From the NCBI GenBank assembly GCA_029219245.1, contig JAQXTA010000041.1, positions 1 through 64,000 on the forward strand: a stretch of DNA of 64,000 bases, written 5' to 3'. Each line of letters starts with the position of its first letter. Positions within the stretch are counted from its first letter, which is position 1. Under the pieces are notes generated by a model. That model searched no databases. It saw only the letters and a program-made list of their open reading frames with translations, and was not told where the DNA came from. The stretch is from Lachnospiraceae bacterium (GTDB lineage: Bacteria > Bacillota > Clostridia > Lachnospirales > Lachnospiraceae). The translations under genes and the position numbers were made by a program. Of the stretch, positions 1-64,000 are shown one piece after another.

Positions 1-1
1 T

Positions 2-352
2 ATGTTAACATATTTTCAAAATAGTGATAGCAAAAATGCGGTAGATGATGCAACCAGAATGATAGATACCTATGTCAGAAAGGTAAAGAGTCTGCCAGAA
101 GTGGAGGCTGGATATATGACGGTTGGAGACTGGATGGATGAGATGGAAGAGGAAATCAGAGAGGCAGTCGTAGAAGAAATCAGAGAGGAAACAGAAAAAC
201 GAGTCAGAGAGGAAACGATTAAAGTATTTATAGAGACGCTTCGGGAATTTACTGACAGCAAAGAAACAGTAGTTGCCAAAGTGCGGGAGAAATATCCGGA
301 CTATGCAGAAAGTGCGGTCAAACTGGTTGAGAAGTACTGGCAAGAAAACTAA
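2..352 (+). CDS. C-terminal part of an Rpn/YhgA-like PD-(D/E)XK nuclease family protein (5' partial)
   Basis: The reading frame is open to the left edge, so the first Met seen here is probably internal and the nuclease core lies outside the window. What remains is 116 residues. A long, highly charged Glu/Arg helix (about residues 45-80, repeats of the type EEIREE) is likely a coiled coil. It is followed by a tail of the type LREFTDSKETVVAKVREKYP and a final YW. This tail is typical of the Rpn/PDDEXK transposase-like family that is abundant in Lachnospiraceae. Family members are DNA endonucleases linked to recombination or defence. The catalytic part cannot be judged. The family call rests on the tail alone. 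Confidence 0.6.
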   Translation: MLTYFQNSDSKNAVDDATRMIDTYVRKVKSLPEVEAGYMTVGDWMDEMEEEIREAVVEEIREETEKRVREETIKVFIETLREFTDSKETVVAKVREKYPDYAESAVKLVEKYWQEN

Positions 353-467
353 GCGGTAATAAACTATATAAAGATAGAAGAGAGCGATACAACAGTAAGC
401 CATCATTATTAGTCATACATATCGGATTGTGGCATATATATTAACGAAGAAACTCAAGGATATTCTT

Positions 468-1727
468 ATGCTGTTCTTTTTTACCCATCATAAACATTTC
501 ATAAAAACAGGAAGCCTGCTTTTATTAGTCTGGCTCTCCTGTTTTTGTTTTTTTCAAAATAGCATTTGTACATATGCAGAAGAAAAAGGAGACGAGTTAC
601 AACTATATGCACAGGCAGCGGTGCTTATGGATGCGGATACCGGGCGCGTTTTATATGGAAAAAATGAAAAAGAAGTATTGCCGATGGCCAGTACTACCAA
701 AATAATGACCTGTATTCTTGCACTGGAGTATGGTAATCCGGACAAAGAGGTTGAGGTTTCTGCCTATGCTGCCAGTATGCCCAAAGTGAAATTGTATATG
801 AAACCGGGAGAAAAGTATCGTCTCGAGGATTTATTGTATTCTCTTATGTTAGAGTCACATAACGATTCTGCAATTGCAATCGCGGAAGCGGTTGGGGGAA
901 GTGTAGAAGCTTTTGCAGTTATGATGAATCAGAAAGCGAGAGATATCGGATGTTTTGATACCTATTTTATTACCCCGAATGGACTGGATGCGGTTGTAAA
1001 CGATACGGGCAAGAAACATTCTACAACGGCAGAGGATCTGGCAAAAATTATGGCATATTGTATCAATGAATCGCCTACCAGGGAACAGTTCCTGGAAATT
1101 ACACAGACAATGGAGTATAGCTTTTGTGACCTAAGTGGTAGTCGGAATTTTCATTGCAGCAATCATAACAGCTTTTTAAATATGATGCAGGAAGCTGTTT
1201 CCGGCAAAACCGGCTTTACTAATCAGGCAGGTTATTGTTATGTGGGGGCAGTAGAGAGTGAGGGACGAAAGTTTACGGTGGCGCTTCTTGCCTGCGGCTG
1301 GCCCAATCACAAAACATATAAGTGGAGCGATATGAAGAAACTGGTTGCATATGGGATGGAGAATTACTCTTATCGTGATATTTATGAAAAGCAGCAATTT
1401 GATGTAATTCCGGTGGCAAATGGAATTGCGGGAGAAGATGCAACACCCTATGAAGAAGCATATATGACTGTAACTTTTGAACAGCCGGAGGAAGAAAGTC
1501 TTCCTTATTTATTGTGTGAAGAAGATGTAGTAGAAGTCAAAACGAGTATTGCAAAGGAATTGGAGGCTCCGGTTGCCGAAGGTGAAAAAGTGGGGCAGGT
1601 ATCCTATTTCCTGAATGGGGAACTGATAAAAGAGTATCCGGTTATCACAACGAAAGAGGTGGAGAAAAGGAATTTTCCATGGATTTTACAATATATCATA
1701 CAACTTTATTTTTTACATATTTTTTGA
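468..1727 (+). CDS. D-alanyl-D-alanine carboxypeptidase (penicillin-binding protein 5/DacF family)
   Basis: A 419-residue serine peptidase that trims the terminal D-Ala from peptidoglycan stem peptides at the outer face of the membrane. All three active-site motifs are present: STTK (75-78, catalytic Ser75), SHN (130-132) and KTG (247-249). A hydrophobic signal segment lies at about residues 14-34 and ends near a CTYAEE site. The last 17 residues are hydrophobic and could anchor the C terminus. A GTG at 429 is in frame, but only the ATG at 468 has a Shine-Dalgarno site (AAGGA at 456-460), so 468 is preferred. It appears to be a single-gene unit; the next promoter starts at 1757. Confidence 0.92.
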   Translation: MLFFFTHHKHFIKTGSLLLLVWLSCFCFFQNSICTYAEEKGDELQLYAQAAVLMDADTGRVLYGKNEKEVLPMASTTKIMTCILALEYGNPDKEVEVSAYAASMPKVKLYMKPGEKYRLEDLLYSLMLESHNDSAIAIAEAVGGSVEAFAVMMNQKARDIGCFDTYFITPNGLDAVVNDTGKKHSTTAEDLAKIMAYCINESPTREQFLEITQTMEYSFCDLSGSRNFHCSNHNSFLNMMQEAVSGKTGFTNQAGYCYVGAVESEGRKFTVALLACGWPNHKTYKWSDMKKLVAYGMENYSYRDIYEKQQFDVIPVANGIAGEDATPYEEAYMTVTFEQPEEESLPYLLCEEDVVEVKTSIAKELEAPVAEGEKVGQVSYFLNGELIKEYPVITTKEVEKRNFPWILQYIIQLYFLHIF

Positions 1728-1756
1728 AATTTTAGCTAGTCGATTTGAATAATCTA

Positions 1757-1765
1757 TGATATACT
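1757..1765 (+). promoter_or_regulatory. Extended -10 promoter of the decarboxylase operon
   Basis: TGATATACT is an extended -10 element (TGN plus TATACT at 1760-1765). No good -35 lies at 17 bp, which is usual for extended -10 promoters. The predicted start, about 1772, coincides with the first base of the leader hairpins. This is inference from motif and position only. Confidence 0.45.
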
Positions 1766-1771
1766 ACAATC

Positions 1772-1813
1772 GTGTGCTATGCACACCGCGGATTGCATCT
1801 CTGCGAATCGCGG
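1772..1813 (+). other. Two back-to-back hairpins in the decarboxylase operon leader
   Basis: GTGTGC-TAT-GCACAC (1772-1786) is a perfect stem-loop. It is followed at once by a 12-bp stem (1786-1797 with 1802-1813, one mismatch and two G-T pairs, loop TCTC). No T-run follows directly, so this is not a standard terminator. It would sit at the very 5' end of the operon mRNA, and a role in mRNA stability or leader control is possible. Confidence 0.4.
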
Positions 1814-1859
1814 AAAAAAAGTTTTTATTATTTATTATTATAAATGGAGGGCTGAAAAA

Positions 1860-3287
1860 ATGAGTACTACTTCTCAAGCGAGTCAAAGAATCAATGCTTT
1901 GCTCGATGAAAACAGTTTCGTTGAAATTGGCGGTCTTGTTACAGCAAGAGCAACAGACTTCAACCTGAAACAGACAGAAACTCCTTCTGACGGTGTTATT
2001 ACCGGATATGGAGTAATTGACGGCAATCTTGTGTATGTATACAGTCAGGATGCTTCCGTATTAAATGGAACGATTGGTGAAATGCATGCAAAGAAAATTG
2101 CAAACCTCTATGATTTGGCAATGAAGACAGGAGCACCTGTTATCGGTTTAATCGATTCTGCCGGTCTTAGATTACAGGAAGCAACAGATGCGCTGAATGG
2201 ATTTGGTGAAATTTATATGAAACAGACATTAGCTTCCGGTGTAATTCCGCAGATTACAGCAATTTTTGGAACCTGTGGTGGCGGACTTGCTGTGATTCCT
2301 ACTTTAACAGATTTCACTTTCATGGAAGCAGACAAGGCGAAATTATTTGTAAATTCTCCAAATGCAATTGACGGAAACGAAATCTCCAAATGTGATACCT
2401 CTGCTGCAACATTCCAGAGTGAGGAAGCAGGTATTGTAGATGTGGTTGCAGATGAAGCTTCTATTCTTGCGCAGATCAGACAGCTTGTATCCGTTCTTCC
2501 GGCAAACAATGCAGAGATTGCATTGGATGAATGTACCGATGATTTGAACAGAGGCTGTGCTGAAATTGCTAATTGTGTCGGTGATACATCTATCGCATTA
2601 TCCCAGATTGCTGATAACGGCATTTTTGTAGAAGTAAAACAGAATTATGCAAAAGATATGGTTGCAGGATTTATCAAATTAAATGGCGCAACTGTTGGTG
2701 CGGTTGCAAACCGTACTGAAGTATATAATGACGAAGGCGAAGTAACAGAGAAATTTGATGCAGTATTATCTGCAAGAGGCGCTGAAAAAGCAGCAGACTT
2801 TATTAATTTCTGTGATGCTTTTGATATTCCGGTATTGTCCCTTACGAATGTAAAAGGTTTTGCTGCTACCAAATGTGCTGAAAAGAAAATGGCAAAAGCT
2901 GTTGCAAAACTTACATACGCATTTGCAAATGCAACCGTTCCGAAAGTAAACGTTGTCATTGGCAAGGCATACGGAAGTGCTTATGTTGCCATGAACTCCA
3001 AGGCAATCGGTGCGGACATTACAATTGCATGGCCAAATGCAGAAATCGGTGCTATGGATGCTAATCTGGCAGCCAAGATTATCTGTGATGGACAGGGTGC
3101 TGATGCAATTGATGCATGTGCAAAAGAATATGCAGCACTTCAGAATAATGTAGTCAGTGCAGCAAAGAGAGGCTATGTTGATCAGATTGTAGAGCCTGTT
3201 GACACAAGAAAGTATGTCATAGGTGCATTTGAAATGTTAGCAACAAAAAGTGAAGGCCGTCCGGAGAAAAAACACGGTACAGTTTAG
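1860..3287 (+). CDS. Carboxyltransferase subunit (MmdA/PccB-like) of a biotin-dependent decarboxylase
   Basis: A 475-residue crotonase-fold carboxyltransferase of the acyl-CoA carboxylase beta / methylmalonyl-CoA decarboxylase alpha type. It moves a carboxyl group between a CoA ester and carboxybiotin. The N-terminal half has SAGLRLQEATDAL and GTCGGGLAVIP, and the C-terminal half has GKAYGSAYVAM and IAWPNAEIGAMD, which matches the usual two-domain layout. The motifs are divergent (SAGLRLQEA in place of the common SGGARMQEG), so the CoA substrate is uncertain. An in-frame ATG at 1779 lies within the leader hairpins; the ATG at 1860 follows GGAGG at 1846-1850 and is the likely start. First gene of a five-gene operon ending at 7138. 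Confidence 0.85.
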   Translation: MSTTSQASQRINALLDENSFVEIGGLVTARATDFNLKQTETPSDGVITGYGVIDGNLVYVYSQDASVLNGTIGEMHAKKIANLYDLAMKTGAPVIGLIDSAGLRLQEATDALNGFGEIYMKQTLASGVIPQITAIFGTCGGGLAVIPTLTDFTFMEADKAKLFVNSPNAIDGNEISKCDTSAATFQSEEAGIVDVVADEASILAQIRQLVSVLPANNAEIALDECTDDLNRGCAEIANCVGDTSIALSQIADNGIFVEVKQNYAKDMVAGFIKLNGATVGAVANRTEVYNDEGEVTEKFDAVLSARGAEKAADFINFCDAFDIPVLSLTNVKGFAATKCAEKKMAKAVAKLTYAFANATVPKVNVVIGKAYGSAYVAMNSKAIGADITIAWPNAEIGAMDANLAAKIICDGQGADAIDACAKEYAALQNNVVSAAKRGYVDQIVEPVDTRKYVIGAFEMLATKSEGRPEKKHGTV

Positions 3288-3304
3288 AAAGGATGATACT
3301 TAAT

Positions 3305-4033
3305 ATGAAAAAATTATTAGCAATATTAGGTATGATCACCTGTATGATCGGACTGACCGCTTGTGGTTCTTCCAAGGAAACAACGTCTACTCCTGTCAGT
3401 GAAGAACAGTTAATACAATCCTGCGAGCAGACTGTTGCAAGTATGCAGCAGATTGTGAATCTGGGAGCAGAGGAACAGTATGTGAATGATGATGTCATTT
3501 ATACTGGTCTTACCGGATACAAGAGCGCGTTGGAAGATATAGGTGATTATCAGGGAACAAATGGTGGCAGTGTAATATTCAATGATGATGAAATCATTAT
3601 CAATATCAATGTCCTTGGTTCAAAGCATAATGCTGTTGTAGAAATCATGTTAAACGGCGATGCATCAGAATGTACAAGCATTGCAACCAATGTAACATAT
3701 TCATTAGGGGAGAAGATGCAGAAGGCAGCTTTAAATACCTTACTTGGTATGGGAACTGTATTCGTTGTCTTAATCCTGATTAGTTTAATTATCTCTGCAT
3801 TCGGTTTGATTTCCAAAGTACAGGGTTCTAAGAAGAAACCGGAAGAAACGAAAGCAGAAAAGGTGGACAATGTAGTCGCACAGATTATGGAAAAAGAAGA
3901 ACTTTCTGATGACTTGGAGTTAGTGGCTGTTATTTCAGCAGCGATTGCAGCATATGAAGGTTCTGGTTCTACCGATGGTTTTGTTGTAAGATCCATTAGA
4001 AAAGCAAATAAGAGTAAATGGCAGAATGCCTAA
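3305..4033 (+). CDS. OadG-like gamma subunit with an N-terminal lipoprotein domain
   Basis: 242 residues. The N terminus is a lipoprotein signal with the lipobox LTAC (Cys20). An extracytoplasmic domain of about 120 residues follows, then one membrane helix (about 142-168) and a charged cytoplasmic tail with an Ala/Ile-rich end (AVISAAIAAYEG). The helix and tail resemble the gamma subunit of Na+-pumping decarboxylases, which assembles alpha and beta. Standard gamma subunits are short, so the lipid-anchored outer domain is an addition. The ATG at 3293 lies directly on the ribosome-binding site (AAAGG, 3288-3292), so 3305 is used. It sits between the carboxyltransferase and the biotin carrier. 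Confidence 0.75.
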   Translation: MKKLLAILGMITCMIGLTACGSSKETTSTPVSEEQLIQSCEQTVASMQQIVNLGAEEQYVNDDVIYTGLTGYKSALEDIGDYQGTNGGSVIFNDDEIIININVLGSKHNAVVEIMLNGDASECTSIATNVTYSLGEKMQKAALNTLLGMGTVFVVLILISLIISAFGLISKVQGSKKKPEETKAEKVDNVVAQIMEKEELSDDLELVAVISAAIAAYEGSGSTDGFVVRSIRKANKSKWQNA

Positions 4034-4054
4034 CAGTCATAGGAGGATTATAAA

Positions 4055-4432
4055 ATGAAAAATTATACCATTACCGTAAATGGAAACGTATATGATGTAG
4101 TAGTAGAAGAAGGTGCAACAAGTGGTGCACCGGTAGCAGCAGCTCCTGCAGCGCCAAAGGCAGCACCGAAAGCAGCTCCTGCACCTGCAGCGGCTCCGGC
4201 AGCAAGTGGTGCGGCAGGAAGTGTAAAAATTGAAGCTGGTGCAGCAGGTAAAGTATTTAAAGTAGAAGCAAGCGTAGGACAGGCAGTGAAAAAAGGTGAC
4301 GCTGTTGTAATTCTGGAAGCGATGAAGATGGAAATTCCTGTAGTTGCTCCACAGGACGGTACCGTAGCAAGCATCAATGTTTCCGTTGGTGACCCGGTTG
4401 AAGCAGGTGCATTACTGGCAACAATGAACTAG
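4055..4432 (+). CDS. Biotin carboxyl carrier protein of the decarboxylase
   Basis: A 125-residue biotinyl protein that carries CO2 between the two carboxyltransferases and the membrane pump. It has an N-terminal beta strand region (1-20), an Ala/Pro-rich flexible linker (about 24-52) and a biotinyl domain with EAMKMEIP, in which Lys91 is the biotinylation site. Size and layout match the 1.3S subunit of transcarboxylase and MmdC/GcdC. AGGAGG lies upstream. No biotin carboxylase gene is nearby, which fits a decarboxylase or transcarboxylase rather than an ATP-driven carboxylase. Confidence 0.93.
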   Translation: MKNYTITVNGNVYDVVVEEGATSGAPVAAAPAAPKAAPKAAPAPAAAPAASGAAGSVKIEAGAAGKVFKVEASVGQAVKKGDAVVILEAMKMEIPVVAPQDGTVASINVSVGDPVEAGALLATMN

Positions 4433-4504
4433 GTTTCGTTCAACGTCTGTGAGTGGTAAAGCACAGGCACAAATTTCTATTGATTACTACAGGAGGTTAA
4501 TAAA

Positions 4505-5653
4505 ATGGATTACATAGCAAATACGCTATCCAATCTGATTCATCAGACGGCATTTTTCAACTTAACAGTTGGAAATTATATCATGATTGCGGTAGCTTTG
4601 GTATTCCTATATCTGGCTATCAGACATGAATTTGAACCGCTTCTCTTAGTACCGATAGCTTTCGGTATGCTGCTGGTTAATATCTATCCGGATATTATGG
4701 CACCTTATGGTGAAGGCGGTGCCGGCGGCGGTTTACTGTATTATTTCTATAAACTGGATGAATGGGCAATTTTACCTTCCCTTATTTTCATGGGTGTAGG
4801 TGCGATGACCGATTTTGGTCCATTGATTGCCAATCCAAAGAGCTTTTTACTTGGTGCAGCAGCACAGTTTGGTATTTTTGCAGCTTATTTCGGAGCCATT
4901 GCAATGGGCTTCAATGATAAAGCAGCAGCAGCTATTTCTATTATTGGTGGTGCAGATGGTCCTACTTCCATTTTCCTTGCCGGAAAATTGCAGCAGACAT
5001 CTTTGCTTGGTCCGATTGCGGTAGCAGCATATTCCTATATGTCACTGGTGCCGATTATCCAGCCGCCGATTATGAAGCTTTTGACAACAGAGAAGGAAAG
5101 AAAAATCAAAATGGCACAGCTTCGTCCTGTCAGCAAATTAGAGAAGATTCTTTTCCCTATCGTTGTTACAATTGTTGTTTCTCTGATTCTTCCTACAACA
5201 GCTCCGCTTATCGGTATGCTGATGCTTGGTAACTTGTTCAGAGAATCCGGTGTTGTAAGACAGTTGACGGATACAGCTTCCAATGCGTTGATGTATATTG
5301 TCGTTATTATCCTCGGTACTTCCGTAGGTGCAACAACGAGTGCAGAGGCGTTCTTGAATGCAAGTACTTTGAAAATCGTTGTACTTGGTCTGGTTGCATT
5401 CTGCTTTGGTACCGCAGCAGGTGTATTGTTTGGTAAATTGATGTGTATTATTACAAAAGGTGCGGTTAACCCCTTGATTGGTTCCGCAGGTGTATCTGCC
5501 GTTCCAATGGCAGCCAGAGTATCCCAGAAGGTTGGTGCGGAAGCAGATCCCACAAACTTCCTGTTGATGCATGCTATGGGTCCTAACGTAGCAGGTGTTA
5601 TTGGTACTGCAGTGGCAGCCGGTACTTTTATGGCAGTATTCGGTGTATTCTAA
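4505..5653 (+). CDS. oadB: Na+-transporting decarboxylase beta subunit
   Basis: A 382-residue integral membrane protein with about nine to eleven hydrophobic segments. It decarboxylates carboxybiotin and exports Na+. The family signature [10 protein letters not shown] is intact (148-157) and contains the conserved Asp needed for Na+ binding. [15 protein letters not shown] (about 95-109) and the C-terminal [15 protein letters not shown] are also typical. OadB, MmdB and GcdB cannot be told apart from sequence alone. AGGAGG at 4491-4496 precedes the ATG. Confidence 0.93.
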
Positions 5654-5725
5654 GTTATATGATATAACCTGTTATGCAATCTGGAAAAGAATGCATGACG
5701 TTACAAATATTAGGAGGAAAATAAA

Positions 5726-7138
5726 ATGGCAGAAATTGTACAAAAACCAATTAAAATTACGGAAACCATTCTGCGTGATGCACATCAGTCCCTGATTGCC
5801 ACCAGAATGCCTACCGAATTGATGCTTCCCATCGTAGACAAGATGGATAAGGTTGGTTATCACTCTGTAGAGTGCTGGGGTGGTGCGACCTTTGATGCAT
5901 CTCTTCGTTTCTTAAAGGAAGATCCATGGGATAGACTTAGAAAGTTAAAGGATGGCTTCAAAAATACAAAATTACAGATGTTACTTCGTGGACAGAACGT
6001 ACTTGGTTACCGTCATTATGCAGATGATGTAGTTGCATATTTTGTACAGAAATCTATTGCAAACGGTATTGATATTATTCGTATTTTTGACTGTCTGAAT
6101 GACCTTCGTAATTTAAAATCATCTGTAGATGCCTGCAACAAAGAAGGCGGACATGCACAGATCGCTCTTTCCTATACTTTAGGCGATGCATATACGGATG
6201 AGTACTGGATGGACATTGCTAAGAGAATTGAAGATATGGGTGCACATTCCATCTGTATCAAGGATATGGCAGGTCTTTTGGTTCCGTATAAAGCGGATAA
6301 ATTGATTAGAGCATTAAAGAGTGCTACGGATCTCCCGATTCAGTTGCACACTCATTATACTTCCGGTGTTGCCAGCATGACATACTTAAAAGCAGTAGAA
6401 GCTGGTGTTGATGTAATTGACTGTGCGATGTCACCATTCTCTATGGGTACTTCACAGCCGGCAACAGAAGTTATGGTTGAAACTTTCAAAGGAACTCCTT
6501 ACGATACCGGTTATGATCAGAACTTATTGGCTGAAATCGCTGATTACTTCAGACCATACCGAGAAGAGTGCCTTGCTAACGGACTTCTTAATCCGAAGGT
6601 TATGGGCGTTAACATCAAGACTCTGTTATATCAGGTACCGGGTGGTATGTTATCCAATATGGTTAGCCAGTTAAAAGAACAGAATGCAGAAGATAAGTAT
6701 GAAGAGGTATTAAAAGAGATTCCTAGAGTTCGTAAAGACTTTGGTGAACCACCGCTTGTTACTCCTTCTTCTCAGATTGTTGGTACACAGGCAGTTATGA
6801 ATGTACTTATGGGTGAACCATATAAGATGGCAACCGGTCAGACCAAAGACTTATTAAGCGGTAAATATGGTGCAACGGTTAAACCGTTCAATCCGGAAGT
6901 TCAGAAGAAAGTTATTGGTGATGCAGAAGTAATCACATGTCGTCCGGCTGACCTGCTTCCAAATGAATTGGATAAGTTAGAGTCGGAGATGAAAGAATGG
7001 AAACAACAGGATGAAGATGTATTGTCCTATGCATTGTTCCCACAGGTAGCAATTGATTTCTTCAAATATCGTCAGGCACAACAGGAGAAGGTTGATATGA
7101 CACAGGCTGACACTAAGAATGCAGCATATCCTGTTTAA
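5726..7138 (+). CDS. oadA: Oxaloacetate decarboxylase alpha / pyruvate carboxylase B-type carboxyltransferase, without a biotinyl domain
   Basis: A 470-residue TIM-barrel carboxyltransferase acting on oxaloacetate or pyruvate. It opens with ETILRDAHQSLIATR (Asp18, His20). It has the active-site lysine region CIKDMAGLL (Lys179) and the metal-site histidines in LHTHYTSG (His208, His210). Typical OadA carries a C-terminal biotinyl domain; this protein stops after about 470 residues with a polar tail, so it must use the separate carrier at 4055. That makes it similar in layout to the 5S subunit of propionibacterial transcarboxylase. Last gene of the operon, followed by a strong terminator. Confidence 0.92.
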   Translation: MAEIVQKPIKITETILRDAHQSLIATRMPTELMLPIVDKMDKVGYHSVECWGGATFDASLRFLKEDPWDRLRKLKDGFKNTKLQMLLRGQNVLGYRHYADDVVAYFVQKSIANGIDIIRIFDCLNDLRNLKSSVDACNKEGGHAQIALSYTLGDAYTDEYWMDIAKRIEDMGAHSICIKDMAGLLVPYKADKLIRALKSATDLPIQLHTHYTSGVASMTYLKAVEAGVDVIDCAMSPFSMGTSQPATEVMVETFKGTPYDTGYDQNLLAEIADYFRPYREECLANGLLNPKVMGVNIKTLLYQVPGGMLSNMVSQLKEQNAEDKYEEVLKEIPRVRKDFGEPPLVTPSSQIVGTQAVMNVLMGEPYKMATGQTKDLLSGKYGATVKPFNPEVQKKVIGDAEVITCRPADLLPNELDKLESEMKEWKQQDEDVLSYALFPQVAIDFFKYRQAQQEKVDMTQADTKNAAYPV

Positions 7139-7159
7139 ATTAAAGAGTGAGAGTTAATA

Positions 7160-7209
7160 AAAGGTTAACAAATGAACTTGAGAGGTTCATTTGTTAACCT
7201 TTCTTTTTT
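7160..7209 (+). terminator. Rho-independent terminator of the decarboxylase operon
   Basis: A perfect 18-bp inverted repeat (7160-7177 with 7185-7202, core AAAGGTTAACAAATGAAC, 7-base loop) is followed by a T-rich run. It is unusually long for a terminator and cleanly closes the operon. Confidence 0.9.
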
Positions 7210-7401
7210 ATTAAAAAGGAAAAGAATATGTGTATTTTGCACAAAATAGTAATATATAAATTGTATGCATTTACAAAAATGACAAAAAAGGACAACAAAG
7301 AAATATAAAATGCAAGAAAGGATGATGTTGCAATAGAAAAGCAATAGTATAATTAAATCATCGTTAAAGCTTATAAATGAGTTACGAAAGGTTAATGGGG
7401 G

Positions 7402-8943
7402 ATGAATAGGAAGTTAAAAGCTATCTGTACGACAGCTTGTATAGCAGGTATTCTGCTTGCAGGCTGTGAAAGCAACACAAATAACAATGAGGTGGATGAT
7501 CAGGCTCAGGCAGATGAAGCACAATTTACACCTTCAATTTCTCTAATCTATCAAGCAGAAGAAGCAGTGTTTACAGGTAATGTGAAGGCTGTGAAAAATG
7601 ATGATACCCTTTCGGGTTGTACAGGTACCGGATATGTTGATGGCTTTGAAGAAGACACAGATGCCTGTATTTTCAATGTAGAAATCCCAGAAACAAATTT
7701 TTATGATTTGAATTTTGTCAGTGCCAGTGCTGGCGGCGAAAAATATAACTATATAAGTGTTGATGGTGAAGAAACAGGTACCGTTTATATAGAAGAAACA
7801 AATTATTCGGATTCTGTTTTACAACGTGTTTATTTAACGGAAGGAATTCATGAAATTATCATAAGAAAATATTGGGGGTGGATTTATTTGGATAAATTGG
7901 AAATTACAGATTCAGCACCGCTTGATGCTTCTATTTATGAAGTTACAGCACCGCTCTGTAATCCGGAAGCTTCCGAAGAGGCAAAGAAACTTTATAGTTA
8001 CCTGTGTGATATTTATGGAACGAAGATTCTTTCCGGACAGACCTGTGACCAGGGACCATATGGGAAAGAAATACAGGTAATTAAAAAGACCACTGGTAAG
8101 ACACCGGCGGTACTGGCTATGGATTTTATGGATTATTCTCCTTCCAGAGCCGCGAATGGTACACAAGGACATACTACTGAGTATGCGATTGATTTTTGGA
8201 ATAATGGTGGAATTGTGGCTTTTCACTGGCATTGGACGGTACCCCAGAAATACATAACGGGCGACTGGGCAGGCAGCTTTTACAAGGATAATACCAATAT
8301 TGATCTTGCCAAAATTATGAATGGGGAAGATAAAGAGGGGTATGAACTTTTGATGAGTGATATTGATGTCATTGCGCAGCAACTCAAAGTCTTACAGGAA
8401 GCAAAGGTTCCTGTGCTGTTCAGACCGCTGCATGAGGCTTCGGGAGGATGGTTCTGGTGGGGAACTGCAGGCCCGGAAGCATACAAAAAATTGTATATTG
8501 CCATGTATGATAAATTAACAAAAGAATATGGACTAAATAATATTATCTGGGTATGGAATGGTCAGGATGCTGACTGGTATCCGGGGGATGAATATGTAGA
8601 TATCATCGGAGAGGATATTTATCCGGGAGAACGGGTTTATGCTTCCCAGATATCCGCTTATTTGAATGCAGCACAGAATTACGCTACAGAGACCAAACTT
8701 GTATATATGACGGAAAACGGATGCGTTTTTGATCCAGAGCTTGCCAAAAGGGATGGAGCCATGTGGGGAATGTTTTGTACATGGCAGGGAGATTTTGTGG
8801 CAAAAGATATGGCAATTTTTTCTTTGAGCGAAAAATATACGGAAGAAAGTATGTTAAAAAAGGCATATGAGGATGAAGATGTTATTACGCTGGAAGATTT
8901 ACCGGATTTAAAATCCTATCCGATACGGGAGGCTTTTGAGTAG
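7402..8943 (+). CDS. Glycoside hydrolase family 26 beta-mannanase lipoprotein with an N-terminal CBM35-like domain
   Basis: A 513-residue secreted lipoprotein (lipobox LLAGC, Cys22). Residues about 48-170 start with YQAEEAVFTG and end with YLDKLEITD, the pattern of a CBM35/CBM6-like beta-sandwich. The GH26 barrel follows. It includes FHWHW (274-278), FRPLHEASGGWFWWG (340-354; Glu345 is the acid/base), IIWVWN (381-386) and YMTENG (435-440; Glu438 is the probable nucleophile). It would cut beta-1,4-mannan at the cell surface. A TATAAT at 7348-7353 upstream is a possible -10, but the nearest -35-like TTGCAA is only 14 bp away. First gene of the glycan locus. Confidence 0.92.
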   Translation: MNRKLKAICTTACIAGILLAGCESNTNNNEVDDQAQADEAQFTPSISLIYQAEEAVFTGNVKAVKNDDTLSGCTGTGYVDGFEEDTDACIFNVEIPETNFYDLNFVSASAGGEKYNYISVDGEETGTVYIEETNYSDSVLQRVYLTEGIHEIIIRKYWGWIYLDKLEITDSAPLDASIYEVTAPLCNPEASEEAKKLYSYLCDIYGTKILSGQTCDQGPYGKEIQVIKKTTGKTPAVLAMDFMDYSPSRAANGTQGHTTEYAIDFWNNGGIVAFHWHWTVPQKYITGDWAGSFYKDNTNIDLAKIMNGEDKEGYELLMSDIDVIAQQLKVLQEAKVPVLFRPLHEASGGWFWWGTAGPEAYKKLYIAMYDKLTKEYGLNNIIWVWNGQDADWYPGDEYVDIIGEDIYPGERVYASQISAYLNAAQNYATETKLVYMTENGCVFDPELAKRDGAMWGMFCTWQGDFVAKDMAIFSLSEKYTEESMLKKAYEDEDVITLEDLPDLKSYPIREAFE

Positions 8944-9603
8944 ATGGCTGACCAGAAAAAACATGAAAAAATATTAAGCCCTGACGGAAAATTCATGTAT
9001 ATTCTGACTAAGGCAGGTCAGATCATTATATTGAATCTGGTATGGCTTTTAACATGTATACCGATTTTTACAATTGGCACTGCAATAACATCTTTGTATT
9101 ATGCAATGATGAAAAATATCCGAAGGAATCGAAGCTATCCGCTGGTAGAGTACTTTGCATCTTTTAAACGGACATTTGTGAGGGGAAGCATTTTTACAGT
9201 TGTTTCAGGAATTTGGCTGTTGTTATTGTATCATCTCCAGACGATAGCAGTTACTGTTCAAGGGGAAAACGGCATTTTCCTGAACAAATTGTATGTGGCA
9301 CTGATGGTTGTAACGGCGGCAATACTGATTTACCTTTTTCCGGTTCTGTCAAGATTTACCATGAGTATGACAGATATGGTTAAACTGGCATTTGTTATGG
9401 CAGTCAGGTTTATAGGGTATACCATATTGATATTGGCAGGTACAGCGTTGCTTTTTTGGTTGAGTTTTTTTTATCTGCCAATACCGGTTATTTTGTTTTT
9501 GCCGGGGACATGGTGCTATGTGTGTACCTTTATGATAGAAAAAGCATTACGAAAATATATGCCTGCATCCGATGGAAATGAAGATGCGTGGTACTACGAA
9601 TAG
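8944..9603 (+). CDS. DUF624 (YesL-like) membrane protein
   Basis: A 219-residue membrane protein with about five hydrophobic segments and the family pattern near the N terminus (LNLVWLLTCIPIFTIGTAITSLYYAM) and LVEYFASFKRTF. YesL-type proteins are almost always encoded beside sugar ABC transporters of the CUT1 class; their biochemical role is not established. The ATG directly abuts the stop codon of the mannanase, so the two are translationally coupled. A second DUF624 gene lies at 24699, next to the other glycosidase. Confidence 0.85.
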   Translation: MADQKKHEKILSPDGKFMYILTKAGQIIILNLVWLLTCIPIFTIGTAITSLYYAMMKNIRRNRSYPLVEYFASFKRTFVRGSIFTVVSGIWLLLLYHLQTIAVTVQGENGIFLNKLYVALMVVTAAILIYLFPVLSRFTMSMTDMVKLAFVMAVRFIGYTILILAGTALLFWLSFFYLPIPVILFLPGTWCYVCTFMIEKALRKYMPASDGNEDAWYYE

Positions 9604-9638
9604 AGTACAATATTTCAGGTATTGAGAAAGGTATGGTT

Positions 9639-12600
9639 ATGAAGATGAAACTGGGGAAAATGAAGAAAAAACTGGTAGCGTTATGTATGGTTTTGACACA
9701 AACGGTTATGACTCTACAGATTTGTACACTTCCTGTTAATGCATCAAATGGTTCATTAACGCAGGAGGAAGCCAGAGAAATTGTAAGTACATATTCTGCC
9801 ATAGATTCGATTCCGGGTTATCTGGATTATCTGGAAAATCATAAAGATGCAGATTATCCGGATGTAACAATGGAGATAAATGCAGCGGATTATACTGTAT
9901 ATATGGAAAATGACAGAGAAGTGGAACCTGAAATCTATACGAATTATGAGGGGATGCAGGGGGAGAGCATTCTGACATCGGAAACCAGTTATATTGAATT
10001 TGAGGTAGAAGTGTCGGAACCCGGTTTTTATCAGCTGGAACTCGAATATTATCCTATTGAGGGTAAAAATTCAGAAATTCAGAGAAGCTTTTTTGTTGAC
10101 GGAGAACTGCCATATGGAGAATTGTCTTTGATTGAGTTTCCACGTATCTGGTCAACAGATGTGGCACAGGCAAGTTTTTCCAATGGTGTATATGATGTAG
10201 TCTGGAACAAGGATAATCAGGGAAATGATATGAAACCGACGGCGGTAGAAATCCCGGAATGGATTGTGTCGGATTTGTATGACAATAATGGATATATTAC
10301 AGAACCTCTTTGCATCTATTTGGCAAAAGGAAAACATACGATTTCCATGAATGCACAAAGAGAACCTATGTTGCTTCGCAGATTACTTTTAACAAACAAA
10401 GAAGATGTAAAAAGTTATGAAGAGGTAAAAAAACAATGGGATGCAGCGGGCGGTCAGAATACCACAGGTGTTAATATTGTGATTCAGGGAGAGAATGCAA
10501 CCAGAACTTCATCCCAGATGCTTTATCCAAAGCAGGATCAGTCATCTCCTGCGGTGTATCCGGCAAGTGCCAAAGAACTTTTGAATAATACAATTGGCGG
10601 TGAAAGCTGGGGAGATGCCGGACAGTGGATTGAATGGGAATTTGAAGTGCCGGAAACCGGATACTATAATATTTCTTTATTTGATAAGCAAAGTTTCATG
10701 AGGGGTATTTATGTATCACGTAAAATTTCCATTGACGGAGAGGTTCCTTTCAGTGAACTGGAGGATTATGGATTTACTTATGATTCTTCATGGAGAACAG
10801 ATGTACTTCAGGATGAGGAGGAGAATGCATATTGTATCTATCTGGAAAAAGGAATTCATACCATCAGAATGGAAGTGGTACTTGGAGAATTCTCAGAGGT
10901 AATTGCAAATGTACAGGATTGCGTATCCCAGTTAAATGCTATCTACCGTAAAGTGATCCGAATTACCGGTGTAAATCCGGATACCTATCGAGATTATCAG
11001 ATTGAAGCTTCTCTTCCGGATTTGAATGAAGAAATGGTAGTGGTAAGGGATCAACTGAATGATTCCATTGAAGATTTGAGAGCAGCGGCAGGACGTACTT
11101 CCGATAAAGAAACAGTACTGATTACCATGAGAGATCAGCTTGATTATCTGATTGAGGATGAAGAAAGATTTGTTAAGGTCGTTTCAACCTATAAACAGAA
11201 TGTAAGAGCATGTGGTACCTGGATTACACAGGTAATTGATCAGCCATTGCAAATTGACCGGTTAAATATTTATTCGCCGGATGAAGTTGTTGAAGTAGAT
11301 TCGAATTCTTTCTTTGACAAAGCCCTCTATGAAGCAAAGAGATTATATTATTCCTTTGTAATTGACTATAATTCATTGGGAGCGACAGACACAGAGGACG
11401 ATGAAAATAAGACGATTACATTATGGATTGGAACAGGACGTGACCAGGCAAATGTCATAAGGTCTTTGATTGATGAATCTTTTACCAACGTTTATGGAGT
11501 CAATGTAAATGTCCAATTGGTAGATATGAACACTTTGCTGCGGGCAGAGCTTGCAGGAGAGGGACCGGACGTGGCAATCCAGGTTGCAAATACCAATGGT
11601 ATTGCAGGTGCGGTATTAAATACAGGTAATGATACACCTGTTAACTATGGACTTAGAAATGCGGTACTTGATTTAACCCAGTTTGCAGATTATGAAGAGG
11701 TTTCGGAACGGTTTTATCCGAGTGCATTGACTGCCTTTGGATTTGATGGAGCGGTATATGCACTTCCTGAAACACAGACTTTTCCGGTTATGTTCTACCG
11801 ACAGGATATTCTATCAGAGCTTGGAATTGATGTGCCAACCACATGGGAAGAGGTAAAGGTTACCATGTCGGTGCTTGCCAAGAATCAGATGGAATTCGGT
11901 ATGTTGCCTTCGGAACAGATTTATGCAATGTTGTTGTATCAGAACGGAGGAGAGTACTATAACGAAGGCGGTATTTCTTCTGCCCTGGATTCTGATATAG
12001 CGGTAAATACCTTCAAGGAATATTGCGAATATTATACCGATTATGGTCTTGACAGATGGACCAGTGTTGAGGAACGTTTCCGTACAGGTGAATGTCCTAT
12101 CATTATTGCAGACTATACCGTATACAATAACCTGGAAGTGTCGGCACCGGATATTGCTGGACTTTGGAACTTTACTGTGGTACCCGGAACGGTACAGGAG
12201 GATGGCACTGTTGATCATTCGGTAGGCTGTACGGGACTTGCAAGCATGATTATGGCAGATACGGATGAACCGGAAGCTTGTTGGGAATTCTTGAAATGGT
12301 GGACATCGGCAGATGTACAGACCTTATTTGACAGGGAAATGGAATCGCTGATGGGGTCTGCAGCGAGAGTGGCAACGGCCAATCAGGAAGCTTTTGAAAA
12401 TATTCCATGGTCTGTTGATACCTATGAGGCATTAGCAGAAGCGTTTACATGGGTAAAAGGAATTCCACAGGTACCGGGCGGATACTATTCTTGGAGAAAT
12501 GTAAACAATGCATTCTATACGGTAACGACGGAAACCGATACTGCATCGCCCAGAGAGGAACTGATGGATAAAGTACTTTACATCAATGATGAGATTACTT

Positions 12601-12659
12601 ATAAACGAAAAGAATTTGGTCTGCCGACATTGGATGATCTGGAAGAGGAGGGAAAGTAA
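9639..12659 (+). CDS. Very large extracellular solute-binding protein with two N-terminal beta-sandwich domains
   Basis: 1006 residues, more than twice the usual size of a sugar-binding protein. It has a signal peptide ending at VNA-SN (about residue 35) with no lipobox. Two galactose-binding-like beta-sandwich regions follow (about 77-252 and 278-420; the second begins IQGENATRTSSQ). Next comes a helical stretch (about 430-580), then a family 1-type sugar-binding module (about 590-1000: TLWIGTGRDQANVIR, GPDVAIQVAN, YALPETQTFPVMFYRQDIL). It probably captures oligosaccharides for permeases 12660-14480. In-frame ATGs at 9588 and 9633 are upstream; 9639 has the best spacing to AAAGG at 9627-9631. 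The stop abuts the next ATG. Confidence 0.85.
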   Translation: MKMKLGKMKKKLVALCMVLTQTVMTLQICTLPVNASNGSLTQEEAREIVSTYSAIDSIPGYLDYLENHKDADYPDVTMEINAADYTVYMENDREVEPEIYTNYEGMQGESILTSETSYIEFEVEVSEPGFYQLELEYYPIEGKNSEIQRSFFVDGELPYGELSLIEFPRIWSTDVAQASFSNGVYDVVWNKDNQGNDMKPTAVEIPEWIVSDLYDNNGYITEPLCIYLAKGKHTISMNAQREPMLLRRLLLTNKEDVKSYEEVKKQWDAAGGQNTTGVNIVIQGENATRTSSQMLYPKQDQSSPAVYPASAKELLNNTIGGESWGDAGQWIEWEFEVPETGYYNISLFDKQSFMRGIYVSRKISIDGEVPFSELEDYGFTYDSSWRTDVLQDEEENAYCIYLEKGIHTIRMEVVLGEFSEVIANVQDCVSQLNAIYRKVIRITGVNPDTYRDYQIEASLPDLNEEMVVVRDQLNDSIEDLRAAAGRTSDKETVLITMRDQLDYLIEDEERFVKVVSTYKQNVRACGTWITQVIDQPLQIDRLNIYSPDEVVEVDSNSFFDKALYEAKRLYYSFVIDYNSLGATDTEDDENKTITLWIGTGRDQANVIRSLIDESFTNVYGVNVNVQLVDMNTLLRAELAGEGPDVAIQVANTNGIAGAVLNTGNDTPVNYGLRNAVLDLTQFADYEEVSERFYPSALTAFGFDGAVYALPETQTFPVMFYRQDILSELGIDVPTTWEEVKVTMSVLAKNQMEFGMLPSEQIYAMLLYQNGGEYYNEGGISSALDSDIAVNTFKEYCEYYTDYGLDRWTSVEERFRTGECPIIIADYTVYNNLEVSAPDIAGLWNFTVVPGTVQEDGTVDHSVGCTGLASMIMADTDEPEACWEFLKWWTSADVQTLFDREMESLMGSAARVATANQEAFENIPWSVDTYEALAEAFTWVKGIPQVPGGYYSWRNVNNAFYTVTTETDTASPREELMDKVLYINDEITYKRKEFGLPTLDDLEEEGK

Positions 12660-13589
12660 ATGGCATCAAACGAAGCAATGGCTATAGCAAAGAAACAGAG
12701 TAAGCTTAGCTATCAGATTAAAAAGAATAAAGCCTGCTATATTATGATGGCACCCTATTTCATCTTTTTTTTCTTATTTACGGTGCTGCCGGTATTAACC
12801 TCCATGGCGTTAAGCTTTACTTATTTTAATATGTTGGAATGGCCTACTTTCAATGGATGGAATAATTATATCAAACTGTTTTTAGAGGATGATATTTTCC
12901 TTATATCATTGAAAAATACTTTGATTTTTGCGGTTGTAACAGGACCAATCAGTTATCTGCTGTGTCTTTTGTTTGCATGGATTATTAATGAGTTTTCAAG
13001 CAAAATAAGGACACTTCTTACCTTGATTTTTTATGCACCGTCTATCTGCGGTAATGCTTATATGGTATGGAGTCTGATTCTTTCCAGTGACCGATATGGA
13101 TACTTGAATGGTATTTTAATTAAGCTTGGAATTATCAATGAACAGAAACTGTGGATGCAGGATGCAAAGTATATTCTGCCTTGTCTGATTGTAGTGCAGT
13201 TATGGTTATCACTGGGAACCGGTTTTCTTTCTTTTATTGCCGGTCTTCAGACTGTAGATAAAAGCTTATATGAGGCGGCAGCCCTTGACGGTGTTAAGAA
13301 CCGCTGGCAGGAGCTTTGGTATATAACCTTACCATCAATGAAGCCTCAGCTTATGTTTGGTGCGGTTATGCAGATTACACAATCCTTTGCGGTGGCAGAT
13401 ATTTCCATTCAGTTAGCAGGTAATCCTTCTGTTAACTATGCAGGAGCAACCGTTGTTACGCACCTTCTGGATTATGGTTCAACCAGATTTGATATGGGTT
13501 ATGCATCGGCAATTGCGACGGTGTTATTCCTGTTAATGGTAGGTACGAATAAACTGGTTCAGAAAATTTTAGGAAGGGTGGGAGAGTAA
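12660..13589 (+). CDS. Sugar ABC transporter permease (MalF/LplB-like), first pair
   Basis: A 309-residue permease with about six membrane helices, the first following a short basic N terminus (about 28-50). The cytoplasmic EAA loop that contacts the ATPase is clear at about residues 203-226 (YEAAALDGVKNRWQELW, then LPSM). It is of the CUT1 type that imports oligosaccharides. It starts immediately after the stop of the large binding protein and ends immediately before the next permease, so the three are co-translated. No ATPase is encoded nearby. Confidence 0.92.
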   Translation: MASNEAMAIAKKQSKLSYQIKKNKACYIMMAPYFIFFFLFTVLPVLTSMALSFTYFNMLEWPTFNGWNNYIKLFLEDDIFLISLKNTLIFAVVTGPISYLLCLLFAWIINEFSSKIRTLLTLIFYAPSICGNAYMVWSLILSSDRYGYLNGILIKLGIINEQKLWMQDAKYILPCLIVVQLWLSLGTGFLSFIAGLQTVDKSLYEAAALDGVKNRWQELWYITLPSMKPQLMFGAVMQITQSFAVADISIQLAGNPSVNYAGATVVTHLLDYGSTRFDMGYASAIATVLFLLMVGTNKLVQKILGRVGE

Positions 13590-14480
13590 GTGGCAAAGAC
13601 AGCTAATAAGAAAAAATATCGCTTTTTGAAACCCAGAGAAAAGAAGCTGAATCGTTCCCTTGCAGGAAATGGACTGCTGTTCTTTATCATGGCGATTTGC
13701 GGATTCTTTATGGCACTTCCGCTTATTATGATAGTGAACAACTGCTTAAAACCTCTGGATGAAATTTATCAATATCCTCCCAGAATTTTGGTCAGGAATC
13801 CTACTTTGGAGAATTTCACAGATCTGTTTACGATCATGAGTGATTCCTGGGTACCTTTTTCGCGATACATATTAAATACCATTATCATAACCGGGTTTGG
13901 TACGGTCGGACATGTAATTTTAGCCTCTCTGGCCGCCTATCCATTGGCGAAACATGAATTTCCGGGAAAAAAGCTTTTGTTTAATATGGTTGTATTGTCC
14001 ATGATGTTTTCCTGGACAGTAACACAGATTCCAAACTATATGATTATTAGCTGGCTTGGAATCAATAATACTTATTTAGCACTGATATTGCCGGCATGTT
14101 CCTATGGTATGGGGCTTTATTTGATGAAACAGTTTATGGAGCAGCTTCCGACTTCATTGATGGAGTCAGCAAGGCTGGATGGTGCTTCGGAATATCAGAT
14201 TTTTTGGAAGATTGTTATGCCGAATGTAAAACCGGCATGGTTGACACTGGCTATCTTCCAGTTTCAGCAAATGTGGGGTAATACAGGAAGTATGTTCCTA
14301 AGAGATGAACAGTTAAAGCCTCTGCAGTTTGCATTGCAGCAAATTTCGGCTGGTGGTACTGCAAGAGCCGGTGCAGCAGCGGCAGTTACTTTTATTATTG
14401 CGGCGGTGCCGATTATCTTTTTCCTGGCATGCCAGAGCAACGTACTGGAAACCATGACAACTTCCGGTATGAAGGATTGA
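13590..14480 (+). CDS. Sugar ABC transporter permease (MalG-like), first pair
   Basis: A 296-residue permease with six predicted helices. The EAA-type loop is MESARLDGASEYQIFWKIV at about residue 190, followed by MPNVKP. Translation starts at a GTG that abuts the stop codon of the preceding permease. It pairs with that protein to form the channel for the large binding protein at 9639. Confidence 0.92.
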   Translation: MAKTANKKKYRFLKPREKKLNRSLAGNGLLFFIMAICGFFMALPLIMIVNNCLKPLDEIYQYPPRILVRNPTLENFTDLFTIMSDSWVPFSRYILNTIIITGFGTVGHVILASLAAYPLAKHEFPGKKLLFNMVVLSMMFSWTVTQIPNYMIISWLGINNTYLALILPACSYGMGLYLMKQFMEQLPTSLMESARLDGASEYQIFWKIVMPNVKPAWLTLAIFQFQQMWGNTGSMFLRDEQLKPLQFALQQISAGGTARAGAAAAVTFIIAAVPIIFFLACQSNVLETMTTSGMKD

Positions 14481-14493
14481 TAGGAGGGGCAGG

Positions 14494-15984
14494 ATGAGAA
14501 AACATAATTTGTTAAAAAAACTAACTGCTTCTTTGTTTGCAGCTGTCATCATTGCTGTTACTTTTGAACAGACGGTTCAAGCGGAAGAGCAGCCTTATGA
14601 TACTTACAATTATGACTATCGCAAAAATATAGTTATGACACCTGCAGCTTACGTACCAAACGGTTCGGTTACCGGACTATCAGTGGGAACGACAGATTTT
14701 AAAGAACCACAGGATTTGTGTGTGGCACCGGATGGTCTGGTTTATGTTGCAGATACACAGAATAACAGAATTGTTGTATTGAATGAAACGATGACAGATG
14801 TTGTCCGTACTATCGAAGGGTTTGAAAGAGAGGGTAATTCAGATACCTTTAATCAGCCATATGGAGTCTGTGTTTCGGAAAGCGGTTATTTGTATGTTGC
14901 GGATTCTATGAATAAGAGAATTGTGGTTTTAACACCTGAAGGAGAATTCGTCAATATTATTGATAATCCTCAGTCGGAAATTTTAGAGGAAGGTTTTGAT
15001 TTCATACCGATTAAGGTAACGGTTGATTATGCAGACAGAGTGTATGTCATTTCCAGAAATGCTTTTGAAGGAATCCTTGTTTTTGAAAGTGACGGAAGCT
15101 TTACCGGATACTTTGGAACCATCGATGTTAAAATTACCCTCTGGGAAAAATTCTGGAGAAAGCTAGCAACCAAAGAAGAACGTTCCAAGCAACAGCTCTA
15201 TATTCCTACCGAATTTACCGGTATGGATGTGGACAGTGACGGCTTTATTTATGCGACCAATATTGACTCGGACGGTGTGCAGGCTGTAAGACGTTTAAAT
15301 CCCCAGGGAAAGGATGTTATCCAGAAGGGAGAAAATGAAAATGTAGGTGGCGACCTTCGTGTTTATACCTATGGCGATTACAGTGGTCCCAGTGAAATAA
15401 CGGATGTCGTTTACCGGGGAAAAGGTATTTATTCTCTGCTGGATCGAAAGAGAGGACGTATCTTTACTTATGATAAAGAGGGAAACCTTTTGTATATCTT
15501 CGGTGGACTTGGAAGTCAGGAAGGAACTTTTACAACACCGGTTGCCATTGAAGCAATTGATGACCAGCTTATTGTACTGGATTCCTATTATGGTGCCATA
15601 CTTAAGTTTGGTGAAACCGAATATGGAAGTCTGATAAATGAGGCGGTAGGACTTCGCTACGACGGTGATGAAACGCAGGCAATTAATATATGGCAGAAGG
15701 TTTTGAAACTGGATGAAAACAATGAGCTTGCAAATTCCGGTATTGGCAAGGCATATCTGACGGCAGGCGATAATGAGAAGGCCATGAAGTATTTGAAGCT
15801 TGGAATGAATCGAAAGTACTATTCCGTAGCATGGAAACGATATCGAAATGAGATTCTTACAAAAAATATGAATGTCATCATGACGGTAATAGTAATTCTG
15901 ATTGCCTTGTCAATTATATATAAAAAGTTTTTTAAGCAACAGATAAAAGCAAAGCTTGCAGAAAAGAAGGGAGGACTTTCGTGA
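14494..15984 (+). CDS. Membrane-anchored NHL-repeat beta-propeller protein with a TPR-like segment
   Basis: 496 residues. A signal peptide (1-31) is followed by NHL-type beta-propeller repeats, for example EPQDLCVAPDGLVYVADTQN then NRIVVL, QPYGVCVSESGYLYVAD, and later GMDVDSDGFIYATN. About residues 385-450 look like a tetratricopeptide pair (AINIWQKVLKLDENNELAN, YLTAGDNEKAMKYLKLGM). A single membrane helix (about 458-480) and a basic tail close the protein. The propeller should face outward. It starts 13 bp after the permease and its TGA overlaps the next start. Such proteins recur beside large binding proteins and DUF5696 genes; the function is unknown. Confidence 0.8.
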   Translation: MRKHNLLKKLTASLFAAVIIAVTFEQTVQAEEQPYDTYNYDYRKNIVMTPAAYVPNGSVTGLSVGTTDFKEPQDLCVAPDGLVYVADTQNNRIVVLNETMTDVVRTIEGFEREGNSDTFNQPYGVCVSESGYLYVADSMNKRIVVLTPEGEFVNIIDNPQSEILEEGFDFIPIKVTVDYADRVYVISRNAFEGILVFESDGSFTGYFGTIDVKITLWEKFWRKLATKEERSKQQLYIPTEFTGMDVDSDGFIYATNIDSDGVQAVRRLNPQGKDVIQKGENENVGGDLRVYTYGDYSGPSEITDVVYRGKGIYSLLDRKRGRIFTYDKEGNLLYIFGGLGSQEGTFTTPVAIEAIDDQLIVLDSYYGAILKFGETEYGSLINEAVGLRYDGDETQAINIWQKVLKLDENNELANSGIGKAYLTAGDNEKAMKYLKLGMNRKYYSVAWKRYRNEILTKNMNVIMTVIVILIALSIIYKKFFKQQIKAKLAEKKGGLS

Positions 15985-16616
15985 TGAAACAATTATTTTC
16001 CAAGGATAAGTGGAAATATGCATTTTATACGGTAAGTCATCCTGTCGATGGCTATTATGAAATAAGACACCGGGAACGTGGAAGTGTACCAATTGCCTGT
16101 TTGCTTGTCGTTTTATTTTCTTTCAGCTTTTCCATTAACAGAATTATGGCAAGTTTTATTGTGAATGACGTGGATCCGCTTGATGTCAATGCATTTACAG
16201 AATTATTATCAGTACTTTTGCTTTATGGATTATTCTGCGTAGGAAATTGGTCCATTACCTGTCTGATGGAAGGAGAGGGGAGATTTAAGGATATTTCGAT
16301 TGCAATTGGCTATGCAATGATTCCTATGATTGTATGCTTTAATCTTGGAACGGCTGTCAGTCAGTTTGTAGCACAGAATGAAGAGGCGTTTTATTGGATG
16401 ATTCTTGGTATTGGTATTGCTTATGGACTTTTTATGATGCTGATTGGAATCATGCAGGTACATAATTATACGTTGGGCAAAACCTTGGTTACGATTTTTC
16501 TGACCTTTATTGCCATGTTCATTATAATTTTTATTGTATTGTTGTTTGTGGATTTGATTAATCAGGTATACAGTTTCTTTTATAGCATATATCAGGAACT
16601 GATATTCAGAGCATAG
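15981..16616 (+). CDS. Yip1-family multi-pass membrane protein
   Basis: 211 residues. After a polar N terminus containing HPVDGYYEIRHRERGS there are about five hydrophobic segments. The pattern (an ISIAIGYAMIPMI turn, then GIAYGLFMMLIGIMQVHNY) fits the Yip1/YIF1-like domain found in bacterial membrane proteins. Start is the GTG at 15981 or the ATG at 15984; both overlap the stop of the NHL gene and are served by GGGAGG at 15969-15974. Its place between the NHL and DUF5696 genes suggests the three form one membrane complex. Confidence 0.75.
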   Translation: MMKQLFSKDKWKYAFYTVSHPVDGYYEIRHRERGSVPIACLLVVLFSFSFSINRIMASFIVNDVDPLDVNAFTELLSVLLLYGLFCVGNWSITCLMEGEGRFKDISIAIGYAMIPMIVCFNLGTAVSQFVAQNEEAFYWMILGIGIAYGLFMMLIGIMQVHNYTLGKTLVTIFLTFIAMFIIIFIVLLFVDLINQVYSFFYSIYQELIFRA

Positions 16617-16629
16617 GAGGCGGATGAGA

Positions 16630-19203
16630 ATGAGAAAAAGTAAAAAAGTTTTACTAAGCGTATCAGGGCTCATCCTGCTGGTTGTCCTTACCTGGCTGGC
16701 ATATTATCTGATTCACTTTTATTGTTATGATAACTATAAAGATGATTTATCTTCTTATGAATATGAAAAAGGTACAGAATTTCGTCCTATTAACGAGTCA
16801 AAGAGCGATGTGGATGGTATGGTGCTTGCAACCGAAAATGACAAGCTAAAGCTATATGTTAATGCAGAAACCGCAGAGGTAGCAATATATGATAAAAGGA
16901 ATGGGGAGATTGTCCGTTCCAATCCGGTGAATGCTGACGAGGATGCGATTGCCACAGAAACCAATAAGAATTATTTGAAATCGCAGATTATTGTAGATTA
17001 TTTTAATGCTTCCAGAACAGAAGGAACCTTTGATTCCTATAGCTACTGTACGGAAAGAGGACAGGTAGAAGCGGAATCGATTGAGAATGGAATCCGTTTC
17101 CTTTATAACATGGGAGATTTGACGAGTCAGACAGGTATTGTTCCGCAATATATCAGCAAGGAAACATTAAACAATGTGCTTCTTGCAATGTCTCCGGAGG
17201 GAATGAAATTTTCCCAAAAGAAGTTTGTGGAAAGTGATGTGGCAGACGGATATATGGAAATGCTGGAGTCTACGGTAAAAGGTGCTTCCCAGCTTCGTAA
17301 GTTAAATAAATATTTTGAAGAAGCAGGTTTTACTTATGAGGATTATATACGAGAGATGGAAAACTCCGGTGTGGAAGATGCGATTCCTATTTCTTTTCTG
17401 ATTCCGTTAGAGTATCGTCTGGATGGAGATTCCGTAGATGTATCCATACCGATGAGTGGTGTGGAAGAATATGGAGGCGGTTCTATCTTCCGTATTCAGT
17501 TGTTAAGATATTTTGGAACCGCAGGGACAGAGGAAGAAGGCTATATGCTGGTGCCGAATGGTTCCGGTTCCTTGATTCGCTTTAACAATGGCAAAACGAC
17601 AGCATCTGCTTACTCCGAATATGTATACGGGATTGATCCTCTTGCTGCAGAATACACAGTAATGGAAAATACAGAAAATATAAAAATGGCATTGTTTGGT
17701 ATTTTCAGAGAAAACAGTAGTGTCTTTGCAACGATTGAAGATGGTGCTTCCTTCAGTTATCTGACGGCAGGTGTAGCGGGAAAAATAAATGAATACAATT
17801 ATGTTTATCCCACTTTTGTTTTGAGAGGAAATGATAAGCTTGCAATGTTTGGTTCTACAGGTAATGAAGCGGAACTCCCTATTGTTGAATCGGATTTGTA
17901 CGATGCTAATCTGACGGTACGTTACAGTATGCTGGATGAAGAACATTCAGGATATGCCGGAGCTGCCAACTATTACAGAGAAAGGCTGGCAGAAGAAGGA
18001 GTATTGTCAGCAAAAGAGAAAACAGAAGAGGATATTAAGTTTTATTATGACGTACTTGGTGGAGTAACCATGACGAAGTTCTTTATGGGAATTCAGTATG
18101 ACGGTTTGTATGCTATGACTACTTTTGATGAAGCTGCCGAAATTTCCAATGACCTTGCAGCAAGCGGAGTAAGCAATCAGGTTATGAATTTCCAAGGATG
18201 GATGAACCGGGGCTATTATCATGATGTTACGGATAAGATTAAGGTTCCGAGGGCACTGGGAGGCAAGTCTGATTTGGAAGCTTTGAGCAATACAGTGGAC
18301 TCCAACGGCGGTTCGTTCTATGGAGATGTGGCACTTCAGAAAGTAACGTTAATCAGTAAAAGATATTCCGCATCTAATGAAACCTCAAGATATTATGCAG
18401 GGTACATAGCAGATTTCGGACTGGTAAATCCGGCGAATCTCCGTAAGACATCGGGACTTGGTTATGAAGAAAATATTTATATGCTGATATCACCCAAATT
18501 CCTGGTAAGATATGCGGATAAATTTGCGGATAAGGTACAGAACTTTGATATTCAGGGTATCTCTTTGAGAGACTTAGGTGATGAGTTGCATTCGGATAAG
18601 AGAAGAACGAATGTTATCGACAGAGAGAAAGCGCTTGATGTCGTAGAGGCAAGACTTTCTAATATGGAAGAGACCGGTAAAAACATCATGTTAAATGACT
18701 GTAACGATTATGCTTTTGCTTATGCAGATGATATCATCAATGCACCTTTAACAGATAATGATTATTATATTGTAGATGAAACCGTTCCTTTCTATGAGAT
18801 GATAATTCATGGATATATAGATTATTCCGGTTCGGCAATTAACTTAAGTGATACTTATGACAAGACAGATGTTGTATTGAATCTGGTTGAAAATGGAGCA
18901 TCCCCACATTTCATGTTTTCCTGGGGAAATGCGAATGAGATTAAAAACACTGGTCTTAACCGGTTCTATGCAACAACGTATTTGAACTGGAAAGAAGATG
19001 CACTAGCTATTTATGAAGAAGTAAACGGTGCGTTAAAGTATGTGAACGGCGAAGCAATTACGAATCATGAGATTTTAGAGAATGGTGTACGTGCAATAAC
19101 CTATAGCAATGGAATAACTATTTATGTAAATACAACAAATGCAGATCAGACGATAAACGGAGTATCGGTACCTGCAAGAAGCTATGGAATAGGGGGAGTC
19201 TGA
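16630..19203 (+). CDS. DUF5696-family protein, membrane-anchored, large extracellular domain
   Basis: 857 residues. One N-terminal helix (about 8-30) anchors a long extracellular part. The N-terminal half is beta-rich (KLYVNAETAEVAIYDKRNGE). The middle contains stretches that read like a TIM-barrel glycosidase: FQGWMNRGYYHDV, QGISLRDLGDELHSD, MLNDCNDYAFAYADD. The end (GVRAITYSNGITIYVNTT, VPARSYGIGGV) resembles the small C-terminal beta domain of many glycosidases. Enzyme activity is not shown. GGAGG at 16616-16620 favours the ATG at 16630 over that at 16624. The stop lies 2 bp before the next permease. Confidence 0.75.
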   Translation: MRKSKKVLLSVSGLILLVVLTWLAYYLIHFYCYDNYKDDLSSYEYEKGTEFRPINESKSDVDGMVLATENDKLKLYVNAETAEVAIYDKRNGEIVRSNPVNADEDAIATETNKNYLKSQIIVDYFNASRTEGTFDSYSYCTERGQVEAESIENGIRFLYNMGDLTSQTGIVPQYISKETLNNVLLAMSPEGMKFSQKKFVESDVADGYMEMLESTVKGASQLRKLNKYFEEAGFTYEDYIREMENSGVEDAIPISFLIPLEYRLDGDSVDVSIPMSGVEEYGGGSIFRIQLLRYFGTAGTEEEGYMLVPNGSGSLIRFNNGKTTASAYSEYVYGIDPLAAEYTVMENTENIKMALFGIFRENSSVFATIEDGASFSYLTAGVAGKINEYNYVYPTFVLRGNDKLAMFGSTGNEAELPIVESDLYDANLTVRYSMLDEEHSGYAGAANYYRERLAEEGVLSAKEKTEEDIKFYYDVLGGVTMTKFFMGIQYDGLYAMTTFDEAAEISNDLAASGVSNQVMNFQGWMNRGYYHDVTDKIKVPRALGGKSDLEALSNTVDSNGGSFYGDVALQKVTLISKRYSASNETSRYYAGYIADFGLVNPANLRKTSGLGYEENIYMLISPKFLVRYADKFADKVQNFDIQGISLRDLGDELHSDKRRTNVIDREKALDVVEARLSNMEETGKNIMLNDCNDYAFAYADDIINAPLTDNDYYIVDETVPFYEMIIHGYIDYSGSAINLSDTYDKTDVVLNLVENGASPHFMFSWGNANEIKNTGLNRFYATTYLNWKEDALAIYEEVNGALKYVNGEAITNHEILENGVRAITYSNGITIYVNTTNADQTINGVSVPARSYGIGGV

Positions 19204-19205
19204 AA

Positions 19206-20126
19206 ATGAAAAGAAATAAAAAAAGAATGTCTCTCACAACCAAAAGAAGTATAACAGGACTTTTGTTTATTTTTCCATGGCTGATTGGCTTTATCTGGTT
19301 TTATGCCAGAAGCCTGTTTATGTCGGTACAATTTTCACTGTGTAATCTGACGGTTAATCCGGGTGGTGGTTATACACTGGATTTTACCGGACTTGACAAC
19401 TATATTTATGCTTTTCGGGTACATGGTACGTTTAAACAGATATTGACAACCTCTGTCGGCAATATGCTGATAGATGTTCCATTGATTACCTTTTTCAGCT
19501 TATTTATGGCAATTTTGCTGAATCGGAAATTTAAGGGCAGAACTTTGGTAAGAGCCATCTTTTTCCTGCCGGTTATCTTAAACTCCGGGGCAATCTTAGA
19601 TGCGATGGAACTTGCCAGAACGATGATGAGCGGCGGTATCTCGAGTGCCAGTGCAGAAATGGCATCGGCAGCATCCGGAAGCGGTATCAGCATACAGTAT
19701 TATATTCAGATGTTTGCCACACTGGGGCTTCCTGATTCCATCATTGAATATATAGCAGGAGCAGTAGGGCGAATCAGTGATATTATCAATGCTTCCGGTG
19801 TGCAGATTATTATTTTTATTGCAGCGCTCCAATCCATTCCGGGTTCTATGTATGAAGTTGCAAGAATTGAAGGAGCAACCGCTTATGAAACCTTCTGGAA
19901 GGTAACCTTTCCAATGGTACTGCCACACATTATTACGAATGTGGTATATACGGTGGTGGACAGTTTCGCAGATTCAGAGGTTGTAGAGCTTGCTTATGAT
20001 ACGGCATTTACGAACAACAATTACGGACTTAGTTCTGTAATGAGCTTGACCTCTACGGTGATTACCTGTCTGATTCTTGTTCTCATCTGTCGGTTTATAC
20101 AGAAACGAACGTTTTATTATAATTAG
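19206..20126 (+). CDS. Sugar ABC transporter permease (MalF-like), second pair
   Basis: A 306-residue permease with an N-terminal basic stretch and six helices. The EAA loop reads YEVARIEGATAYETFWKVTF followed by PMVLPH (about residues 217-242). It contains an extended, small-residue-rich loop (SGGISSASAEMASAASGSG, about 140-158) that is not usual for this family. It forms the second permease pair of the locus with the next gene and begins right after the DUF5696 gene. Confidence 0.92.
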   Translation: MKRNKKRMSLTTKRSITGLLFIFPWLIGFIWFYARSLFMSVQFSLCNLTVNPGGGYTLDFTGLDNYIYAFRVHGTFKQILTTSVGNMLIDVPLITFFSLFMAILLNRKFKGRTLVRAIFFLPVILNSGAILDAMELARTMMSGGISSASAEMASAASGSGISIQYYIQMFATLGLPDSIIEYIAGAVGRISDIINASGVQIIIFIAALQSIPGSMYEVARIEGATAYETFWKVTFPMVLPHIITNVVYTVVDSFADSEVVELAYDTAFTNNNYGLSSVMSLTSTVITCLILVLICRFIQKRTFYYN

Positions 20127-20141
20127 GAAAGGAGAAAAAAG

Positions 20142-21158
20142 ATGGAAAAGGCAGAACAAAAACAAAAGCTTTCCTGGAAAAGTATACAGGATAAGTACCG
20201 GGAAATAAAAGAAGATACGCAGTTTGCCAATGACAGGAAACGCTGGCTATCCAACATCAAAAAGTTTGTCCTGGGATTATTCAGGCTGGTTATTATCGTG
20301 GGAATCTGTTATGCAATTTTAGGACCGGTTATTGGTATTATCAGCAGCTCTTTTTTCTCGGATGCAGATAATTATAATACTATGGTATATCTGATTCCTC
20401 AGGCTCCTACGTTGGAAAGATATAAGCTGGCAATTAAGTATTTGAATTATGGACAGACGGTAACCGCTTCTTTACTGTATTCTGTTACATTGATGCTGAT
20501 ACAGGTATTTGTCTGTTCCATGGTAGGTTATGGATTTGCAAGATATACATTTCCTTTTAAAAATCTACTGTTTGCATGTGTAGTGATAATGATTGTCATT
20601 CCTACCCATACTATCATGCTGCCGCTTTACATGACATTTGCGAAATTTGATGTTCTGGGCATTATAAAACTGATCAGAGGTTCAGAGGTCAATCTTTTGT
20701 CGACACCAATACCGATGTATATCATGACATTGTTTGGCTGTGGACTCCGGTCGGGACTTTATATTTATATTTTTAACCAGTTCTTTCGCGGACTTCCGAA
20801 AGAAATTGAAGAAGCTGCATTTGTGGATGGAGCAGGAACCTGGTATACTTATTTTCGCATTATGCTGGTAAATGCAATTCCTTCTGTCATTACGGTGGCT
20901 ATTTTCTCCATGGTATGGCAGTATAATGATACATTTTATGCAAGGTTATTTTTGATTAGCGATGATATTGTAATCAGTAAAAAGATTTCCACAATTCAGG
21001 CGACTATTTCCAATGTTGAGAAGATTTATGATCCAAACATACAGGAATTGTATCTGGATGCTGGAGTTGTATTGATTACGATACCAATTATCATTATTTA
21101 TGTCGCTCTTCAGAAATACTTTATAGAGGGAGTAGAGAGAAGCGGTATTGTCGGATAG
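20142..21158 (+). CDS. Sugar ABC transporter permease (MalG-like), second pair
   Basis: A 338-residue permease. It has a long charged N-terminal extension (about 1-45) and six helices. The EAA loop is EIEEAAFVDGAGTWYTYFRI (about residues 221-240), followed by MLVNAIPS. GGAGAAAAAAG precedes the ATG. It is likely to work with the solute-binding lipoprotein at 23156. Confidence 0.92.
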   Translation: MEKAEQKQKLSWKSIQDKYREIKEDTQFANDRKRWLSNIKKFVLGLFRLVIIVGICYAILGPVIGIISSSFFSDADNYNTMVYLIPQAPTLERYKLAIKYLNYGQTVTASLLYSVTLMLIQVFVCSMVGYGFARYTFPFKNLLFACVVIMIVIPTHTIMLPLYMTFAKFDVLGIIKLIRGSEVNLLSTPIPMYIMTLFGCGLRSGLYIYIFNQFFRGLPKEIEEAAFVDGAGTWYTYFRIMLVNAIPSVITVAIFSMVWQYNDTFYARLFLISDDIVISKKISTIQATISNVEKIYDPNIQELYLDAGVVLITIPIIIIYVALQKYFIEGVERSGIVG

Positions 21159-21217
21159 ATGAAACGCTGCTTTACTTAAAACAATTCAACTAAATAAAAC
21201 AAAGGAGGATGGAAAAG

Positions 21218-23110
21218 TTGAAGGCTAAAAAAATTATGGCATTATGCCTTACGGCCGCAATGACATTTAGCATGATTGGCTGTGGCAGTAATGCAACAAC
21301 AGAAACTGCTAGTGAAGAAACGGAAACTCAGCCGGAAGAAAGTGAGGAAACTACACAGGAGGAAGCTGCGGATAGTGCCGTAGAGGCTACAGGCGAGGTG
21401 AGTCTGGACTTTGAAGATGGCTTATTTGGTTTCGTAGGAAATGACAAAGCCGTAAATTCCGCATCGGATGATTCCCTTTTTTCCGTAGAAGATTACAACG
21501 GATCAAAAGCGTTAAAAGTAACACCGCAGGGTAAGATGCCTTATGTCGGAATTCAGGTAGATGCATTGCTTGGGGATAAGGCTTCCAGTCTTAAGTCGAT
21601 TGAATTGACAATTGGAACAGAAAATCCGGATGGAGAGTTCTGTGCAACTTCCGGTAATATTTATGCACTTCTTGGTGCAGATAATGCAAAGTATAATCAA
21701 GGATGGTCCGTATATTTAGAGGACGCAAATCCAAAGACAATAAGCTATACACTTCCGGATGACCAGTCATTTGCGGAAGGTAATAGTATCATAATATCTC
21801 TGGAAACAGATACCGGAAAAGACAAAGGTGCTACACAGGCGAACATGTATCTTGATAATATTGTATTTAAGGATGCTTCCGGCAACGTACTTGCAGCTGA
21901 CAGCAGTGCAGAATATGTTGCAGCCAGCACAGGGGTTGACAGATCTAATTTATGTTCCCTGAAAGATGCTGTTGAATTTGCTGATTTCGCATGTACAGGC
22001 GATGCATGGGCACAGAATGGTTTTGATATGCCGCAGGAGATTCTGGATGCACTTGTTCCCGGCTCTGTAGTAGAAATTACCTTTAGTTCTGAAACCGGAA
22101 ATATGTGGATTGTAATGCCGGATGCAGCAGCAGGCTGGATGAGAGTTGCACAGGGAAATGCTGATGGAAGCGGAAGTGATTCTGCATACATCAATAATTC
22201 CGGTAATATCTGCCAGATTACCTATGAGCAGATTGCAGCAGTATGTGGTGATGATGTATCTACATGGGGCGCAAGAATGCAGTGTGAATCAGATGGTGCA
22301 TGGGAAGTACAGGCTGTTAAGGTAGGAACAAAAGCTCCTTCTTATGCTTTGGCAGATGCTGTTGAGTTTGCGGATTTTGCATGTACAGGGGATGCATGGG
22401 CACAGAACGGTTTTGATATGCCACAGGAAATTTTGGATGCATTAGTTCCGGGAAGTGCAGTAGAAATTACATATAGCTCTGAAACGGGAAATATGTGGAT
22501 TGTAATGCCGGATGCCACAGCAGGCTGGATGAGAGTCGGACAGGGTAACGCGGATGGAAGCGGTAGTGACAGTGCAGTCAGTGATGGCAGCAAGAGTTAT
22601 ATTACCTATGAGCAGATTGCAGCAGTATGTGGTGATGATGTATCTACATGGGGTGCAAGAATGCAGTGTGAGTCAGATGGCGCATGGGAAGTGTACAGTG
22701 TTAAGGTTGGAACCGCAAAAGAGTTTAAAATGTTGAATAATCTTGTTGAATTTACTGATTTTTCTGCCAGTGGAGACGGATGGGCACAGGCTGGTGCAAC
22801 AATGCCACAGGAAATTCTGGATGCGCTTGTTCCCGGGTCTGTTGTAACGATTTCTTATAGTAGTGACAATGGAGATTTATGGATTGTCATGAATGAAGCA
22901 GCAGCAGGCTGGATGAGAGTCGGACAGGGTAATGCAGATGGAAGTGGTAGTGATTCTGCAGTATTTAATGGAAATACCTGTCAGGTTACTTTTGAACAGA
23001 TTGCAGAGCTTTGCAGTGATGATGTATCTACCTGGGGAACAACCATGCAATGTGAAGCTTCCGGTGCATGGGAAGTTTACAGTGTAGCGGTTGGTACAGC
23101 AGCTGAATAA
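21218..23110 (+). CDS. Lipoprotein with three tandem ~125-residue repeats, TTG start
   Basis: 630 residues. The lipobox is MIGC (Cys22), then a Glu/Thr-rich linker (24-55) and a beta-sandwich-like domain (about 58-235, starting EVSLDFEDGLFGF). Three repeats follow at about 247-373, 377-500 and 504-628. Each has the signature VEFaDFactGDaWAQ, PQEILDALVPGS, GWMRVgQGNADGSGSDSA and a CGDDVSTWGarMQCE-like motif. The ATG at 21209 touches AAAGGAGG (21201-21208); the in-frame TTG at 21218 is 9 bp away and is the likely start. No known family was recognised for the repeats; a carbohydrate-binding role is inferred from location. Confidence 0.8.
   Translation: MKAKKIMALCLTAAMTFSMIGCGSNATTETASEETETQPEESEETTQEEAADSAVEATGEVSLDFEDGLFGFVGNDKAVNSASDDSLFSVEDYNGSKALKVTPQGKMPYVGIQVDALLGDKASSLKSIELTIGTENPDGEFCATSGNIYALLGADNAKYNQGWSVYLEDANPKTISYTLPDDQSFAEGNSIIISLETDTGKDKGATQANMYLDNIVFKDASGNVLAADSSAEYVAASTGVDRSNLCSLKDAVEFADFACTGDAWAQNGFDMPQEILDALVPGSVVEITFSSETGNMWIVMPDAAAGWMRVAQGNADGSGSDSAYINNSGNICQITYEQIAAVCGDDVSTWGARMQCESDGAWEVQAVKVGTKAPSYALADAVEFADFACTGDAWAQNGFDMPQEILDALVPGSAVEITYSSETGNMWIVMPDATAGWMRVGQGNADGSGSDSAVSDGSKSYITYEQIAAVCGDDVSTWGARMQCESDGAWEVYSVKVGTAKEFKMLNNLVEFTDFSASGDGWAQAGATMPQEILDALVPGSVVTISYSSDNGDLWIVMNEAAAGWMRVGQGNADGSGSDSAVFNGNTCQVTFEQIAELCSDDVSTWGTTMQCEASGAWEVYSVAVGTAAE
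21956..23105 (+). repeat. Three direct repeats (~380 bp each) inside the lipoprotein gene
   Basis: Units begin near 21956, 22346 and 22727. Units 1 and 2 share long nearly identical DNA stretches (for example GATGCATGGGCACAGAA around 22002 and 22392), and units 2 and 3 share GGCTGGATGAGAGTCGGACA. This suggests recent internal duplication or gene conversion. Confidence 0.85.
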
Positions 23111-23155
23111 GTGAAAAGAAAAAAAGAAAAGAAATAAATCAGGAGGAATTTAAAC

Positions 23156-24577
23156 ATGAAGATGTATAAAAAATTACTTGCTATGGGATTAAGTGTAGCC
23201 ATGGTTGCAGGGTTAACAGCGTGTGGCAGTACAGCAGAATCCGGTAGTACAGCAGAGTCCGGCAGTGCAGGAAACGAAACAGCTGCAGAGGAAGGAACAG
23301 ATAACACGGTAGCCTCTGCAAATAATGGCGAAACAAGAAAAATCAGGATTGGTACATGGTATGATCATTATTATGACAGTACCAATACGGATATTCATGA
23401 TGACCCAAGTGTTTCGGATGAAGAACTGGCACAGGCACATTTTGATGTTGTCAAAGAAGTAGAAGATAAGTATAATGTTGAAATTGAATTTGTTAACCTG
23501 ACCTATACCGGTATTCAGGAATCTATCAATACTTCTATTCTGGCAGGCCAGCCTGACTGTGATATTTATGAGGTTGACTTAAGTTTTGGTATTGGAGCTG
23601 CCTTAAATGGATATGCAACGAATTTGGAAGAAGTGCTTCCGGAAGATCAGGATATTTTCAATGATCAGATGGTATTCTCACAGGTAGATATCGGACTGGA
23701 TGAGGGAGTATATCTGTTCCAGTCGAACAGTGCAGAGATGGTACTTGCCAATACTTATATGCTTGCTTATAATAAGCAGATGCTTGATGAAGCAGGTCTT
23801 GAAGATCCGAATGCACTCTATGAAAGAGGCGAATGGACATGGGATAAGTGGAGAGAGTATATGTTGACCCTTACACAAGATACAGATGGTGATGGTGTAA
23901 CGGATGTTTATGGTTATGGTTCCCGTTGGGATTTCCTTGTGTATAACCTGTTAATGAGCAACGGTACATCCATTGCATCAAGCAGCACAGAAAACTTATC
24001 CGCTCCGGAAGTAACAGAAGTACTTGATTTTATTTACAATATGTATAATGTAGATCATGTAGCGAATCCATGGAATTCGGATGACTTTGATTATAATCAG
24101 AACTGCTACATGGATGGCAGGGTTGCATTCTGGATTGATGCTGCATGGATTTCTTCCGCAAATGAAGATGCAAACCTTGAATTTGATGTTGTTTGGTGTC
24201 CATGGCCTATCGGACCAAGTGGTGATGAATCTACTAATAAGTTTAAAAATGTTTCTTCCGGTAATGCATGGATGATTCCGGCTGGTGTGGAAGATCCTGA
24301 ATTCGTCTATAATGTATTCTATGATTGGCAGAACTGGTACCATGGAGACACTGATCTTCGTGATGGTGACCTTACATGGTGGGAAGACTGTGCTATTACA
24401 GAAGAAAACTACGCTGTTATGGAATATATGGGACAAAGAGGTGCTTTTGACCTTTGGAATTCCCTTGGACTTGAGTGGGATTGGGCACAGCTCTTGAATG
24501 GCGAAATGACCGCAGCACAGTTCCAGGAAACATACAAGCAGAATGTGCAGGATGCACTGGATGCATTTTATAAATAA
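23156..24577 (+). CDS. Sugar ABC transporter solute-binding lipoprotein, second transporter
   Basis: 473 residues. The lipobox GLTAC gives Cys23, followed by a Ser/Gly/Glu linker (24-60). The mature part follows the extracellular family 1 binding-protein pattern: RIGTWYDHYYDS, AGQPDCDIYEVDLSFG, MLAYNKQMLDEAGLEDPN, GEWTWDKWREYMLTLTQD, and NAWMIPAGVEDPEFVY in the second lobe. A calcium-loop-like DTDGDGVTDVYG is present (about 241-252). It is the likely partner of permeases 19206 and 20142. AGGAGGA precedes the ATG and a terminator follows. Confidence 0.92.
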   Translation: MKMYKKLLAMGLSVAMVAGLTACGSTAESGSTAESGSAGNETAAEEGTDNTVASANNGETRKIRIGTWYDHYYDSTNTDIHDDPSVSDEELAQAHFDVVKEVEDKYNVEIEFVNLTYTGIQESINTSILAGQPDCDIYEVDLSFGIGAALNGYATNLEEVLPEDQDIFNDQMVFSQVDIGLDEGVYLFQSNSAEMVLANTYMLAYNKQMLDEAGLEDPNALYERGEWTWDKWREYMLTLTQDTDGDGVTDVYGYGSRWDFLVYNLLMSNGTSIASSSTENLSAPEVTEVLDFIYNMYNVDHVANPWNSDDFDYNQNCYMDGRVAFWIDAAWISSANEDANLEFDVVWCPWPIGPSGDESTNKFKNVSSGNAWMIPAGVEDPEFVYNVFYDWQNWYHGDTDLRDGDLTWWEDCAITEENYAVMEYMGQRGAFDLWNSLGLEWDWAQLLNGEMTAAQFQETYKQNVQDALDAFYK

Positions 24578-24617
24578 CATGGTGCCAACAGGCGACAAGG
24601 AATAATATGGATTGATA

Positions 24618-24652
24618 ATACACCCGTATCCTTATGGGTACGGGTGTATTTT
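24618..24652 (+). terminator. Terminator between the binding protein and the GH5 section
   Basis: ATACACCCGTATCC (24618-24631) pairs with GGGTACGGGTGTAT (24636-24649) with one mismatch and a 4-base loop, followed by a short T-run. It separates the transporter genes from the DUF624-GH5-LacI section, possibly as an attenuator. Confidence 0.75.
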
Positions 24653-24698
24653 CTTGATGTACTTAGCAGTGTACGTTTACATGGAAGTAGGAGATTTT

Positions 24699-25334
24699 AT
24701 GTTTCGCAGCGATAATTTATTTAGTCGTTTTATGAATGTACTGTTTGATATTATATGTATTGACGTTTTATGGCTGCTGTTTTCCATACCGGTGGTAACA
24801 GCAGGGGCGGCAACAACAGCAGCATATTATGCCATGTCAAAGACGGTCAGATACAAAACCGGTTATGTTTTTAAAGAATTCTGGCATTCCTTTAAATGTA
24901 ATATGAAACAGACCATTCCATTAACGATAATCTTCTGGATGGTATTGGCAGTTCTTTCGGTTGATATTTGGTATGTATGGACGAATGATAATAAAGTAAA
25001 CAGTGCTATTTTTATGGTGTTAATTCTGGTATTATTTTTGGTGCTGGGAATTGTAATTTATATTTTTCCTTTATTATCAAGATTTGAAAAAAACAATATG
25101 GATTTGATAAAAACGGCTGCGTTTGTAATGTTTAAGTTCCTGCCGATAACCATCTGCATTCTGACTGTTGCATTATTATGCTGTATCGGAATTTATCTGA
25201 TGCCATGGGCACTTCTGGTTATTCCCGGAATTTATATGTTTTTTCTGTCTTTTCCGATGGAAAAGATTTTAAGAAGACTGATGCCGAAGGTAGAAGAAGA
25301 AAGCGAGGAAGCAAAAAAATGGTATTATCAATAA
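24699..25334 (+). CDS. DUF624 (YesL-like) membrane protein, second copy
   Basis: 211 residues with about five hydrophobic segments. The family opening is clear: DNLFSRFMNVLFDIICIDVLWLLFSIPVVTAG, read in two parts. An in-frame ATG at 24612 would place the start inside the terminator stem. The ATG at 24699 has GTAGGAG (24687-24693) at good spacing and is chosen. It overlaps the GH5 gene by 16 bp. Together with the copy at 8944, each glycosidase of the locus has its own DUF624 neighbour. Molecular role unknown. Confidence 0.82.
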   Translation: MFRSDNLFSRFMNVLFDIICIDVLWLLFSIPVVTAGAATTAAYYAMSKTVRYKTGYVFKEFWHSFKCNMKQTIPLTIIFWMVLAVLSVDIWYVWTNDNKVNSAIFMVLILVLFLVLGIVIYIFPLLSRFEKNNMDLIKTAAFVMFKFLPITICILTVALLCCIGIYLMPWALLVIPGIYMFFLSFPMEKILRRLMPKVEEESEEAKKWYYQ

Positions 25335-26611
25335 CAAGGGGCAGTAAAAGAAAAATTATGTTGACCATGACGGTGCTTGCATTGTTATTTTCCGGATGCG
25401 GGAAACAGGAAGAGAATTTCGTTACAGAAACGGAGAAAACGGAAGAAATGATCGTGGAAAAGAATGATTCAGAGGAAAAGAATGATTCAGAGGAAAAGTA
25501 TGATTCAGAGAAAAAGAATGATTCAGAGAAAAATTCAGAAAATATTTCTGAGGGGAATTCAGAGATGGAAAAAATAACAGCAAATGATGTTGTAAGTGAG
25601 ATGAAAATCGGATGGAATCTGGGGAATACTATGGACAGCATCAATTCTTCGGCACTGAAGACGATGCCTGCAGAAACATGGGAAACCGCATGGGGAAACC
25701 CTGTTACAACCCAAAAACTAATTGACACAGTGATTGGAGAGGGGTTTAATATAATTAGAATTCCGGTAAGCTGGAACGATCATATTCTTGTTTCGGGTAA
25801 TTATGAAATCGAAGAGGGCTGGCTTGACAGAGTACAGGAAATTGTAGATTATGCGTATGATCAGGGAGTTTATGTCATATTAAATACGCATCATGAGAGC
25901 TGGTATGAAACCTATTATGATAAAGAGGAACATTCCAAAGAAGTACTTGCTGCAGTGTGGACACAGATTGCGGAGCGTTTTCAGGACTATGACGAACATC
26001 TTATTTTTGAAGGATTGAATGAACCCAGAAAAATAGGTACCAGTGTGGAATGGACCGGCGGGGATCAGGAAGGCTGGGATGTAGTTAACTCTCTCAATGC
26101 AACATTTGTTCAGACGATTAGAGAGAGTGGTGGCAATAATCCTTATAGAATTTTAATGATTCCCGGCTATGCTGCAAACTGCTGGGAAGGAATCAAACAT
26201 CTTGAGGTACCGGAGGATGACAAAATTATTGTATCGGTACATGCTTATGAACCATATGATTTTGCCCTGAATAAACAGGGGAGAGGTACATGGAATCAGG
26301 ATACCTCCAATATAGATAACATTATGAATTCGCTGGATACTCTTTTTATATCGAAAGGGATTCCTGTGGTTATCGGCGAATTCGGAGCAATGTATAAAGA
26401 GGTAGAAGGAAATGAAGAAGAGCGTGCACAATGGGCAGAGTATTATGTCCGTGAAGCAGCGAAGATAGGTGTGCCATGCATCTGGTGGGACAATGGTGCT
26501 TTCGAAGGGGATGGAGAATTGTTTGGATTGATTGACAGAGAAAGCTATGAGTGGAAGTATCCTTTGATTATAGATGGTCTGATGAGAGGTATTTCACAGG
26601 CGGCTGATTGA
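25319..26611 (+). CDS. Glycoside hydrolase family 5 endoglucanase/mannanase-like lipoprotein
   Basis: 430 residues. The lipobox LFSGC (Cys27) is followed by a low-complexity Asn/Asp/Ser/Glu/Lys linker (about 45-83) and a GH5 barrel. Family landmarks are KIGWNLGNTMDS (about 96-107), FNIIRIPVSW (143-152), NTHHE (189-193), GLNEP (232-236; Glu235 is the acid/base), SVHAYEPY and VIGEFGAMY (Glu354 is the nucleophile). The pattern is closest to GH5 subfamily 4, which cuts beta-1,4-glucans, xyloglucan or mannan, so the substrate stays open. The start inside the upstream DUF624 gene is set by the Met just before the signal peptide. Confidence 0.9.
   Translation: MVLSITRGSKRKIMLTMTVLALLFSGCGKQEENFVTETEKTEEMIVEKNDSEEKNDSEEKYDSEKKNDSEKNSENISEGNSEMEKITANDVVSEMKIGWNLGNTMDSINSSALKTMPAETWETAWGNPVTTQKLIDTVIGEGFNIIRIPVSWNDHILVSGNYEIEEGWLDRVQEIVDYAYDQGVYVILNTHHESWYETYYDKEEHSKEVLAAVWTQIAERFQDYDEHLIFEGLNEPRKIGTSVEWTGGDQEGWDVVNSLNATFVQTIRESGGNNPYRILMIPGYAANCWEGIKHLEVPEDDKIIVSVHAYEPYDFALNKQGRGTWNQDTSNIDNIMNSLDTLFISKGIPVVIGEFGAMYKEVEGNEEERAQWAEYYVREAAKIGVPCIWWDNGAFEGDGELFGLIDRESYEWKYPLIIDGLMRGISQAAD
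25458..25529 (+). repeat. Four 18-bp tandem repeats encoding the GH5 linker
   Basis: Four copies of a unit like AAAGAATGATTCAGAGGA encode repeats of K-N/Y-D-S-E-E/K. The repeats are in frame (18 bp = 6 codons), so copy number changes would alter linker length without a frameshift. Confidence 0.85.
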
Positions 26612-26619
26612 GGTGAAGA

Positions 26620-27636
26620 ATGGCAAAAGAAGTAAAAATGAAGGATATTGCAGAAAGACTGCATATCAGTACCATGACGGTTTCTAAGGCATTATCAGGA
26701 AAACCGGGAGTTAGTGAATCGCTGCGGGAAAGAATTAAAGCTCTTGCAATGGAAATGGGATATGTGTTTCCGAGAGTGGATAAGAACAGCGAAAAGAAAA
26801 GCTATAATATTGGCGTGCTGCTTGCCGAGTATTATACAGAAAAATATATTACCTTTTATTGGAAATTATATCAGAACATTAATATGACTGCAGTAAAACA
26901 GAATTGTTTTGTAATGTTGGAAATTTTAAACAGCGAAGATGAAAAGAATCTGACGATACCGAAACTGGTATGTGAAAACAAGATAGATGGGCTTTTGGTA
27001 CTTGGAGGAATTGAAAGCAGCTATCTGAAGATGCTCAATGAAAAGGTTGCTCTGCCGATTGTTTATATGGATTTTTATGATGACAGTATTCATGAGGACA
27101 GCATTATTTCCAACAATTTTTACGGAACTTATCAGATAACTAATTATTTATTCCAGAAGGGACATCGAGAAATTGCTTTTGTAGGTACTTTATTCAGCAC
27201 CAAAAGTATTACGGACAGATTTTTAGGATATGAAAAGGCAATGATGGAACATGGAGAACGAATTAAGCAGGAATGGATTATTCCGGACAGAGAGAGTGAG
27301 AGAGAAACGCGTGGAGAAATTACTTTGCCGGATGAAATGCCTACAGCCTTTGTATGTAACTGCGATTTAACAGCCAGCACGTTGATAAAAAAATTGCAGG
27401 AAGCAGGTTATCGTGTTCCTGAGGATATTTCGGTGGTCGGCTTTGATGATTATCTTTATCCGGGAGCATGCAACGTAGGGGTTACGTCATATGGTGTAAA
27501 TATGGAACATATGGCAGCCAAAGGGGTTGAAGTTATGATTCATAAGTTAGAAGGAGTACATCATCATAAAGGATTACATATTGTAGATGGTTATTTAATC
27601 GAAAAAGAGAGTGTTCTTGAGAAAAAAAGTCCCTAG
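26620..27636 (+). CDS. LacI-family transcriptional regulator of the glycan locus
   Basis: 338 residues. The N-terminal helix-turn-helix is typical: MKDIAERLHISTMTVSKALS (about 7-26), then GKPGVSESLRERI. The rest is a periplasmic-binding-like sensor domain (GVLLAEYYTEKYI, DGLLVLGG, GHREIAFVGT, EDISVVGFDDYLYPG). It lies 8 bp after the GH5 gene in the same direction, so it probably senses an oligosaccharide from the locus and controls it. Its operator could not be pinned down. The stop codon lies within the terminator. Confidence 0.93.
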   Translation: MAKEVKMKDIAERLHISTMTVSKALSGKPGVSESLRERIKALAMEMGYVFPRVDKNSEKKSYNIGVLLAEYYTEKYITFYWKLYQNINMTAVKQNCFVMLEILNSEDEKNLTIPKLVCENKIDGLLVLGGIESSYLKMLNEKVALPIVYMDFYDDSIHEDSIISNNFYGTYQITNYLFQKGHREIAFVGTLFSTKSITDRFLGYEKAMMEHGERIKQEWIIPDRESERETRGEITLPDEMPTAFVCNCDLTASTLIKKLQEAGYRVPEDISVVGFDDYLYPGACNVGVTSYGVNMEHMAAKGVEVMIHKLEGVHHHKGLHIVDGYLIEKESVLEKKSP

Positions 27637-27647
27637 GGACTTTTTTT
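27622..27647 (+). terminator. Terminator overlapping the LacI stop codon
   Basis: A perfect inverted repeat, AAAAAAAGTCCC / GGGACTTTTTTT (27622-27633 with 27636-27647). The TAG stop (27634-27636) forms the loop. It ends the 20-kb glycan locus. Confidence 0.9.
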
Positions 27648-27662
27648 ATTTGGAAAGCGCTG

Positions 27663-27691
27663 TTGACGTGGGTTACATAATATATTATAAT
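27663..27691 (+). promoter_or_regulatory. Promoter of the tetR-family gene
   Basis: TTGACG (27663-27668), a 17-bp spacer and TATAAT (27686-27691) match the sigma-A consensus closely. Confidence 0.8.
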
Positions 27692-27703
27692 AACATATGT
27701 TAT
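27690..27703. promoter_or_regulatory. Palindromic operator candidate at the tetR-family promoter
   Basis: ATAACATATGTTAT is a perfect 14-bp palindrome starting at the end of the -10 box, within a wider AT-rich inverted arrangement (TATATTATA on both sides). Its position suits autorepression by the TetR-family protein encoded next. Binding is inferred. Confidence 0.5.
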
Positions 27704-27779
27704 AAAAATATATTATAGAAAATGTAAATGAATGGGGTTCTTAGTTTAGGACGAAAACAGAAAGAGAAGGAAGCATATT

Positions 27780-28340
27780 ATGGCAAGAAAAGAAACGATT
27801 ACCAAAATGGATCTTTTGAATGCTGCTTTTGAAATGGCAAGCGAAGAGGGGGTAGAACGTATAACGGCAAGGAATCTGGCGGCGAAGGCCGGATGTTCAA
27901 CACAGCCAATTTTCCGTATTTATAAAAATATGGAGGAACTGGGAGAGGAATTATTTGCGCAGGTAGTAGCTTATTTTGAAGCATATTATGCAAAGTTTCC
28001 GCGTAAGAATGATACACCCTTTGTTAATCTTGGACTTGCATATATTCGTTTTGCACAGGATAATCCAAAATTGTTTCAGCTTTTGTTTGTATCCGAGAAC
28101 AGACATGGCAAGACTCTTTATGATATTTTAAATGGTACGGATGGAGTTATGGTAAAGGAGATAAACAATGCCAAATTCTATGGTTGTACGAATCCAAGTG
28201 CGATGTTTATGAAAATGTGGATTTTTATCCATGGAGCAGCCTGTATGTCATTAACAGGAGATTATGATTTAAACGAGGAAGAAACAGGGACACTTTTAGA
28301 GGAATCCTATCATTCATTTCTTGCGACATTATCATCATAG
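27780..28340 (+). CDS. TetR/AcrR-family transcriptional regulator
   Basis: 186 residues. The N-terminal helix-turn-helix reads LLNAAFEMASEEGVERITAR then NLAAKAGCSTQPIFRIYKN, the usual TetR pattern with a slightly unusual recognition helix. The C-terminal part (RFAQDNPKLFQLLFVSE, then MWIFIHGAACMSLTGDY) is a ligand-binding domain of the WHG-like type. The promoter at 27663 carries a palindrome suited to self-control. No clear target gene lies next to it. The RpiR gene follows at 47 bp. Confidence 0.88.
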   Translation: MARKETITKMDLLNAAFEMASEEGVERITARNLAAKAGCSTQPIFRIYKNMEELGEELFAQVVAYFEAYYAKFPRKNDTPFVNLGLAYIRFAQDNPKLFQLLFVSENRHGKTLYDILNGTDGVMVKEINNAKFYGCTNPSAMFMKMWIFIHGAACMSLTGDYDLNEEETGTLLEESYHSFLATLSS

Positions 28341-28387
28341 TGCAGAATAAAGGAGAAAAACAAAGCAGGAAAGGATGGAGGGTTCTG

Positions 28388-29311
28388 ATGGAGAATCGTT
28401 ACGACATTATTACAAGAATCAATGAACATTATGGAAAAATGAGCAAAAGCCAGAAAGCAATTGCATCCTTTATTTCTGACCATTATGATAAAGCAGTTTT
28501 TATGACAGCAGCGAAGCTTGGGGAAACGGTAGGAGTCAGTGAATCTACCGTTGTAAGGTTTGCTTCTTTCATTGGCTATAATGGCTATCCGGAATTCCAG
28601 AAGGATTTGGAAGAATGGGTGCAGAATAAAATAAATTCGGTGCAGAAAATCGGAGCCAAATATGGTCAGAGTACCCAGTCGGAAATATTGACCTCTGTGT
28701 TGAATGCGGATATTGAGAAAATCAAGGATACGATAGACAATCTGGATTCGGTTGCGTTTGAAACAGCAGTGGATATTATTCTGAATGCCCAAAATGTTTA
28801 TGTGATGGGTGTAAGAAGCTGCGAGCCACTGGCAGATTTTTTACATTTTTATCTGAATATGATCCGGGGCAATGTGACGTTACTTCGGACAACCAGTGTT
28901 TCGGAAACCTTTGAACAGATGATTCGGATTAATAAAAATGATGCCATTATCGGCATCAGCTTTCCACGTTATTCCATGCGTACTTTGAAAGCAATGGAAT
29001 TTGCCAATGACAGGAATGCGAAGGTAATTACCATTACCGATACGGTACATTCGCCGATGAATTTATATTCTTCCTGCAATCTGCTTGCCAGAAGTGATAT
29101 GGTTTCTATTGTAGATTCTCTGGTAGCACCGCTGAGTCTTATCAATGCACTGGTGGTTGCCATGTGTCTGAAACGACCGGAAGATGTGAAACAGAATTTA
29201 AAAAATTTGGAAAATGCATGGAATAATTATCAGGTATACTTAAATGATGAAATCAATTTCATTGATGAGGAACCCATGTTGAATTATCCCCTGCGGAAAG
29301 AAAAAGCATGA
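28388..29311 (+). CDS. MurR/RpiR-family regulator with SIS domain
   Basis: 307 residues. The N-terminal HTH_6 domain contains MSKSQKAIASFISDHYDKAV, then LGETVGVSESTVVRFASFIG. The SIS sugar-phosphate-binding domain follows (about 125-255: NAQNVYVMGVRSCEPLADFL, DAIIGISFPRYS). These regulators usually sense a phosphosugar. AAAGGATGGAGGG precedes the ATG at 28388, so an in-frame ATG at 28340 is not used. It overlaps the flavoprotein gene by 4 bp (ATGA), which indicates coupled translation. Confidence 0.9.
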   Translation: MENRYDIITRINEHYGKMSKSQKAIASFISDHYDKAVFMTAAKLGETVGVSESTVVRFASFIGYNGYPEFQKDLEEWVQNKINSVQKIGAKYGQSTQSEILTSVLNADIEKIKDTIDNLDSVAFETAVDIILNAQNVYVMGVRSCEPLADFLHFYLNMIRGNVTLLRTTSVSETFEQMIRINKNDAIIGISFPRYSMRTLKAMEFANDRNAKVITITDTVHSPMNLYSSCNLLARSDMVSIVDSLVAPLSLINALVVAMCLKRPEDVKQNLKNLENAWNNYQVYLNDEINFIDEEPMLNYPLRKEKA

Positions 29312-30537
29312 GCAAGGTAATTGTAATCGGCGGTGGTGCTGCCGGCATGATGGCGGCGATTGCAGCCGCTAAGAATGGACATAAAGTAGTGTTGCTTGAG
29401 CAGAATGAAAAGCTTGGAAAGAAGCTTTTTATTACCGGAAAAGGAAGATGCAATGTAACCAATGCCTGTGAGGTAGAGAAACTTTTTGAAAATGTGATAA
29501 GCAATCCCAAATTTTTATATAGTGCTTTTTATAGTTTTGATAATCAACAGATGATGGGATTGTTGGAAGAGGCGGGTTGTCCGTTGAAAATAGAAAGGGG
29601 AGAACGCGTTTGTCCGGTATCAGATCATTCATCAGATGTAATAGCAGCATTGCAGCGTGAATTAAAGAAAAGACAGGTGGAAATCCGGTTTCATACGAAG
29701 GTAAAAACACTCTGCATAAAAGAAGGCCATATTCGGGGAGCTGTTTTAAACACCGGTCAGAGGGAAGAGGCAGATGCGGTCATTCTTGCGACCGGGGGAT
29801 TGTCTTATCCGACAACCGGTTCTACCGGTGACGGCTACCGGATGGCAGAGGAGGCAGGACATACAATTAAGGAATGCAGTCCCGCTCTGGTACCTTTTGA
29901 AACGGCAGAAGGCTGGTGTAAGGAATTACAGGGACTGTCTTTGAAAAATATAAATTTGTCTATGTATGATGGGAAGAAAGAGGTTTATCAGGGATTTGGT
30001 GAGATGCTTTTCACGCATTTTGGGGTAAGTGGCCCGCTTGTGCTGAGCTCCAGCAGCTTTTATGGAAAATGTAAGAAAAAAGAAGCAGTGACACTGGTGC
30101 TGGATTTGAAACCGGCACTGAGCGAAGAACAGTTGGATAAAAGGGTACTGCGTGATTTTGAAGAGGTCCAGAATAAACAGTTTAAAAATGCATTGAACGG
30201 ATTGTTCCCGGCCAAATTTGTGCCGGTTATCATATCTCTTTCCGGTATTGAACCGGAGAAGAAGGTCAATGAAATTACGAAAGAAGAAAGAAAAAATCTG
30301 GTGTATTTAACCAAGCATCTTACCATGCAGGTAAAGGGCACAAGGGATTTTAACGAAGCCATCATTACAAGAGGGGGTATTCATGTGAAGGAGGTAAATC
30401 CTTCCACGATGGAATCCAAACTGGTAGAAGGGCTTTATTTTGCCGGAGAAGTACTGGATTTAGATGCCCTGACCGGCGGCTTTAACTTACAGATAGCCTG
30501 GTCTACCGGGTATCTTGCGGGTGCTAGTGTCAGATAA
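29308..30537 (+). CDS. HI0933/YhiN-family NAD(P)/FAD-dependent oxidoreductase
   Basis: A 409-residue flavoprotein. The FAD-binding Rossmann motif VIGGGAAGMMAAIAA is at 6-20 and the E of LLEQNEK closes it. The family motif KLGKKLFITGKGRCNVTN follows, with GGLSYPTTGSTGDGY in the middle and a C-terminal FAD contact GEVLDLDALTGGFNLQ. The substrate of this widespread family is unknown. It commonly precedes cmk in Clostridia, as here. Confidence 0.92.
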   Translation: MSKVIVIGGGAAGMMAAIAAAKNGHKVVLLEQNEKLGKKLFITGKGRCNVTNACEVEKLFENVISNPKFLYSAFYSFDNQQMMGLLEEAGCPLKIERGERVCPVSDHSSDVIAALQRELKKRQVEIRFHTKVKTLCIKEGHIRGAVLNTGQREEADAVILATGGLSYPTTGSTGDGYRMAEEAGHTIKECSPALVPFETAEGWCKELQGLSLKNINLSMYDGKKEVYQGFGEMLFTHFGVSGPLVLSSSSFYGKCKKKEAVTLVLDLKPALSEEQLDKRVLRDFEEVQNKQFKNALNGLFPAKFVPVIISLSGIEPEKKVNEITKEERKNLVYLTKHLTMQVKGTRDFNEAIITRGGIHVKEVNPSTMESKLVEGLYFAGEVLDLDALTGGFNLQIAWSTGYLAGASVR

Positions 30538-30588
30538 GAAGTAACAAATATTTATGAATCATAAATGAGAGAACAGGAGAGTAAATCA

Positions 30589-31254
30589 ATGGGATTCAAT
30601 ATTGCAATAGATGGTCCGGCAGGAGCCGGTAAAAGCACGATAGCGAAAAAGGTGGCAAAACAGCTTGGCTATATTTATGTAGATACCGGAGCTATGTACC
30701 GGGCGATGGCGCTTTTTCTGCTAAAGGAAAAGGTTGAGCCAAAGGATACGGAAGCTGTAAATGAAAAATGCAGGGAAGCAGATATTACCATCCGCTATGA
30801 AAACGGGGAACAGGTTGTATACTTAAATGGAGAAAATGTTAATGCTTACTTGCGTACGGAACAGGTTGGCAATATGGCATCGGTAACGAGTGCTAATCCG
30901 AATGTGCGCAAAAAGTTGGTGGAACTGCAGCAGAAGCTGGCGGCAGGAGCCGATGTTGTTATGGATGGCAGGGATATCGGGACCTGTGTATTGCCGGATG
31001 CGGAAGTGAAGGTTTATCTGACAGCAAGCAGCCGAGTGCGTGCGAAAAGAAGATATGATGAACTGACGGCAAAAGGCGAAGTATGTGACATCAACGTAAT
31101 AGAGAAGGATATTATCGAAAGAGACCATCAGGATATGACAAGGGAAATATCCCCGCTCAGACAGGCAGAAGATGCGGTGCTTATAGATTCCTCGGATATG
31201 ACGATTGATGAGGTGGCAGTGCAAATTATGGAATTGGCAGGGCAGAAAAGATAA
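30589..31254 (+). CDS. cmk: Cytidylate kinase
   Basis: A 221-residue (d)CMP kinase that phosphorylates CMP to CDP with ATP. It has the P-loop GPAGAGKST (9-17), the DTGAMYRAM motif for nucleotide binding, and DGRDIGTCVLPDAEVKVYLTA with RAKRRYDEL in the lid region. GGAG at 30576-30579 serves the ATG at 30589; the in-frame ATG at 30565 has no such site. Start of the cmk-ispH-S1 cluster. Confidence 0.96.
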   Translation: MGFNIAIDGPAGAGKSTIAKKVAKQLGYIYVDTGAMYRAMALFLLKEKVEPKDTEAVNEKCREADITIRYENGEQVVYLNGENVNAYLRTEQVGNMASVTSANPNVRKKLVELQQKLAAGADVVMDGRDIGTCVLPDAEVKVYLTASSRVRAKRRYDELTAKGEVCDINVIEKDIIERDHQDMTREISPLRQAEDAVLIDSSDMTIDEVAVQIMELAGQKR

Positions 31255-31308
31255 GCAGAGTTTGAAAATAAATGTATTGGTAATAAAGGCAGAAAGTAGG
31301 AGATAGCT

Positions 31309-32157
31309 ATGGAAGTTATACTAGCCGAAAAGGCGGGCTTTTGTTTCGGAGTGAAAAGAGCAGTGGATACCGTCTATGAGCAGGCAGAAGCTGGCGGAAA
31401 AATTTATACTTACGGACCGATTATTCATAATGAAGAAGTCGTTAAGGATCTGGAAAAAAAAGGAGTTACTGTCATTGAGAGCACAGAGGAACTTGCGAAA
31501 ATAAAGGAAGGTACGGTTGTTATCCGTTCGCATGGTGTCTCCCGGGAAATATATGAACAGATTGAAAAACGGGGATTAAAATGTGTGGATGCCACCTGTC
31601 CCTTTGTAAAAAGAATTCATAATATTGTGGAGAAAGAGAGCCAAGCCGGAAAGCAGGTTGTGATTATCGGCAATGCAGGACACCCGGAAGTTGAAGGGAT
31701 TATGGGCTGGTGTATCGGTGAAGCTATCGTTGTAGAATCCTTGAAAGAAGCGGAAGAATTTTGTTATGAAGGTGGAAAAGAAATCTGTATTGTTTCTCAG
31801 ACGACATATAACTACAATAAATTTCAAGATATAGTTGAAATTTTTGAACAAAAAGGTTACAATGTTAGTGTTGTGAATACTATATGTAACGCTACGGAAG
31901 AAAGACAAACTGAAGCTAGGAAGATAGCGGCTCAGGTCGATGTAATGATAGTAATAGGTGGAAATCATAGTTCTAATACGCGGAAGTTGTATGAGATTTG
32001 TCTGCAGGAGTGTGAACACACTTATTTTATACAGACACTGGAAGACTTGCATTTAGAGTTACCTAAATCTGTCCGCCTGGTGGGTATTACAGCAGGGGCA
32101 TCTACCCCAAATAATATTATCGAGGAGGTTCAAAATTATGTCAGAATTAACTTTTGA
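31309..32157 (+). CDS. ispH: 4-hydroxy-3-methylbut-2-enyl diphosphate reductase
   Basis: A 282-residue [4Fe-4S] enzyme, the last step of the MEP pathway, making IPP and DMAPP. The three cluster ligands are Cys12 (GFCFGVKRA), Cys97 (DATCPFV) and Cys193 (TICNATEERQ). Substrate histidines are in IIHNEEV, RSHG and GHPE. In many Clostridia IspH is fused to ribosomal protein S1; here the S1 frame starts 20 bp before the ispH stop, so the two are separate but overlapping. Confidence 0.97.
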   Translation: MEVILAEKAGFCFGVKRAVDTVYEQAEAGGKIYTYGPIIHNEEVVKDLEKKGVTVIESTEELAKIKEGTVVIRSHGVSREIYEQIEKRGLKCVDATCPFVKRIHNIVEKESQAGKQVVIIGNAGHPEVEGIMGWCIGEAIVVESLKEAEEFCYEGGKEICIVSQTTYNYNKFQDIVEIFEQKGYNVSVVNTICNATEERQTEARKIAAQVDVMIVIGGNHSSNTRKLYEICLQECEHTYFIQTLEDLHLELPKSVRLVGITAGASTPNNIIEEVQNYVRINF

Positions 32158-33289
32158 ACAAATGTTAGAAGAGTCTTTAAAGACAATACACACAGGAGAG
32201 GTTGTTGAAGGTACAGTCATTGATGTGAAGCCAGAAGAGATTGTTCTCAATATCGGATATAAGTCTGATGGTATTCTTACCAGAAATGAATATACAAATG
32301 AACCTAATGTAGATTTAACAACTGTTGTAAAACCTGGTGACACAATGGAAGTAAAGGTCCTGAAAGTAAATGATGGAGAGGGACAGGTACTTCTTACTTA
32401 CAAACGTCTTGCTGCCGACAGAGGCAATAAGAGAATTGAAGAAGCATTCAATAATCAGGAAGTCCTGACCGCAAAAGTTGCACAGGTATTAGAAGGCGGT
32501 TTAAGCGTTGTCGTAGAAGAAGTCAGAATATTCATTCCGGCAAGCCTTGTATCAGATACCTACGAAAAGGACCTGACAAAATATGCAGGACAGGAAATCC
32601 AGTTTGTTATCAGCGAGTATAATCCGAAGAGAAGAAGATATATCGGTGACCGCAAACAGTTATTAGTAGCTGAGAAAGCTGAATTACAGAAAAAATTGCT
32701 GGAAAGCATTAAGGAAGGCGATACTGTTGAAGGTACTGTTAAGAATGTAACCGATTTTGGTGCATTTATTGATTTGGGTGGTGCTGACGGTCTGCTTCAT
32801 ATCTCAGAAATGTCCTGGGGCAGAGTAGAGAATCCTAAGAAAGTATTCAAGGTCGGTGACAAAGTAAAAGTTCTTATTAAAGAAATCTCCGGAAACAAGA
32901 TTGCGCTCAGCTTAAAGTTTGATGATGCAAACCCATGGAAGGATGCTGCAAGCAAGTATGCTGTTGGCAATGTAGTAACAGGTAAGGTTGCACGCATGAC
33001 AGATTTTGGTGCATTTGTTGAACTGGAACCTGGTATTGATGCCCTGCTTCATGTTTCTCAAATTTCCAAAGAACACATTGAGAAACCGGCAGACGTTTTG
33101 AAGGTTGGTGAAGAAGTAACTGCAAAAGTAGTTGATTTCAATGAAGATGAAAAGAAAATCAGCCTGAGTATCAAAGCAATGCTTGCTCCGGAACCAAAAG
33201 AAGAGGAAACAGCAGCAGAAGATGATGCAGATGTTGTATCCGTAGATATTGATGCTGTTATTGCAAACGAGAGTGAAGAAGAGGCGTAA
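32138..33289 (+). CDS. rpsA: S1 RNA-binding protein (30S ribosomal protein S1-like)
   Basis: 383 residues with four S1 domains (about 15-88, 103-170, 188-257, 272-343). The last two are the best conserved (GTVKNVTDFGAFIDLGGADG, GKVARMTDFGAFVELEPGID). An acidic tail follows. It is shorter than the six-domain E. coli S1 but of normal size for Firmicutes. It helps mRNA bind the ribosome or acts in RNA metabolism. GAGGAGG (32122-32128) inside ispH drives its own initiation. Confidence 0.92.
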   Translation: MSELTFEQMLEESLKTIHTGEVVEGTVIDVKPEEIVLNIGYKSDGILTRNEYTNEPNVDLTTVVKPGDTMEVKVLKVNDGEGQVLLTYKRLAADRGNKRIEEAFNNQEVLTAKVAQVLEGGLSVVVEEVRIFIPASLVSDTYEKDLTKYAGQEIQFVISEYNPKRRRYIGDRKQLLVAEKAELQKKLLESIKEGDTVEGTVKNVTDFGAFIDLGGADGLLHISEMSWGRVENPKKVFKVGDKVKVLIKEISGNKIALSLKFDDANPWKDAASKYAVGNVVTGKVARMTDFGAFVELEPGIDALLHVSQISKEHIEKPADVLKVGEEVTAKVVDFNEDEKKISLSIKAMLAPEPKEEETAAEDDADVVSVDIDAVIANESEEEA

Positions 33290-33320
33290 GTAGCCAATAT
33301 TATGAGAGTGGGAACAGCGT

Positions 33321-34097
33321 ATGGCATATGATTATGAGTATTTCAAAAAAGCGGTTTATGATTTGACCAAGATTGATTTGAATGCTTATAAAGAAAAACA
33401 GATGAAACGCCGTATTGATACTTTAATTGCCAAGAACAAGATTGTTGGCTATGACAATTATGTTTCGGCACTTAAAACAGACAAAAAGATGTTTGAGGAG
33501 TTTGTTAATTACCTTACCATCAATGTTTCTGAGTTTTACCGGAATACAGATCAGTGGCAGATTTTGGACAAGGAGATTTTTCCTGAATTGATTCAGAAAT
33601 TCGGTAAAAATTTGAAAATATGGAGTGCAGCCTGCTCTACGGGAGATGAACCGTATTCTCTCGTTATGGCATTATCAAGGCATCTGCCGTTAAATCAGAT
33701 TAAGATTTATGCAACCGATTTGGATAAGCAGGTTATTGCGAAAGCAAAAGCAGGTTTATATGCAGAAAAGAGTATTGCCAATGTACCGGAAGATTTAAAG
33801 AAGAAATTCTTTACCAAAATCGGACCTTCCTATCAGATTTCGGAAGAGGTTAAGGCAAGGGTAGAATTTAAGGAACATAATTTGTTGAAGGATACTTATC
33901 CTACAGACTATCATTTGATTGTCTGCCGTAATGTATTAATTTATTTTACGGAAGAAGCGAAGGATGAAGTGTTCCGTAAGTTTCAGAGAAGTATTAAGTC
34001 AGGCGGTTTCCTGTTTATCGGAAGCACAGAACAGATTATCAATTATAAAGAAATAGGATTTGAAAGAAGAAATTCTTTCTTTTATGCAAAACCTTAA
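33321..34097 (+). CDS. CheR-type chemoreceptor methyltransferase
   Basis: 258 residues. The N-terminal CheR helical domain (about 1-75) includes QMKRRIDTLIAKN and NYLTINVSEFYRN. The SAM-binding domain has IWSAACSTGDEPYSLVM (about 95-111), KIYATDLDKQVI and LIVCRNVLIYFTEEAKDEVF. It would methylate glutamates of chemoreceptors. No other chemotaxis gene is in the window, so it is an orphan here; it may serve receptors encoded elsewhere. Confidence 0.92.
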   Translation: MAYDYEYFKKAVYDLTKIDLNAYKEKQMKRRIDTLIAKNKIVGYDNYVSALKTDKKMFEEFVNYLTINVSEFYRNTDQWQILDKEIFPELIQKFGKNLKIWSAACSTGDEPYSLVMALSRHLPLNQIKIYATDLDKQVIAKAKAGLYAEKSIANVPEDLKKKFFTKIGPSYQISEEVKARVEFKEHNLLKDTYPTDYHLIVCRNVLIYFTEEAKDEVFRKFQRSIKSGGFLFIGSTEQIINYKEIGFERRNSFFYAKP

Positions 34098-34100
34098 ACA

Positions 34101-34135
34101 AAAAGGCAGCCATGCATTATGGTTGCCTTTTTCTT
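34101..34135. terminator. Bidirectional terminator between cheR and the YprB-like gene
   Basis: AAAAGGCAGCCAT (34101-34113) pairs with ATGGTTGCCTTTT (34119-34131), with A-runs before and T-runs after. It serves convergent genes ending at 34097 (+) and 34135 (-). Confidence 0.85.
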
Positions 34136-35238
34136 TAATAAGTATTAGCCATTTTGTTTAAAATATAACTTGCATAGCGGGCAAAGAGCTCGCGGTCTTG
34201 TTTTCTCTCATCTGTCAGTTCAAAGAAAAGTTCCTTACTTTTGTAATCACGTTTGAAAAATGGTTCTACCAGAATATCCCATTGTGGAAGATAGGTGGAA
34301 AATTTCCGGGTATAGCAGTTGGCGGCAGATGCCTGTGTACGATGTGCTTTGTCTACAAAAGTGGCAACGGATTTATGGATAGCAACATCTTCCACCGGAA
34401 GATAATAATAATCCTTATAATTGGAATAAAAATATTTCATTTCCTCATCATAAAGTGGCACCTTCAAAATACCGTCCTTGTCTTCTGCGTTAAAGTAACA
34501 TCCGTTTGAAAAGGTCGAGACTGGTTTCGGCAGAGAAGACGGTAATTCGAGTTTCATTAGGAGTTCATGACGGTTGTTGCCATGATAATCCTGATAGGAA
34601 TTTGCCTGTACCTTTTTGGCGCGGAGCGGTTCATTAAATAAATCATAGTAAGCTAAAAGAGGAAGCAGTTGCAGCATCCCCTTCATGTCATCGCTGTTAT
34701 GCAAAAGCAGAAGCTGATAATTACGTTCATCCGGATTCTTTACATAGCAATGGTAGATACTGATAAGTTCTCCGCCGTTATAGGTATCCTGACGGTTAAT
34801 TCCCATAAAGGCTTCCAGTGTTTTCTGTTTGCAATTTGGTACATTTAAAAAGAATTTATAAGGAGAGATTCTTTTGTATAAATCGATGCCTTCATAGGTA
34901 TCAAAAGAATAAGGAAGCTGATACTGCGCACATTTCTGCATTAAATAGGGTAAATCAAAATTATTACCATTAAAATGAATCAGGTATTTATAGGAAGAAG
35001 CGAAAGAAAAGAAGGCTTCTAATATCGCTTTCTCTTCTTCGTATTTTTCACAAAACCATTGTTTTACATACCAAAAACCATCTTCAAAATAAGCGGTACC
35101 TATCAAATAGAGATAGGAATTTTTGGCGGTAAAGCCAGTGGTTTCAATATCTACGAAAAGGATAGTTTCCGGAGAAGCAATCTGCTCCAGGGGATAACCT
35201 GTGGTAAAATCTTCCAATTTTATTTTTTCAGTACGCAT
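34135..35238 (-). CDS. RNase H-like / DEDD exonuclease domain protein (YprB family)
   Basis: 367 residues. The N-terminal half is a DEDD-type exonuclease fold: ETILFVDIETTGF (Asp30, Glu32), IHFNGNNFDLPYL (Asp95) and LLLLHNSDDMKGM (His180, Asp183/184). The C-terminal part (about 200-367) is specific to YprB-like proteins and contains a KKVQANSYQDYHG segment and a basic region near RDYKSKE. A 3'-5' nucleic-acid exonuclease activity is likely, but the in vivo substrate is not known. It is divergent from the rnf operon. Confidence 0.85.
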   Translation of the reverse strand: MRTEKIKLEDFTTGYPLEQIASPETILFVDIETTGFTAKNSYLYLIGTAYFEDGFWYVKQWFCEKYEEEKAILEAFFSFASSYKYLIHFNGNNFDLPYLMQKCAQYQLPYSFDTYEGIDLYKRISPYKFFLNVPNCKQKTLEAFMGINRQDTYNGGELISIYHCYVKNPDERNYQLLLLHNSDDMKGMLQLLPLLAYYDLFNEPLRAKKVQANSYQDYHGNNRHELLMKLELPSSLPKPVSTFSNGCYFNAEDKDGILKVPLYDEEMKYFYSNYKDYYYLPVEDVAIHKSVATFVDKAHRTQASAANCYTRKFSTYLPQWDILVEPFFKRDYKSKELFFELTDERKQDRELFARYASYILNKMANTY

Positions 35239-35438
35239 TGCTTATCATTCCTGTTCTTTTTCGAAAGTTTTCTATTATGTAGAGACACCATTCTGTATGA
35301 CTACAGCAATATCATAACATATTTTTTTAAGAAACAGTAGTATTTTCCGTCGAAAAATAGTATATTTACTATGTAGGTTTTTGCAAATGAGAATTGGACG
35401 GGTTCTCGTTTGATTTTATAAAGAAAGAAGGGCAGCGA

Positions 35439-36755
35439 ATGGCAAAATTAACATTTGTGGGCGGAATTCATCCCTATGATGGAAAAGAATTATCCAAAGA
35501 CAAACCCATTAAAGCAGTATTGCCGAAGGGCGATTTGGTGTATCCACTATCGCAGCATATCGGGGCACCGGCAAAACCGATTGTGGCCAAGGGTGATCAT
35601 GTATTGACGGGGCAGAAAATTGCAGAGGCAGGAGGTTTTGTGTCTGCACCGATTTATGCAACCGTTTCCGGTACAGTAAAAACGATTGAACCAAGGCGGG
35701 TGGTAACCGGGGACAGTGTTATGAGCATTGTTATTGAGAATGACGGATTGTATGAAGAAGTGGAATATCCTGCAGTGAAACCGCTTGAGGAAATGACGAA
35801 AGAAGAAATTATTGAAAGGGTAAAAGAAGCAGGTATCGTAGGTATGGGTGGCGCGGGCTTTCCAACCTTTATCAAGCTTTCTCCAAAAGAACCGGAGAAA
35901 ATAGAATATGTCATTGCAAACTGCGCGGAATGTGAACCCTATCTGACGTCCGACTATCGGAGAATGTTGGAGGAACCGGAGAAGCTTGTGCAGGGACTAA
36001 AGGTTTCTCTGAAGCTTTTTGACAACGCGAGAGGGATCCTTGCAGTGGAGGATAACAAACCGGATTGTATTGAAATTTTGAAAAAGCTTACGAAGGATGA
36101 GCCGAGAATCAGTGTAAAGGCTCTTAAAACAAAATATCCGCAGGGAGCAGAAAGGCAGCTTATTTATGCAACAACGGGGCGTAAAATCAATTCTTCCATG
36201 CTTCCGGCAGATGCAGGCTGTGTTGTAAACAATGTGGATACCGTTGTAGCAATTTACCATGCAGTAATCGAAGGAAAGCCGTTAATGCATCGTATTGTTA
36301 CGGTAACCGGTGATGCAATCGCCGATCCGAGGAACTTTATTGTCAGAATCGGTACGAATTATCATGAACTGATTGAGGAAGCAGGAGGGTTTAAACAAGA
36401 TCCGGTAAAAATTATTTCCGGTGGACCGATGATGGGCTTTGGTATTTTTGATCTGGATGTGCCAACGACGAAGACGGCATCGGCGTTGCTTTGCCTGACC
36501 GAAGATGATGTTTCTGCTATGGAGCCGAGTGCCTGTATCAATTGCGGACGATGTGTCGAAGCGTGTCCGGGACGTGTTGTACCGAGATTGTTGGCAGATT
36601 ATGCGGAAAATTACAACGAAGAGGCATTCCTTGCCCATGATGGCATGGAATGTTGCGAATGCGGTTGCTGTAGTTATGTATGTCCTGCAAAAAGACCATT
36701 GACACAGACCATTAAGTCGATGCGTAAAATGCAGCTTGCAAAGAAGAAAAAGTAG
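35439..36755 (+). CDS. rnfC: Rnf electron transport complex subunit C
   Basis: 438 residues; the soluble NADH-side subunit of the ferredoxin:NAD+ oxidoreductase that pumps Na+ or H+. It has the N-terminal RnfC barrel motif (GGIHPYDGKELS), a glycine-rich NADH/FMN region (GIVGMGGAGFPTFIKL, about 140-155), ECEPYLTSDYR, and two ferredoxin-type clusters (CINCGRCVEACP at 366-377 and the CCECGCCSYVCP motif at 405-416). The in-frame ATG at 35394 lacks a ribosome-binding site; AAGAAGGG serves 35439. First gene of rnfCDGEAB. Confidence 0.96.
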   Translation: MAKLTFVGGIHPYDGKELSKDKPIKAVLPKGDLVYPLSQHIGAPAKPIVAKGDHVLTGQKIAEAGGFVSAPIYATVSGTVKTIEPRRVVTGDSVMSIVIENDGLYEEVEYPAVKPLEEMTKEEIIERVKEAGIVGMGGAGFPTFIKLSPKEPEKIEYVIANCAECEPYLTSDYRRMLEEPEKLVQGLKVSLKLFDNARGILAVEDNKPDCIEILKKLTKDEPRISVKALKTKYPQGAERQLIYATTGRKINSSMLPADAGCVVNNVDTVVAIYHAVIEGKPLMHRIVTVTGDAIADPRNFIVRIGTNYHELIEEAGGFKQDPVKIISGGPMMGFGIFDLDVPTTKTASALLCLTEDDVSAMEPSACINCGRCVEACPGRVVPRLLADYAENYNEEAFLAHDGMECCECGCCSYVCPAKRPLTQTIKSMRKMQLAKKKK

Positions 36756-36767
36756 GAGGTAAGCAGG

Positions 36768-37700
36768 ATGAGTGATTTGATGAAAGTATCATCCAATCCC
36801 CATATTCGGTCAAAAACATCGACGAGCAGTATTATGCTGGCAGTTGTGATTGCATTACTTCCAGCTGCGGGATTTGGTATTTATAATTTTGGACTGAATG
36901 CACTGGTTCTTATTCTGGTGACAGTTCTATCAACCGTTTTAACGGAATATATTTTTGAAAAAATCCTTGGTAAGAAAATTACGATAGGAGATTACTCGGC
37001 GGTAGTTACCGGTCTTTTACTGGCACTCAATCTACCACCGAAAGCACCCTGGTGGATTGGCGTAATCGGTGGTGTGTTTGCGATTTTAGTTGTTAAGATG
37101 TTGTTTGGAGGATTGGGACAGAACTTCATGAACCCGGCATTAGGTGCGAGATGTTTTCTCCTGATTTCCTTTACATCGATTATGACAAACTTTGACTGTG
37201 ATGCCTATACCGGAGCGACACCTCTTGCAGAGTTGAAAAGTGGTAAAGCAGTCGATATTTTCAATATGGTAGTCGGTAAAACAGCCGGAACCATTGGTGA
37301 AACTTCGATGATAGCGATTGTTATCGGTGCCTGTTTCCTGATTCTTGTAGGTGTGATTGATTTGCGAATTCCGGGAAGCTACATAGTAAGCTTTGTTCTC
37401 TTTATCAGCATATTTGGTGGACATGGACTGGATGCTTCCTTTATTTCTGCACACCTGGCAGGTGGCGGACTGATGCTTGGTGCTTTCTTTATGGCAACGG
37501 ATTATGTGACCAGACCGATTACGGTGAAAGGACAGTATCTATACGGAATTCTGCTTGGTATTTTAACCGGGATTTTCCGTATTTTTGGTGCTTCCGCAGA
37601 AGGTGTTTCCTATGCAATTATTATCGGTAATCTTTTGGTACCGTTAATTGAGAAAGCAACTCTTCCAAAAGCATTTGGGAAAGGAGGAGCAAAAGCATGA
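36768..37700 (+). CDS. rnfD: Rnf electron transport complex subunit D
   Basis: A 310-residue membrane subunit with about nine helices. It carries the covalent flavin motif DAYTGAT (145-151), in which Thr151 should hold FMN through a phosphoester bond made by ApbE. GLGQNFMNPALGAR (115-128) and FMATDYVTRPIT are family landmarks. It ends 4 bp inside rnfG. Confidence 0.96.
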   Translation: MSDLMKVSSNPHIRSKTSTSSIMLAVVIALLPAAGFGIYNFGLNALVLILVTVLSTVLTEYIFEKILGKKITIGDYSAVVTGLLLALNLPPKAPWWIGVIGGVFAILVVKMLFGGLGQNFMNPALGARCFLLISFTSIMTNFDCDAYTGATPLAELKSGKAVDIFNMVVGKTAGTIGETSMIAIVIGACFLILVGVIDLRIPGSYIVSFVLFISIFGGHGLDASFISAHLAGGGLMLGAFFMATDYVTRPITVKGQYLYGILLGILTGIFRIFGASAEGVSYAIIIGNLLVPLIEKATLPKAFGKGGAKA

Positions 37701-38305
37701 GTAAAATGTTAAAGGATACCGGAATTTTATTTGCGATAACGCTGATTGCCGGTCTGCTTCTCGGGTTGGTCTATCAGATTACGAAAGAACCGATTGCGGC
37801 GCAGCAGGAGAAAGCAAAACAGGAAGCTTGTAAAGAGGTTTTTGCGGATGCAAAATCGTTCCAGACGGTAGAAGTAGTATTACCAGAGGAAAAGGCATGG
37901 GCAGAAGCAGGTTATGCAGACGAAACCATTGATGAAGTGATGGCAGCCCAGAATGATGCCGGTGAAACATTAGGCTATGTTATTACGGTTACAACGAAAG
38001 AAGGATATGGTGGTGATATCCACTTTACCGTTGGTATTCGGGAAGATGGAACGGTAAATGGCATATCCATTTTGGAGATTGCTGAAACGGCAGGTCTTGG
38101 CATGCGTGCGGAGGAAGTTTTAAAACCGCAGTTTGCAGATAAAGCAGTAGAAAAGTTTGAATATACCAAATCCGGTGCAACTTCTGACTCCCAGATTGAT
38201 GCTATTTCCGGTGCCACAATTACAACCAATGCAGTGACCAATGGTGTAAATGCCGGCTTATACTATTTCCAGACAGAATTGAAGGGAGGTAGTGCAAATG
38301 AATAG
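37697..38305 (+). CDS. rnfG: Rnf electron transport complex subunit G
   Basis: 202 residues with one N-terminal helix (about 8-28) and an outer flavin domain. DAISGAT (168-174) matches the ApbE recognition pattern Dxx(S/T)GAT, so Thr174 probably carries FMN. GYGGDIHFTVGI and ETAGLGMRAEE are typical. A second SGAT (159-162) lacks the aspartate and is unlikely to be used. It overlaps rnfD by 4 bp and rnfE by 8 bp. Confidence 0.96.
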   Translation: MSKMLKDTGILFAITLIAGLLLGLVYQITKEPIAAQQEKAKQEACKEVFADAKSFQTVEVVLPEEKAWAEAGYADETIDEVMAAQNDAGETLGYVITVTTKEGYGGDIHFTVGIREDGTVNGISILEIAETAGLGMRAEEVLKPQFADKAVEKFEYTKSGATSDSQIDAISGATITTNAVTNGVNAGLYYFQTELKGGSANE

Positions 38306-38996
38306 TATAAAAGAACGTCTTGTAAACGGATTGATTAAGGAAAATCCAACCTTTGTACTGATGCTTGGTATGTGTCCGACACTGGCGGTTACCACATCAG
38401 CAATAAATGGTCTTGGTATGGGACTCACGACAATGGTAGTTTTAGCGTTGAGCAATGCCTTCATTTCACTGCTTCGGAACATTATTCCGGATAAAGTCCG
38501 TATTCCGGCTTTTATTGTTATTATTGCATCGTTTGTTACGATTGTGGAATTGCTGTTAGAAGGTTTTATTCCGGCCTTATATGATGCGCTTGGAATTTAC
38601 ATTCCTTTGATTGTGGTTAACTGTATTATTCTTGGAAGAGCAGAAGCATATGCATCTAAGAATCCGGTGATTCCGTCTCTTTTTGATGGTATTGGCATGG
38701 GACTTGGATTCTCCTTTGCACTGACCTGCATCGGTGCGGTCAGGGAATTGATTGGTGCAGGTACTCTGTTTGGTGTGCATGTCATGCCGGAAAGCTATGT
38801 ACCCTGTAGTATTTTTATTATGGCACCCGGAGCATTTTTTGTGCTGGCAGCTTTAACCGCAATTCAGAATAAAATTAAAATAGCAGGAGAAAAGAAAGGA
38901 AAGGATATGTCTAAAATTCAGTCCGGCTGCGGCAGTGACTGCCTGAATTGTTCGGAAGCAGGCTGTAAAGACAGGAGAGGAGGAGAAAGTAAATGA
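38298..38996 (+). CDS. rnfE: Rnf electron transport complex subunit E with an added cysteine-rich C-terminal tail
   Basis: A 232-residue membrane subunit with six helices. Conserved cysteines near Cys26 (GMCPTLAVTT) and Cys109 (VNCIILGRAEA), together with those of RnfA, hold the intramembrane FeS centre. After the last helix comes an unusual hydrophilic tail with CGSDCLNCSEAGC (211-223), spacing CxxxCxxCxxxxC, which could hold a further cluster or metal. AAGGGAGG at 38282-38289 serves the ATG at 38298. Confidence 0.95.
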   Translation: MNSIKERLVNGLIKENPTFVLMLGMCPTLAVTTSAINGLGMGLTTMVVLALSNAFISLLRNIIPDKVRIPAFIVIIASFVTIVELLLEGFIPALYDALGIYIPLIVVNCIILGRAEAYASKNPVIPSLFDGIGMGLGFSFALTCIGAVRELIGAGTLFGVHVMPESYVPCSIFIMAPGAFFVLAALTAIQNKIKIAGEKKGKDMSKIQSGCGSDCLNCSEAGCKDRRGGESK

Positions 38997-39571
38997 TTAA
39001 AGATTTATTGATTATTCTGATTAGTTCCTCTCTTGTGAGTAACGTAGTATTGAGTCAGTTTTTGGGGCTGTGTCCATTCCTTGGTGTTTCTAAGAAAACC
39101 AATACGGCAAGCGGCATGGGGGTAGCGGTTATTTTTGTTATCACACTGGCATCTGCAGTAGCGGGCGTTATTTACAAATATGTGCTTGTTCCGTTAGACA
39201 TTACTTATTTGCAGACGATTGTCTTTATTCTGGTGATTGCGGCATTGGTACAGTTTGTGGAAATGTTTTTAAAGAAATTCATGCCATCCTTGTATGAATC
39301 GCTTGGCGTGTATCTGCCGTTAATTACAACAAACTGTGCGGTACTTGGTGTAGCACTTACGAATGTACAGAAGAATTATGGTATTCTGGCTGGTATTGTA
39401 AACGGATTTGCAACAGCCGTTGGTTTTACTATTTCCATTATTATTTTGGCGGGTATCCGCGAAAAAATGGAATATAATGACATACCGGAATCCTTCAAGG
39501 GCATGCCGATTGTTCTAGTTACTGCAGGACTGATGGCGATTGCCTTCTGTGGCTTCTCCGGATTGTTATAG
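38993..39571 (+). CDS. rnfA: Rnf electron transport complex subunit A
   Basis: A 192-residue membrane protein with six helices, homologous to RnfE but inverted in topology. Cys27 (FLGLCPFLGVSKK) and Cys115 (TTNCAVLGVAL) are the conserved FeS ligands. It overlaps the rnfE stop by 4 bp (ATGA). Confidence 0.96.
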   Translation: MIKDLLIILISSSLVSNVVLSQFLGLCPFLGVSKKTNTASGMGVAVIFVITLASAVAGVIYKYVLVPLDITYLQTIVFILVIAALVQFVEMFLKKFMPSLYESLGVYLPLITTNCAVLGVALTNVQKNYGILAGIVNGFATAVGFTISIIILAGIREKMEYNDIPESFKGMPIVLVTAGLMAIAFCGFSGLL

Positions 39572-39590
39572 AAAGGAGCGGCTATCCAAT

Positions 39591-40388
39591 ATGAATATAA
39601 CGGGAATTTTGGTAGCAACACTGATTGTAGGAGCAGTCGGACTTTTTGTAGGTCTGTTCTTAGGTGCTGCGGCAATTAAGTTTAAAGTAGAAGTTGATGA
39701 AAAAGAAGAGGCAGTGCTTGCTGCACTGCCGGGAAATAACTGTGGTGGCTGCGGTTATGCCGGATGCTCAAATCTGGCTGCGGCAATTGCCAAAGGAGAG
39801 GCCCCGGTTAATGCGTGCCCGGTTGGCGGCGAGAAGGTTGGCAAGCAGATTGCGGAAATTATGGGAGTGGAAGCCGGTGACAGTATCAGACAGGTGGCAT
39901 TTGTACAGTGTCAGGGAGACTGCGATAAAGTTAAATTGGATTATGATTATAGCGGTATTGAAGACTGTAGAATGCTTTCTTTTGTACCAAATGGCGGCCC
40001 GAAATCTTGTAATTATGGTTGCCTTGGATTCGGAAGCTGTGTGAAGGTATGTCCTTTTGATGCGATTCATGTAGTGAATGGTGTGGCAGTGGTAGATAAG
40101 GAAAAATGTAAGGCATGCGGTAAATGTATTGCAGTTTGTCCGAAAAATCTGATTTCACTGATTCCTTATGAGGCCAAAAATGTGGTTGCCTGCAGTTCCA
40201 AAGATAAGGGACCGGTTACCATGAAAGCCTGTGAAGTAGGCTGTATCGGCTGTCAGCTTTGTAAGAAGAACTGTCCGGCAGATGCAATTACCATTGAAGA
40301 GTTTAATGCAACGATTGATCAGGAGAAATGTACCGGCTGCGGTACCTGTAAGGAAAAATGTCCTAAGAAAGCAATCGTTTCCCATTAA
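39591..40388 (+). CDS. rnfB: Rnf electron transport complex subunit B
   Basis: A 265-residue ferredoxin-side subunit. An N-terminal membrane helix (about 4-26) precedes the RnfB Cys motif (NNCGGCGYAGCSN, with CPVGG). Four further ferredoxin-like motifs follow (CLGFGSCVKVCP, CKACGKCIAVCP, CIGCQLCKKNCP, CTGCGTCKEKCP), so it holds many 4Fe-4S clusters. An in-frame ATG at 39540 is inside rnfA; the ATG at 39591 behind AAAGGAGCGG is used. Last rnf gene. Confidence 0.96.
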   Translation: MNITGILVATLIVGAVGLFVGLFLGAAAIKFKVEVDEKEEAVLAALPGNNCGGCGYAGCSNLAAAIAKGEAPVNACPVGGEKVGKQIAEIMGVEAGDSIRQVAFVQCQGDCDKVKLDYDYSGIEDCRMLSFVPNGGPKSCNYGCLGFGSCVKVCPFDAIHVVNGVAVVDKEKCKACGKCIAVCPKNLISLIPYEAKNVVACSSKDKGPVTMKACEVGCIGCQLCKKNCPADAITIEEFNATIDQEKCTGCGTCKEKCPKKAIVSH

Positions 40389-40417
40389 GTAAGAGATAAA
40401 GGTAAGGATTTATTGCG

Positions 40418-41446
40418 ATGGAAACAGTAAAACTTGGAAAAACAGGAATAGTAACAAATAAAAACGGTTTTGGGGCACTTCCGATTCAGAGAATCTCCGA
40501 TGAGGATGCCGTATATCTGCTGCGTAAGGCCTATGATAACGGCATTACCTTCTTTGATACGGCAAGAATGTATACCGACAGTGAGCATAAGGTAGGGCTT
40601 GCTTTTGCGGGAATGCGGGATAAAATTTTCTTAGCAACCAAAACCGGTGCACAGAATGCGGAAGGGTTCTGGAAAGATTTGGAAACCAGCCTGGCCAATT
40701 TACAGACAGATTATATTGATATTTATCAGTTCCATAATCCGGGATTTTGCCCGAAACCGGGTGACGAAAGCGGACTTTATGATGCGGCTTTGAAAGCAAA
40801 AGAGCAGGGGAAAATCCGGCATATCGGTATTACGAATCACAGGCTGGCAGTAGCCAATGAGGCAATTGACAGTGGTTTGTATGAAACATTGCAGTTCCCA
40901 TTCTGTTATCTGGCAACGGATAAAGATATTGAGCTCGTCGAAAAATGCAAAAAGGCAGATATGGGATTTATTGCGATGAAGGCGTTATCAGGTGGTCTGA
41001 TTACCAATTCGGCTGCCGCCTATGCTTATCTGGCACAGTATGATAATGTGCTTCCTATCTGGGGTGTCCAGAGGGAAAAGGAATTGGATGAGTTCCTTTC
41101 CTACATTATCAATCCGCCGGTTATGAACGAAGAAATCAGTGCGCTGATTGCCAAAGACAGAGAAGAATTATTGGGAGAATTCTGCCGGGGCTGTGGTTAC
41201 TGTATGCCATGTCCGGCAGGCATTGAAATCAATAACTGTGCAAGAATGTCTCTGTTGCTACGGCGATCTCCATCCGCTTCCCATTTGAGTAAGGAAGGAC
41301 AGGATAAAATGATGAAAATCGAAAACTGCATCCATTGCAATCAGTGCAAGAGCAAATGCCCCTATGGACTGGATACACCGGCACTGTTACAGCGGAATCT
41401 GGAGGATTACAAAAATGTTCTGGCAGGAAGGGTATCGGTATCCTGA
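40418..41446 (+). CDS. Aldo/keto reductase with C-terminal 4Fe-4S ferredoxin domain
   Basis: 342 residues. The aldo/keto reductase barrel (about 1-270) has FGALPIQRI, FFDTARMYTDSEH (with the conserved Asp and Tyr) and QFHNPG. A bacterial ferredoxin-like tail has CRGCGYCMPCPAG (about 248-260) and CIHCNQCKSKCPYG (about 303-316). This class is common in anaerobes and may couple ferredoxin to carbonyl reduction; the substrate is unknown. It lies 29 bp after rnfB and may share its transcript. Confidence 0.9.
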   Translation: METVKLGKTGIVTNKNGFGALPIQRISDEDAVYLLRKAYDNGITFFDTARMYTDSEHKVGLAFAGMRDKIFLATKTGAQNAEGFWKDLETSLANLQTDYIDIYQFHNPGFCPKPGDESGLYDAALKAKEQGKIRHIGITNHRLAVANEAIDSGLYETLQFPFCYLATDKDIELVEKCKKADMGFIAMKALSGGLITNSAAAYAYLAQYDNVLPIWGVQREKELDEFLSYIINPPVMNEEISALIAKDREELLGEFCRGCGYCMPCPAGIEINNCARMSLLLRRSPSASHLSKEGQDKMMKIENCIHCNQCKSKCPYGLDTPALLQRNLEDYKNVLAGRVSVS

Positions 41447-41453
41447 GAGGAAG

Positions 41454-42506
41454 TTAAGGTTTTAATCCGGTTGAATTATGCAGGGTGCCATCGTTTGAAA
41501 TAAAAATGGCTTCCACATTATCCAGATCCTCAATAAGAGCCATGCCTTCTTCCAGACCCAGTACAAAACAGGTTGTGGACAGGGCATCTCCGATCATGGA
41601 GGAATCGGAAAGAATCGTAACACTAAGAAGTTCATTCCGTACCGGATATCCGGTCTTGGGATTTAAGATATGATGATACAGAACGTCATCTTCGTAAAAA
41701 TAGCGTTCGTATACACCGGAAGAAACAAGGGATTTATCACAGACGGATACGGTGGTAACAGGAGTCCCCTGTTCTTCAAATGGTTTTTGAATACCGAATT
41801 GAAAGGAAGTGCCGTCCGGTTTGGAGCCGACAGCCAGAAGGTTGCCGCCCAGATTGATGATGGCACTTTTTATATTTTGTGAAACCAGATATTCTTTCAT
41901 TTTATCTGCGATGTAGCCTTTGGCAATAAAACCGAGGCTGACGGAAGCATTTCTATCGGTTAAGGTAACGGTATTTCCGTCGATAAGCAGGTTGTGATAA
42001 TCGACATGTCTGACAGCTTCCGCGAGAGAATTGTTGTCCGGAATACGGCTTTGGGGTTCTTGACTTAATGTGGCATTTGAGGATAAGAACTCGTGAAAAT
42101 CCCATAGTTCACTGACCGGTTCGATGGTCAGATCAATCCGTCCATCCGTCAATTCACAATAAGAGAGTGCTGTTTCCAGCAAATAGGCTGTTTCGTCGGA
42201 AACAACAACCGGTTTTCCATCGCTATGATTGATGTTCCAGATATCGGAGCCTTCTATCGTCGGACTGAGCATGGTTTCATATTTTTCTGCCAGAGCAAAA
42301 CAGTTTTCCAGACAGGTTTCCTTTTCTTTGTCGTAAATAGTAACCGTAATTACCGTATCAAAATAAAGCCCGGTTTTGGAAAGCGGGGCAGAAGCAGCGG
42401 AACATCCTGTTAAAAGCAATATTAGGCATAAAAGCAGCAACGGCAAAAGCCGGAGTGGGCGTGCCGGAGTTTTTTGATAAAAGAAAATGGAATTTATTTT
42501 TTTCAT
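41454..42506 (-). CDS. apbE: FAD:protein FMN transferase (ApbE family), lipoprotein
   Basis: A 350-residue lipoprotein (LLTGC, Cys35) on the outer membrane face that attaches FMN to threonines of RnfG- and RnfD-type proteins. Family motifs are YFDTVITVTIYD, LGFIAKGYIADKM, NLGGNLLAVGS, HHILNPKTGYPV and SSMIGDALSTTCFVLG, which includes the Mg2+-binding Asp. It converges on the rnf-AKR block with only a 7-bp gap and no obvious terminator. The acceptor motifs in RnfD and RnfG make them the natural substrates. Confidence 0.94.
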   Translation of the reverse strand: MKKINSIFFYQKTPARPLRLLPLLLLCLILLLTGCSAASAPLSKTGLYFDTVITVTIYDKEKETCLENCFALAEKYETMLSPTIEGSDIWNINHSDGKPVVVSDETAYLLETALSYCELTDGRIDLTIEPVSELWDFHEFLSSNATLSQEPQSRIPDNNSLAEAVRHVDYHNLLIDGNTVTLTDRNASVSLGFIAKGYIADKMKEYLVSQNIKSAIINLGGNLLAVGSKPDGTSFQFGIQKPFEEQGTPVTTVSVCDKSLVSSGVYERYFYEDDVLYHHILNPKTGYPVRNELLSVTILSDSSMIGDALSTTCFVLGLEEGMALIEDLDNVEAIFISNDGTLHNSTGLKP

Positions 42507-42600
42507 AGTTTTGAATGTCCTATGTTTACTTTGAGTCTGTTTTTTGCTATTGCTGTAGTAGAATAGCGGTTGTCTATAAATGTCGTTACAAGGCGTAAAG

Positions 42601-42629
42601 TTGTCAATTCCGGTAATTCGTGTTATATT
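42601..42629 (+). promoter_or_regulatory. Promoter of the GH25 gene
   Basis: TTGTCA (42601-42606), 17 bp, TATATT (42624-42629). It is close to consensus and about 55 bp upstream of the start codon. Confidence 0.7.
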
Positions 42630-42683
42630 ATAACATGTTACACAGTAAGATGTAAGTCATGGAATGACAGAATGGAGAAAAGC

Positions 42684-43865
42684 ATGAAATTACCGGGTGA
42701 AGAAGAACAAAGACCAATGGGTTTTTCCATTATATATACCGTTATTGGAGTGTCTGTCTTTGTATTGATTATGCTTCTCGTTGTAATGAAAAGCAATAAT
42801 AAGGACAATGGTGGAAGTGAATATGTACAGAACGCCATGAAGGAACAACAGGAAAAGGTGGCTGCCGAACAGGAAGCGAAGGAGACGGAAACAGAAGAAA
42901 CTACGGAAAAGAAACTGCGGGCAGAGGACTTGGATTTCTGGGATATGTATCCGGTGGAAGATACGGATGGGAGCGGTAGTACAAGTAAGACAGCAAATGC
43001 CTCTCAAACAGATGATACGGAAACGGATAACAAATCGGATGGTAAGACAAGTGATTCCAAACAGAAAAAAGAAGAAACGGTACAGGAGGATCCTTCTTCC
43101 GATGGGAAGCATACACTGGTAAAGGCTTCTGACGGAACGGAGGAATGGGTATTGATTAATCCCTATCTTGCGAAAAATACATATGACTTTACGAATCTGT
43201 CAGAATCGGCAAATTTACGCAAATATACAGAAAACGGAAAGAAAATTTCCTATGTGGGTGCAGATGTTTCCAAGCATGATGGTGAAGTAAACTTTAACAG
43301 TATGAAAGCTGCCGGAGTGGACTTTGTTATGATTCGATTGGGTGCAAGAGGATATGGCACAGGTCAGATTACCCTGGATGAGAATTTTGTCGAAAATATT
43401 GAAGCAGCAATTGAGGCAGGACTGGATATTGGTATCTATTTTTATTCACAGGCAATCAGTCAGGAGGAAACTTCCCAGGAAGTCAATTTTCTTGTGCAGA
43501 ATCTGGAGCCGTATCGGGCACATGTGAAATACCCGGTGGCATTTGACATGGAGAAAGTAGCAAATGACCAGGCAAGAACAGATACACTTTCCAGAGATGA
43601 CAGAACAACAATTGCGGATACTTTTTTAAGCAGTATTCAGGCAGCCGGTTATATACCGATGCTTTATGGAAACAAAGAATGGTTGATAAAAAGTGTGGAT
43701 TTGACCAAATTGCAAAATTATGACGTATGGCTTTCACAAGAGCAGGGAATTCCGGATTATCCATATCAGTTTACTATGTGGCAGTATACGACGACCGGTG
43801 TGCTGAATGGAGTGAAAGGCGATGCAAACCTGAATCTATGTTTTGTCAGCTATTCAGACCGGTAA
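42684..43865 (+). CDS. Membrane-anchored GH25 lysozyme
   Basis: 393 residues. An N-terminal helix (about 13-34) acts as anchor, followed by a long Glu/Thr/Lys/Asp-rich linker (about 40-130). The GH25 barrel follows, with YVGADVSKHDGEVNF, FVMIRLGARGYGTG, GIYFYSQAIS, YPVAFDMEK (the DxE catalytic pair) and FTMWQYTTTG. It hydrolyses the glycan strands of peptidoglycan. GGAG at 42674-42677 serves the ATG at 42684; upstream in-frame ATGs at 42570 and 42672 are less likely, the first lying upstream of the promoter. The last 16 bp overlap the opposite gene. Confidence 0.92.
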   Translation: MKLPGEEEQRPMGFSIIYTVIGVSVFVLIMLLVVMKSNNKDNGGSEYVQNAMKEQQEKVAAEQEAKETETEETTEKKLRAEDLDFWDMYPVEDTDGSGSTSKTANASQTDDTETDNKSDGKTSDSKQKKEETVQEDPSSDGKHTLVKASDGTEEWVLINPYLAKNTYDFTNLSESANLRKYTENGKKISYVGADVSKHDGEVNFNSMKAAGVDFVMIRLGARGYGTGQITLDENFVENIEAAIEAGLDIGIYFYSQAISQEETSQEVNFLVQNLEPYRAHVKYPVAFDMEKVANDQARTDTLSRDDRTTIADTFLSSIQAAGYIPMLYGNKEWLIKSVDLTKLQNYDVWLSQEQGIPDYPYQFTMWQYTTTGVLNGVKGDANLNLCFVSYSDR

Positions 43866-44644
43866 TGTTCAATTTTGGGTGAAATTTTAATGGAAGAGTA
43901 AATGTCGGCGTAAACAAGCGGAGAAATTCCCTCCATATAGTTGGGGATATAGGCTTTGTTGACGCCGGCTTTTTTTAGGCAATCAATTGCTTTGTTATAG
44001 GCGATTGCGGCTTCCGTTTCGCTTTCATATATTCCAATGGTATAATTTCCCTTCAAGTGTATTCTGGCTTTGTAATACAGCTTACCTTTACGGAAAAAAG
44101 AAGAAACACCATGATAAGCATTTAATATTTCAATATTTTCATAACGAAAATCATTCGGATTGCCATTGATGAAACGGTAATCTTTATCTAAAACAGCATA
44201 ATTCTTGATGCCATAACGGCTCATAATATTCACCTGCATTCCATAATCCGCAACAAAATAATGTCCGCCTCTTCTGGAAATTTTATGGGAGGAATAATAG
44301 AACAAATCATCCCGGTCAAAAATGAAAAAGTGAGATGGGGAAAAATAGTAATAAAAAAATTTAGGACGGATATAGATTGGGGTAGCAATATATATTCCAT
44401 TATCCCGGAAGTTAATTAATGACACCCATTTTTCAAACAGTAAAACGCAGTCGGATGGAAATTCGGAAATCATGACAGAAGTATTTTGCAGAATCTGGTT
44501 GCCGATCATATAAGCAGAGTGAGCTTTTTGCTCATCATCATAGCTGCCCAGACTGATATGCTTTCCGCGATAAGTTAAGGATGCGCGAAAATAAAGGGCT
44601 CCATTTTTCTTTTTTGCCGTATAAACTCCGGGTAATTGCGGCAT
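43850..44644 (-). CDS. AP2-domain protein with a degenerate HNH-like core
   Basis: 264 residues. Two AP2/ERF-like DNA-binding units are seen: PGVYTAKKKNGALYFRASL through HISLGSYDDEQKAHSAY (about 5-46) and HGVSSFFRKGKLYYKARIH through YTIGIYESETEAAIAYNKA (about 178-220). The middle has FINGNPNDFRYENIEIL, which looks like the HNH_3 pattern of AP2 homing endonucleases. The catalytic His positions appear replaced by Arg/Phe, so cleavage is doubtful. It may be a domesticated homing endonuclease acting as a DNA-binding protein. The neighbours give no clue to its target. Confidence 0.7.
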   Translation of the reverse strand: MPQLPGVYTAKKKNGALYFRASLTYRGKHISLGSYDDEQKAHSAYMIGNQILQNTSVMISEFPSDCVLLFEKWVSLINFRDNGIYIATPIYIRPKFFYYYFSPSHFFIFDRDDLFYYSSHKISRRGGHYFVADYGMQVNIMSRYGIKNYAVLDKDYRFINGNPNDFRYENIEILNAYHGVSSFFRKGKLYYKARIHLKGNYTIGIYESETEAAIAYNKAIDCLKKAGVNKAYIPNYMEGISPLVYADIYSSIKISPKIEHYRSE

Positions 44645-44777
44645 CGCATAATCTCCATTTCATAGAAACATTTCTTAATATTGGTACTAGTATAACATAT
44701 TTTCTCAAAGTTCTGTATAAAATATTACAGAAGTATTACAAGGACAAAGGGTGTTTACTTCAGAATGAGGAGATATT

Positions 44778-45398
44778 ATGTACAAAAAATATATTACGAT
44801 GTTGCTTTTAATGAATATGATGTTGGTTTCATGCTGGTTGTGCGTGAAAGAACTGCGTATTAATCGGGTGGCATGTACACAGGCGTTTCGGATGGAGTTT
44901 CTGGGTGCCAGTGCAGCGGAAGAAAAGAAAAGTTTTCTGGAAGTAGTGGAGTGCGTTTCATCCGGGCAAAGAGTAGTAGATTATGAAGTGCTGGAAATGG
45001 AAATGAAATATCAGTTATCAGCGCAGGATTATGATACGCTGCTGCGTATTGTAGAAGCGGAAGCGGGCGGTGAAGATGCGGATGGTAAGCTGCTTGTAGC
45101 CAATGTGGTTTTAAACCGCGTCAATAGTGACAAGTTTCCGGATACGGTAACAGAGGTTGTAATGCAGAGAGAAGATGGGGTAGCACAATTCAGTCCAACG
45201 GTGGACGGGCGTTTTCAGAGTGTGACGGTCAGTGAAGATACCTATGAAGCGGTGCAACGGGCGCTTTACGGAGAAGATATTTCAAAAGGAGCTTTGTATT
45301 TCTGTGCCAGAGAAAAGGCTGATTCGGGGAAAATGCAATGGTTTGATCAGAAACTGACCAAGCTTTTTTCTTACGGGAACCATGAATTCTTCTTTTAA
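44778..45398 (+). CDS. SleB/CwlJ-type cell wall hydrolase
   Basis: 206 residues with an N-terminal hydrophobic anchor (about 6-24). The Hydrolase_2 domain follows (about 80-206): LLRIVEAEAGGEDADGKLLV, with the probable catalytic Glu in VEAEAGG, then ANVVLNRVNSDKFPDTV, QFSPTVDGRF and GALYFCAREKA. Family members are spore cortex-lytic or vegetative wall hydrolases. It has no germination partner (such as YpeB) next to it. Confidence 0.88.
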   Translation: MYKKYITMLLLMNMMLVSCWLCVKELRINRVACTQAFRMEFLGASAAEEKKSFLEVVECVSSGQRVVDYEVLEMEMKYQLSAQDYDTLLRIVEAEAGGEDADGKLLVANVVLNRVNSDKFPDTVTEVVMQREDGVAQFSPTVDGRFQSVTVSEDTYEAVQRALYGEDISKGALYFCAREKADSGKMQWFDQKLTKLFSYGNHEFFF

Positions 45399-45428
45399 AA
45401 CGGAACAGAAAAGGGAGAAAACGGTAAG

Positions 45429-45457
45429 TTGCGCAATAAAATACTTTGTGTTATAAT
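45429..45457 (+). promoter_or_regulatory. Promoter of thrC
   Basis: TTGCGC (45429-45434), 17-bp spacer, TATAAT (45452-45457), 40 bp before the thrC ATG. Confidence 0.75.
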
Positions 45458-45496
45458 TTGCTGTGAAATCTGCACAGGAGAGAAAGGATTAAAAAA

Positions 45497-46987
45497 ATGG
45501 AAGTATTATACAGCAGTACAAGAAATGATGAGAAAAAAATACAGGCTTCGCAGGCTATTTTGAAAGGCTTGTCCGATGACGGCGGTCTGTTTGTACCGGA
45601 CCATATTCCTGCATTGGAAAAATCGTTAAAAGAGCTGTCTGAAATGGAATATAAGGAAATTGCTTATGAAGTAATGAAATTATATCTGACGGATTTTACG
45701 GAAGAAGAACTGAAAAACTGTATTGAAAGGGCATATGATTCCAAATTTGATACGGAAGTCATTGCGCCGCTTGTAGAAGCTGATCATACATATTATCTGG
45801 AACTTTTTCATGGAGCAACCATTGCATTTAAGGATATGGCATTATCTATCCTGCCGCATTTGATGATTACTTCTGCCAGAAAGAACAAAGTTGAGAATGA
45901 AATTGTTATTCTGACCGCAACCTCCGGTGATACCGGTAAAGCAGCATTAGCGGGTTTTGCAGGTGTGGAAGGAACAAAAATCATTGTATTTTATCCCAAA
46001 AACGGTGTTAGTCCGATTCAGGAGAAGCAGATGGTAACCCAGAAAGGGGATAATACATTTGTTGTTGGTATACATGGTAATTTTGATGATGCACAGACCG
46101 GTGTGAAGCAGATTTTTGCGGACAAGGAATTGGAGAAGGAAATGACAGAGAACGGTTTTCAATTCTCTTCGGCAAACTCCATTAACATTGGACGCCTTGT
46201 GCCGCAGATTGTTTATTATGTATATGCCTATGCAAAATTATTAAAAGAGGAAAAAATTACAGACGGTGAAGCCATAAACGTAGTCGTTCCGACCGGAAAT
46301 TTTGGAAATATTCTGGCTGCATTTTATGCGAAGAATATGGGAGTTCCGATTGCCAAACTTATTTGTGCTTCCAATGAGAATAAAGTATTATACGATTTCT
46401 TTGAAACAGGAAGTTATGATAGAAATCGTGAGTTTATGCTGACAAGCTCTCCGTCTATGGATATTCTGATTTCCAGTAACCTGGAACGATTGATTTATCG
46501 TATTGCCGGAAATAATGCAAAAAAGAATGCGGAATTTATGGCATCCTTATCGAAGGATGGAAAATATCAGATAACAGACGAGATGAGAGCACAGTTGAAG
46601 GATTTCTACGGTAATTATGCAAGTGAGAAGGAAACGGCTGACAGAATTAAAGCATTATACGAGCAGACCGGCTATGTGATTGACACCCATACGGCTGTGG
46701 CAAGTGCTGTTTATGAAAAATATAAAAAAGAAACCGGAGATGATGCGAAAACCGTTATTGCATCCACGGCAAGTCCGTTTAAGTTTACCAGAAGCGTTAT
46801 GAATGCAATTGATGAGAAGTATGACAGTATGACGGATTTTGAGCTGGTAGATGAGTTGTCGAAAATTGCCAATGTAGCAGTACCGAATGCGATTGAAGAA
46901 ATCAGAACGGCTCCGGTTTTACATGATACTGTTTGTGATAAGAGTGAAATGAAAAAGGTTGTAAAAGACTTTTTGGGAATTGCGTAA
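45497..46987 (+). CDS. thrC: Threonine synthase
   Basis: A 496-residue PLP enzyme converting O-phosphohomoserine to threonine. The PLP lysine is in LFHGATIAFKDMAL (Lys112). TATSGDTGKAAL is the phosphate-binding loop and VPTGNFGNILAAFYAK is typical of the long threonine synthase class (about 490 residues). GAGAAAGGA precedes the ATG. The receiver-domain gene follows 3 bp later. Confidence 0.96.
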   Translation: MEVLYSSTRNDEKKIQASQAILKGLSDDGGLFVPDHIPALEKSLKELSEMEYKEIAYEVMKLYLTDFTEEELKNCIERAYDSKFDTEVIAPLVEADHTYYLELFHGATIAFKDMALSILPHLMITSARKNKVENEIVILTATSGDTGKAALAGFAGVEGTKIIVFYPKNGVSPIQEKQMVTQKGDNTFVVGIHGNFDDAQTGVKQIFADKELEKEMTENGFQFSSANSINIGRLVPQIVYYVYAYAKLLKEEKITDGEAINVVVPTGNFGNILAAFYAKNMGVPIAKLICASNENKVLYDFFETGSYDRNREFMLTSSPSMDILISSNLERLIYRIAGNNAKKNAEFMASLSKDGKYQITDEMRAQLKDFYGNYASEKETADRIKALYEQTGYVIDTHTAVASAVYEKYKKETGDDAKTVIASTASPFKFTRSVMNAIDEKYDSMTDFELVDELSKIANVAVPNAIEEIRTAPVLHDTVCDKSEMKKVVKDFLGIA

Positions 46988-46990
46988 TAT

Positions 46991-47359
46991 ATGAAAAAAA
47001 TTTTATTAGTGGATGATGTTTCCACAAATTTAATATGCGTCAGTAAAATATTACAAGACAGGTATCAACTTTTGGCAGCAAAGTCGGGAGAGGATGCACT
47101 TGCTTTGATGAAGGAAAACAATCCGGATCTGATTTTGTTGGATATCTGTATGCCGGAAATGAATGGATTTGAACTTATGGAGAAGATTCAGGCAATCATG
47201 GGTGGAACGAATATTCCGGTTATTTTTCTGACGGGAGAGGCTGACGTAAAAAGTGAAATGAAAGGCAGAGAATTGGGTGCCGTTGATTTCATTAGAAAGC
47301 CCTTTTTGCCGGTGGTTCTGATTGACAGCATTGAAAGAGCACTGGCGCATGATGCATAA
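46991..47359 (+). CDS. Stand-alone response regulator receiver domain
   Basis: 122 residues, only a REC domain: LLVDDVSTNL (Asp8, Asp9), phospho-acceptor Asp51 in ILLDICMPEMNG, Thr in IFLTGEAD and Lys in FIRKPF. There is no output domain, as in CheY or phosphorelay proteins. It starts 3 bp after thrC and so is probably co-transcribed with it, which is an odd pairing. The partner kinase is unknown; the hybrid kinase at 54837 is the nearest. Confidence 0.92.
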   Translation: MKKILLVDDVSTNLICVSKILQDRYQLLAAKSGEDALALMKENNPDLILLDICMPEMNGFELMEKIQAIMGGTNIPVIFLTGEADVKSEMKGRELGAVDFIRKPFLPVVLIDSIERALAHDA

Positions 47360-47372
47360 GGAGATAAAAAGC

Positions 47373-47711
47373 ATGAATGACTTAATTGATATTTTATGTA
47401 TCCTTAGTGGTGCGTACCTTGTTTATGCAGCCATTGTCATGAAAAAACAAGGAAGGATTATCGGAAATGTCATGTTGAAGAAGGGAACGGATGAATCGAA
47501 TATCAAAGATAAGGAAGGTTTTATACAGTTCCTTTTTGGTAAAATATTGTTTTTTGGGATTGTAATTATGCTGGGAGGCATTGCCAACTTCCTTAACAGT
47601 TATCTGGCAGGGCCGGATATGGTTACGACAATTGTGTGTTGTGTTTTTGCGGCAGCACTTGTCGGCTACGGAGTGGTAACCAATAAGGCTATGAGAAAAT
47701 TTATGAAATAA
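47373..47711 (+). CDS. Small membrane protein of unknown function
   Basis: 112 residues with three or four hydrophobic segments (about 3-20, 50-72, 80-98) and a short polar middle (MLKKGTDESNIKDKEG). No family was recognised. The start at 47373 behind AAGGAG is preferred to the ATG at 47322, which overlaps the receiver gene. It is probably the last gene of the thrC transcript. Confidence 0.75.
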   Translation: MNDLIDILCILSGAYLVYAAIVMKKQGRIIGNVMLKKGTDESNIKDKEGFIQFLFGKILFFGIVIMLGGIANFLNSYLAGPDMVTTIVCCVFAAALVGYGVVTNKAMRKFMK

Positions 47712-47748
47712 ATAGTACAAAAGATAAGTAATTTCAAAACGCATAAAA

Positions 47749-47785
47749 GAAGCAGGAATATCGGTTAATGATATCCCTGCTTTTT
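47749..47785. terminator. Bidirectional terminator between the small membrane protein and citrate synthase
   Basis: GCAGGAATATC (47752-47762) and GATATCCCTGC (47770-47780), with an A-rich run before and TTTTTG after. On the minus strand the single mismatch becomes a G-T pair, so the hairpin is a little stronger for citrate synthase. Confidence 0.8.
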
Positions 47786-47801
47786 GTTTCGGAAAAGAAT
47801 G

Positions 47802-49166
47802 TTATCTTTTATCAATAGGAAGATATTCTCTGTCTTCACCAATTGGTTTATAGGCAGGACGGATAATTTTGCCGTTGTTTGCAAGTTCTTCCATACGATG
47901 TGCACTCCAACCTACAATTCTGGCAATGGCAAAAATCGGAGTGTAAAGCTCTAAAGGAAGATTTAACATATGATAAACGAAACCGGAATAGAAGTCTACA
48001 TTTATGCTGACACCTTTATACATCTGGCGTTCTTTGGCAATTACTTCGGGAGCAAGCCTTTCTACCAGGGAGTAGAGCGTAAATTCGTCATGCAGACCTT
48101 TTTCCTCCGATAGTTTTTCCACGAAGGATTTGAAGATAACAGCACGTGGATCGGATTTGGAGTATACGGCATGACCGACACCGTAAATGAGTCCTGCGTG
48201 GTCAAAAGCATCCTTGTGCAGTAATCTGGCAAGATAATCTGCTACCTGACCTTCATTTGTCCAATCCGAAACCTCCTGTTTCATTTCTTCAAACATTTTC
48301 ACAACTTTAATATTGGCACCACCATGTCTCGGACCTTTCAGAGAGCCGATTGCAGCGGCAATGACAGAATAGGTATCCGTTAAAGAAGAGCTGACAACAT
48401 GGGTTGTAAAGGTGGAGTTATTACCACCGCCATGTTCCATATGAAGAACCAGTGCAATATCAAGAATTTTAGCTTCCAGAGGGGTGTATTTACTGTCCGG
48501 GCGAAGAATATGTAAAATATTTTCAGCGGTAGACAATTCCGGCTGTGGCTGATGGATAAACAGGCTTTTTCCATCATGATAATGACTGTATGCCTGATAT
48601 CCATAAATGGAAAGTAGCGGGAATAGGCTGATAAGCTGCAGACATTGTCTTAATACATTCGGTAAAGAAGTATCATCCGCTCTGTCATCATAAGAATACA
48701 GGGTAAGAACACTTCTTGCCAACGTATTCATCATATCATTGCTCGGAGCCTTCATGATAATATCACGTACAAAGCTGGTAGGTAAAGAGCGATAACCAGC
48801 CAAAAGAGTTTTGAAATTTTCTAACTCTTGAGCGTCCGGGAGTTTATCAAATAGCAACAGGTAAGTAACCTCCTCATAACCAAAGCAGGTATCTGCCGGA
48901 AAACCATTTACGAGGTCCTGCACATTATAGCCACGATAAAAGAGCTGTCCATGAGTCGGTACTTGAACACCATCTACGATTTTGTTGGCACGTACATCAG
49001 AAATGTGAGTCAGACCGGCAAGAACACCTTTTCCGTTCAAATCTCTGAGTCCGCGTTTTACATCATATTTGGTAAACAACTCCGTATCTATTATATCTGC
49101 CTGCATGCTCATATTGGCAAGCCGGACAATTTCGGGTGTAATTTCTGAAAAACTGTTATGATCCAT
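47802..49166 (-). CDS. Citrate synthase
   Basis: A 454-residue (Si)-citrate synthase-fold enzyme that condenses acetyl-CoA with oxaloacetate. It has the active-site regions LHMEHGGGNNSTFTTHVV, GSLKGPRHGGANIKVVK, YGVGHAVYSKSDPRA (with a catalytic His) and FYSGFVYHMLNLP (with a catalytic Asp upstream in NVDFYSG). The long N-terminal stretch (about 1-45) is typical of the Clostridia type. It sits alone on the minus strand with its own promoter. It probably serves glutamate synthesis through an incomplete TCA path, given the anaerobic gene content. Confidence 0.95.
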   Translation of the reverse strand: MDHNSFSEITPEIVRLANMSMQADIIDTELFTKYDVKRGLRDLNGKGVLAGLTHISDVRANKIVDGVQVPTHGQLFYRGYNVQDLVNGFPADTCFGYEEVTYLLLFDKLPDAQELENFKTLLAGYRSLPTSFVRDIIMKAPSNDMMNTLARSVLTLYSYDDRADDTSLPNVLRQCLQLISLFPLLSIYGYQAYSHYHDGKSLFIHQPQPELSTAENILHILRPDSKYTPLEAKILDIALVLHMEHGGGNNSTFTTHVVSSSLTDTYSVIAAAIGSLKGPRHGGANIKVVKMFEEMKQEVSDWTNEGQVADYLARLLHKDAFDHAGLIYGVGHAVYSKSDPRAVIFKSFVEKLSEEKGLHDEFTLYSLVERLAPEVIAKERQMYKGVSINVDFYSGFVYHMLNLPLELYTPIFAIARIVGWSAHRMEELANNGKIIRPAYKPIGEDREYLPIDKR

Positions 49167-49204
49167 AAAAGTTTGCCTCCTTTCAAATGTTGCGAGTCTT
49201 TTTA

Positions 49205-49234
49205 ATCATAACATGAAAAAAACGGGCAAGACAA
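49205..49234 (-). promoter_or_regulatory. Promoter of the citrate synthase gene
   Basis: On the minus strand TTGTCT (49234-49229), 18 bp, TATGAT (49210-49205), followed by AAAGGAGG before the ATG. Confidence 0.65.
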
Positions 49235-49356
49235 GAAAATATGATAAAGTTTAGAAAGTTTTAACATATTGTACATATTGTATAATTTGGTAAATTGACG
49301 GCTTTTTCTTGCGAAGGGAAAAGAAAGGTATTAGAATAGGAAAGGAATACGACAAT

Positions 49357-49416
49357 ATGAAATATGCCATTCCGGAAAGCCAAGTGATTGGAATGGAGAA
49401 GATGGAGGAAATATGA
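49357..49416 (+). CDS. Possible 19-residue leader peptide upstream of deoC
   Basis: ATG at 49357 opens 19 codons (MKYAIPESQVIGMEKMEEI) and ends at a TGA that overlaps the deoC ATG as ATGA. GGAAAGGA lies 11 bp upstream. The overlap suggests translational coupling, but so short a frame can occur by chance. Confidence 0.35.
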   Translation: MKYAIPESQVIGMEKMEEI

Positions 49417-50066
49417 CAAGACAGGAAATGTTAAGCCATGTAGATCATACCCAGTTAAAAGCTTATGCAACATGGGATGATATTAAAACTTTATGTGAGG
49501 AAGCAATTACCTTTCAGACAGCATCTATCTGTGTGCCGCCTGCTTATATTAAAAGAATTCATGATACCTATGGAGATAAAGTAAATATATGTACGGTTAT
49601 CGGGTTCCCACTTGGTTACAGTGTAACGGAATCTAAGGTAGCGGAAACTGTACAGGCAGTTAAAGACGGAGCAAAAGAAATTGATATGGTTATCAATATA
49701 GCGGATGTGAAAAACGGTCTTTATGATAAGGTGGAAGAGGAAATCAAGACAATCAAAGAGGCGTGTCAGGGGAATGTTCTAAAGGTCATTATTGAAACCT
49801 GTTACCTGACCGAAGAAGAAAAAATTGCCATGTGCAAAGCGGTGACAAATGCAAAGGCAGATTATATCAAAACATCAACCGGCTTTGGAACAGGTGGTGC
49901 AACGATAGAAGATATCCGGTTGTTTAAAAAACACATTGGACCGGATGTTAAAATCAAAGCGGCCGGGGGTATTACCACGTTGGAAGAGTTGGAAGCTTTT
50001 CTGGCAGAAGGGTGTGACCGAATCGGTACATCCAGAGCAGTAGGCTTGTTAAAGGATGCAAAGTAA
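49413..50066 (+). CDS. deoC: Deoxyribose-phosphate aldolase
   Basis: A 217-residue class I aldolase that splits 2-deoxyribose-5-phosphate into glyceraldehyde-3-phosphate and acetaldehyde. DHTQLKAYAT opens the barrel. Asp91 is in EIDMVINIA, the Schiff-base lysine Lys153 is in DYIKTSTGFGTGGAT, and KIKAAGGIT supplies the second catalytic lysine. GGAGGAA precedes the ATG. Aminopeptidase P follows at 20 bp. Confidence 0.96.
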   Translation: MTRQEMLSHVDHTQLKAYATWDDIKTLCEEAITFQTASICVPPAYIKRIHDTYGDKVNICTVIGFPLGYSVTESKVAETVQAVKDGAKEIDMVINIADVKNGLYDKVEEEIKTIKEACQGNVLKVIIETCYLTEEEKIAMCKAVTNAKADYIKTSTGFGTGGATIEDIRLFKKHIGPDVKIKAAGGITTLEELEAFLAEGCDRIGTSRAVGLLKDAK

Positions 50067-50086
50067 AGAAAAACCGGGAGGACTTT

Positions 50087-51919
50087 ATGAGCAGCATAAA
50101 GAAAAGAATGGAATTACTGCGGGAGAGGATGAAGGCAGAACAGATTGATTATTATCTGATACCCACTGCAGATTATCATAATTCGGAATATGTCAGTGAC
50201 TATTTTAAAGTCCGCGAATTTCTTTCCGGCTTTACCGGCTCTAACGGGAGTCTTGTTATTAGTCAGAAAGAAGCAGGCCTTTGGACCGATGGGCGTTATT
50301 TCATTCAGGCGGAAAAAGAACTGGAAGGAAGCGGTATTATCTTGTTCCGGATGTTGGAAGAAGGGGTTCCTACGATTCAGGAATATCTGGAAAAGCAGAT
50401 GAGAGAAGGACAGACACTGGGGTTTGATGGCAGAGTAGTAAATAGTGCATATGGGAAAAAACTGGAACAGGCACTGAAAACAAAAAACATTAAATTCTGC
50501 TATAAGAAAGACCTTGCAGACAGTCTATGGATGGACAGACCGGCTATCCCTGCGCATCCGGTTATGATTCTGCCGGAGAATATTTGTGGCCAGAGTGTAA
50601 AGGAGAAACTTGCACAGGTTCGGGAGACTATGGAACAGGAAAACTGTCAGGCACATATTGTAAGCAAGCTGGATGATTTGATGTGGCTTTTTAATATCCG
50701 CGGCGGCGATGTGGAATGTAATCCGGTAGCACTTTCTTATGGATTCTTTACCATGACAGAATGTTATTTGTTTTTGCAGAAAGAAGCTGTGAGTGAAGAA
50801 TTAAGGAAGTATGCGGAAGAATATGGCATTACATTGATGGACTATAATGAAATAGAGAACTTCCTACAAGAGTTTCCTTATATGGATTATCAGAGCAGGA
50901 ATACCGGAAACGAACAGAAAATACACATTCTGTTTGATGATAAAAATGTAAATTATTCCTTATACCGTATTCTGCAGGAAAAAGCAGAACTTGTAAACAA
51001 AGAAAATCCAACGGAGAAACTCAAGGCAAAGAAAAATCCGGTGGAACTTGCACAGATGCAGGAAATATATTTGAAGGACAGTGCGGCAGTAACCAAATTT
51101 ATTTACTGGTTAAAAAAGAATATTGGAAAAATGGAAATAACGGAATATTCTGCGGCAATGTATCTGGATAATCTGCGAAAGGAAATGGAAGGATTTCTGG
51201 ATTTATCTTTTCCGACCATAAGCGGGTATAAAGAAAATGCTGCCATGATGCATTATGAAGCAACGGCAAAAGACCACAAGGAACTGAAACCGGAAGGAAT
51301 GCTTCTGGTGGATTCCGGCGGACAATATGTGGGTGGTACAACGGATGTGACAAGAACGATTGTACTTGGCGAAATCAGTCAGGAAGTAAAGGAACATTTT
51401 ACCGCAGTGGCAGTCGGAATGCTGAACTTGTCCAATGCACACTTTTTATACGGCTGTACCGGAAGAAATCTGGATATTCTGGCAAGAGAGCCACTCTGGA
51501 ACAAGGGGATTGATTATAAATGCGGAACCGGTCATGGAATCGGGTATATCCTGAATGTTCATGAGGGACCGCAGAATATCCGATGGCGTTATTCAGAAGA
51601 TGCTAAAGAAGCGGTATTGGAAGAAGGAATGATACTGTCAGATGAACCCGGTGTTTATATAGAAGGAAGCCATGGTATCCGGACCGAAAACGTTATCGTG
51701 GTACGAAAGGGCGAGAAGAATGGTGACGGGCAGTTTATGCATTTTGATACACTGACCTATGTACCGATTGATTTGGATGCAATTGATACAGCTTATATGC
51801 AGCCAAAGGATATAGAAAGACTGAATGTTTATCATAAGGCAGTTTATGAGAAAATTTCTCCGCTTTTAGAGGAAGAGGAGCGGGAATGGCTGGCAGAGGT
51901 AACCAGACCGGTTTCCTAA
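50087..51919 (+). CDS. Xaa-Pro aminopeptidase (aminopeptidase P, M24B)
   Basis: A 610-residue metallopeptidase of the long eukaryotic-like class, with two creatinase-like N-terminal domains (about 1-310) and a pita-bread catalytic domain. Metal ligands lie in LLVDSGGQYVGGTTDVTRT (two Asp), GTGHGIGYILNVHEGP (His), LSDEPGVYIEGSHGIRTEN (Glu, Glu). It releases N-terminal residues before proline. It is cytoplasmic, with no signal peptide, and sits in the deoC transcript. Confidence 0.94.
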   Translation: MSSIKKRMELLRERMKAEQIDYYLIPTADYHNSEYVSDYFKVREFLSGFTGSNGSLVISQKEAGLWTDGRYFIQAEKELEGSGIILFRMLEEGVPTIQEYLEKQMREGQTLGFDGRVVNSAYGKKLEQALKTKNIKFCYKKDLADSLWMDRPAIPAHPVMILPENICGQSVKEKLAQVRETMEQENCQAHIVSKLDDLMWLFNIRGGDVECNPVALSYGFFTMTECYLFLQKEAVSEELRKYAEEYGITLMDYNEIENFLQEFPYMDYQSRNTGNEQKIHILFDDKNVNYSLYRILQEKAELVNKENPTEKLKAKKNPVELAQMQEIYLKDSAAVTKFIYWLKKNIGKMEITEYSAAMYLDNLRKEMEGFLDLSFPTISGYKENAAMMHYEATAKDHKELKPEGMLLVDSGGQYVGGTTDVTRTIVLGEISQEVKEHFTAVAVGMLNLSNAHFLYGCTGRNLDILAREPLWNKGIDYKCGTGHGIGYILNVHEGPQNIRWRYSEDAKEAVLEEGMILSDEPGVYIEGSHGIRTENVIVVRKGEKNGDGQFMHFDTLTYVPIDLDAIDTAYMQPKDIERLNVYHKAVYEKISPLLEEEEREWLAEVTRPVS

Positions 51920-51936
51920 AATTTCTAGCTTTTATA

Positions 51937-51965
51937 TTGACTTTTAAGGGCTTGTTTGAGATAAT
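51937..51965 (+). promoter_or_regulatory. Promoter of pckA
   Basis: TTGACT (51937-51942), 17 bp, GATAAT (51960-51965). The leader of about 90 bases contains a stem AACGGA / TCCGTT (52006-52030) and ends in AAGGAGG. Confidence 0.75.
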
Positions 51966-52063
51966 ATAGGCGGTGTGTAGGCGAGTGCCGCACATAGTAA
52001 GCATGTAACGGATAATCACAGATTCTCCGTTAAACAATACAATTTTAAGGAGGAAAACATAAT

Positions 52064-53773
52064 ATGGCAACAAAAGCGTATTATCCCATTTCCGAAATTG
52101 GTGCTGGTAAAGTAGGTTTTTCCAAAACCCGTTCTATTATTGAAGCAGCATTTTACGGAAACAACGTAGTAAAGGTAAACACATTAAGAGAAGCTTATGA
52201 ATTAGCTAAGAATTCTCCGGGTACTGTTGTAACAGATATGCCGATTAAAGATGGTGAGACTTTCGGTCTTCCTGCAGATGCTAAGGTTCTGTTATTCAAC
52301 GATGGTGCCGTAACAGGCCGTTATGCAGCAGCACGTCGTATCAAAGGCGAGCCCGGTGTTGACTCTGCTAAACTTGATAAAGTTGTTATGGATGCTATCT
52401 ACGAAACTCGTTGGAAAACAATGTATCATGCAGAGTGCTTTGTAGGTCTTGATCCTGAATTCATGGTTAAAGCACACCTTCTTATTCCGGAAGGAGAAGA
52501 GAACTTATTATACAACTGGATGATTAACTTCCAGTATATGTCTGACGAATATGTTAAGATGTACAAGAACTCCAAGCTGATTGCTGATGGTAAAGAGCCA
52601 GATATCTACATCTTCTCCGATCCTCAGTGGGCACCTCATGAAGCTCCTGATGTAGATTACAGCTGCTTAAGCGACCCTCTGACATTGTGCTATTTTGATA
52701 CCAACGAAAACTGTGCAGCTATCCTTGGTATGAAATACTTCGGTGAGCATAAGAAAGGTACTCTGACAATGGCATGGGCACTGGCTAACAGAAATGGTTA
52801 CGCTTCCTGCCATGGTGGTCAGAAAGAGTATACATTAGCAGATGGTTCCAAATTCGTTGCATCTGTATATGGTCTGTCAGGTTCCGGTAAATCTACTTTA
52901 ACACATGCTAAGCATGGTAATAAGTATCCGGCAATCAAGGTACTTCATGATGATGCGTTCATTATCAATACCGATACATGTTCCTCCATCGCATTGGAGC
53001 CTACTTATTTTGATAAGACAGCAGATTACCCTACAGGATGTCCTGATAATGAGTATCTGTTATCTGCTCAGAACTGTTCTTGTACAATGGATTCCGAGGG
53101 CAAGATTCAGTTAGTAACAGAAGATATCAGAAATGGTAACGGACGTGCTATTAAGTCCAAATTATGGTCTCCTAATCGTGTAGATAAAATTGAAGCTCCT
53201 GTAAATGCAATCTTCTGGATTATGAAAGATCCTACCATTCCGCCGATTGTTAAGCTGAAAGGATCTGCTCTTGCAGCAGTTATGGGTGCAACCCTTGCTA
53301 CCAAGACATCTTCCGCAGAACGTGTTGCAGCAGGTACTGACTTAAATGCAATCCGTATCGTTCCTTATGCTAACCCATTCAGAACTTATCCTCTGGTTAA
53401 CGACTATGAGAAGTTCAAAAAGTTAGTAGAAGAGAAGAACGTAGCTTGCTATATTGTTAACACAGGTGATTTCATGGGTCACAAGTGTCAGAAGGAAGAT
53501 ACACTTGGTATCTTAGAGACAATCGTAGAAGGCAAAGCTAAATTCGAGCAGTGGGGACCTTTCGAGGATATCGAAATCATGAACGACTGGTCCGGTAAGA
53601 CAGGTGACTTCACACCTGACTTAAACGATGCTGATTACAAGGCTCAGTTAAAAGCAGCTATGCAGACTCGTGTAGATGCAGTGAAAGGCTTTGCTGAAAA
53701 GAAAGAAGGCTATGACAAGCTTCCTGATGAAGCATTAGCAGCATTGGAGAAACTGGTTAACGCACTTAACTAA
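52064..53773 (+). CDS. pckA: Phosphoenolpyruvate carboxykinase (ATP)
   Basis: A 569-residue enzyme interconverting oxaloacetate plus ATP with PEP, CO2 and ADP. The kinase-type P-loop is GLSGSGKSTLTH (about 269-280), slightly different from the common GLSGTGKTTL. HDDAFIINTDT follows with the metal-binding Asp, and the R of NAIRIVPYANPF lies near the adenine site. It is somewhat longer than E. coli PckA (about 540). In fermenters it can run towards oxaloacetate, which links to the decarboxylase operon at 1860. Confidence 0.95.
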   Translation: MATKAYYPISEIGAGKVGFSKTRSIIEAAFYGNNVVKVNTLREAYELAKNSPGTVVTDMPIKDGETFGLPADAKVLLFNDGAVTGRYAAARRIKGEPGVDSAKLDKVVMDAIYETRWKTMYHAECFVGLDPEFMVKAHLLIPEGEENLLYNWMINFQYMSDEYVKMYKNSKLIADGKEPDIYIFSDPQWAPHEAPDVDYSCLSDPLTLCYFDTNENCAAILGMKYFGEHKKGTLTMAWALANRNGYASCHGGQKEYTLADGSKFVASVYGLSGSGKSTLTHAKHGNKYPAIKVLHDDAFIINTDTCSSIALEPTYFDKTADYPTGCPDNEYLLSAQNCSCTMDSEGKIQLVTEDIRNGNGRAIKSKLWSPNRVDKIEAPVNAIFWIMKDPTIPPIVKLKGSALAAVMGATLATKTSSAERVAAGTDLNAIRIVPYANPFRTYPLVNDYEKFKKLVEEKNVACYIVNTGDFMGHKCQKEDTLGILETIVEGKAKFEQWGPFEDIEIMNDWSGKTGDFTPDLNDADYKAQLKAAMQTRVDAVKGFAEKKEGYDKLPDEALAALEKLVNALN

Positions 53774-53801
53774 TTAACTCTTTGTTAATGTAAGTATAGA
53801 G

Positions 53802-53832
53802 AGGGATATATGGTTTCATATATCCCTTTTTC
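53802..53832 (+). terminator. Terminator of pckA
   Basis: AGGGATATATG (53802-53812) pairs perfectly with CATATATCCCT (53817-53827) around a GTTT loop, followed by a T-run. Confidence 0.9.
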
Positions 53833-53924
53833 TGTATAAAATTTTGAAATAAAATAAGGAAACTATCTGATAGAAAGAGAACTAAAAAAGAAAGAGTAAC
53901 TTATTAAAAAGGATGGTAAACCAA

Positions 53925-54515
53925 ATGCCATATACAATGATACCTTCATTTTTGCTTTATTGCTATATAAATGGAATTACACCGGGACCGGCTAATTTGT
54001 GTTCTCTTTCGGCGGCTCTGCGGTATGGAAGAAAACCCGCCCTGCGCCAGTGGAGAGGGCTGTTTACAGGCTTTTTTCTTGTTTCGATGGCAGCCGTATT
54101 GATAACTTATCTGCTAGGTACGGTGTTGAATCAATATGTAGGCATATTATCCTGGATAGGTGCCGCATATATTATGTGGCTGGCATGGCATACGCTGCGT
54201 TCTGCCGGAGCAGAAGCGGATGATGAAGTGGCACAGCCAAGCTTTAAAACAGGACTTCTGGTACAATTGACTAATGTAAAGATTATCGTATTCTGTCTTA
54301 CTGCATTATCTTCTTTTGTATTGCCGTATACGCATTCTTTTTGGACACTTTTAGTTGTTGGACTGTTTTTGCCCTTTACCGGCCCGATAGCCAATTTGGT
54401 GTGGCTGTTTGCAGGAGCCTCGCTGCAAAAGCTGTTTGCTAATTATCGTAGGACAATTGATATCGTAATGGCGTCGCTGCTTGCGCTGTGTGCAGTCAGT
54501 CTGGTGTGGCATTGA
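53925..54515 (+). CDS. LysE/RhtB-family amino acid exporter
   Basis: 196 residues with six hydrophobic segments. The family opening is GITPGPANLCSLSAALRYG (about 16-34), the usual TPGP motif. FKTGLLVQLTNVKIIVFCLT is the typical middle motif. It probably exports amino acids or related metabolites. The ATG at 53913 is too close to AAAGG (53908-53912), so 53925 is preferred. An AraC-like remnant lies directly behind. Confidence 0.88.
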   Translation: MPYTMIPSFLLYCYINGITPGPANLCSLSAALRYGRKPALRQWRGLFTGFFLVSMAAVLITYLLGTVLNQYVGILSWIGAAYIMWLAWHTLRSAGAEADDEVAQPSFKTGLLVQLTNVKIIVFCLTALSSFVLPYTHSFWTLLVVGLFLPFTGPIANLVWLFAGASLQKLFANYRRTIDIVMASLLALCAVSLVWH

Positions 54516-54521
54516 TGAAAG

Positions 54522-54608
54522 ATGAGTTTTTCCAAGGCACTTTATCATTTTCATGGGATTACACCCAGTCAGACACGTAGGGATGATGGTGCAGAGCGGG
54601 CTTTTTAA
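54522..54608 (+). pseudogene. Remnant of an AraC-family regulator (C-terminal helix-turn-helix end)
   Basis: A 28-codon frame reads MSFSKALYHFHGITPSQTRR, then DDGAERAF and a stop. FSKAL..FHGITPSQ.R is the signature of the second AraC helix-turn-helix, and GA..AF matches the start of the effector domain seen in AraC-GyrI proteins. In the adjacent frame DEFF directly precedes, as expected after a one-base shift. No helix 1 or intact domain remains, so this is a decayed fragment. The rest of the 321-bp gap (54516-54836) shows a promoter at 54684 and nothing else recognisable. Confidence 0.45.
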
Positions 54609-54683
54609 AACTGTCTGGTCATAATAGAAAATCTGAGATGGGAAGGGAGAAGATGAAGGGGGAAGAGGAATTAAGCATTAGTC

Positions 54684-54711
54684 TTGACAGGGGATATGGT
54701 AATGATAAAAT
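54684..54711 (+). promoter_or_regulatory. Promoter upstream of the hybrid kinase
   Basis: TTGACA (54684-54689), 16 bp, TAAAAT (54706-54711). This leaves a leader of about 120 bases with no recognised structure. Confidence 0.55.
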
Positions 54712-54836
54712 GAAATATATTGTAATACTTTAAGGTATAGTACAAGACATATCCGATAGGAAGCATGACAGGAATCCTTGTGTGGCAGTCGACTATCTGA
54801 CATGGAAAAAGAAACCAATTAATGAAGGAAAACAGA

Positions 54837-56840
54837 ATGGATAAAGAGAAACGATTGCTTGATATATATAGCCAGATAATAAAAAAGTATGCGGCAATGT
54901 ATTTGCTTCATAAAACGGAAAGAACATATGAAACTTTACAAGTTGATGACGTGTTTGCAAGCTTGACTGATGAAACAGGTTCTTTTATAATGCTGTATTC
55001 ACAGTTGTTTTCATTGAATAAAATGAATATGAGTAAGAGTAAGGGTAAATATGAAATATTCAATAATGAAAACTTATTTTTACAAGATAGTTATCATGGG
55101 AATTTGATGCTTAAAATTGACAATGTAGAAAGAGAATATGAATATCGTATTGTCAGCGTTTCGGAGCAGGATAGTGTATTGTTACTTGTTGAAGATGATA
55201 TAAGTGTCCGCTGGAATCATTTTGAACGATTAAAAATGGATACGATTCAGGAGAACTATCTGTTTTCCATGATTGTTAATTTAAAGGATAATACATGTAC
55301 GAATTCAAATACAACAGAGATTAGTTCTTCTAGGCAAGATTATCTAAATATGGATTATTTGCAGTGGAGAAATAAGATTTCCAATATGTTTCTGCCTGAT
55401 GACAGACTGATGTTTCTGTCCATGTCAGATCCGGAATATATCATGGAGAGGTTGGAAAAAGAGCAACAGTATAAATTTGAGATTCAGATGGTAAATATGC
55501 AGGGAAAGTATATCTGGTGCAGATTGATGTTTACCCGCATGAAAGGATTTTCCAAAGATTATCCGGTTTTTGTATATACTGTGCAGGACATTCATGAAGA
55601 TATGACAAGACTTCTTCAGCAGGAAAATATTATTGCAGCAGTGGAAGAAAAAAATAAGAAACTGGATAGTATCAATAAGGCTAAGAGTCTGTTTATTTCC
55701 AATATGTCGCATGAGATTAGAACGCCTATTAATGCGGTCCTTGGAATGGATGAGATGATTATCCGAGAAACGGATGATGATGTGATTCGTTCTTATGCAT
55801 ATGATATCAGGAATGCAGGAAAAATGCTTCTTAGTATCATCAATGATATTCTTGATTATTCAAAAATCGAGGCCGGTAAGATGGAAATTATTAATGTATC
55901 TTATCAGATTGGGACAGTTATTTCAGATATCAACAATATGATATCCATCAAGGCAAAAGAAAAAAATTTAAAGTTTAATATTGTAGTAAACGATAAGATT
56001 CCAGGTGTCCTTTGGGGAGATGAAGTTCGCATTAAGCAGATTATGATAAATTTACTGACCAATGCAGTCAAGTATACGGAAAGGGGAGAAGTAACGCTTC
56101 GGGTTGATTACCGTCCTTTGGAGGATAGAACGATTGGTTTGATGGTTCGTGTAGAAGATACCGGAATAGGCATGAAACAGGAAGATATGAAAAATCTGTT
56201 TTCTGAGTTTGCCAGATTGGATGTTCAGCGTAACCGGAAAGTAGAAGGTACTGGTCTTGGCATGAGCATCGTTGTTCGGTTATTGGAGCAGATGAATAGT
56301 CGGCTGGAAGTAGAAAGTGTTTATGGTCAGGGTTCTGTTTTTTCTTTTGTATTACCACAGGAAGTTGTGGATAAGACACCTTTGTGTGAGCAGGCGAAGG
56401 ATTTGCGGAATCATGAAAAAGAAGAACAGCAAACAAGTCTTTATATTCCGAATGCCAGGATTCTGGCAGTAGATGACAATAGAGTAAATCTGGTGGTTAT
56501 CAAAGGTTTATTGAAAAGAACAGGTGCAAAAGTCAAGTGCGTACAGAGTGGTCAGGAATGTCTGGAAATTCTGCAGCAGGAGGACTTTGATATTGTTTTG
56601 CTGGATCATCTTATGCCCGGCATGGATGGTATAGAAACGCTGTCACGAATCAAGCAATTGGGAAAAAAATACAATGATTTACCGGTAATTGCTCTTACGG
56701 CAAATGTTATGTCCGGAGCAAGAGAACGGTATGTTAACATGGGATTTCATGATTTTATTGAGAAGCCGATTTCTGTACCGAAACTGGAACAGATGCTGAA
56801 CTGGTATCTGCCACCTTCGGTTATAGGAGAACAAAAGTAA
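54837..56840 (+). CDS. Hybrid sensor histidine kinase / response regulator
   Basis: A 667-residue cytoplasmic protein with no membrane helix. An N-terminal region with PAS-like sequence (about 1-260) includes a segment with PEYIMERLEKEQQYKFEIQM, then KYIWCRL and a VYTVQDIHEDM exit. A coiled linker, HisKA (ISNMSHEIRTPINAVLG, His292), HATPase (QIMINLLTNAVKYT, VEDTGIGM, GTGLGMSIV) and a receiver domain (LAVDDNRVN, Asp590 in VLLDHLMPGMDG) follow. GAAGGA at 54824-54829 serves the ATG at 54837, not the one at 54822. The output is unknown. Confidence 0.92.
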   Translation: MDKEKRLLDIYSQIIKKYAAMYLLHKTERTYETLQVDDVFASLTDETGSFIMLYSQLFSLNKMNMSKSKGKYEIFNNENLFLQDSYHGNLMLKIDNVEREYEYRIVSVSEQDSVLLLVEDDISVRWNHFERLKMDTIQENYLFSMIVNLKDNTCTNSNTTEISSSRQDYLNMDYLQWRNKISNMFLPDDRLMFLSMSDPEYIMERLEKEQQYKFEIQMVNMQGKYIWCRLMFTRMKGFSKDYPVFVYTVQDIHEDMTRLLQQENIIAAVEEKNKKLDSINKAKSLFISNMSHEIRTPINAVLGMDEMIIRETDDDVIRSYAYDIRNAGKMLLSIINDILDYSKIEAGKMEIINVSYQIGTVISDINNMISIKAKEKNLKFNIVVNDKIPGVLWGDEVRIKQIMINLLTNAVKYTERGEVTLRVDYRPLEDRTIGLMVRVEDTGIGMKQEDMKNLFSEFARLDVQRNRKVEGTGLGMSIVVRLLEQMNSRLEVESVYGQGSVFSFVLPQEVVDKTPLCEQAKDLRNHEKEEQQTSLYIPNARILAVDDNRVNLVVIKGLLKRTGAKVKCVQSGQECLEILQQEDFDIVLLDHLMPGMDGIETLSRIKQLGKKYNDLPVIALTANVMSGARERYVNMGFHDFIEKPISVPKLEQMLNWYLPPSVIGEQK

Positions 56841-56852
56841 AAAATTTCCCAG

Positions 56853-56881
56853 TTGTATTTCGGACTATATTCGGATATAAT
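56853..56881 (+). promoter_or_regulatory. Promoter of the 6S-like RNA
   Basis: TTGTAT (56853-56858), 17 bp, TATAAT (56876-56881). Predicted start near 56888. Confidence 0.75.
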
Positions 56882-56887
56882 ATAAGT

Positions 56888-57070
56888 AACCTGGAATGCA
56901 CGATAATTCTTGTTATTTTGAACCTACAGTTACTTTAAACGGGATTCTTATATTTCCATGTGGATGTCAAGCCTCCGGCTCTTTGAGCTTTGTGCAGTGG
57001 AAGGCAGAAATATGGTTGCGGTTACCCACCTAGCTATAGCTAGGAGTCAAAATACAAGATCCGGCATTTT
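56888..57070 (+). ncRNA. ssrS: 6S-like regulatory RNA
   Basis: A non-coding region of about 180 bases with its own promoter and terminator. The ends pair: TTCTTGTTATTTTGA (56907-56921) with TCAAAATACAAGA (57047-57059). This gives the closing stem of a long rod. Inside are further paired arms (ATATTTC with GAAATAT), hairpin GCTC-TTT-GAGC and a perfect CTAGCTATAGCTAG hairpin (57030-57043). Size, rod shape and unpaired middle match 6S RNA, which binds sigma-A RNA polymerase as a promoter mimic. No covariance search was run; another structured RNA is possible. Confidence 0.7.
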
Positions 57071-57081
57071 GGGGATATACG

Positions 57082-57117
57082 AAAGAAAAAGCAGTCAGTT
57101 TTGGCTGCTTTTTCTTT
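57082..57117 (+). terminator. Terminator of the 6S-like RNA
   Basis: AAAGAAAAAGCAG (57082-57094) pairs with CTGCTTTTTCTTT (57105-57117). It lies just before the SpoIID-domain gene. Confidence 0.85.
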
Positions 57118-57147
57118 TCTCTTAAATAAAAACAGGGAGAAAATTAC

Positions 57148-59376
57148 ATGCAGGAAAATCTGAAAAATATCGGTAAGCTGTTTTGTATTCTGGCAGGGCT
57201 GGTATTTCTTTTTTGTTTATGGCTGTATCAGCAGGAGAGACAGAAAGAAGTACCGGAAGGAGAAAAAATAACAACGGAAGATGTACAGATTTTATTAGAG
57301 GCTTTGGAAACGACTTTGGATTTGGATGCTATTCTGGAAAAAAATACAGCGAAAAATGTGGAGGCGCATGAGAAGCAGGCAGAAACTTATTTTACATACA
57401 GGCAGTATAAAAGGCTTTATGAACTGATTGACGGTGCAGGAAAAGGAATTCCGGATTTTGGGAATAAATATGAGGAACATTATGCGTTATTGAAGGAAGA
57501 CTGGTATGAAGCATACGCTCTTATGCTTGCTTATCTGGATAAGGATTCCTCAATCTGGAAGACAACGATATTCATTCTAAAAGTTGATACACAGGAAAAG
57601 AAAGTATATACGCAAAACAGTGAGTATGATTACTTGTCATCTTCTTTCGATGCTTCTGTTTTTTGCAAAGAAGAAGTATTTGTTAAGGGAAATATGCTTT
57701 TGACAAGTATCAAAGAACTGGATGAAAAAACCATTCTGGAAAATGTATGGGTTATGGAATCAACAAATGGCAATATGGAATGCTTTTATCATCAGGTAAA
57801 TTTTACGGTAAATACTGAAAAGCCGGTAGAGCGGGAGCAAATTGCGGATTTGACATTTGAAGATGGGAAACTGCGAAAGGCACAGGAAAAGCAGGAGAAG
57901 CTTCATGGAAAGCTGCTAAGTGTGTCGGAAAATAAAATAGAAATAGAAGGCTGCGGAACTTATGAAATGGATGAAAATCTGGAAATCTATAAGCTGTATG
58001 GTATTTTGGAAACACAGAAAAAAACAGACTTAATGATTGGATATGACTATACGGATTTTGTTATGTGGAAAGGAAGAATTTGTGCTGCTTTGGTATCCAG
58101 GGAAGGAGAACTTGACCATATACGGGTGCTGCTTACCAATTCGACGGATGGCAGTTATTTTTTTGAAGAAGCTACTGTTTGGATAGATGGGGAAGAAAAG
58201 CAGATTAGGGCACAGGATTTGAAAAACGGCGAGAGAATTACTTTACAGACAAAAGCATTGACGGATAAAGTTTCTTTGCTGACAGAGGATGTAAAAAAGG
58301 CAGATAACGCTTTTCGGGGGAAATTGGAGTTTGGTAAAACAGAACAGGGGATGGTAATTATCAATGAGCTGCCGTTAGAAGAATATCTTTATGCAGTGGT
58401 ACCCAGTGAAATGCCGGCATCCTATCCGATAGAGGCTCTGAAGGCACAGGCGGTCTGTGCCAGAAGTTATGCATATCGCTATATTCTGCACGCCGGATTG
58501 GGGGAGTATGGAGCCCATCTGGATGATACAACCGCATTTCAGGTGTATCATAATATCGTGGAGAATGCCACGTCCACAACGGCGGTAAAAGAAACAACAG
58601 GGGAAATGCTGTATTATCAGGGAAAACTTGCGGAAAATTATTATTATTCAACCTCCTGCGGTTATGGAACTGACACGAAGGTATGGAAAAGCGAGAATGG
58701 ACAGGATACCTCTTATATCTGCGCCGGAAAATATGCAGGGAAGGATGAAGGTTCGGAAAGGCTGTCGGCAGAGGATATGATGCAGGAAGATAATTTTGCG
58801 GCATTTATTACGACAGTAGATGAAACAGATTTTGAGAAAGACGAGGCCTGGTATCGATGGACTTATGAGGTGGAAGAGATGGATACAGAGAAGCTGCTTG
58901 CCCGAATACAAAGCCGGTATCGTGCCAATCCAAGTCTTATTCTGCAAAAGACCGGAGAGGGAGAAAACACTTATTATATCTCAGAACCAATTGCTGAAAT
59001 TGGTTCCATAAAGGATATCAGGGTAATCAAAAGAGGAGCTGGCGGAGTAGCAGATGAACTGGTTATTATCGGTAGCAAGACAGTTGTCAAAATAATCTCA
59101 GAATACAATATCCGGAGTATTTTATGCGATGGGAAGAGTGAGGTTATCAAGCAGGATGGAAGCAGGGTTGTACCGGGTACACTTTTGCCGAGTGGTTTTT
59201 TTATCATAGAAACTGGAAAAAAGGGTGAGGATGTGGTAGGATATACGTTGACCGGAGGCGGCTACGGGCATGGAGTCGGTATGTCGCAGAACGGAGCAAA
59301 AGCAATGGGCAGTCTGGGCTATAATTACCGGGAAATACTTGGAACATTTTTTGCAGACTGTGAGGTACGAAAATGA
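57148..59376 (+). CDS. SpoIID/LytB-domain protein (probable lytic transglycosylase-like)
   Basis: 742 residues with an N-terminal membrane helix (about 8-26). The first 400 residues form a beta-rich outer part of unknown type. The SpoIID domain follows, with INELPLEEYLYAVVPSEMP, SYPIEALKAQAVCARSYAYR and ENYYYSTSCGYGTDTKVW, and ends GGGYGHGVGMSQNGAKAMG. SpoIID cleaves denuded peptidoglycan during engulfment; this longer relative may act on the vegetative wall. It overlaps the BrkB gene by 4 bp. Confidence 0.88.
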   Translation: MQENLKNIGKLFCILAGLVFLFCLWLYQQERQKEVPEGEKITTEDVQILLEALETTLDLDAILEKNTAKNVEAHEKQAETYFTYRQYKRLYELIDGAGKGIPDFGNKYEEHYALLKEDWYEAYALMLAYLDKDSSIWKTTIFILKVDTQEKKVYTQNSEYDYLSSSFDASVFCKEEVFVKGNMLLTSIKELDEKTILENVWVMESTNGNMECFYHQVNFTVNTEKPVEREQIADLTFEDGKLRKAQEKQEKLHGKLLSVSENKIEIEGCGTYEMDENLEIYKLYGILETQKKTDLMIGYDYTDFVMWKGRICAALVSREGELDHIRVLLTNSTDGSYFFEEATVWIDGEEKQIRAQDLKNGERITLQTKALTDKVSLLTEDVKKADNAFRGKLEFGKTEQGMVIINELPLEEYLYAVVPSEMPASYPIEALKAQAVCARSYAYRYILHAGLGEYGAHLDDTTAFQVYHNIVENATSTTAVKETTGEMLYYQGKLAENYYYSTSCGYGTDTKVWKSENGQDTSYICAGKYAGKDEGSERLSAEDMMQEDNFAAFITTVDETDFEKDEAWYRWTYEVEEMDTEKLLARIQSRYRANPSLILQKTGEGENTYYISEPIAEIGSIKDIRVIKRGAGGVADELVIIGSKTVVKIISEYNIRSILCDGKSEVIKQDGSRVVPGTLLPSGFFIIETGKKGEDVVGYTLTGGGYGHGVGMSQNGAKAMGSLGYNYREILGTFFADCEVRK

Positions 59377-60230
59377 GAACGATGGTAAGACTATATTACA
59401 TATTCAGGGATTTTTCCACACAGATGACAAGGAAGAATATCAATTCCTTTGCGGCAAGTGCTGCTTTCTTCCTTTTTTTATCAATGGTTCCGCTTTTGAT
59501 GGCACTTTGTGCCATTCTTCCCTTTACGCCGCTTACGGCAGAAAACCTGATTATGGCTATCACACAGGTAACACCGAACGCCATGAATGGATTGGTGGAG
59601 CAGGTAGTATATGATGCGTACGCAAAGTCGGCAGGAACCATTACTATTTATGCGATTGTAACAATCTGGTCAGCAGGAAAAGCTATGTTAGCTTTGATAC
59701 AGGGATTAAATGAGGTAAATGATTTTGAAGAAAAAAGAAATTATTTTATGCTTCGTACAATTGCCTGTTTTTATACCGTTGTTATTTTAATTACCATGCT
59801 GATATCCTTATTTATTATGGTGTTCGGTAACGTTATTATCAATATTGCACTCAGTGATTTCCCGCAGCTTCATGTGATAGGAAAGTTAATTATGCATTTT
59901 CGTTTCCTTTTTTCATGGGTAATTCTGACATTGGCTTTTGGCCTTATTTACGCTTTTGTACCGGGGATAAAATTACGATACAAAAAGCAGCTTCCGGGTG
60001 CAGCTTTTGCAGCTGTTGTGTGGAGTATTGCATCCTATGCATTTTCGGTTTATGTAGATCACTTTAATGGATTTGGCGCTTATGGAAGTCTGACAACCGT
60101 TGTCATTATGATGATCTGGTTTTATATCCTGATGTATATTCTCCTGATAGGTGCGCATATTAACCGTTATTTTGGGCCGGTCTATAAATTCCTGTTTGGA
60201 TGGCTTGACAAGTCCGGCAAAACTCACTAA
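59373..60230 (+). CDS. YihY/BrkB-family membrane protein
   Basis: 285 residues with six hydrophobic segments. Landmarks are NSFAASAAFFLFLSMVPLLMAL (about 24-45, read in two parts), AIVTIWSAGKAMLALIQGLN, ALSDFPQL, AFVPGIKLRYKKQLPGAAFAAV and YGSLTTVVIMMIWFYILMYI. The family was once thought to be RNase BN, which is wrong; its transport role is unproven. The ATG overlaps the stop of the SpoIID gene (ATGA), so both are coupled. Confidence 0.9.
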   Translation: MRTMVRLYYIFRDFSTQMTRKNINSFAASAAFFLFLSMVPLLMALCAILPFTPLTAENLIMAITQVTPNAMNGLVEQVVYDAYAKSAGTITIYAIVTIWSAGKAMLALIQGLNEVNDFEEKRNYFMLRTIACFYTVVILITMLISLFIMVFGNVIINIALSDFPQLHVIGKLIMHFRFLFSWVILTLAFGLIYAFVPGIKLRYKKQLPGAAFAAVVWSIASYAFSVYVDHFNGFGAYGSLTTVVIMMIWFYILMYILLIGAHINRYFGPVYKFLFGWLDKSGKTH

Positions 60231-60249
60231 AATGACAAGTAGCAGTCAG

Positions 60250-60277
60250 TTGAAAGCAGACTGACATAGGATAGAAA
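60250..60277 (+). promoter_or_regulatory. Promoter of pheST (weak match)
   Basis: TTGAAA (60250-60255), 16 bp, TAGAAA (60272-60277), just upstream of the T-box leader. Confidence 0.45.
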
Positions 60278-60283
60278 AAGGCA

Positions 60284-60536
60284 TAGATGGTGTCAGTAGG
60301 GCATTGTTTTCCAGCAGAGAGAGGGAGTCATCGGCTGTAAGCTTCCTCGGGTTCAGACAGTAGCTTGAATTTCCCACCGGAGCTGCTTGAAGGAAAAACC
60401 GGATGGTTGAGTAGTTTGAGACGTAGAAGCACGTTACGCATAAATGAGAGCCTGTTTTTGTAAAAGAACAGGAAACTGGGTGGTACCGCGGATAAAGTTC
60501 GTCCCATGTGTTTACGCACATGGGATTATTTTTGTG
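60284..60536 (+). promoter_or_regulatory. T-box riboswitch for phenylalanine tRNA
   Basis: The T-box sequence GGGTGGTACCGCGG is at 60478-60491. Its UGGU fits a tRNA ending in ACCA, as for tRNA-Phe. In stem I, GAA (60367-60369) precedes UUU/UUC (60370-60373), a phenylalanine codon in the specifier position. The terminator CCCATGTG / CACATGGG (60503-60510 with 60517-60524) and a T-run follow, and the antiterminator can form with GGGT and CCC. Uncharged tRNA-Phe should allow read-through into pheS. This leader fills most of the 376-bp gap before pheS. Confidence 0.93.
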
Positions 60537-60606
60537 GAAAAATGGATAGAAACTCCTGATGTGCAGGAAAAAGACATAGGAAAAATAAGAAGGAAGGAAA
60601 GAAAGA

Positions 60607-61626
60607 ATGAAAGAAAAGTTAGAGCAGATTAAAGCGGAAGCATTACGACAGATTGAAGGAAGTGATGCTTTGGAAAAACTGAATGAAGTACGCGTTAATT
60701 TTCTCGGAAAAAAAGGAGAATTGACAAGCGTGTTAAAAAGTATGAAGGACGTTGCTCCGGAGGATCGGCCCAAGGTAGGCCAGATGGTAAATGAGACAAG
60801 AGAAGAAATAGAAAAGATACTTGCACAGGCAATTACCAAAATGGAGCGGGCAGCGAGAGAAGCACAGATGAAAGCGGAAGTAATCGACGTTACGCTGCCT
60901 GCAAAGAAGAACAATGTAGGACATCGTCATCCGAATACGATTGCCATGGAAGAAGTAGAACGTATTTTTATAGGCATGGGATACGAAGTGGTAGAAGGTC
61001 CGGAAATTGAAACAGACTATTATAACTTTGAAGCGCTGAACATTCCGGCGGATCATCCGGCAAAGGATGAGCAGGATACTTTCTACATCAACGGAGATTT
61101 CCTGCTTCGTACCCAGACCTCCGGCACCCAGGTGCATGAGATGGAAAAGGGCAAGCTGCCTATCCGTATGCTGGCACCGGGTAGGGTATTCCGCTCCGAT
61201 GAAGTAGATGCAACCCATTCTCCTTCTTTCCATCAGATTGAAGGCCTTGTCATTGACAAGCACATTACGTTTGCTGATTTAAAGGGCACACTGGCTGAGT
61301 TTGCCAAAGAGCTGTTTGGAGAAGATACCAAAGTAAAATTCAGACCGCATCATTTTAACTTCACAGAGCCGAGTGCTGAAATGGACGTAAGCTGCTTTAA
61401 ATGTGGTGGAAGCGGATGCCGTTTCTGTAAAGGCTCCGGCTGGATTGAAATTTTGGGCTGTGGTATGGTTCATCCGAATGTTTTGCGCATGAGCAAAATT
61501 GATCCGGAAGAATATTCCGGTTTTGCATTCGGTATCGGACTGGAAAGAATTGCCTTATTAAAATATGAAATTGACGATATGAGGCTTCTTTATGAAAACG
61601 ATGTGCGTTTCTTGAAACAATTTTAA
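60607..61626 (+). CDS. pheS: Phenylalanyl-tRNA synthetase alpha subunit
   Basis: 339 residues. An N-terminal coiled coil (about 1-85) binds tRNA. Class II motifs follow: motif 2 region MLAPGRVFRSDEVDATHSP then SFHQIEG, and motif 3 GFAFGIGLERIALLKY. A CFKCGGSGCRFCKGSGW segment (about 261-277) holds a cysteine pair. It forms an alpha2-beta2 enzyme with PheT. AGGAAGGAAAGAAAG precedes the ATG, and the T-box upstream controls it. Confidence 0.97.
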   Translation: MKEKLEQIKAEALRQIEGSDALEKLNEVRVNFLGKKGELTSVLKSMKDVAPEDRPKVGQMVNETREEIEKILAQAITKMERAAREAQMKAEVIDVTLPAKKNNVGHRHPNTIAMEEVERIFIGMGYEVVEGPEIETDYYNFEALNIPADHPAKDEQDTFYINGDFLLRTQTSGTQVHEMEKGKLPIRMLAPGRVFRSDEVDATHSPSFHQIEGLVIDKHITFADLKGTLAEFAKELFGEDTKVKFRPHHFNFTEPSAEMDVSCFKCGGSGCRFCKGSGWIEILGCGMVHPNVLRMSKIDPEEYSGFAFGIGLERIALLKYEIDDMRLLYENDVRFLKQF

Positions 61627-61645
61627 AGGAGAAAGGAAGAACATT

Positions 61646-64000
61646 ATGAATACAGCATTATCATGGATTAAGGCATATGTACCGGAGCTTTCCTGTACAG
61701 ACCAGGAATATACGGATGCCATGACATTAACAGGAACAAAAGTAGAAACATTTGAGAGATTAGATAAAAACTTAGAGAAAATTGTAATTGGTCAGATTGA
61801 AAAAATTGAGAAACATCCGGATGCGGATAAACTGATTATCTGTCAGGTCAATATTGGCTCCGAAGTGATTCAGATTGTAACCGGTGCGCCGAATGTAAAA
61901 GAAGGCGATAAGGTTCCGGTTGTTTTAGATGGCGGAAAAGTAGCAGGCGGCCATGACGGCGGTCCGCTGCCGGAAGAAGGCATTGCCATCAAAGCAGGCA
62001 AGCTGCGCGGCGTTCCATCTAACGGTATGATGTGTTCCATCGAGGAACTCGGTTCCAATCGCGATATGTATCCGGAGGCACCGGAATTCGGAATTTATAT
62101 TTTCCCGGAGGATGCCGAAGTAGGAGCAGATGCAGCAGAAGCACTGGGACTTCGTGATACCGTATTTGAGTATGAGATTACTTCCAACAGGGTAGACTGT
62201 TATAGTGTACTTGGTGTGGCAAGAGAAGCGGCAGCAACTTTCAAAAAGCCCTTTATCGCACCGAAAGTAGAAGTAAAGGAGAATCAGGAAAAAGTAGAAG
62301 ACTATGTAAGCGTGGAAGTTATCGATAAGGATTTGTGCTCCCGCTATTGTGCAAGAGTCTGCACCAATATTAAAATCGGTCCTTCTCCGAAATGGATGCA
62401 GAGAAGACTGGCAGCAAGCGGCATCCGTCCAATCAATAATCTGGTTGATATTACCAACTATGTTATGGAAGAATACGGTCAGCCGATGCATGCTTTTGAC
62501 TTAGACACCGTAGCCGGTCACAAAATTATCGTGCGCCGCGCAAAAGATGGTGACGTGTTCCAGACACTGGATGGACAGATGCGGAATCTGGATAGTGAGA
62601 TGCTGATGATCTGTGATGCCGAAAAACAGATTGGTATTGCCGGTATTATGGGTGGTGAAAACTCCAAGATTACCGATAATGTAAAAACGGTTCTGTTTGA
62701 AGCAGCTACCTTCAATGGTGCCAATATTCGTAAATCTGCCAAGAGATTAGGTCTTCGTACCGATGCTTCCGGCATTTTTGAAAAGGGCTTAGACCCACGG
62801 AATGCCAAAGCAGCGATTGACAGAGCCTGTCAGTTGATTGAAGAACTTGGCTGCGGTGAAGTGGTAAGCGGTACCGTAGATGTCTGTGAGCCTTTAGCAG
62901 AGCTTCGGAGAATTAAATTCGACAGCAGACGTATCAACGACCTTCTGGGAACCGATGTTTCCGAGAAAGAAATGGAAGAAATTTTTGAACGGTTGGAGCT
63001 TGCGATGGAAACCGAGAGTGATGGTACAAGAGTATTGGTGATTCCTTCTTTCCGCCAGGATTTGGAAGGTATTGCGGATATTGCAGAAGAAGTGGCACGT
63101 TTCTATGGCTATGATAAGATTCCGATGACATTGCCAAGTGGGGAAGCAACTACCGGTAAGCTGCCATTTAAATTACGGATTGAACAGAAGGCCAGAGACA
63201 TTGCGGAATTCTGCGGTTTTTCACAGGGAATGTGCTATTCTTTTGAAAGCCCGAAGGTATTTGATAAGCTACTGTTAGACAGTGACGATGTACTGCGGAA
63301 TGCCATTACCATTGCCAATCCGTTAGGAGAGGATTTCTCCATTATGCGAACCATTTCCTTAAATGGTATGTTAACCAGTCTTGCCACCAACTATAACCGG
63401 AGAAACAAAGATGTACGCCTTTATGAATTAGGAAATATTTATCTGCCAAAGAGTCTGCCGCTTAGTGAACTTCCAGATGAAAGAATGCAGTTTACCCTTG
63501 GTATGTATGGGGATGGCGATTTCTTTACGATGAAAGGAGTCGTGGAAGAGTTCTTCGATAGCATCGGTATGGACAAAAAGGTTGTTTATAATCCACATGC
63601 GGGCAAAAACTTCCTGCATCCGGGACGTCAGGCCAACATTATCTATGATGGCAAAGTAGTCGGTTATCTGGGAGAAGTACATCCGGAGGTATGCGACAAT
63701 TACGATATGAAGACCAAAGCATATATTGCGGTGCTTGACATGCCGGAGATTCTGCCGTTTGCAACCTTCGATAGAAAATATGAGGGTGTAGCAAAATACC
63801 CTGCGGTATCAAGAGATATCAGTATGGTAGTTCCGAAGGAAATCATGGTAGGTCAGATTGAAGCTATGATACAACAGAGAGGCGGCAAGATTCTGGAGGA
63901 TTATAAGCTGTTTGATATTTACGAAGGCAGCCAGATTAAGGAAGGCTTCAAATCCGTAGCTTATTCCATTACCTTCCGGGCAAAGGACAGAACGCTGGAA
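61646..64000 (+). CDS. pheT: Phenylalanyl-tRNA synthetase beta subunit (3' partial)
   Basis: 785 codons are open from the ATG at 61646 to the window edge with no stop, so the gene is cut only near its end (usual length about 800). It has the tRNA-binding OB domain (KHPDADKLIICQVNIG, VTGAPNVKEGDKVPV, about 55-95), the B3/B4 editing region, B5 (RINDLLGTDVSEKEMEEIF), and the start of the C-terminal anticodon-binding domain (KYPAVSRDISMVVPKE; FRAKDRTLE at the edge). AAAGGAGAAAGGAAG is upstream, 19 bp after pheS. Confidence 0.97.
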   Translation, partial: MNTALSWIKAYVPELSCTDQEYTDAMTLTGTKVETFERLDKNLEKIVIGQIEKIEKHPDADKLIICQVNIGSEVIQIVTGAPNVKEGDKVPVVLDGGKVAGGHDGGPLPEEGIAIKAGKLRGVPSNGMMCSIEELGSNRDMYPEAPEFGIYIFPEDAEVGADAAEALGLRDTVFEYEITSNRVDCYSVLGVAREAAATFKKPFIAPKVEVKENQEKVEDYVSVEVIDKDLCSRYCARVCTNIKIGPSPKWMQRRLAASGIRPINNLVDITNYVMEEYGQPMHAFDLDTVAGHKIIVRRAKDGDVFQTLDGQMRNLDSEMLMICDAEKQIGIAGIMGGENSKITDNVKTVLFEAATFNGANIRKSAKRLGLRTDASGIFEKGLDPRNAKAAIDRACQLIEELGCGEVVSGTVDVCEPLAELRRIKFDSRRINDLLGTDVSEKEMEEIFERLELAMETESDGTRVLVIPSFRQDLEGIADIAEEVARFYGYDKIPMTLPSGEATTGKLPFKLRIEQKARDIAEFCGFSQGMCYSFESPKVFDKLLLDSDDVLRNAITIANPLGEDFSIMRTISLNGMLTSLATNYNRRNKDVRLYELGNIYLPKSLPLSELPDERMQFTLGMYGDGDFFTMKGVVEEFFDSIGMDKKVVYNPHAGKNFLHPGRQANIIYDGKVVGYLGEVHPEVCDNYDMKTKAYIAVLDMPEILPFATFDRKYEGVAKYPAVSRDISMVVPKEIMVGQIEAMIQQRGGKILEDYKLFDIYEGSQIKEGFKSVAYSITFRAKDRTLE

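Follow-up and report, generated by a model that had tools for sequence, protein, structure and literature searches.

The window analysed here, a stretch of 64,000 nucleotides from the contig JAQXTA010000041.1 of a Lachnospiraceae bacterium, carries on its forward strand a cassette of three genes set between two pairs of sugar permeases. The first encodes a 496-aa protein with an NHL β-propeller, a TPR-like stalk, an N-terminal signal-like segment and a C-terminal membrane helix (14494..15984), the second a 211-aa Yip1 membrane protein of the type specific to this module, with five hydrophobic segments and a GTG codon opening the frame at 15981 (15981..16616), and the third a DUF5696 protein with an N-terminal membrane anchor, a β-sandwich, a GH129-like TIM barrel and a C-terminal β domain (16624..19203). 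Upstream, in the same orientation, lie genes for a GH26 enzyme with a CBM35 domain, a probable β-mannanase by profile match (7402..8943), a DUF624 membrane protein, likewise assigned by profile (8944..9603), the 1023-aa binding protein SBP1, identified by profile and structure searches (9588..12659), the MalF-type permease P1a (12660..13589) and the MalG-type permease P1b (13590..14480). Downstream follow the MalF-type P2a (19206..20126) and the MalG-type P2b (20142..21158), both with an EAA motif, a probable surface glycan-binding protein carrying three CBM65 domains and, recognised by eye, a lipobox (21209..23110), the 473-aa sugar-binding protein SBP2 of ordinary size (23156..24577), a GH5 enzyme of the cellulase family whose real start is perhaps further in (25178..26611) and a LacI-type regulator (26620..27636).

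The coordinates, frames and gene order given for the cassette in a preliminary description were re-read on the sequence and are correct. A gap of 13 bp separates the end of P1b at 14480 from the NHL start at 14494, the NHL and Yip1 genes overlap by 4 bp, and only 2 bp lie between the end of DUF5696 and P2a. Two starts are available to DUF5696 after the end of Yip1 at 16616: one at 16624, which gives 859 aa and a gap of 7 bp, and the following ATG at 16630, which gives 857 aa and 13 bp and is the option taken in the preliminary description. Terminator-like sites at 7160-7202 and 24617-24650 (16 such sites were found, against 11.7 expected, sd 3.8) would fit a single transcription unit that begins with the GH26 gene and ends with SBP2.

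The domain assignments made in the preliminary description were borne out by profile searches and hydropathy. The NHL repeats (PF01436) match with an E value of 5.2e-15 and 55.1 bits against a cut-off of 20, with two repeats passing individually, and TPR matches around residues 380-440 stay below threshold; hydropathy gives the protein one N-terminal and one C-terminal segment, the outward orientation being a predicted topology. Yip1 matches PF04893 (E 1.2e-13, 51.7 bits, cut-off 28.6), and the DUF5696 protein, with a single N-terminal hydrophobic segment, matches PF18952 over positions 2-612 of the 612 in the model and scores 641 bits (cut-off 25.6). In other loci NHL and Yip1 are often fused into a single polypeptide (the fusion tree is a quick one).

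Both permeases of each pair contain the EAA loop that receives the ATPase, and its glycine is kept in 127/127 P1a, 125/125 P1b, 129/131 P2a and 130/130 P2b proteins. Within the unit no ATPase gene was recognised. Elsewhere in the genome, frames of 377-378 aa gave two matches to the OB_MalK domain, and we infer that the ATPase is shared and encoded outside the unit. SBP1 comprises two β-sandwiches (about residues 95-430), a helical bundle (435-550) and the binding-protein domain (606-1011), the last of which dominated the structure-search matches, so that the N-terminal β-sandwiches were hardly probed; its alignment holds the window protein and 49 of the 65 listed SBP1 proteins. Among loci with sufficient flanking sequence, 30 of the 31 named, mostly Clostridia ones and 22 of the 24 from Paenibacillus/Cohnella carry SBP2 along with the module, the diverse set offering just four loci in which the P2 pair's own binding protein could be judged.

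In a six-frame check, 114 of 140 loci (46/60, 44/54 and 24/26 in the three sets) have all eight genes in order, whether NHL and Yip1 are fused or remain two genes, and both P2 genes are found in 36 of 40 copies. Calling only the longest open reading frames lowers these figures to 42/59, 30/54 and 17/26 for the order and 34/40 for the P2 genes, as antisense frames hide true genes. The 26 loci out of order mostly start or end within the module; in two P1b lies away from its usual place (L060, L061), and three have split genes (L035, L041, L190). One copy (L206) is rearranged and still intact. Of the 148 genomes sampled from the class, 37 carry the module, and elsewhere in the phylum its Yip1 gene reaches up to 17 copies per genome, this maximum coming from an assembly of 310 contigs with 5% contamination (G376). 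In the census of the 148 genomes, where a gene broken into pieces was counted once (one NHL row and three SBP1 rows were dropped as second pieces), no strong Yip1 or NHL match stood apart from its partners, barring contig ends and short contigs. The search for P2a, limited to 15 scored candidates per genome, overlooked some diverged genes; it returned no match in five cassette-bearing genomes (G002, G006, G008, G014, G102). A search for module-type families standing alone, the refuting condition set in the preliminary description, did not refute the proposal. The census and the conserved order rule out chance adjacency, and the cassette is an obligate unit linked to a sugar importer.

The position of the cassette between two permease pairs does not, however, reflect an equal link to both. 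In six genomes, 22 of the 36 copies whose upstream sequence is long enough lack the first pair and a full-size large binding protein, and in these half-modules the cassette and the second permease pair remain together; because of this loss and retention we assign the cassette to the second pair. The preliminary description was right to tie it to an importer, and the half-modules place it with P2a/P2b. Comparison of the loci shows that NHL-Yip1-DUF5696-P2a-P2b travels as one unit and that SBP1-P1a-P1b is a second importer, an optional front half.

The DUF5696 protein has a GH129/GH101/GH36-like fold, and the β-sandwich, TIM barrel and C-terminal β domain of the GH129-type α-glycosidases NagBb (5WZN) and DagB (5OPQ) are all present in the window protein. 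Note that its catalytic positions were assigned by alignments, not by superposition. The acid/base position (by our alignment E478 in NagBb and E517 in DagB) corresponds to N691 in the window; the glutamate is found in 4/4 GH129 proteins and 10/10 stand-alone DUF5696 relatives, but in only 7 of 140 module copies besides the window, being lost in the other 133. The column of the nucleophile aspartate (D435 in NagBb, D486 in DagB) holds R649 by profile alignment, with D650 one place on, aligned with the aspartate of the stand-alone relatives, which (as in L091-L100) retain both catalytic positions and could represent a new enzyme family; module copies besides the window keep both in 4 of 140 cases. 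D650 is kept in 54/54 named, mostly Clostridia and 26/26 Paenibacillus/Cohnella copies, all 80 loci having been chosen by conserved DUF5696 patterns and thus biased to close relatives, and D338, D650, D658 and D718 are invariant in a 58-row alignment of the window and 57 of these 80 loci; in the diverse set the aspartate is kept in just 23 of 58 copies. Mutants of DagB at Asp486, Glu517, Glu531 and Asp202 are inactive (PMC5698469). By sequence and fold model, the module's DUF5696 is a GH129-like protein mostly without the conserved acid/base residue. An apparent 3221-aa DUF5696 protein in one locus (L213) is an artefact of a masked stretch translated as X.

On this basis we consider it reasonably probable that the cassette proteins are constant additional subunits of a sugar ABC importer of MalFG type, P2a/P2b usually with SBP2, and that these form a platform for glycan capture. 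Yip1 would be a membrane-embedded assembly adapter next to the permeases, carrying the outward TPR stalk and propeller, and the anchored DUF5696 ectodomain, a putative pseudo-glycosidase, would bind glycan chains in the crevice of its former active site but leave them uncut. Together they may capture or orient oligosaccharides released by nearby enzymes, such as the GH26 and GH5 proteins of the window, and supply the binding proteins and permeases with them. Conserved order and distance correlations alone also fit plain co-inheritance. The substrate is a guess from the neighbours: enzymes for mannan, xylan or glucan often adjoin the module, and those found beside it outside Paenibacillus spread over many families, according to tallies that draw on 89/140, 86/90 and 72/72 of the collected proteins, show the 25 most frequent families out of 102, 66 and 93 and leave out 164 neighbours from the named, mostly Clostridia loci.

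A role of the three proteins solely in permease assembly or stability, with no glycan contact, is unlikely but has precedents. The YknWXYZ system of Bacillota uses a Yip1-family membrane protein, YknW, as a dedicated ABC transporter accessory; it is of MacB type and exports a peptide toxin rather than importing sugar, and the description consulted reports no NHL or DUF5696 partner. A single-anchor ectodomain of glycosidase fold without full catalytic residues also resembles 4F2hc (SLC3A2), which is attached to the transporter LAT1 and is not known to have glycosidase activity; 4F2hc, however, has a GH13 fold and serves a eukaryotic amino-acid transporter, and its match to DUF5696 in a profile search is not significant (E 2.3). 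One P2a-P2b-SBP2 set occurs without the cassette (L238), so that such permeases can exist without it. Against assembly as the sole role stand the size of the outward domains and the glycan-binding proteins and enzymes encoded nearby, which point to more than help in folding.

It is rather improbable that DUF5696 is an active α-glycosidase of a new family, removing side chains such as the galactose of galactomannan at the membrane before import. The fold, the four invariant aspartates and the intact stand-alone relatives speak for it, and the retention of D650 throughout the 80 named loci would be compatible with residual or unusual catalysis; the rarity of the glutamate and of complete catalytic pairs in module copies, and the weak retention of the aspartate in the diverse set, speak against it. 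An ordinary active GH129 was rejected on the loss of the acid/base position, and since this loss affects the window and 133 of 140 other module copies, the trimming of glycans proposed in the preliminary description is unlikely.

We hold it to be distinctly improbable that the cassette senses extracellular glycan or importer occupancy and is no working part of uptake. An outside propeller and TPR stalk with membrane-bound Yip1 would suit a receptor, and LacI-type and some AraC-type regulators are among the neighbours; a profile scan, however, found no cytoplasmic signalling domain in the three proteins, and their fixed link runs to the permeases, not to one regulator. That nothing but co-transcription joins two unrelated importers with three unrelated genes, as can happen in bacterial operons, is very improbable and, judging by obligate co-occurrence over many families, repeated NHL-Yip1 fusion, the same core in half-modules and the rearranged but intact copy, already largely refuted.

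The proposed glycan-capture platform resembles CUT1/MalFGK2-type importers with a shared MsmX-type ATPase in its MalF/MalG-type EAA permeases, its sugar-binding proteins and the lack of a visible ATPase gene in the unit, but adds three obligate subunits at the surface or in the membrane, in many cases a second permease pair, and a β-sandwich extension on the 1000-aa binding protein. From GH129 and GH129-like enzymes, DUF5696 differs by its membrane anchor, the mostly lost acid/base glutamate and a nucleophile position that is not conserved family-wide. The comparison with the Sus systems and polysaccharide utilisation loci of Bacteroidota, drawn in the preliminary description, holds only as an analogy of role, namely surface glycan capture beside enzymes and numerous paralogous copies in one genome. 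A scan of ten window proteins detected no SusC/TonB receptor or SusD lipoprotein family, and the module would work without an outer membrane, SusC or SusD, on an ATP-driven importer in the cytoplasmic membrane. Tentatively, and as a possibility we rate well below the platform itself, it might be the Bacillota counterpart of Sus: a surface glycan-loading complex, built as a propeller-TPR-Yip1 tower with an anchored pseudo-glycosidase, that is docked on an ABC importer, feeds long or branched glycans to a MalFG-type channel, exists in many paralogous loci and has recruited a former α-glycosidase as its glycan-holding subunit.

How Gram-positive gut and soil bacteria capture large plant glycans without the outer-membrane Sus machinery is only partly understood. 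The system appears, as first suggested, to be undescribed in the open-access literature searched (preprints excluded), from which the word DUF5696 is absent, and the module is a widespread sugar-import system of gut and soil bacteria whose cassette is probably a cell-surface device that helps to catch plant-fibre sugars and to pass them to the importer. Should the complex prove real, an unrecognised class of sugar ABC importers with obligate surface subunits, one of them a pseudo-enzyme, would emerge, and DUF5696 would become a genome marker for glycan-uptake loci.

The cassette is embedded in a block of 12 closely spaced genes on one strand. These encode a GH26 protein with a CBM35 domain (start at 7402), a DUF624 protein (8944), the 1023-residue binding protein SBP1 (9588), the permeases P1a (12660) and P1b (13590), the NHL protein (14494), Yip1 (15981), the DUF5696 protein (16624 or, alternatively, 16630), the permeases P2a (19206) and P2b (20142), a protein carrying three CBM65 domains (21209-23110) and the second binding protein, SBP2 (23156). 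The three cassette genes, their gaps and the topology of their products were correctly given in the preliminary description; the start of DUF5696 may be either of the two above. Terminator-like sites closely flank the block at 7160-7202 and 24617-24650, as found in a consensus scan that yielded 16 sites in total versus 11.7 expected. The CBM65 protein is probably a surface glycan-binding lipoprotein; genes of similar size follow P2b in many Lachnospiraceae loci. Directly upstream of the block, at 1779-7138, lie genes for a complex of the Na+-pumping oxaloacetate decarboxylase type (carboxyl transferase, OAD gamma, OAD beta, PYC_OADA), and elsewhere in the window a 6S RNA (56885-57079) and a T-box leader (60275-60509) exceed the Rfam thresholds.

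Conservation of gene order was assessed in two collections of loci. A PF18952 search gave matches above the cut-off in 77 of 291 class genomes, and 60 regions around such matches were fetched as a diverse class set; the 80 named loci, 54 mostly from Clostridia and 26 from Paenibacillus and Cohnella, were those that scored best against an alignment of 11 DUF5696 rows. When module-protein profiles were run against all six frames, 114 of 140 loci (46/60, 44/54 and 24/26, respectively) showed the complete order SBP1-P1a-P1b-NHL-Yip1-DUF5696-P2a-P2b, in which NHL and Yip1 are either separate or fused; a cruder earlier tally, in which antisense reading frames masked genes, had given 89 of 139. Most of the other 26 loci begin or stop within the module. 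Among them, P1b is located elsewhere in L060 and L061, and genes are split in L035, L041 and L190. In L041, SBP1, DUF5696 and P2a are broken across several frames, and this copy is apparently decaying or affected by sequencing errors.

The module-type families were not found alone in the class genomes sampled. The preliminary description had proposed to count their co-occurrence, and we searched 148 class genomes with the Yip1, NHL and SBP1 profiles individually, a census confined to NHL and Yip1 proteins of the module type. Yip1 occurs at 46 places in 37 genomes, accompanied on its contig, at a distance of up to 12 kb, by DUF5696 at all 46, NHL at 44 and SBP1 at 43; the three places missing a partner are contig ends or short contigs. 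Conversely, Yip1 accompanies 44 of 45 strong NHL matches, the last being from a fragmented genome with Yip1 on another contig, and 43 of 47 SBP1 places, the other four being separate contigs in genomes with module genes. Two further NHL matches, away from the module, are weak (E about 1e-11). Short DUF5696-like proteins do exist away from the module, and ten of these (L091-L100, 561-668 residues) retain Asp and Glu where GH129 enzymes have their catalytic residues; they are candidates for an undescribed glycosidase family.

In a phylum sample, the Yip1 profile matched 26 of 299 genomes, five of them with 10, 10, 17, 10 and 8 matches. These many-copy genomes (G335, G357, G376, G429 and G458; 2.2-3.0 Mb, 8-17 module-type matches each) show a PUL-like expansion. 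We examined 40 module copies in six frames, drawn from the five genomes and one additional genome. DUF5696 is kept in all 40 and NHL-Yip1 is fused in 39. The preliminary description had envisaged one complex common to both permease pairs; instead, both P2 genes are kept in 36 of the 40 copies, the other four lying where a contig ends or sequence is masked, while among the 36 copies with at least 2.5 kb upstream, SBP1 and the P1 pair precede the cassette in 14 and no P1 gene is found in 22. In 20 of these 22 an SBP1 match is absent as well, and two show only 22-28-bit matches. One locus, L206, has the shuffled yet clustered order DUF5696-P2a-P2b-NHL/Yip1-SBP2. In the class sample, 42 of 45 P2a places lie within 1.5 kb of DUF5696, and the remaining three are a gene end at a contig break, a weak match to another permease, and L238, where positions 4371-7837 hold a true P2a-P2b-SBP2 importer without cassette. 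By eye, the latter adjoins genes resembling cyclitol or inositol metabolism. The core thus consists of NHL-Yip1-DUF5696-P2a-P2b, in most cases together with SBP2, and SBP1-P1 is an optional half.

Yip1 and NHL share one open frame of at least 600 residues at 21 of the 46 census places and are fused in 23 of 59 loci of the diverse set. On a quick 95-row DUF5696 tree, the fused or separate state requires eight changes, seven of them forced by starred branches alone, a count that may drop by one or two as the L076 row is at a contig end and possibly a truncated fused gene. This recurrence of fusion or fission argues that NHL and Yip1 function in contact. Across 40 loci, correlations between the pairwise distances of seven components range from 0.86 to 0.96, with the maximum (0.96) between NHL-Yip1 and DUF5696, although common ancestry alone could yield high values. 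In the same tree, DUF5696 proteins encoded in genomes that share the window's family (L043, L044, L046 and L047) are far from the window copy, so that the family seems to harbour at least two old module lineages, by ancient duplication or transfer.

Neighbouring enzymes were tallied by group: in Paenibacillus and Cohnella (86 proteins) GH26 (19), GH2-type mannosidases (5), GH43 (5) and GH113 (4); scattered in the diverse Clostridia set (89), with GH10 (4), GH43 (3), and GH26, GH130, fucosidase and GH106 (2 each); and in many-copy genomes (72) GH43 and GH28 (3 each), apiosidase-like proteins and GH31 (2 each). With so many families represented, the module is not bound to a single glycan. For the window copy, chains of the beta-mannan or beta-glucan type are the most likely substrate, given the GH26, GH5 and CBM65 domains in the window. 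The open-access literature searched held no description of DUF5696, Yip1-with-transporter or NHL-with-permease systems. The cassette is real and widespread, belongs to a sugar ABC importer as an accessory and has apparently gone undescribed, and we infer that its proteins would form a physical complex, bind glycans and hand them over.
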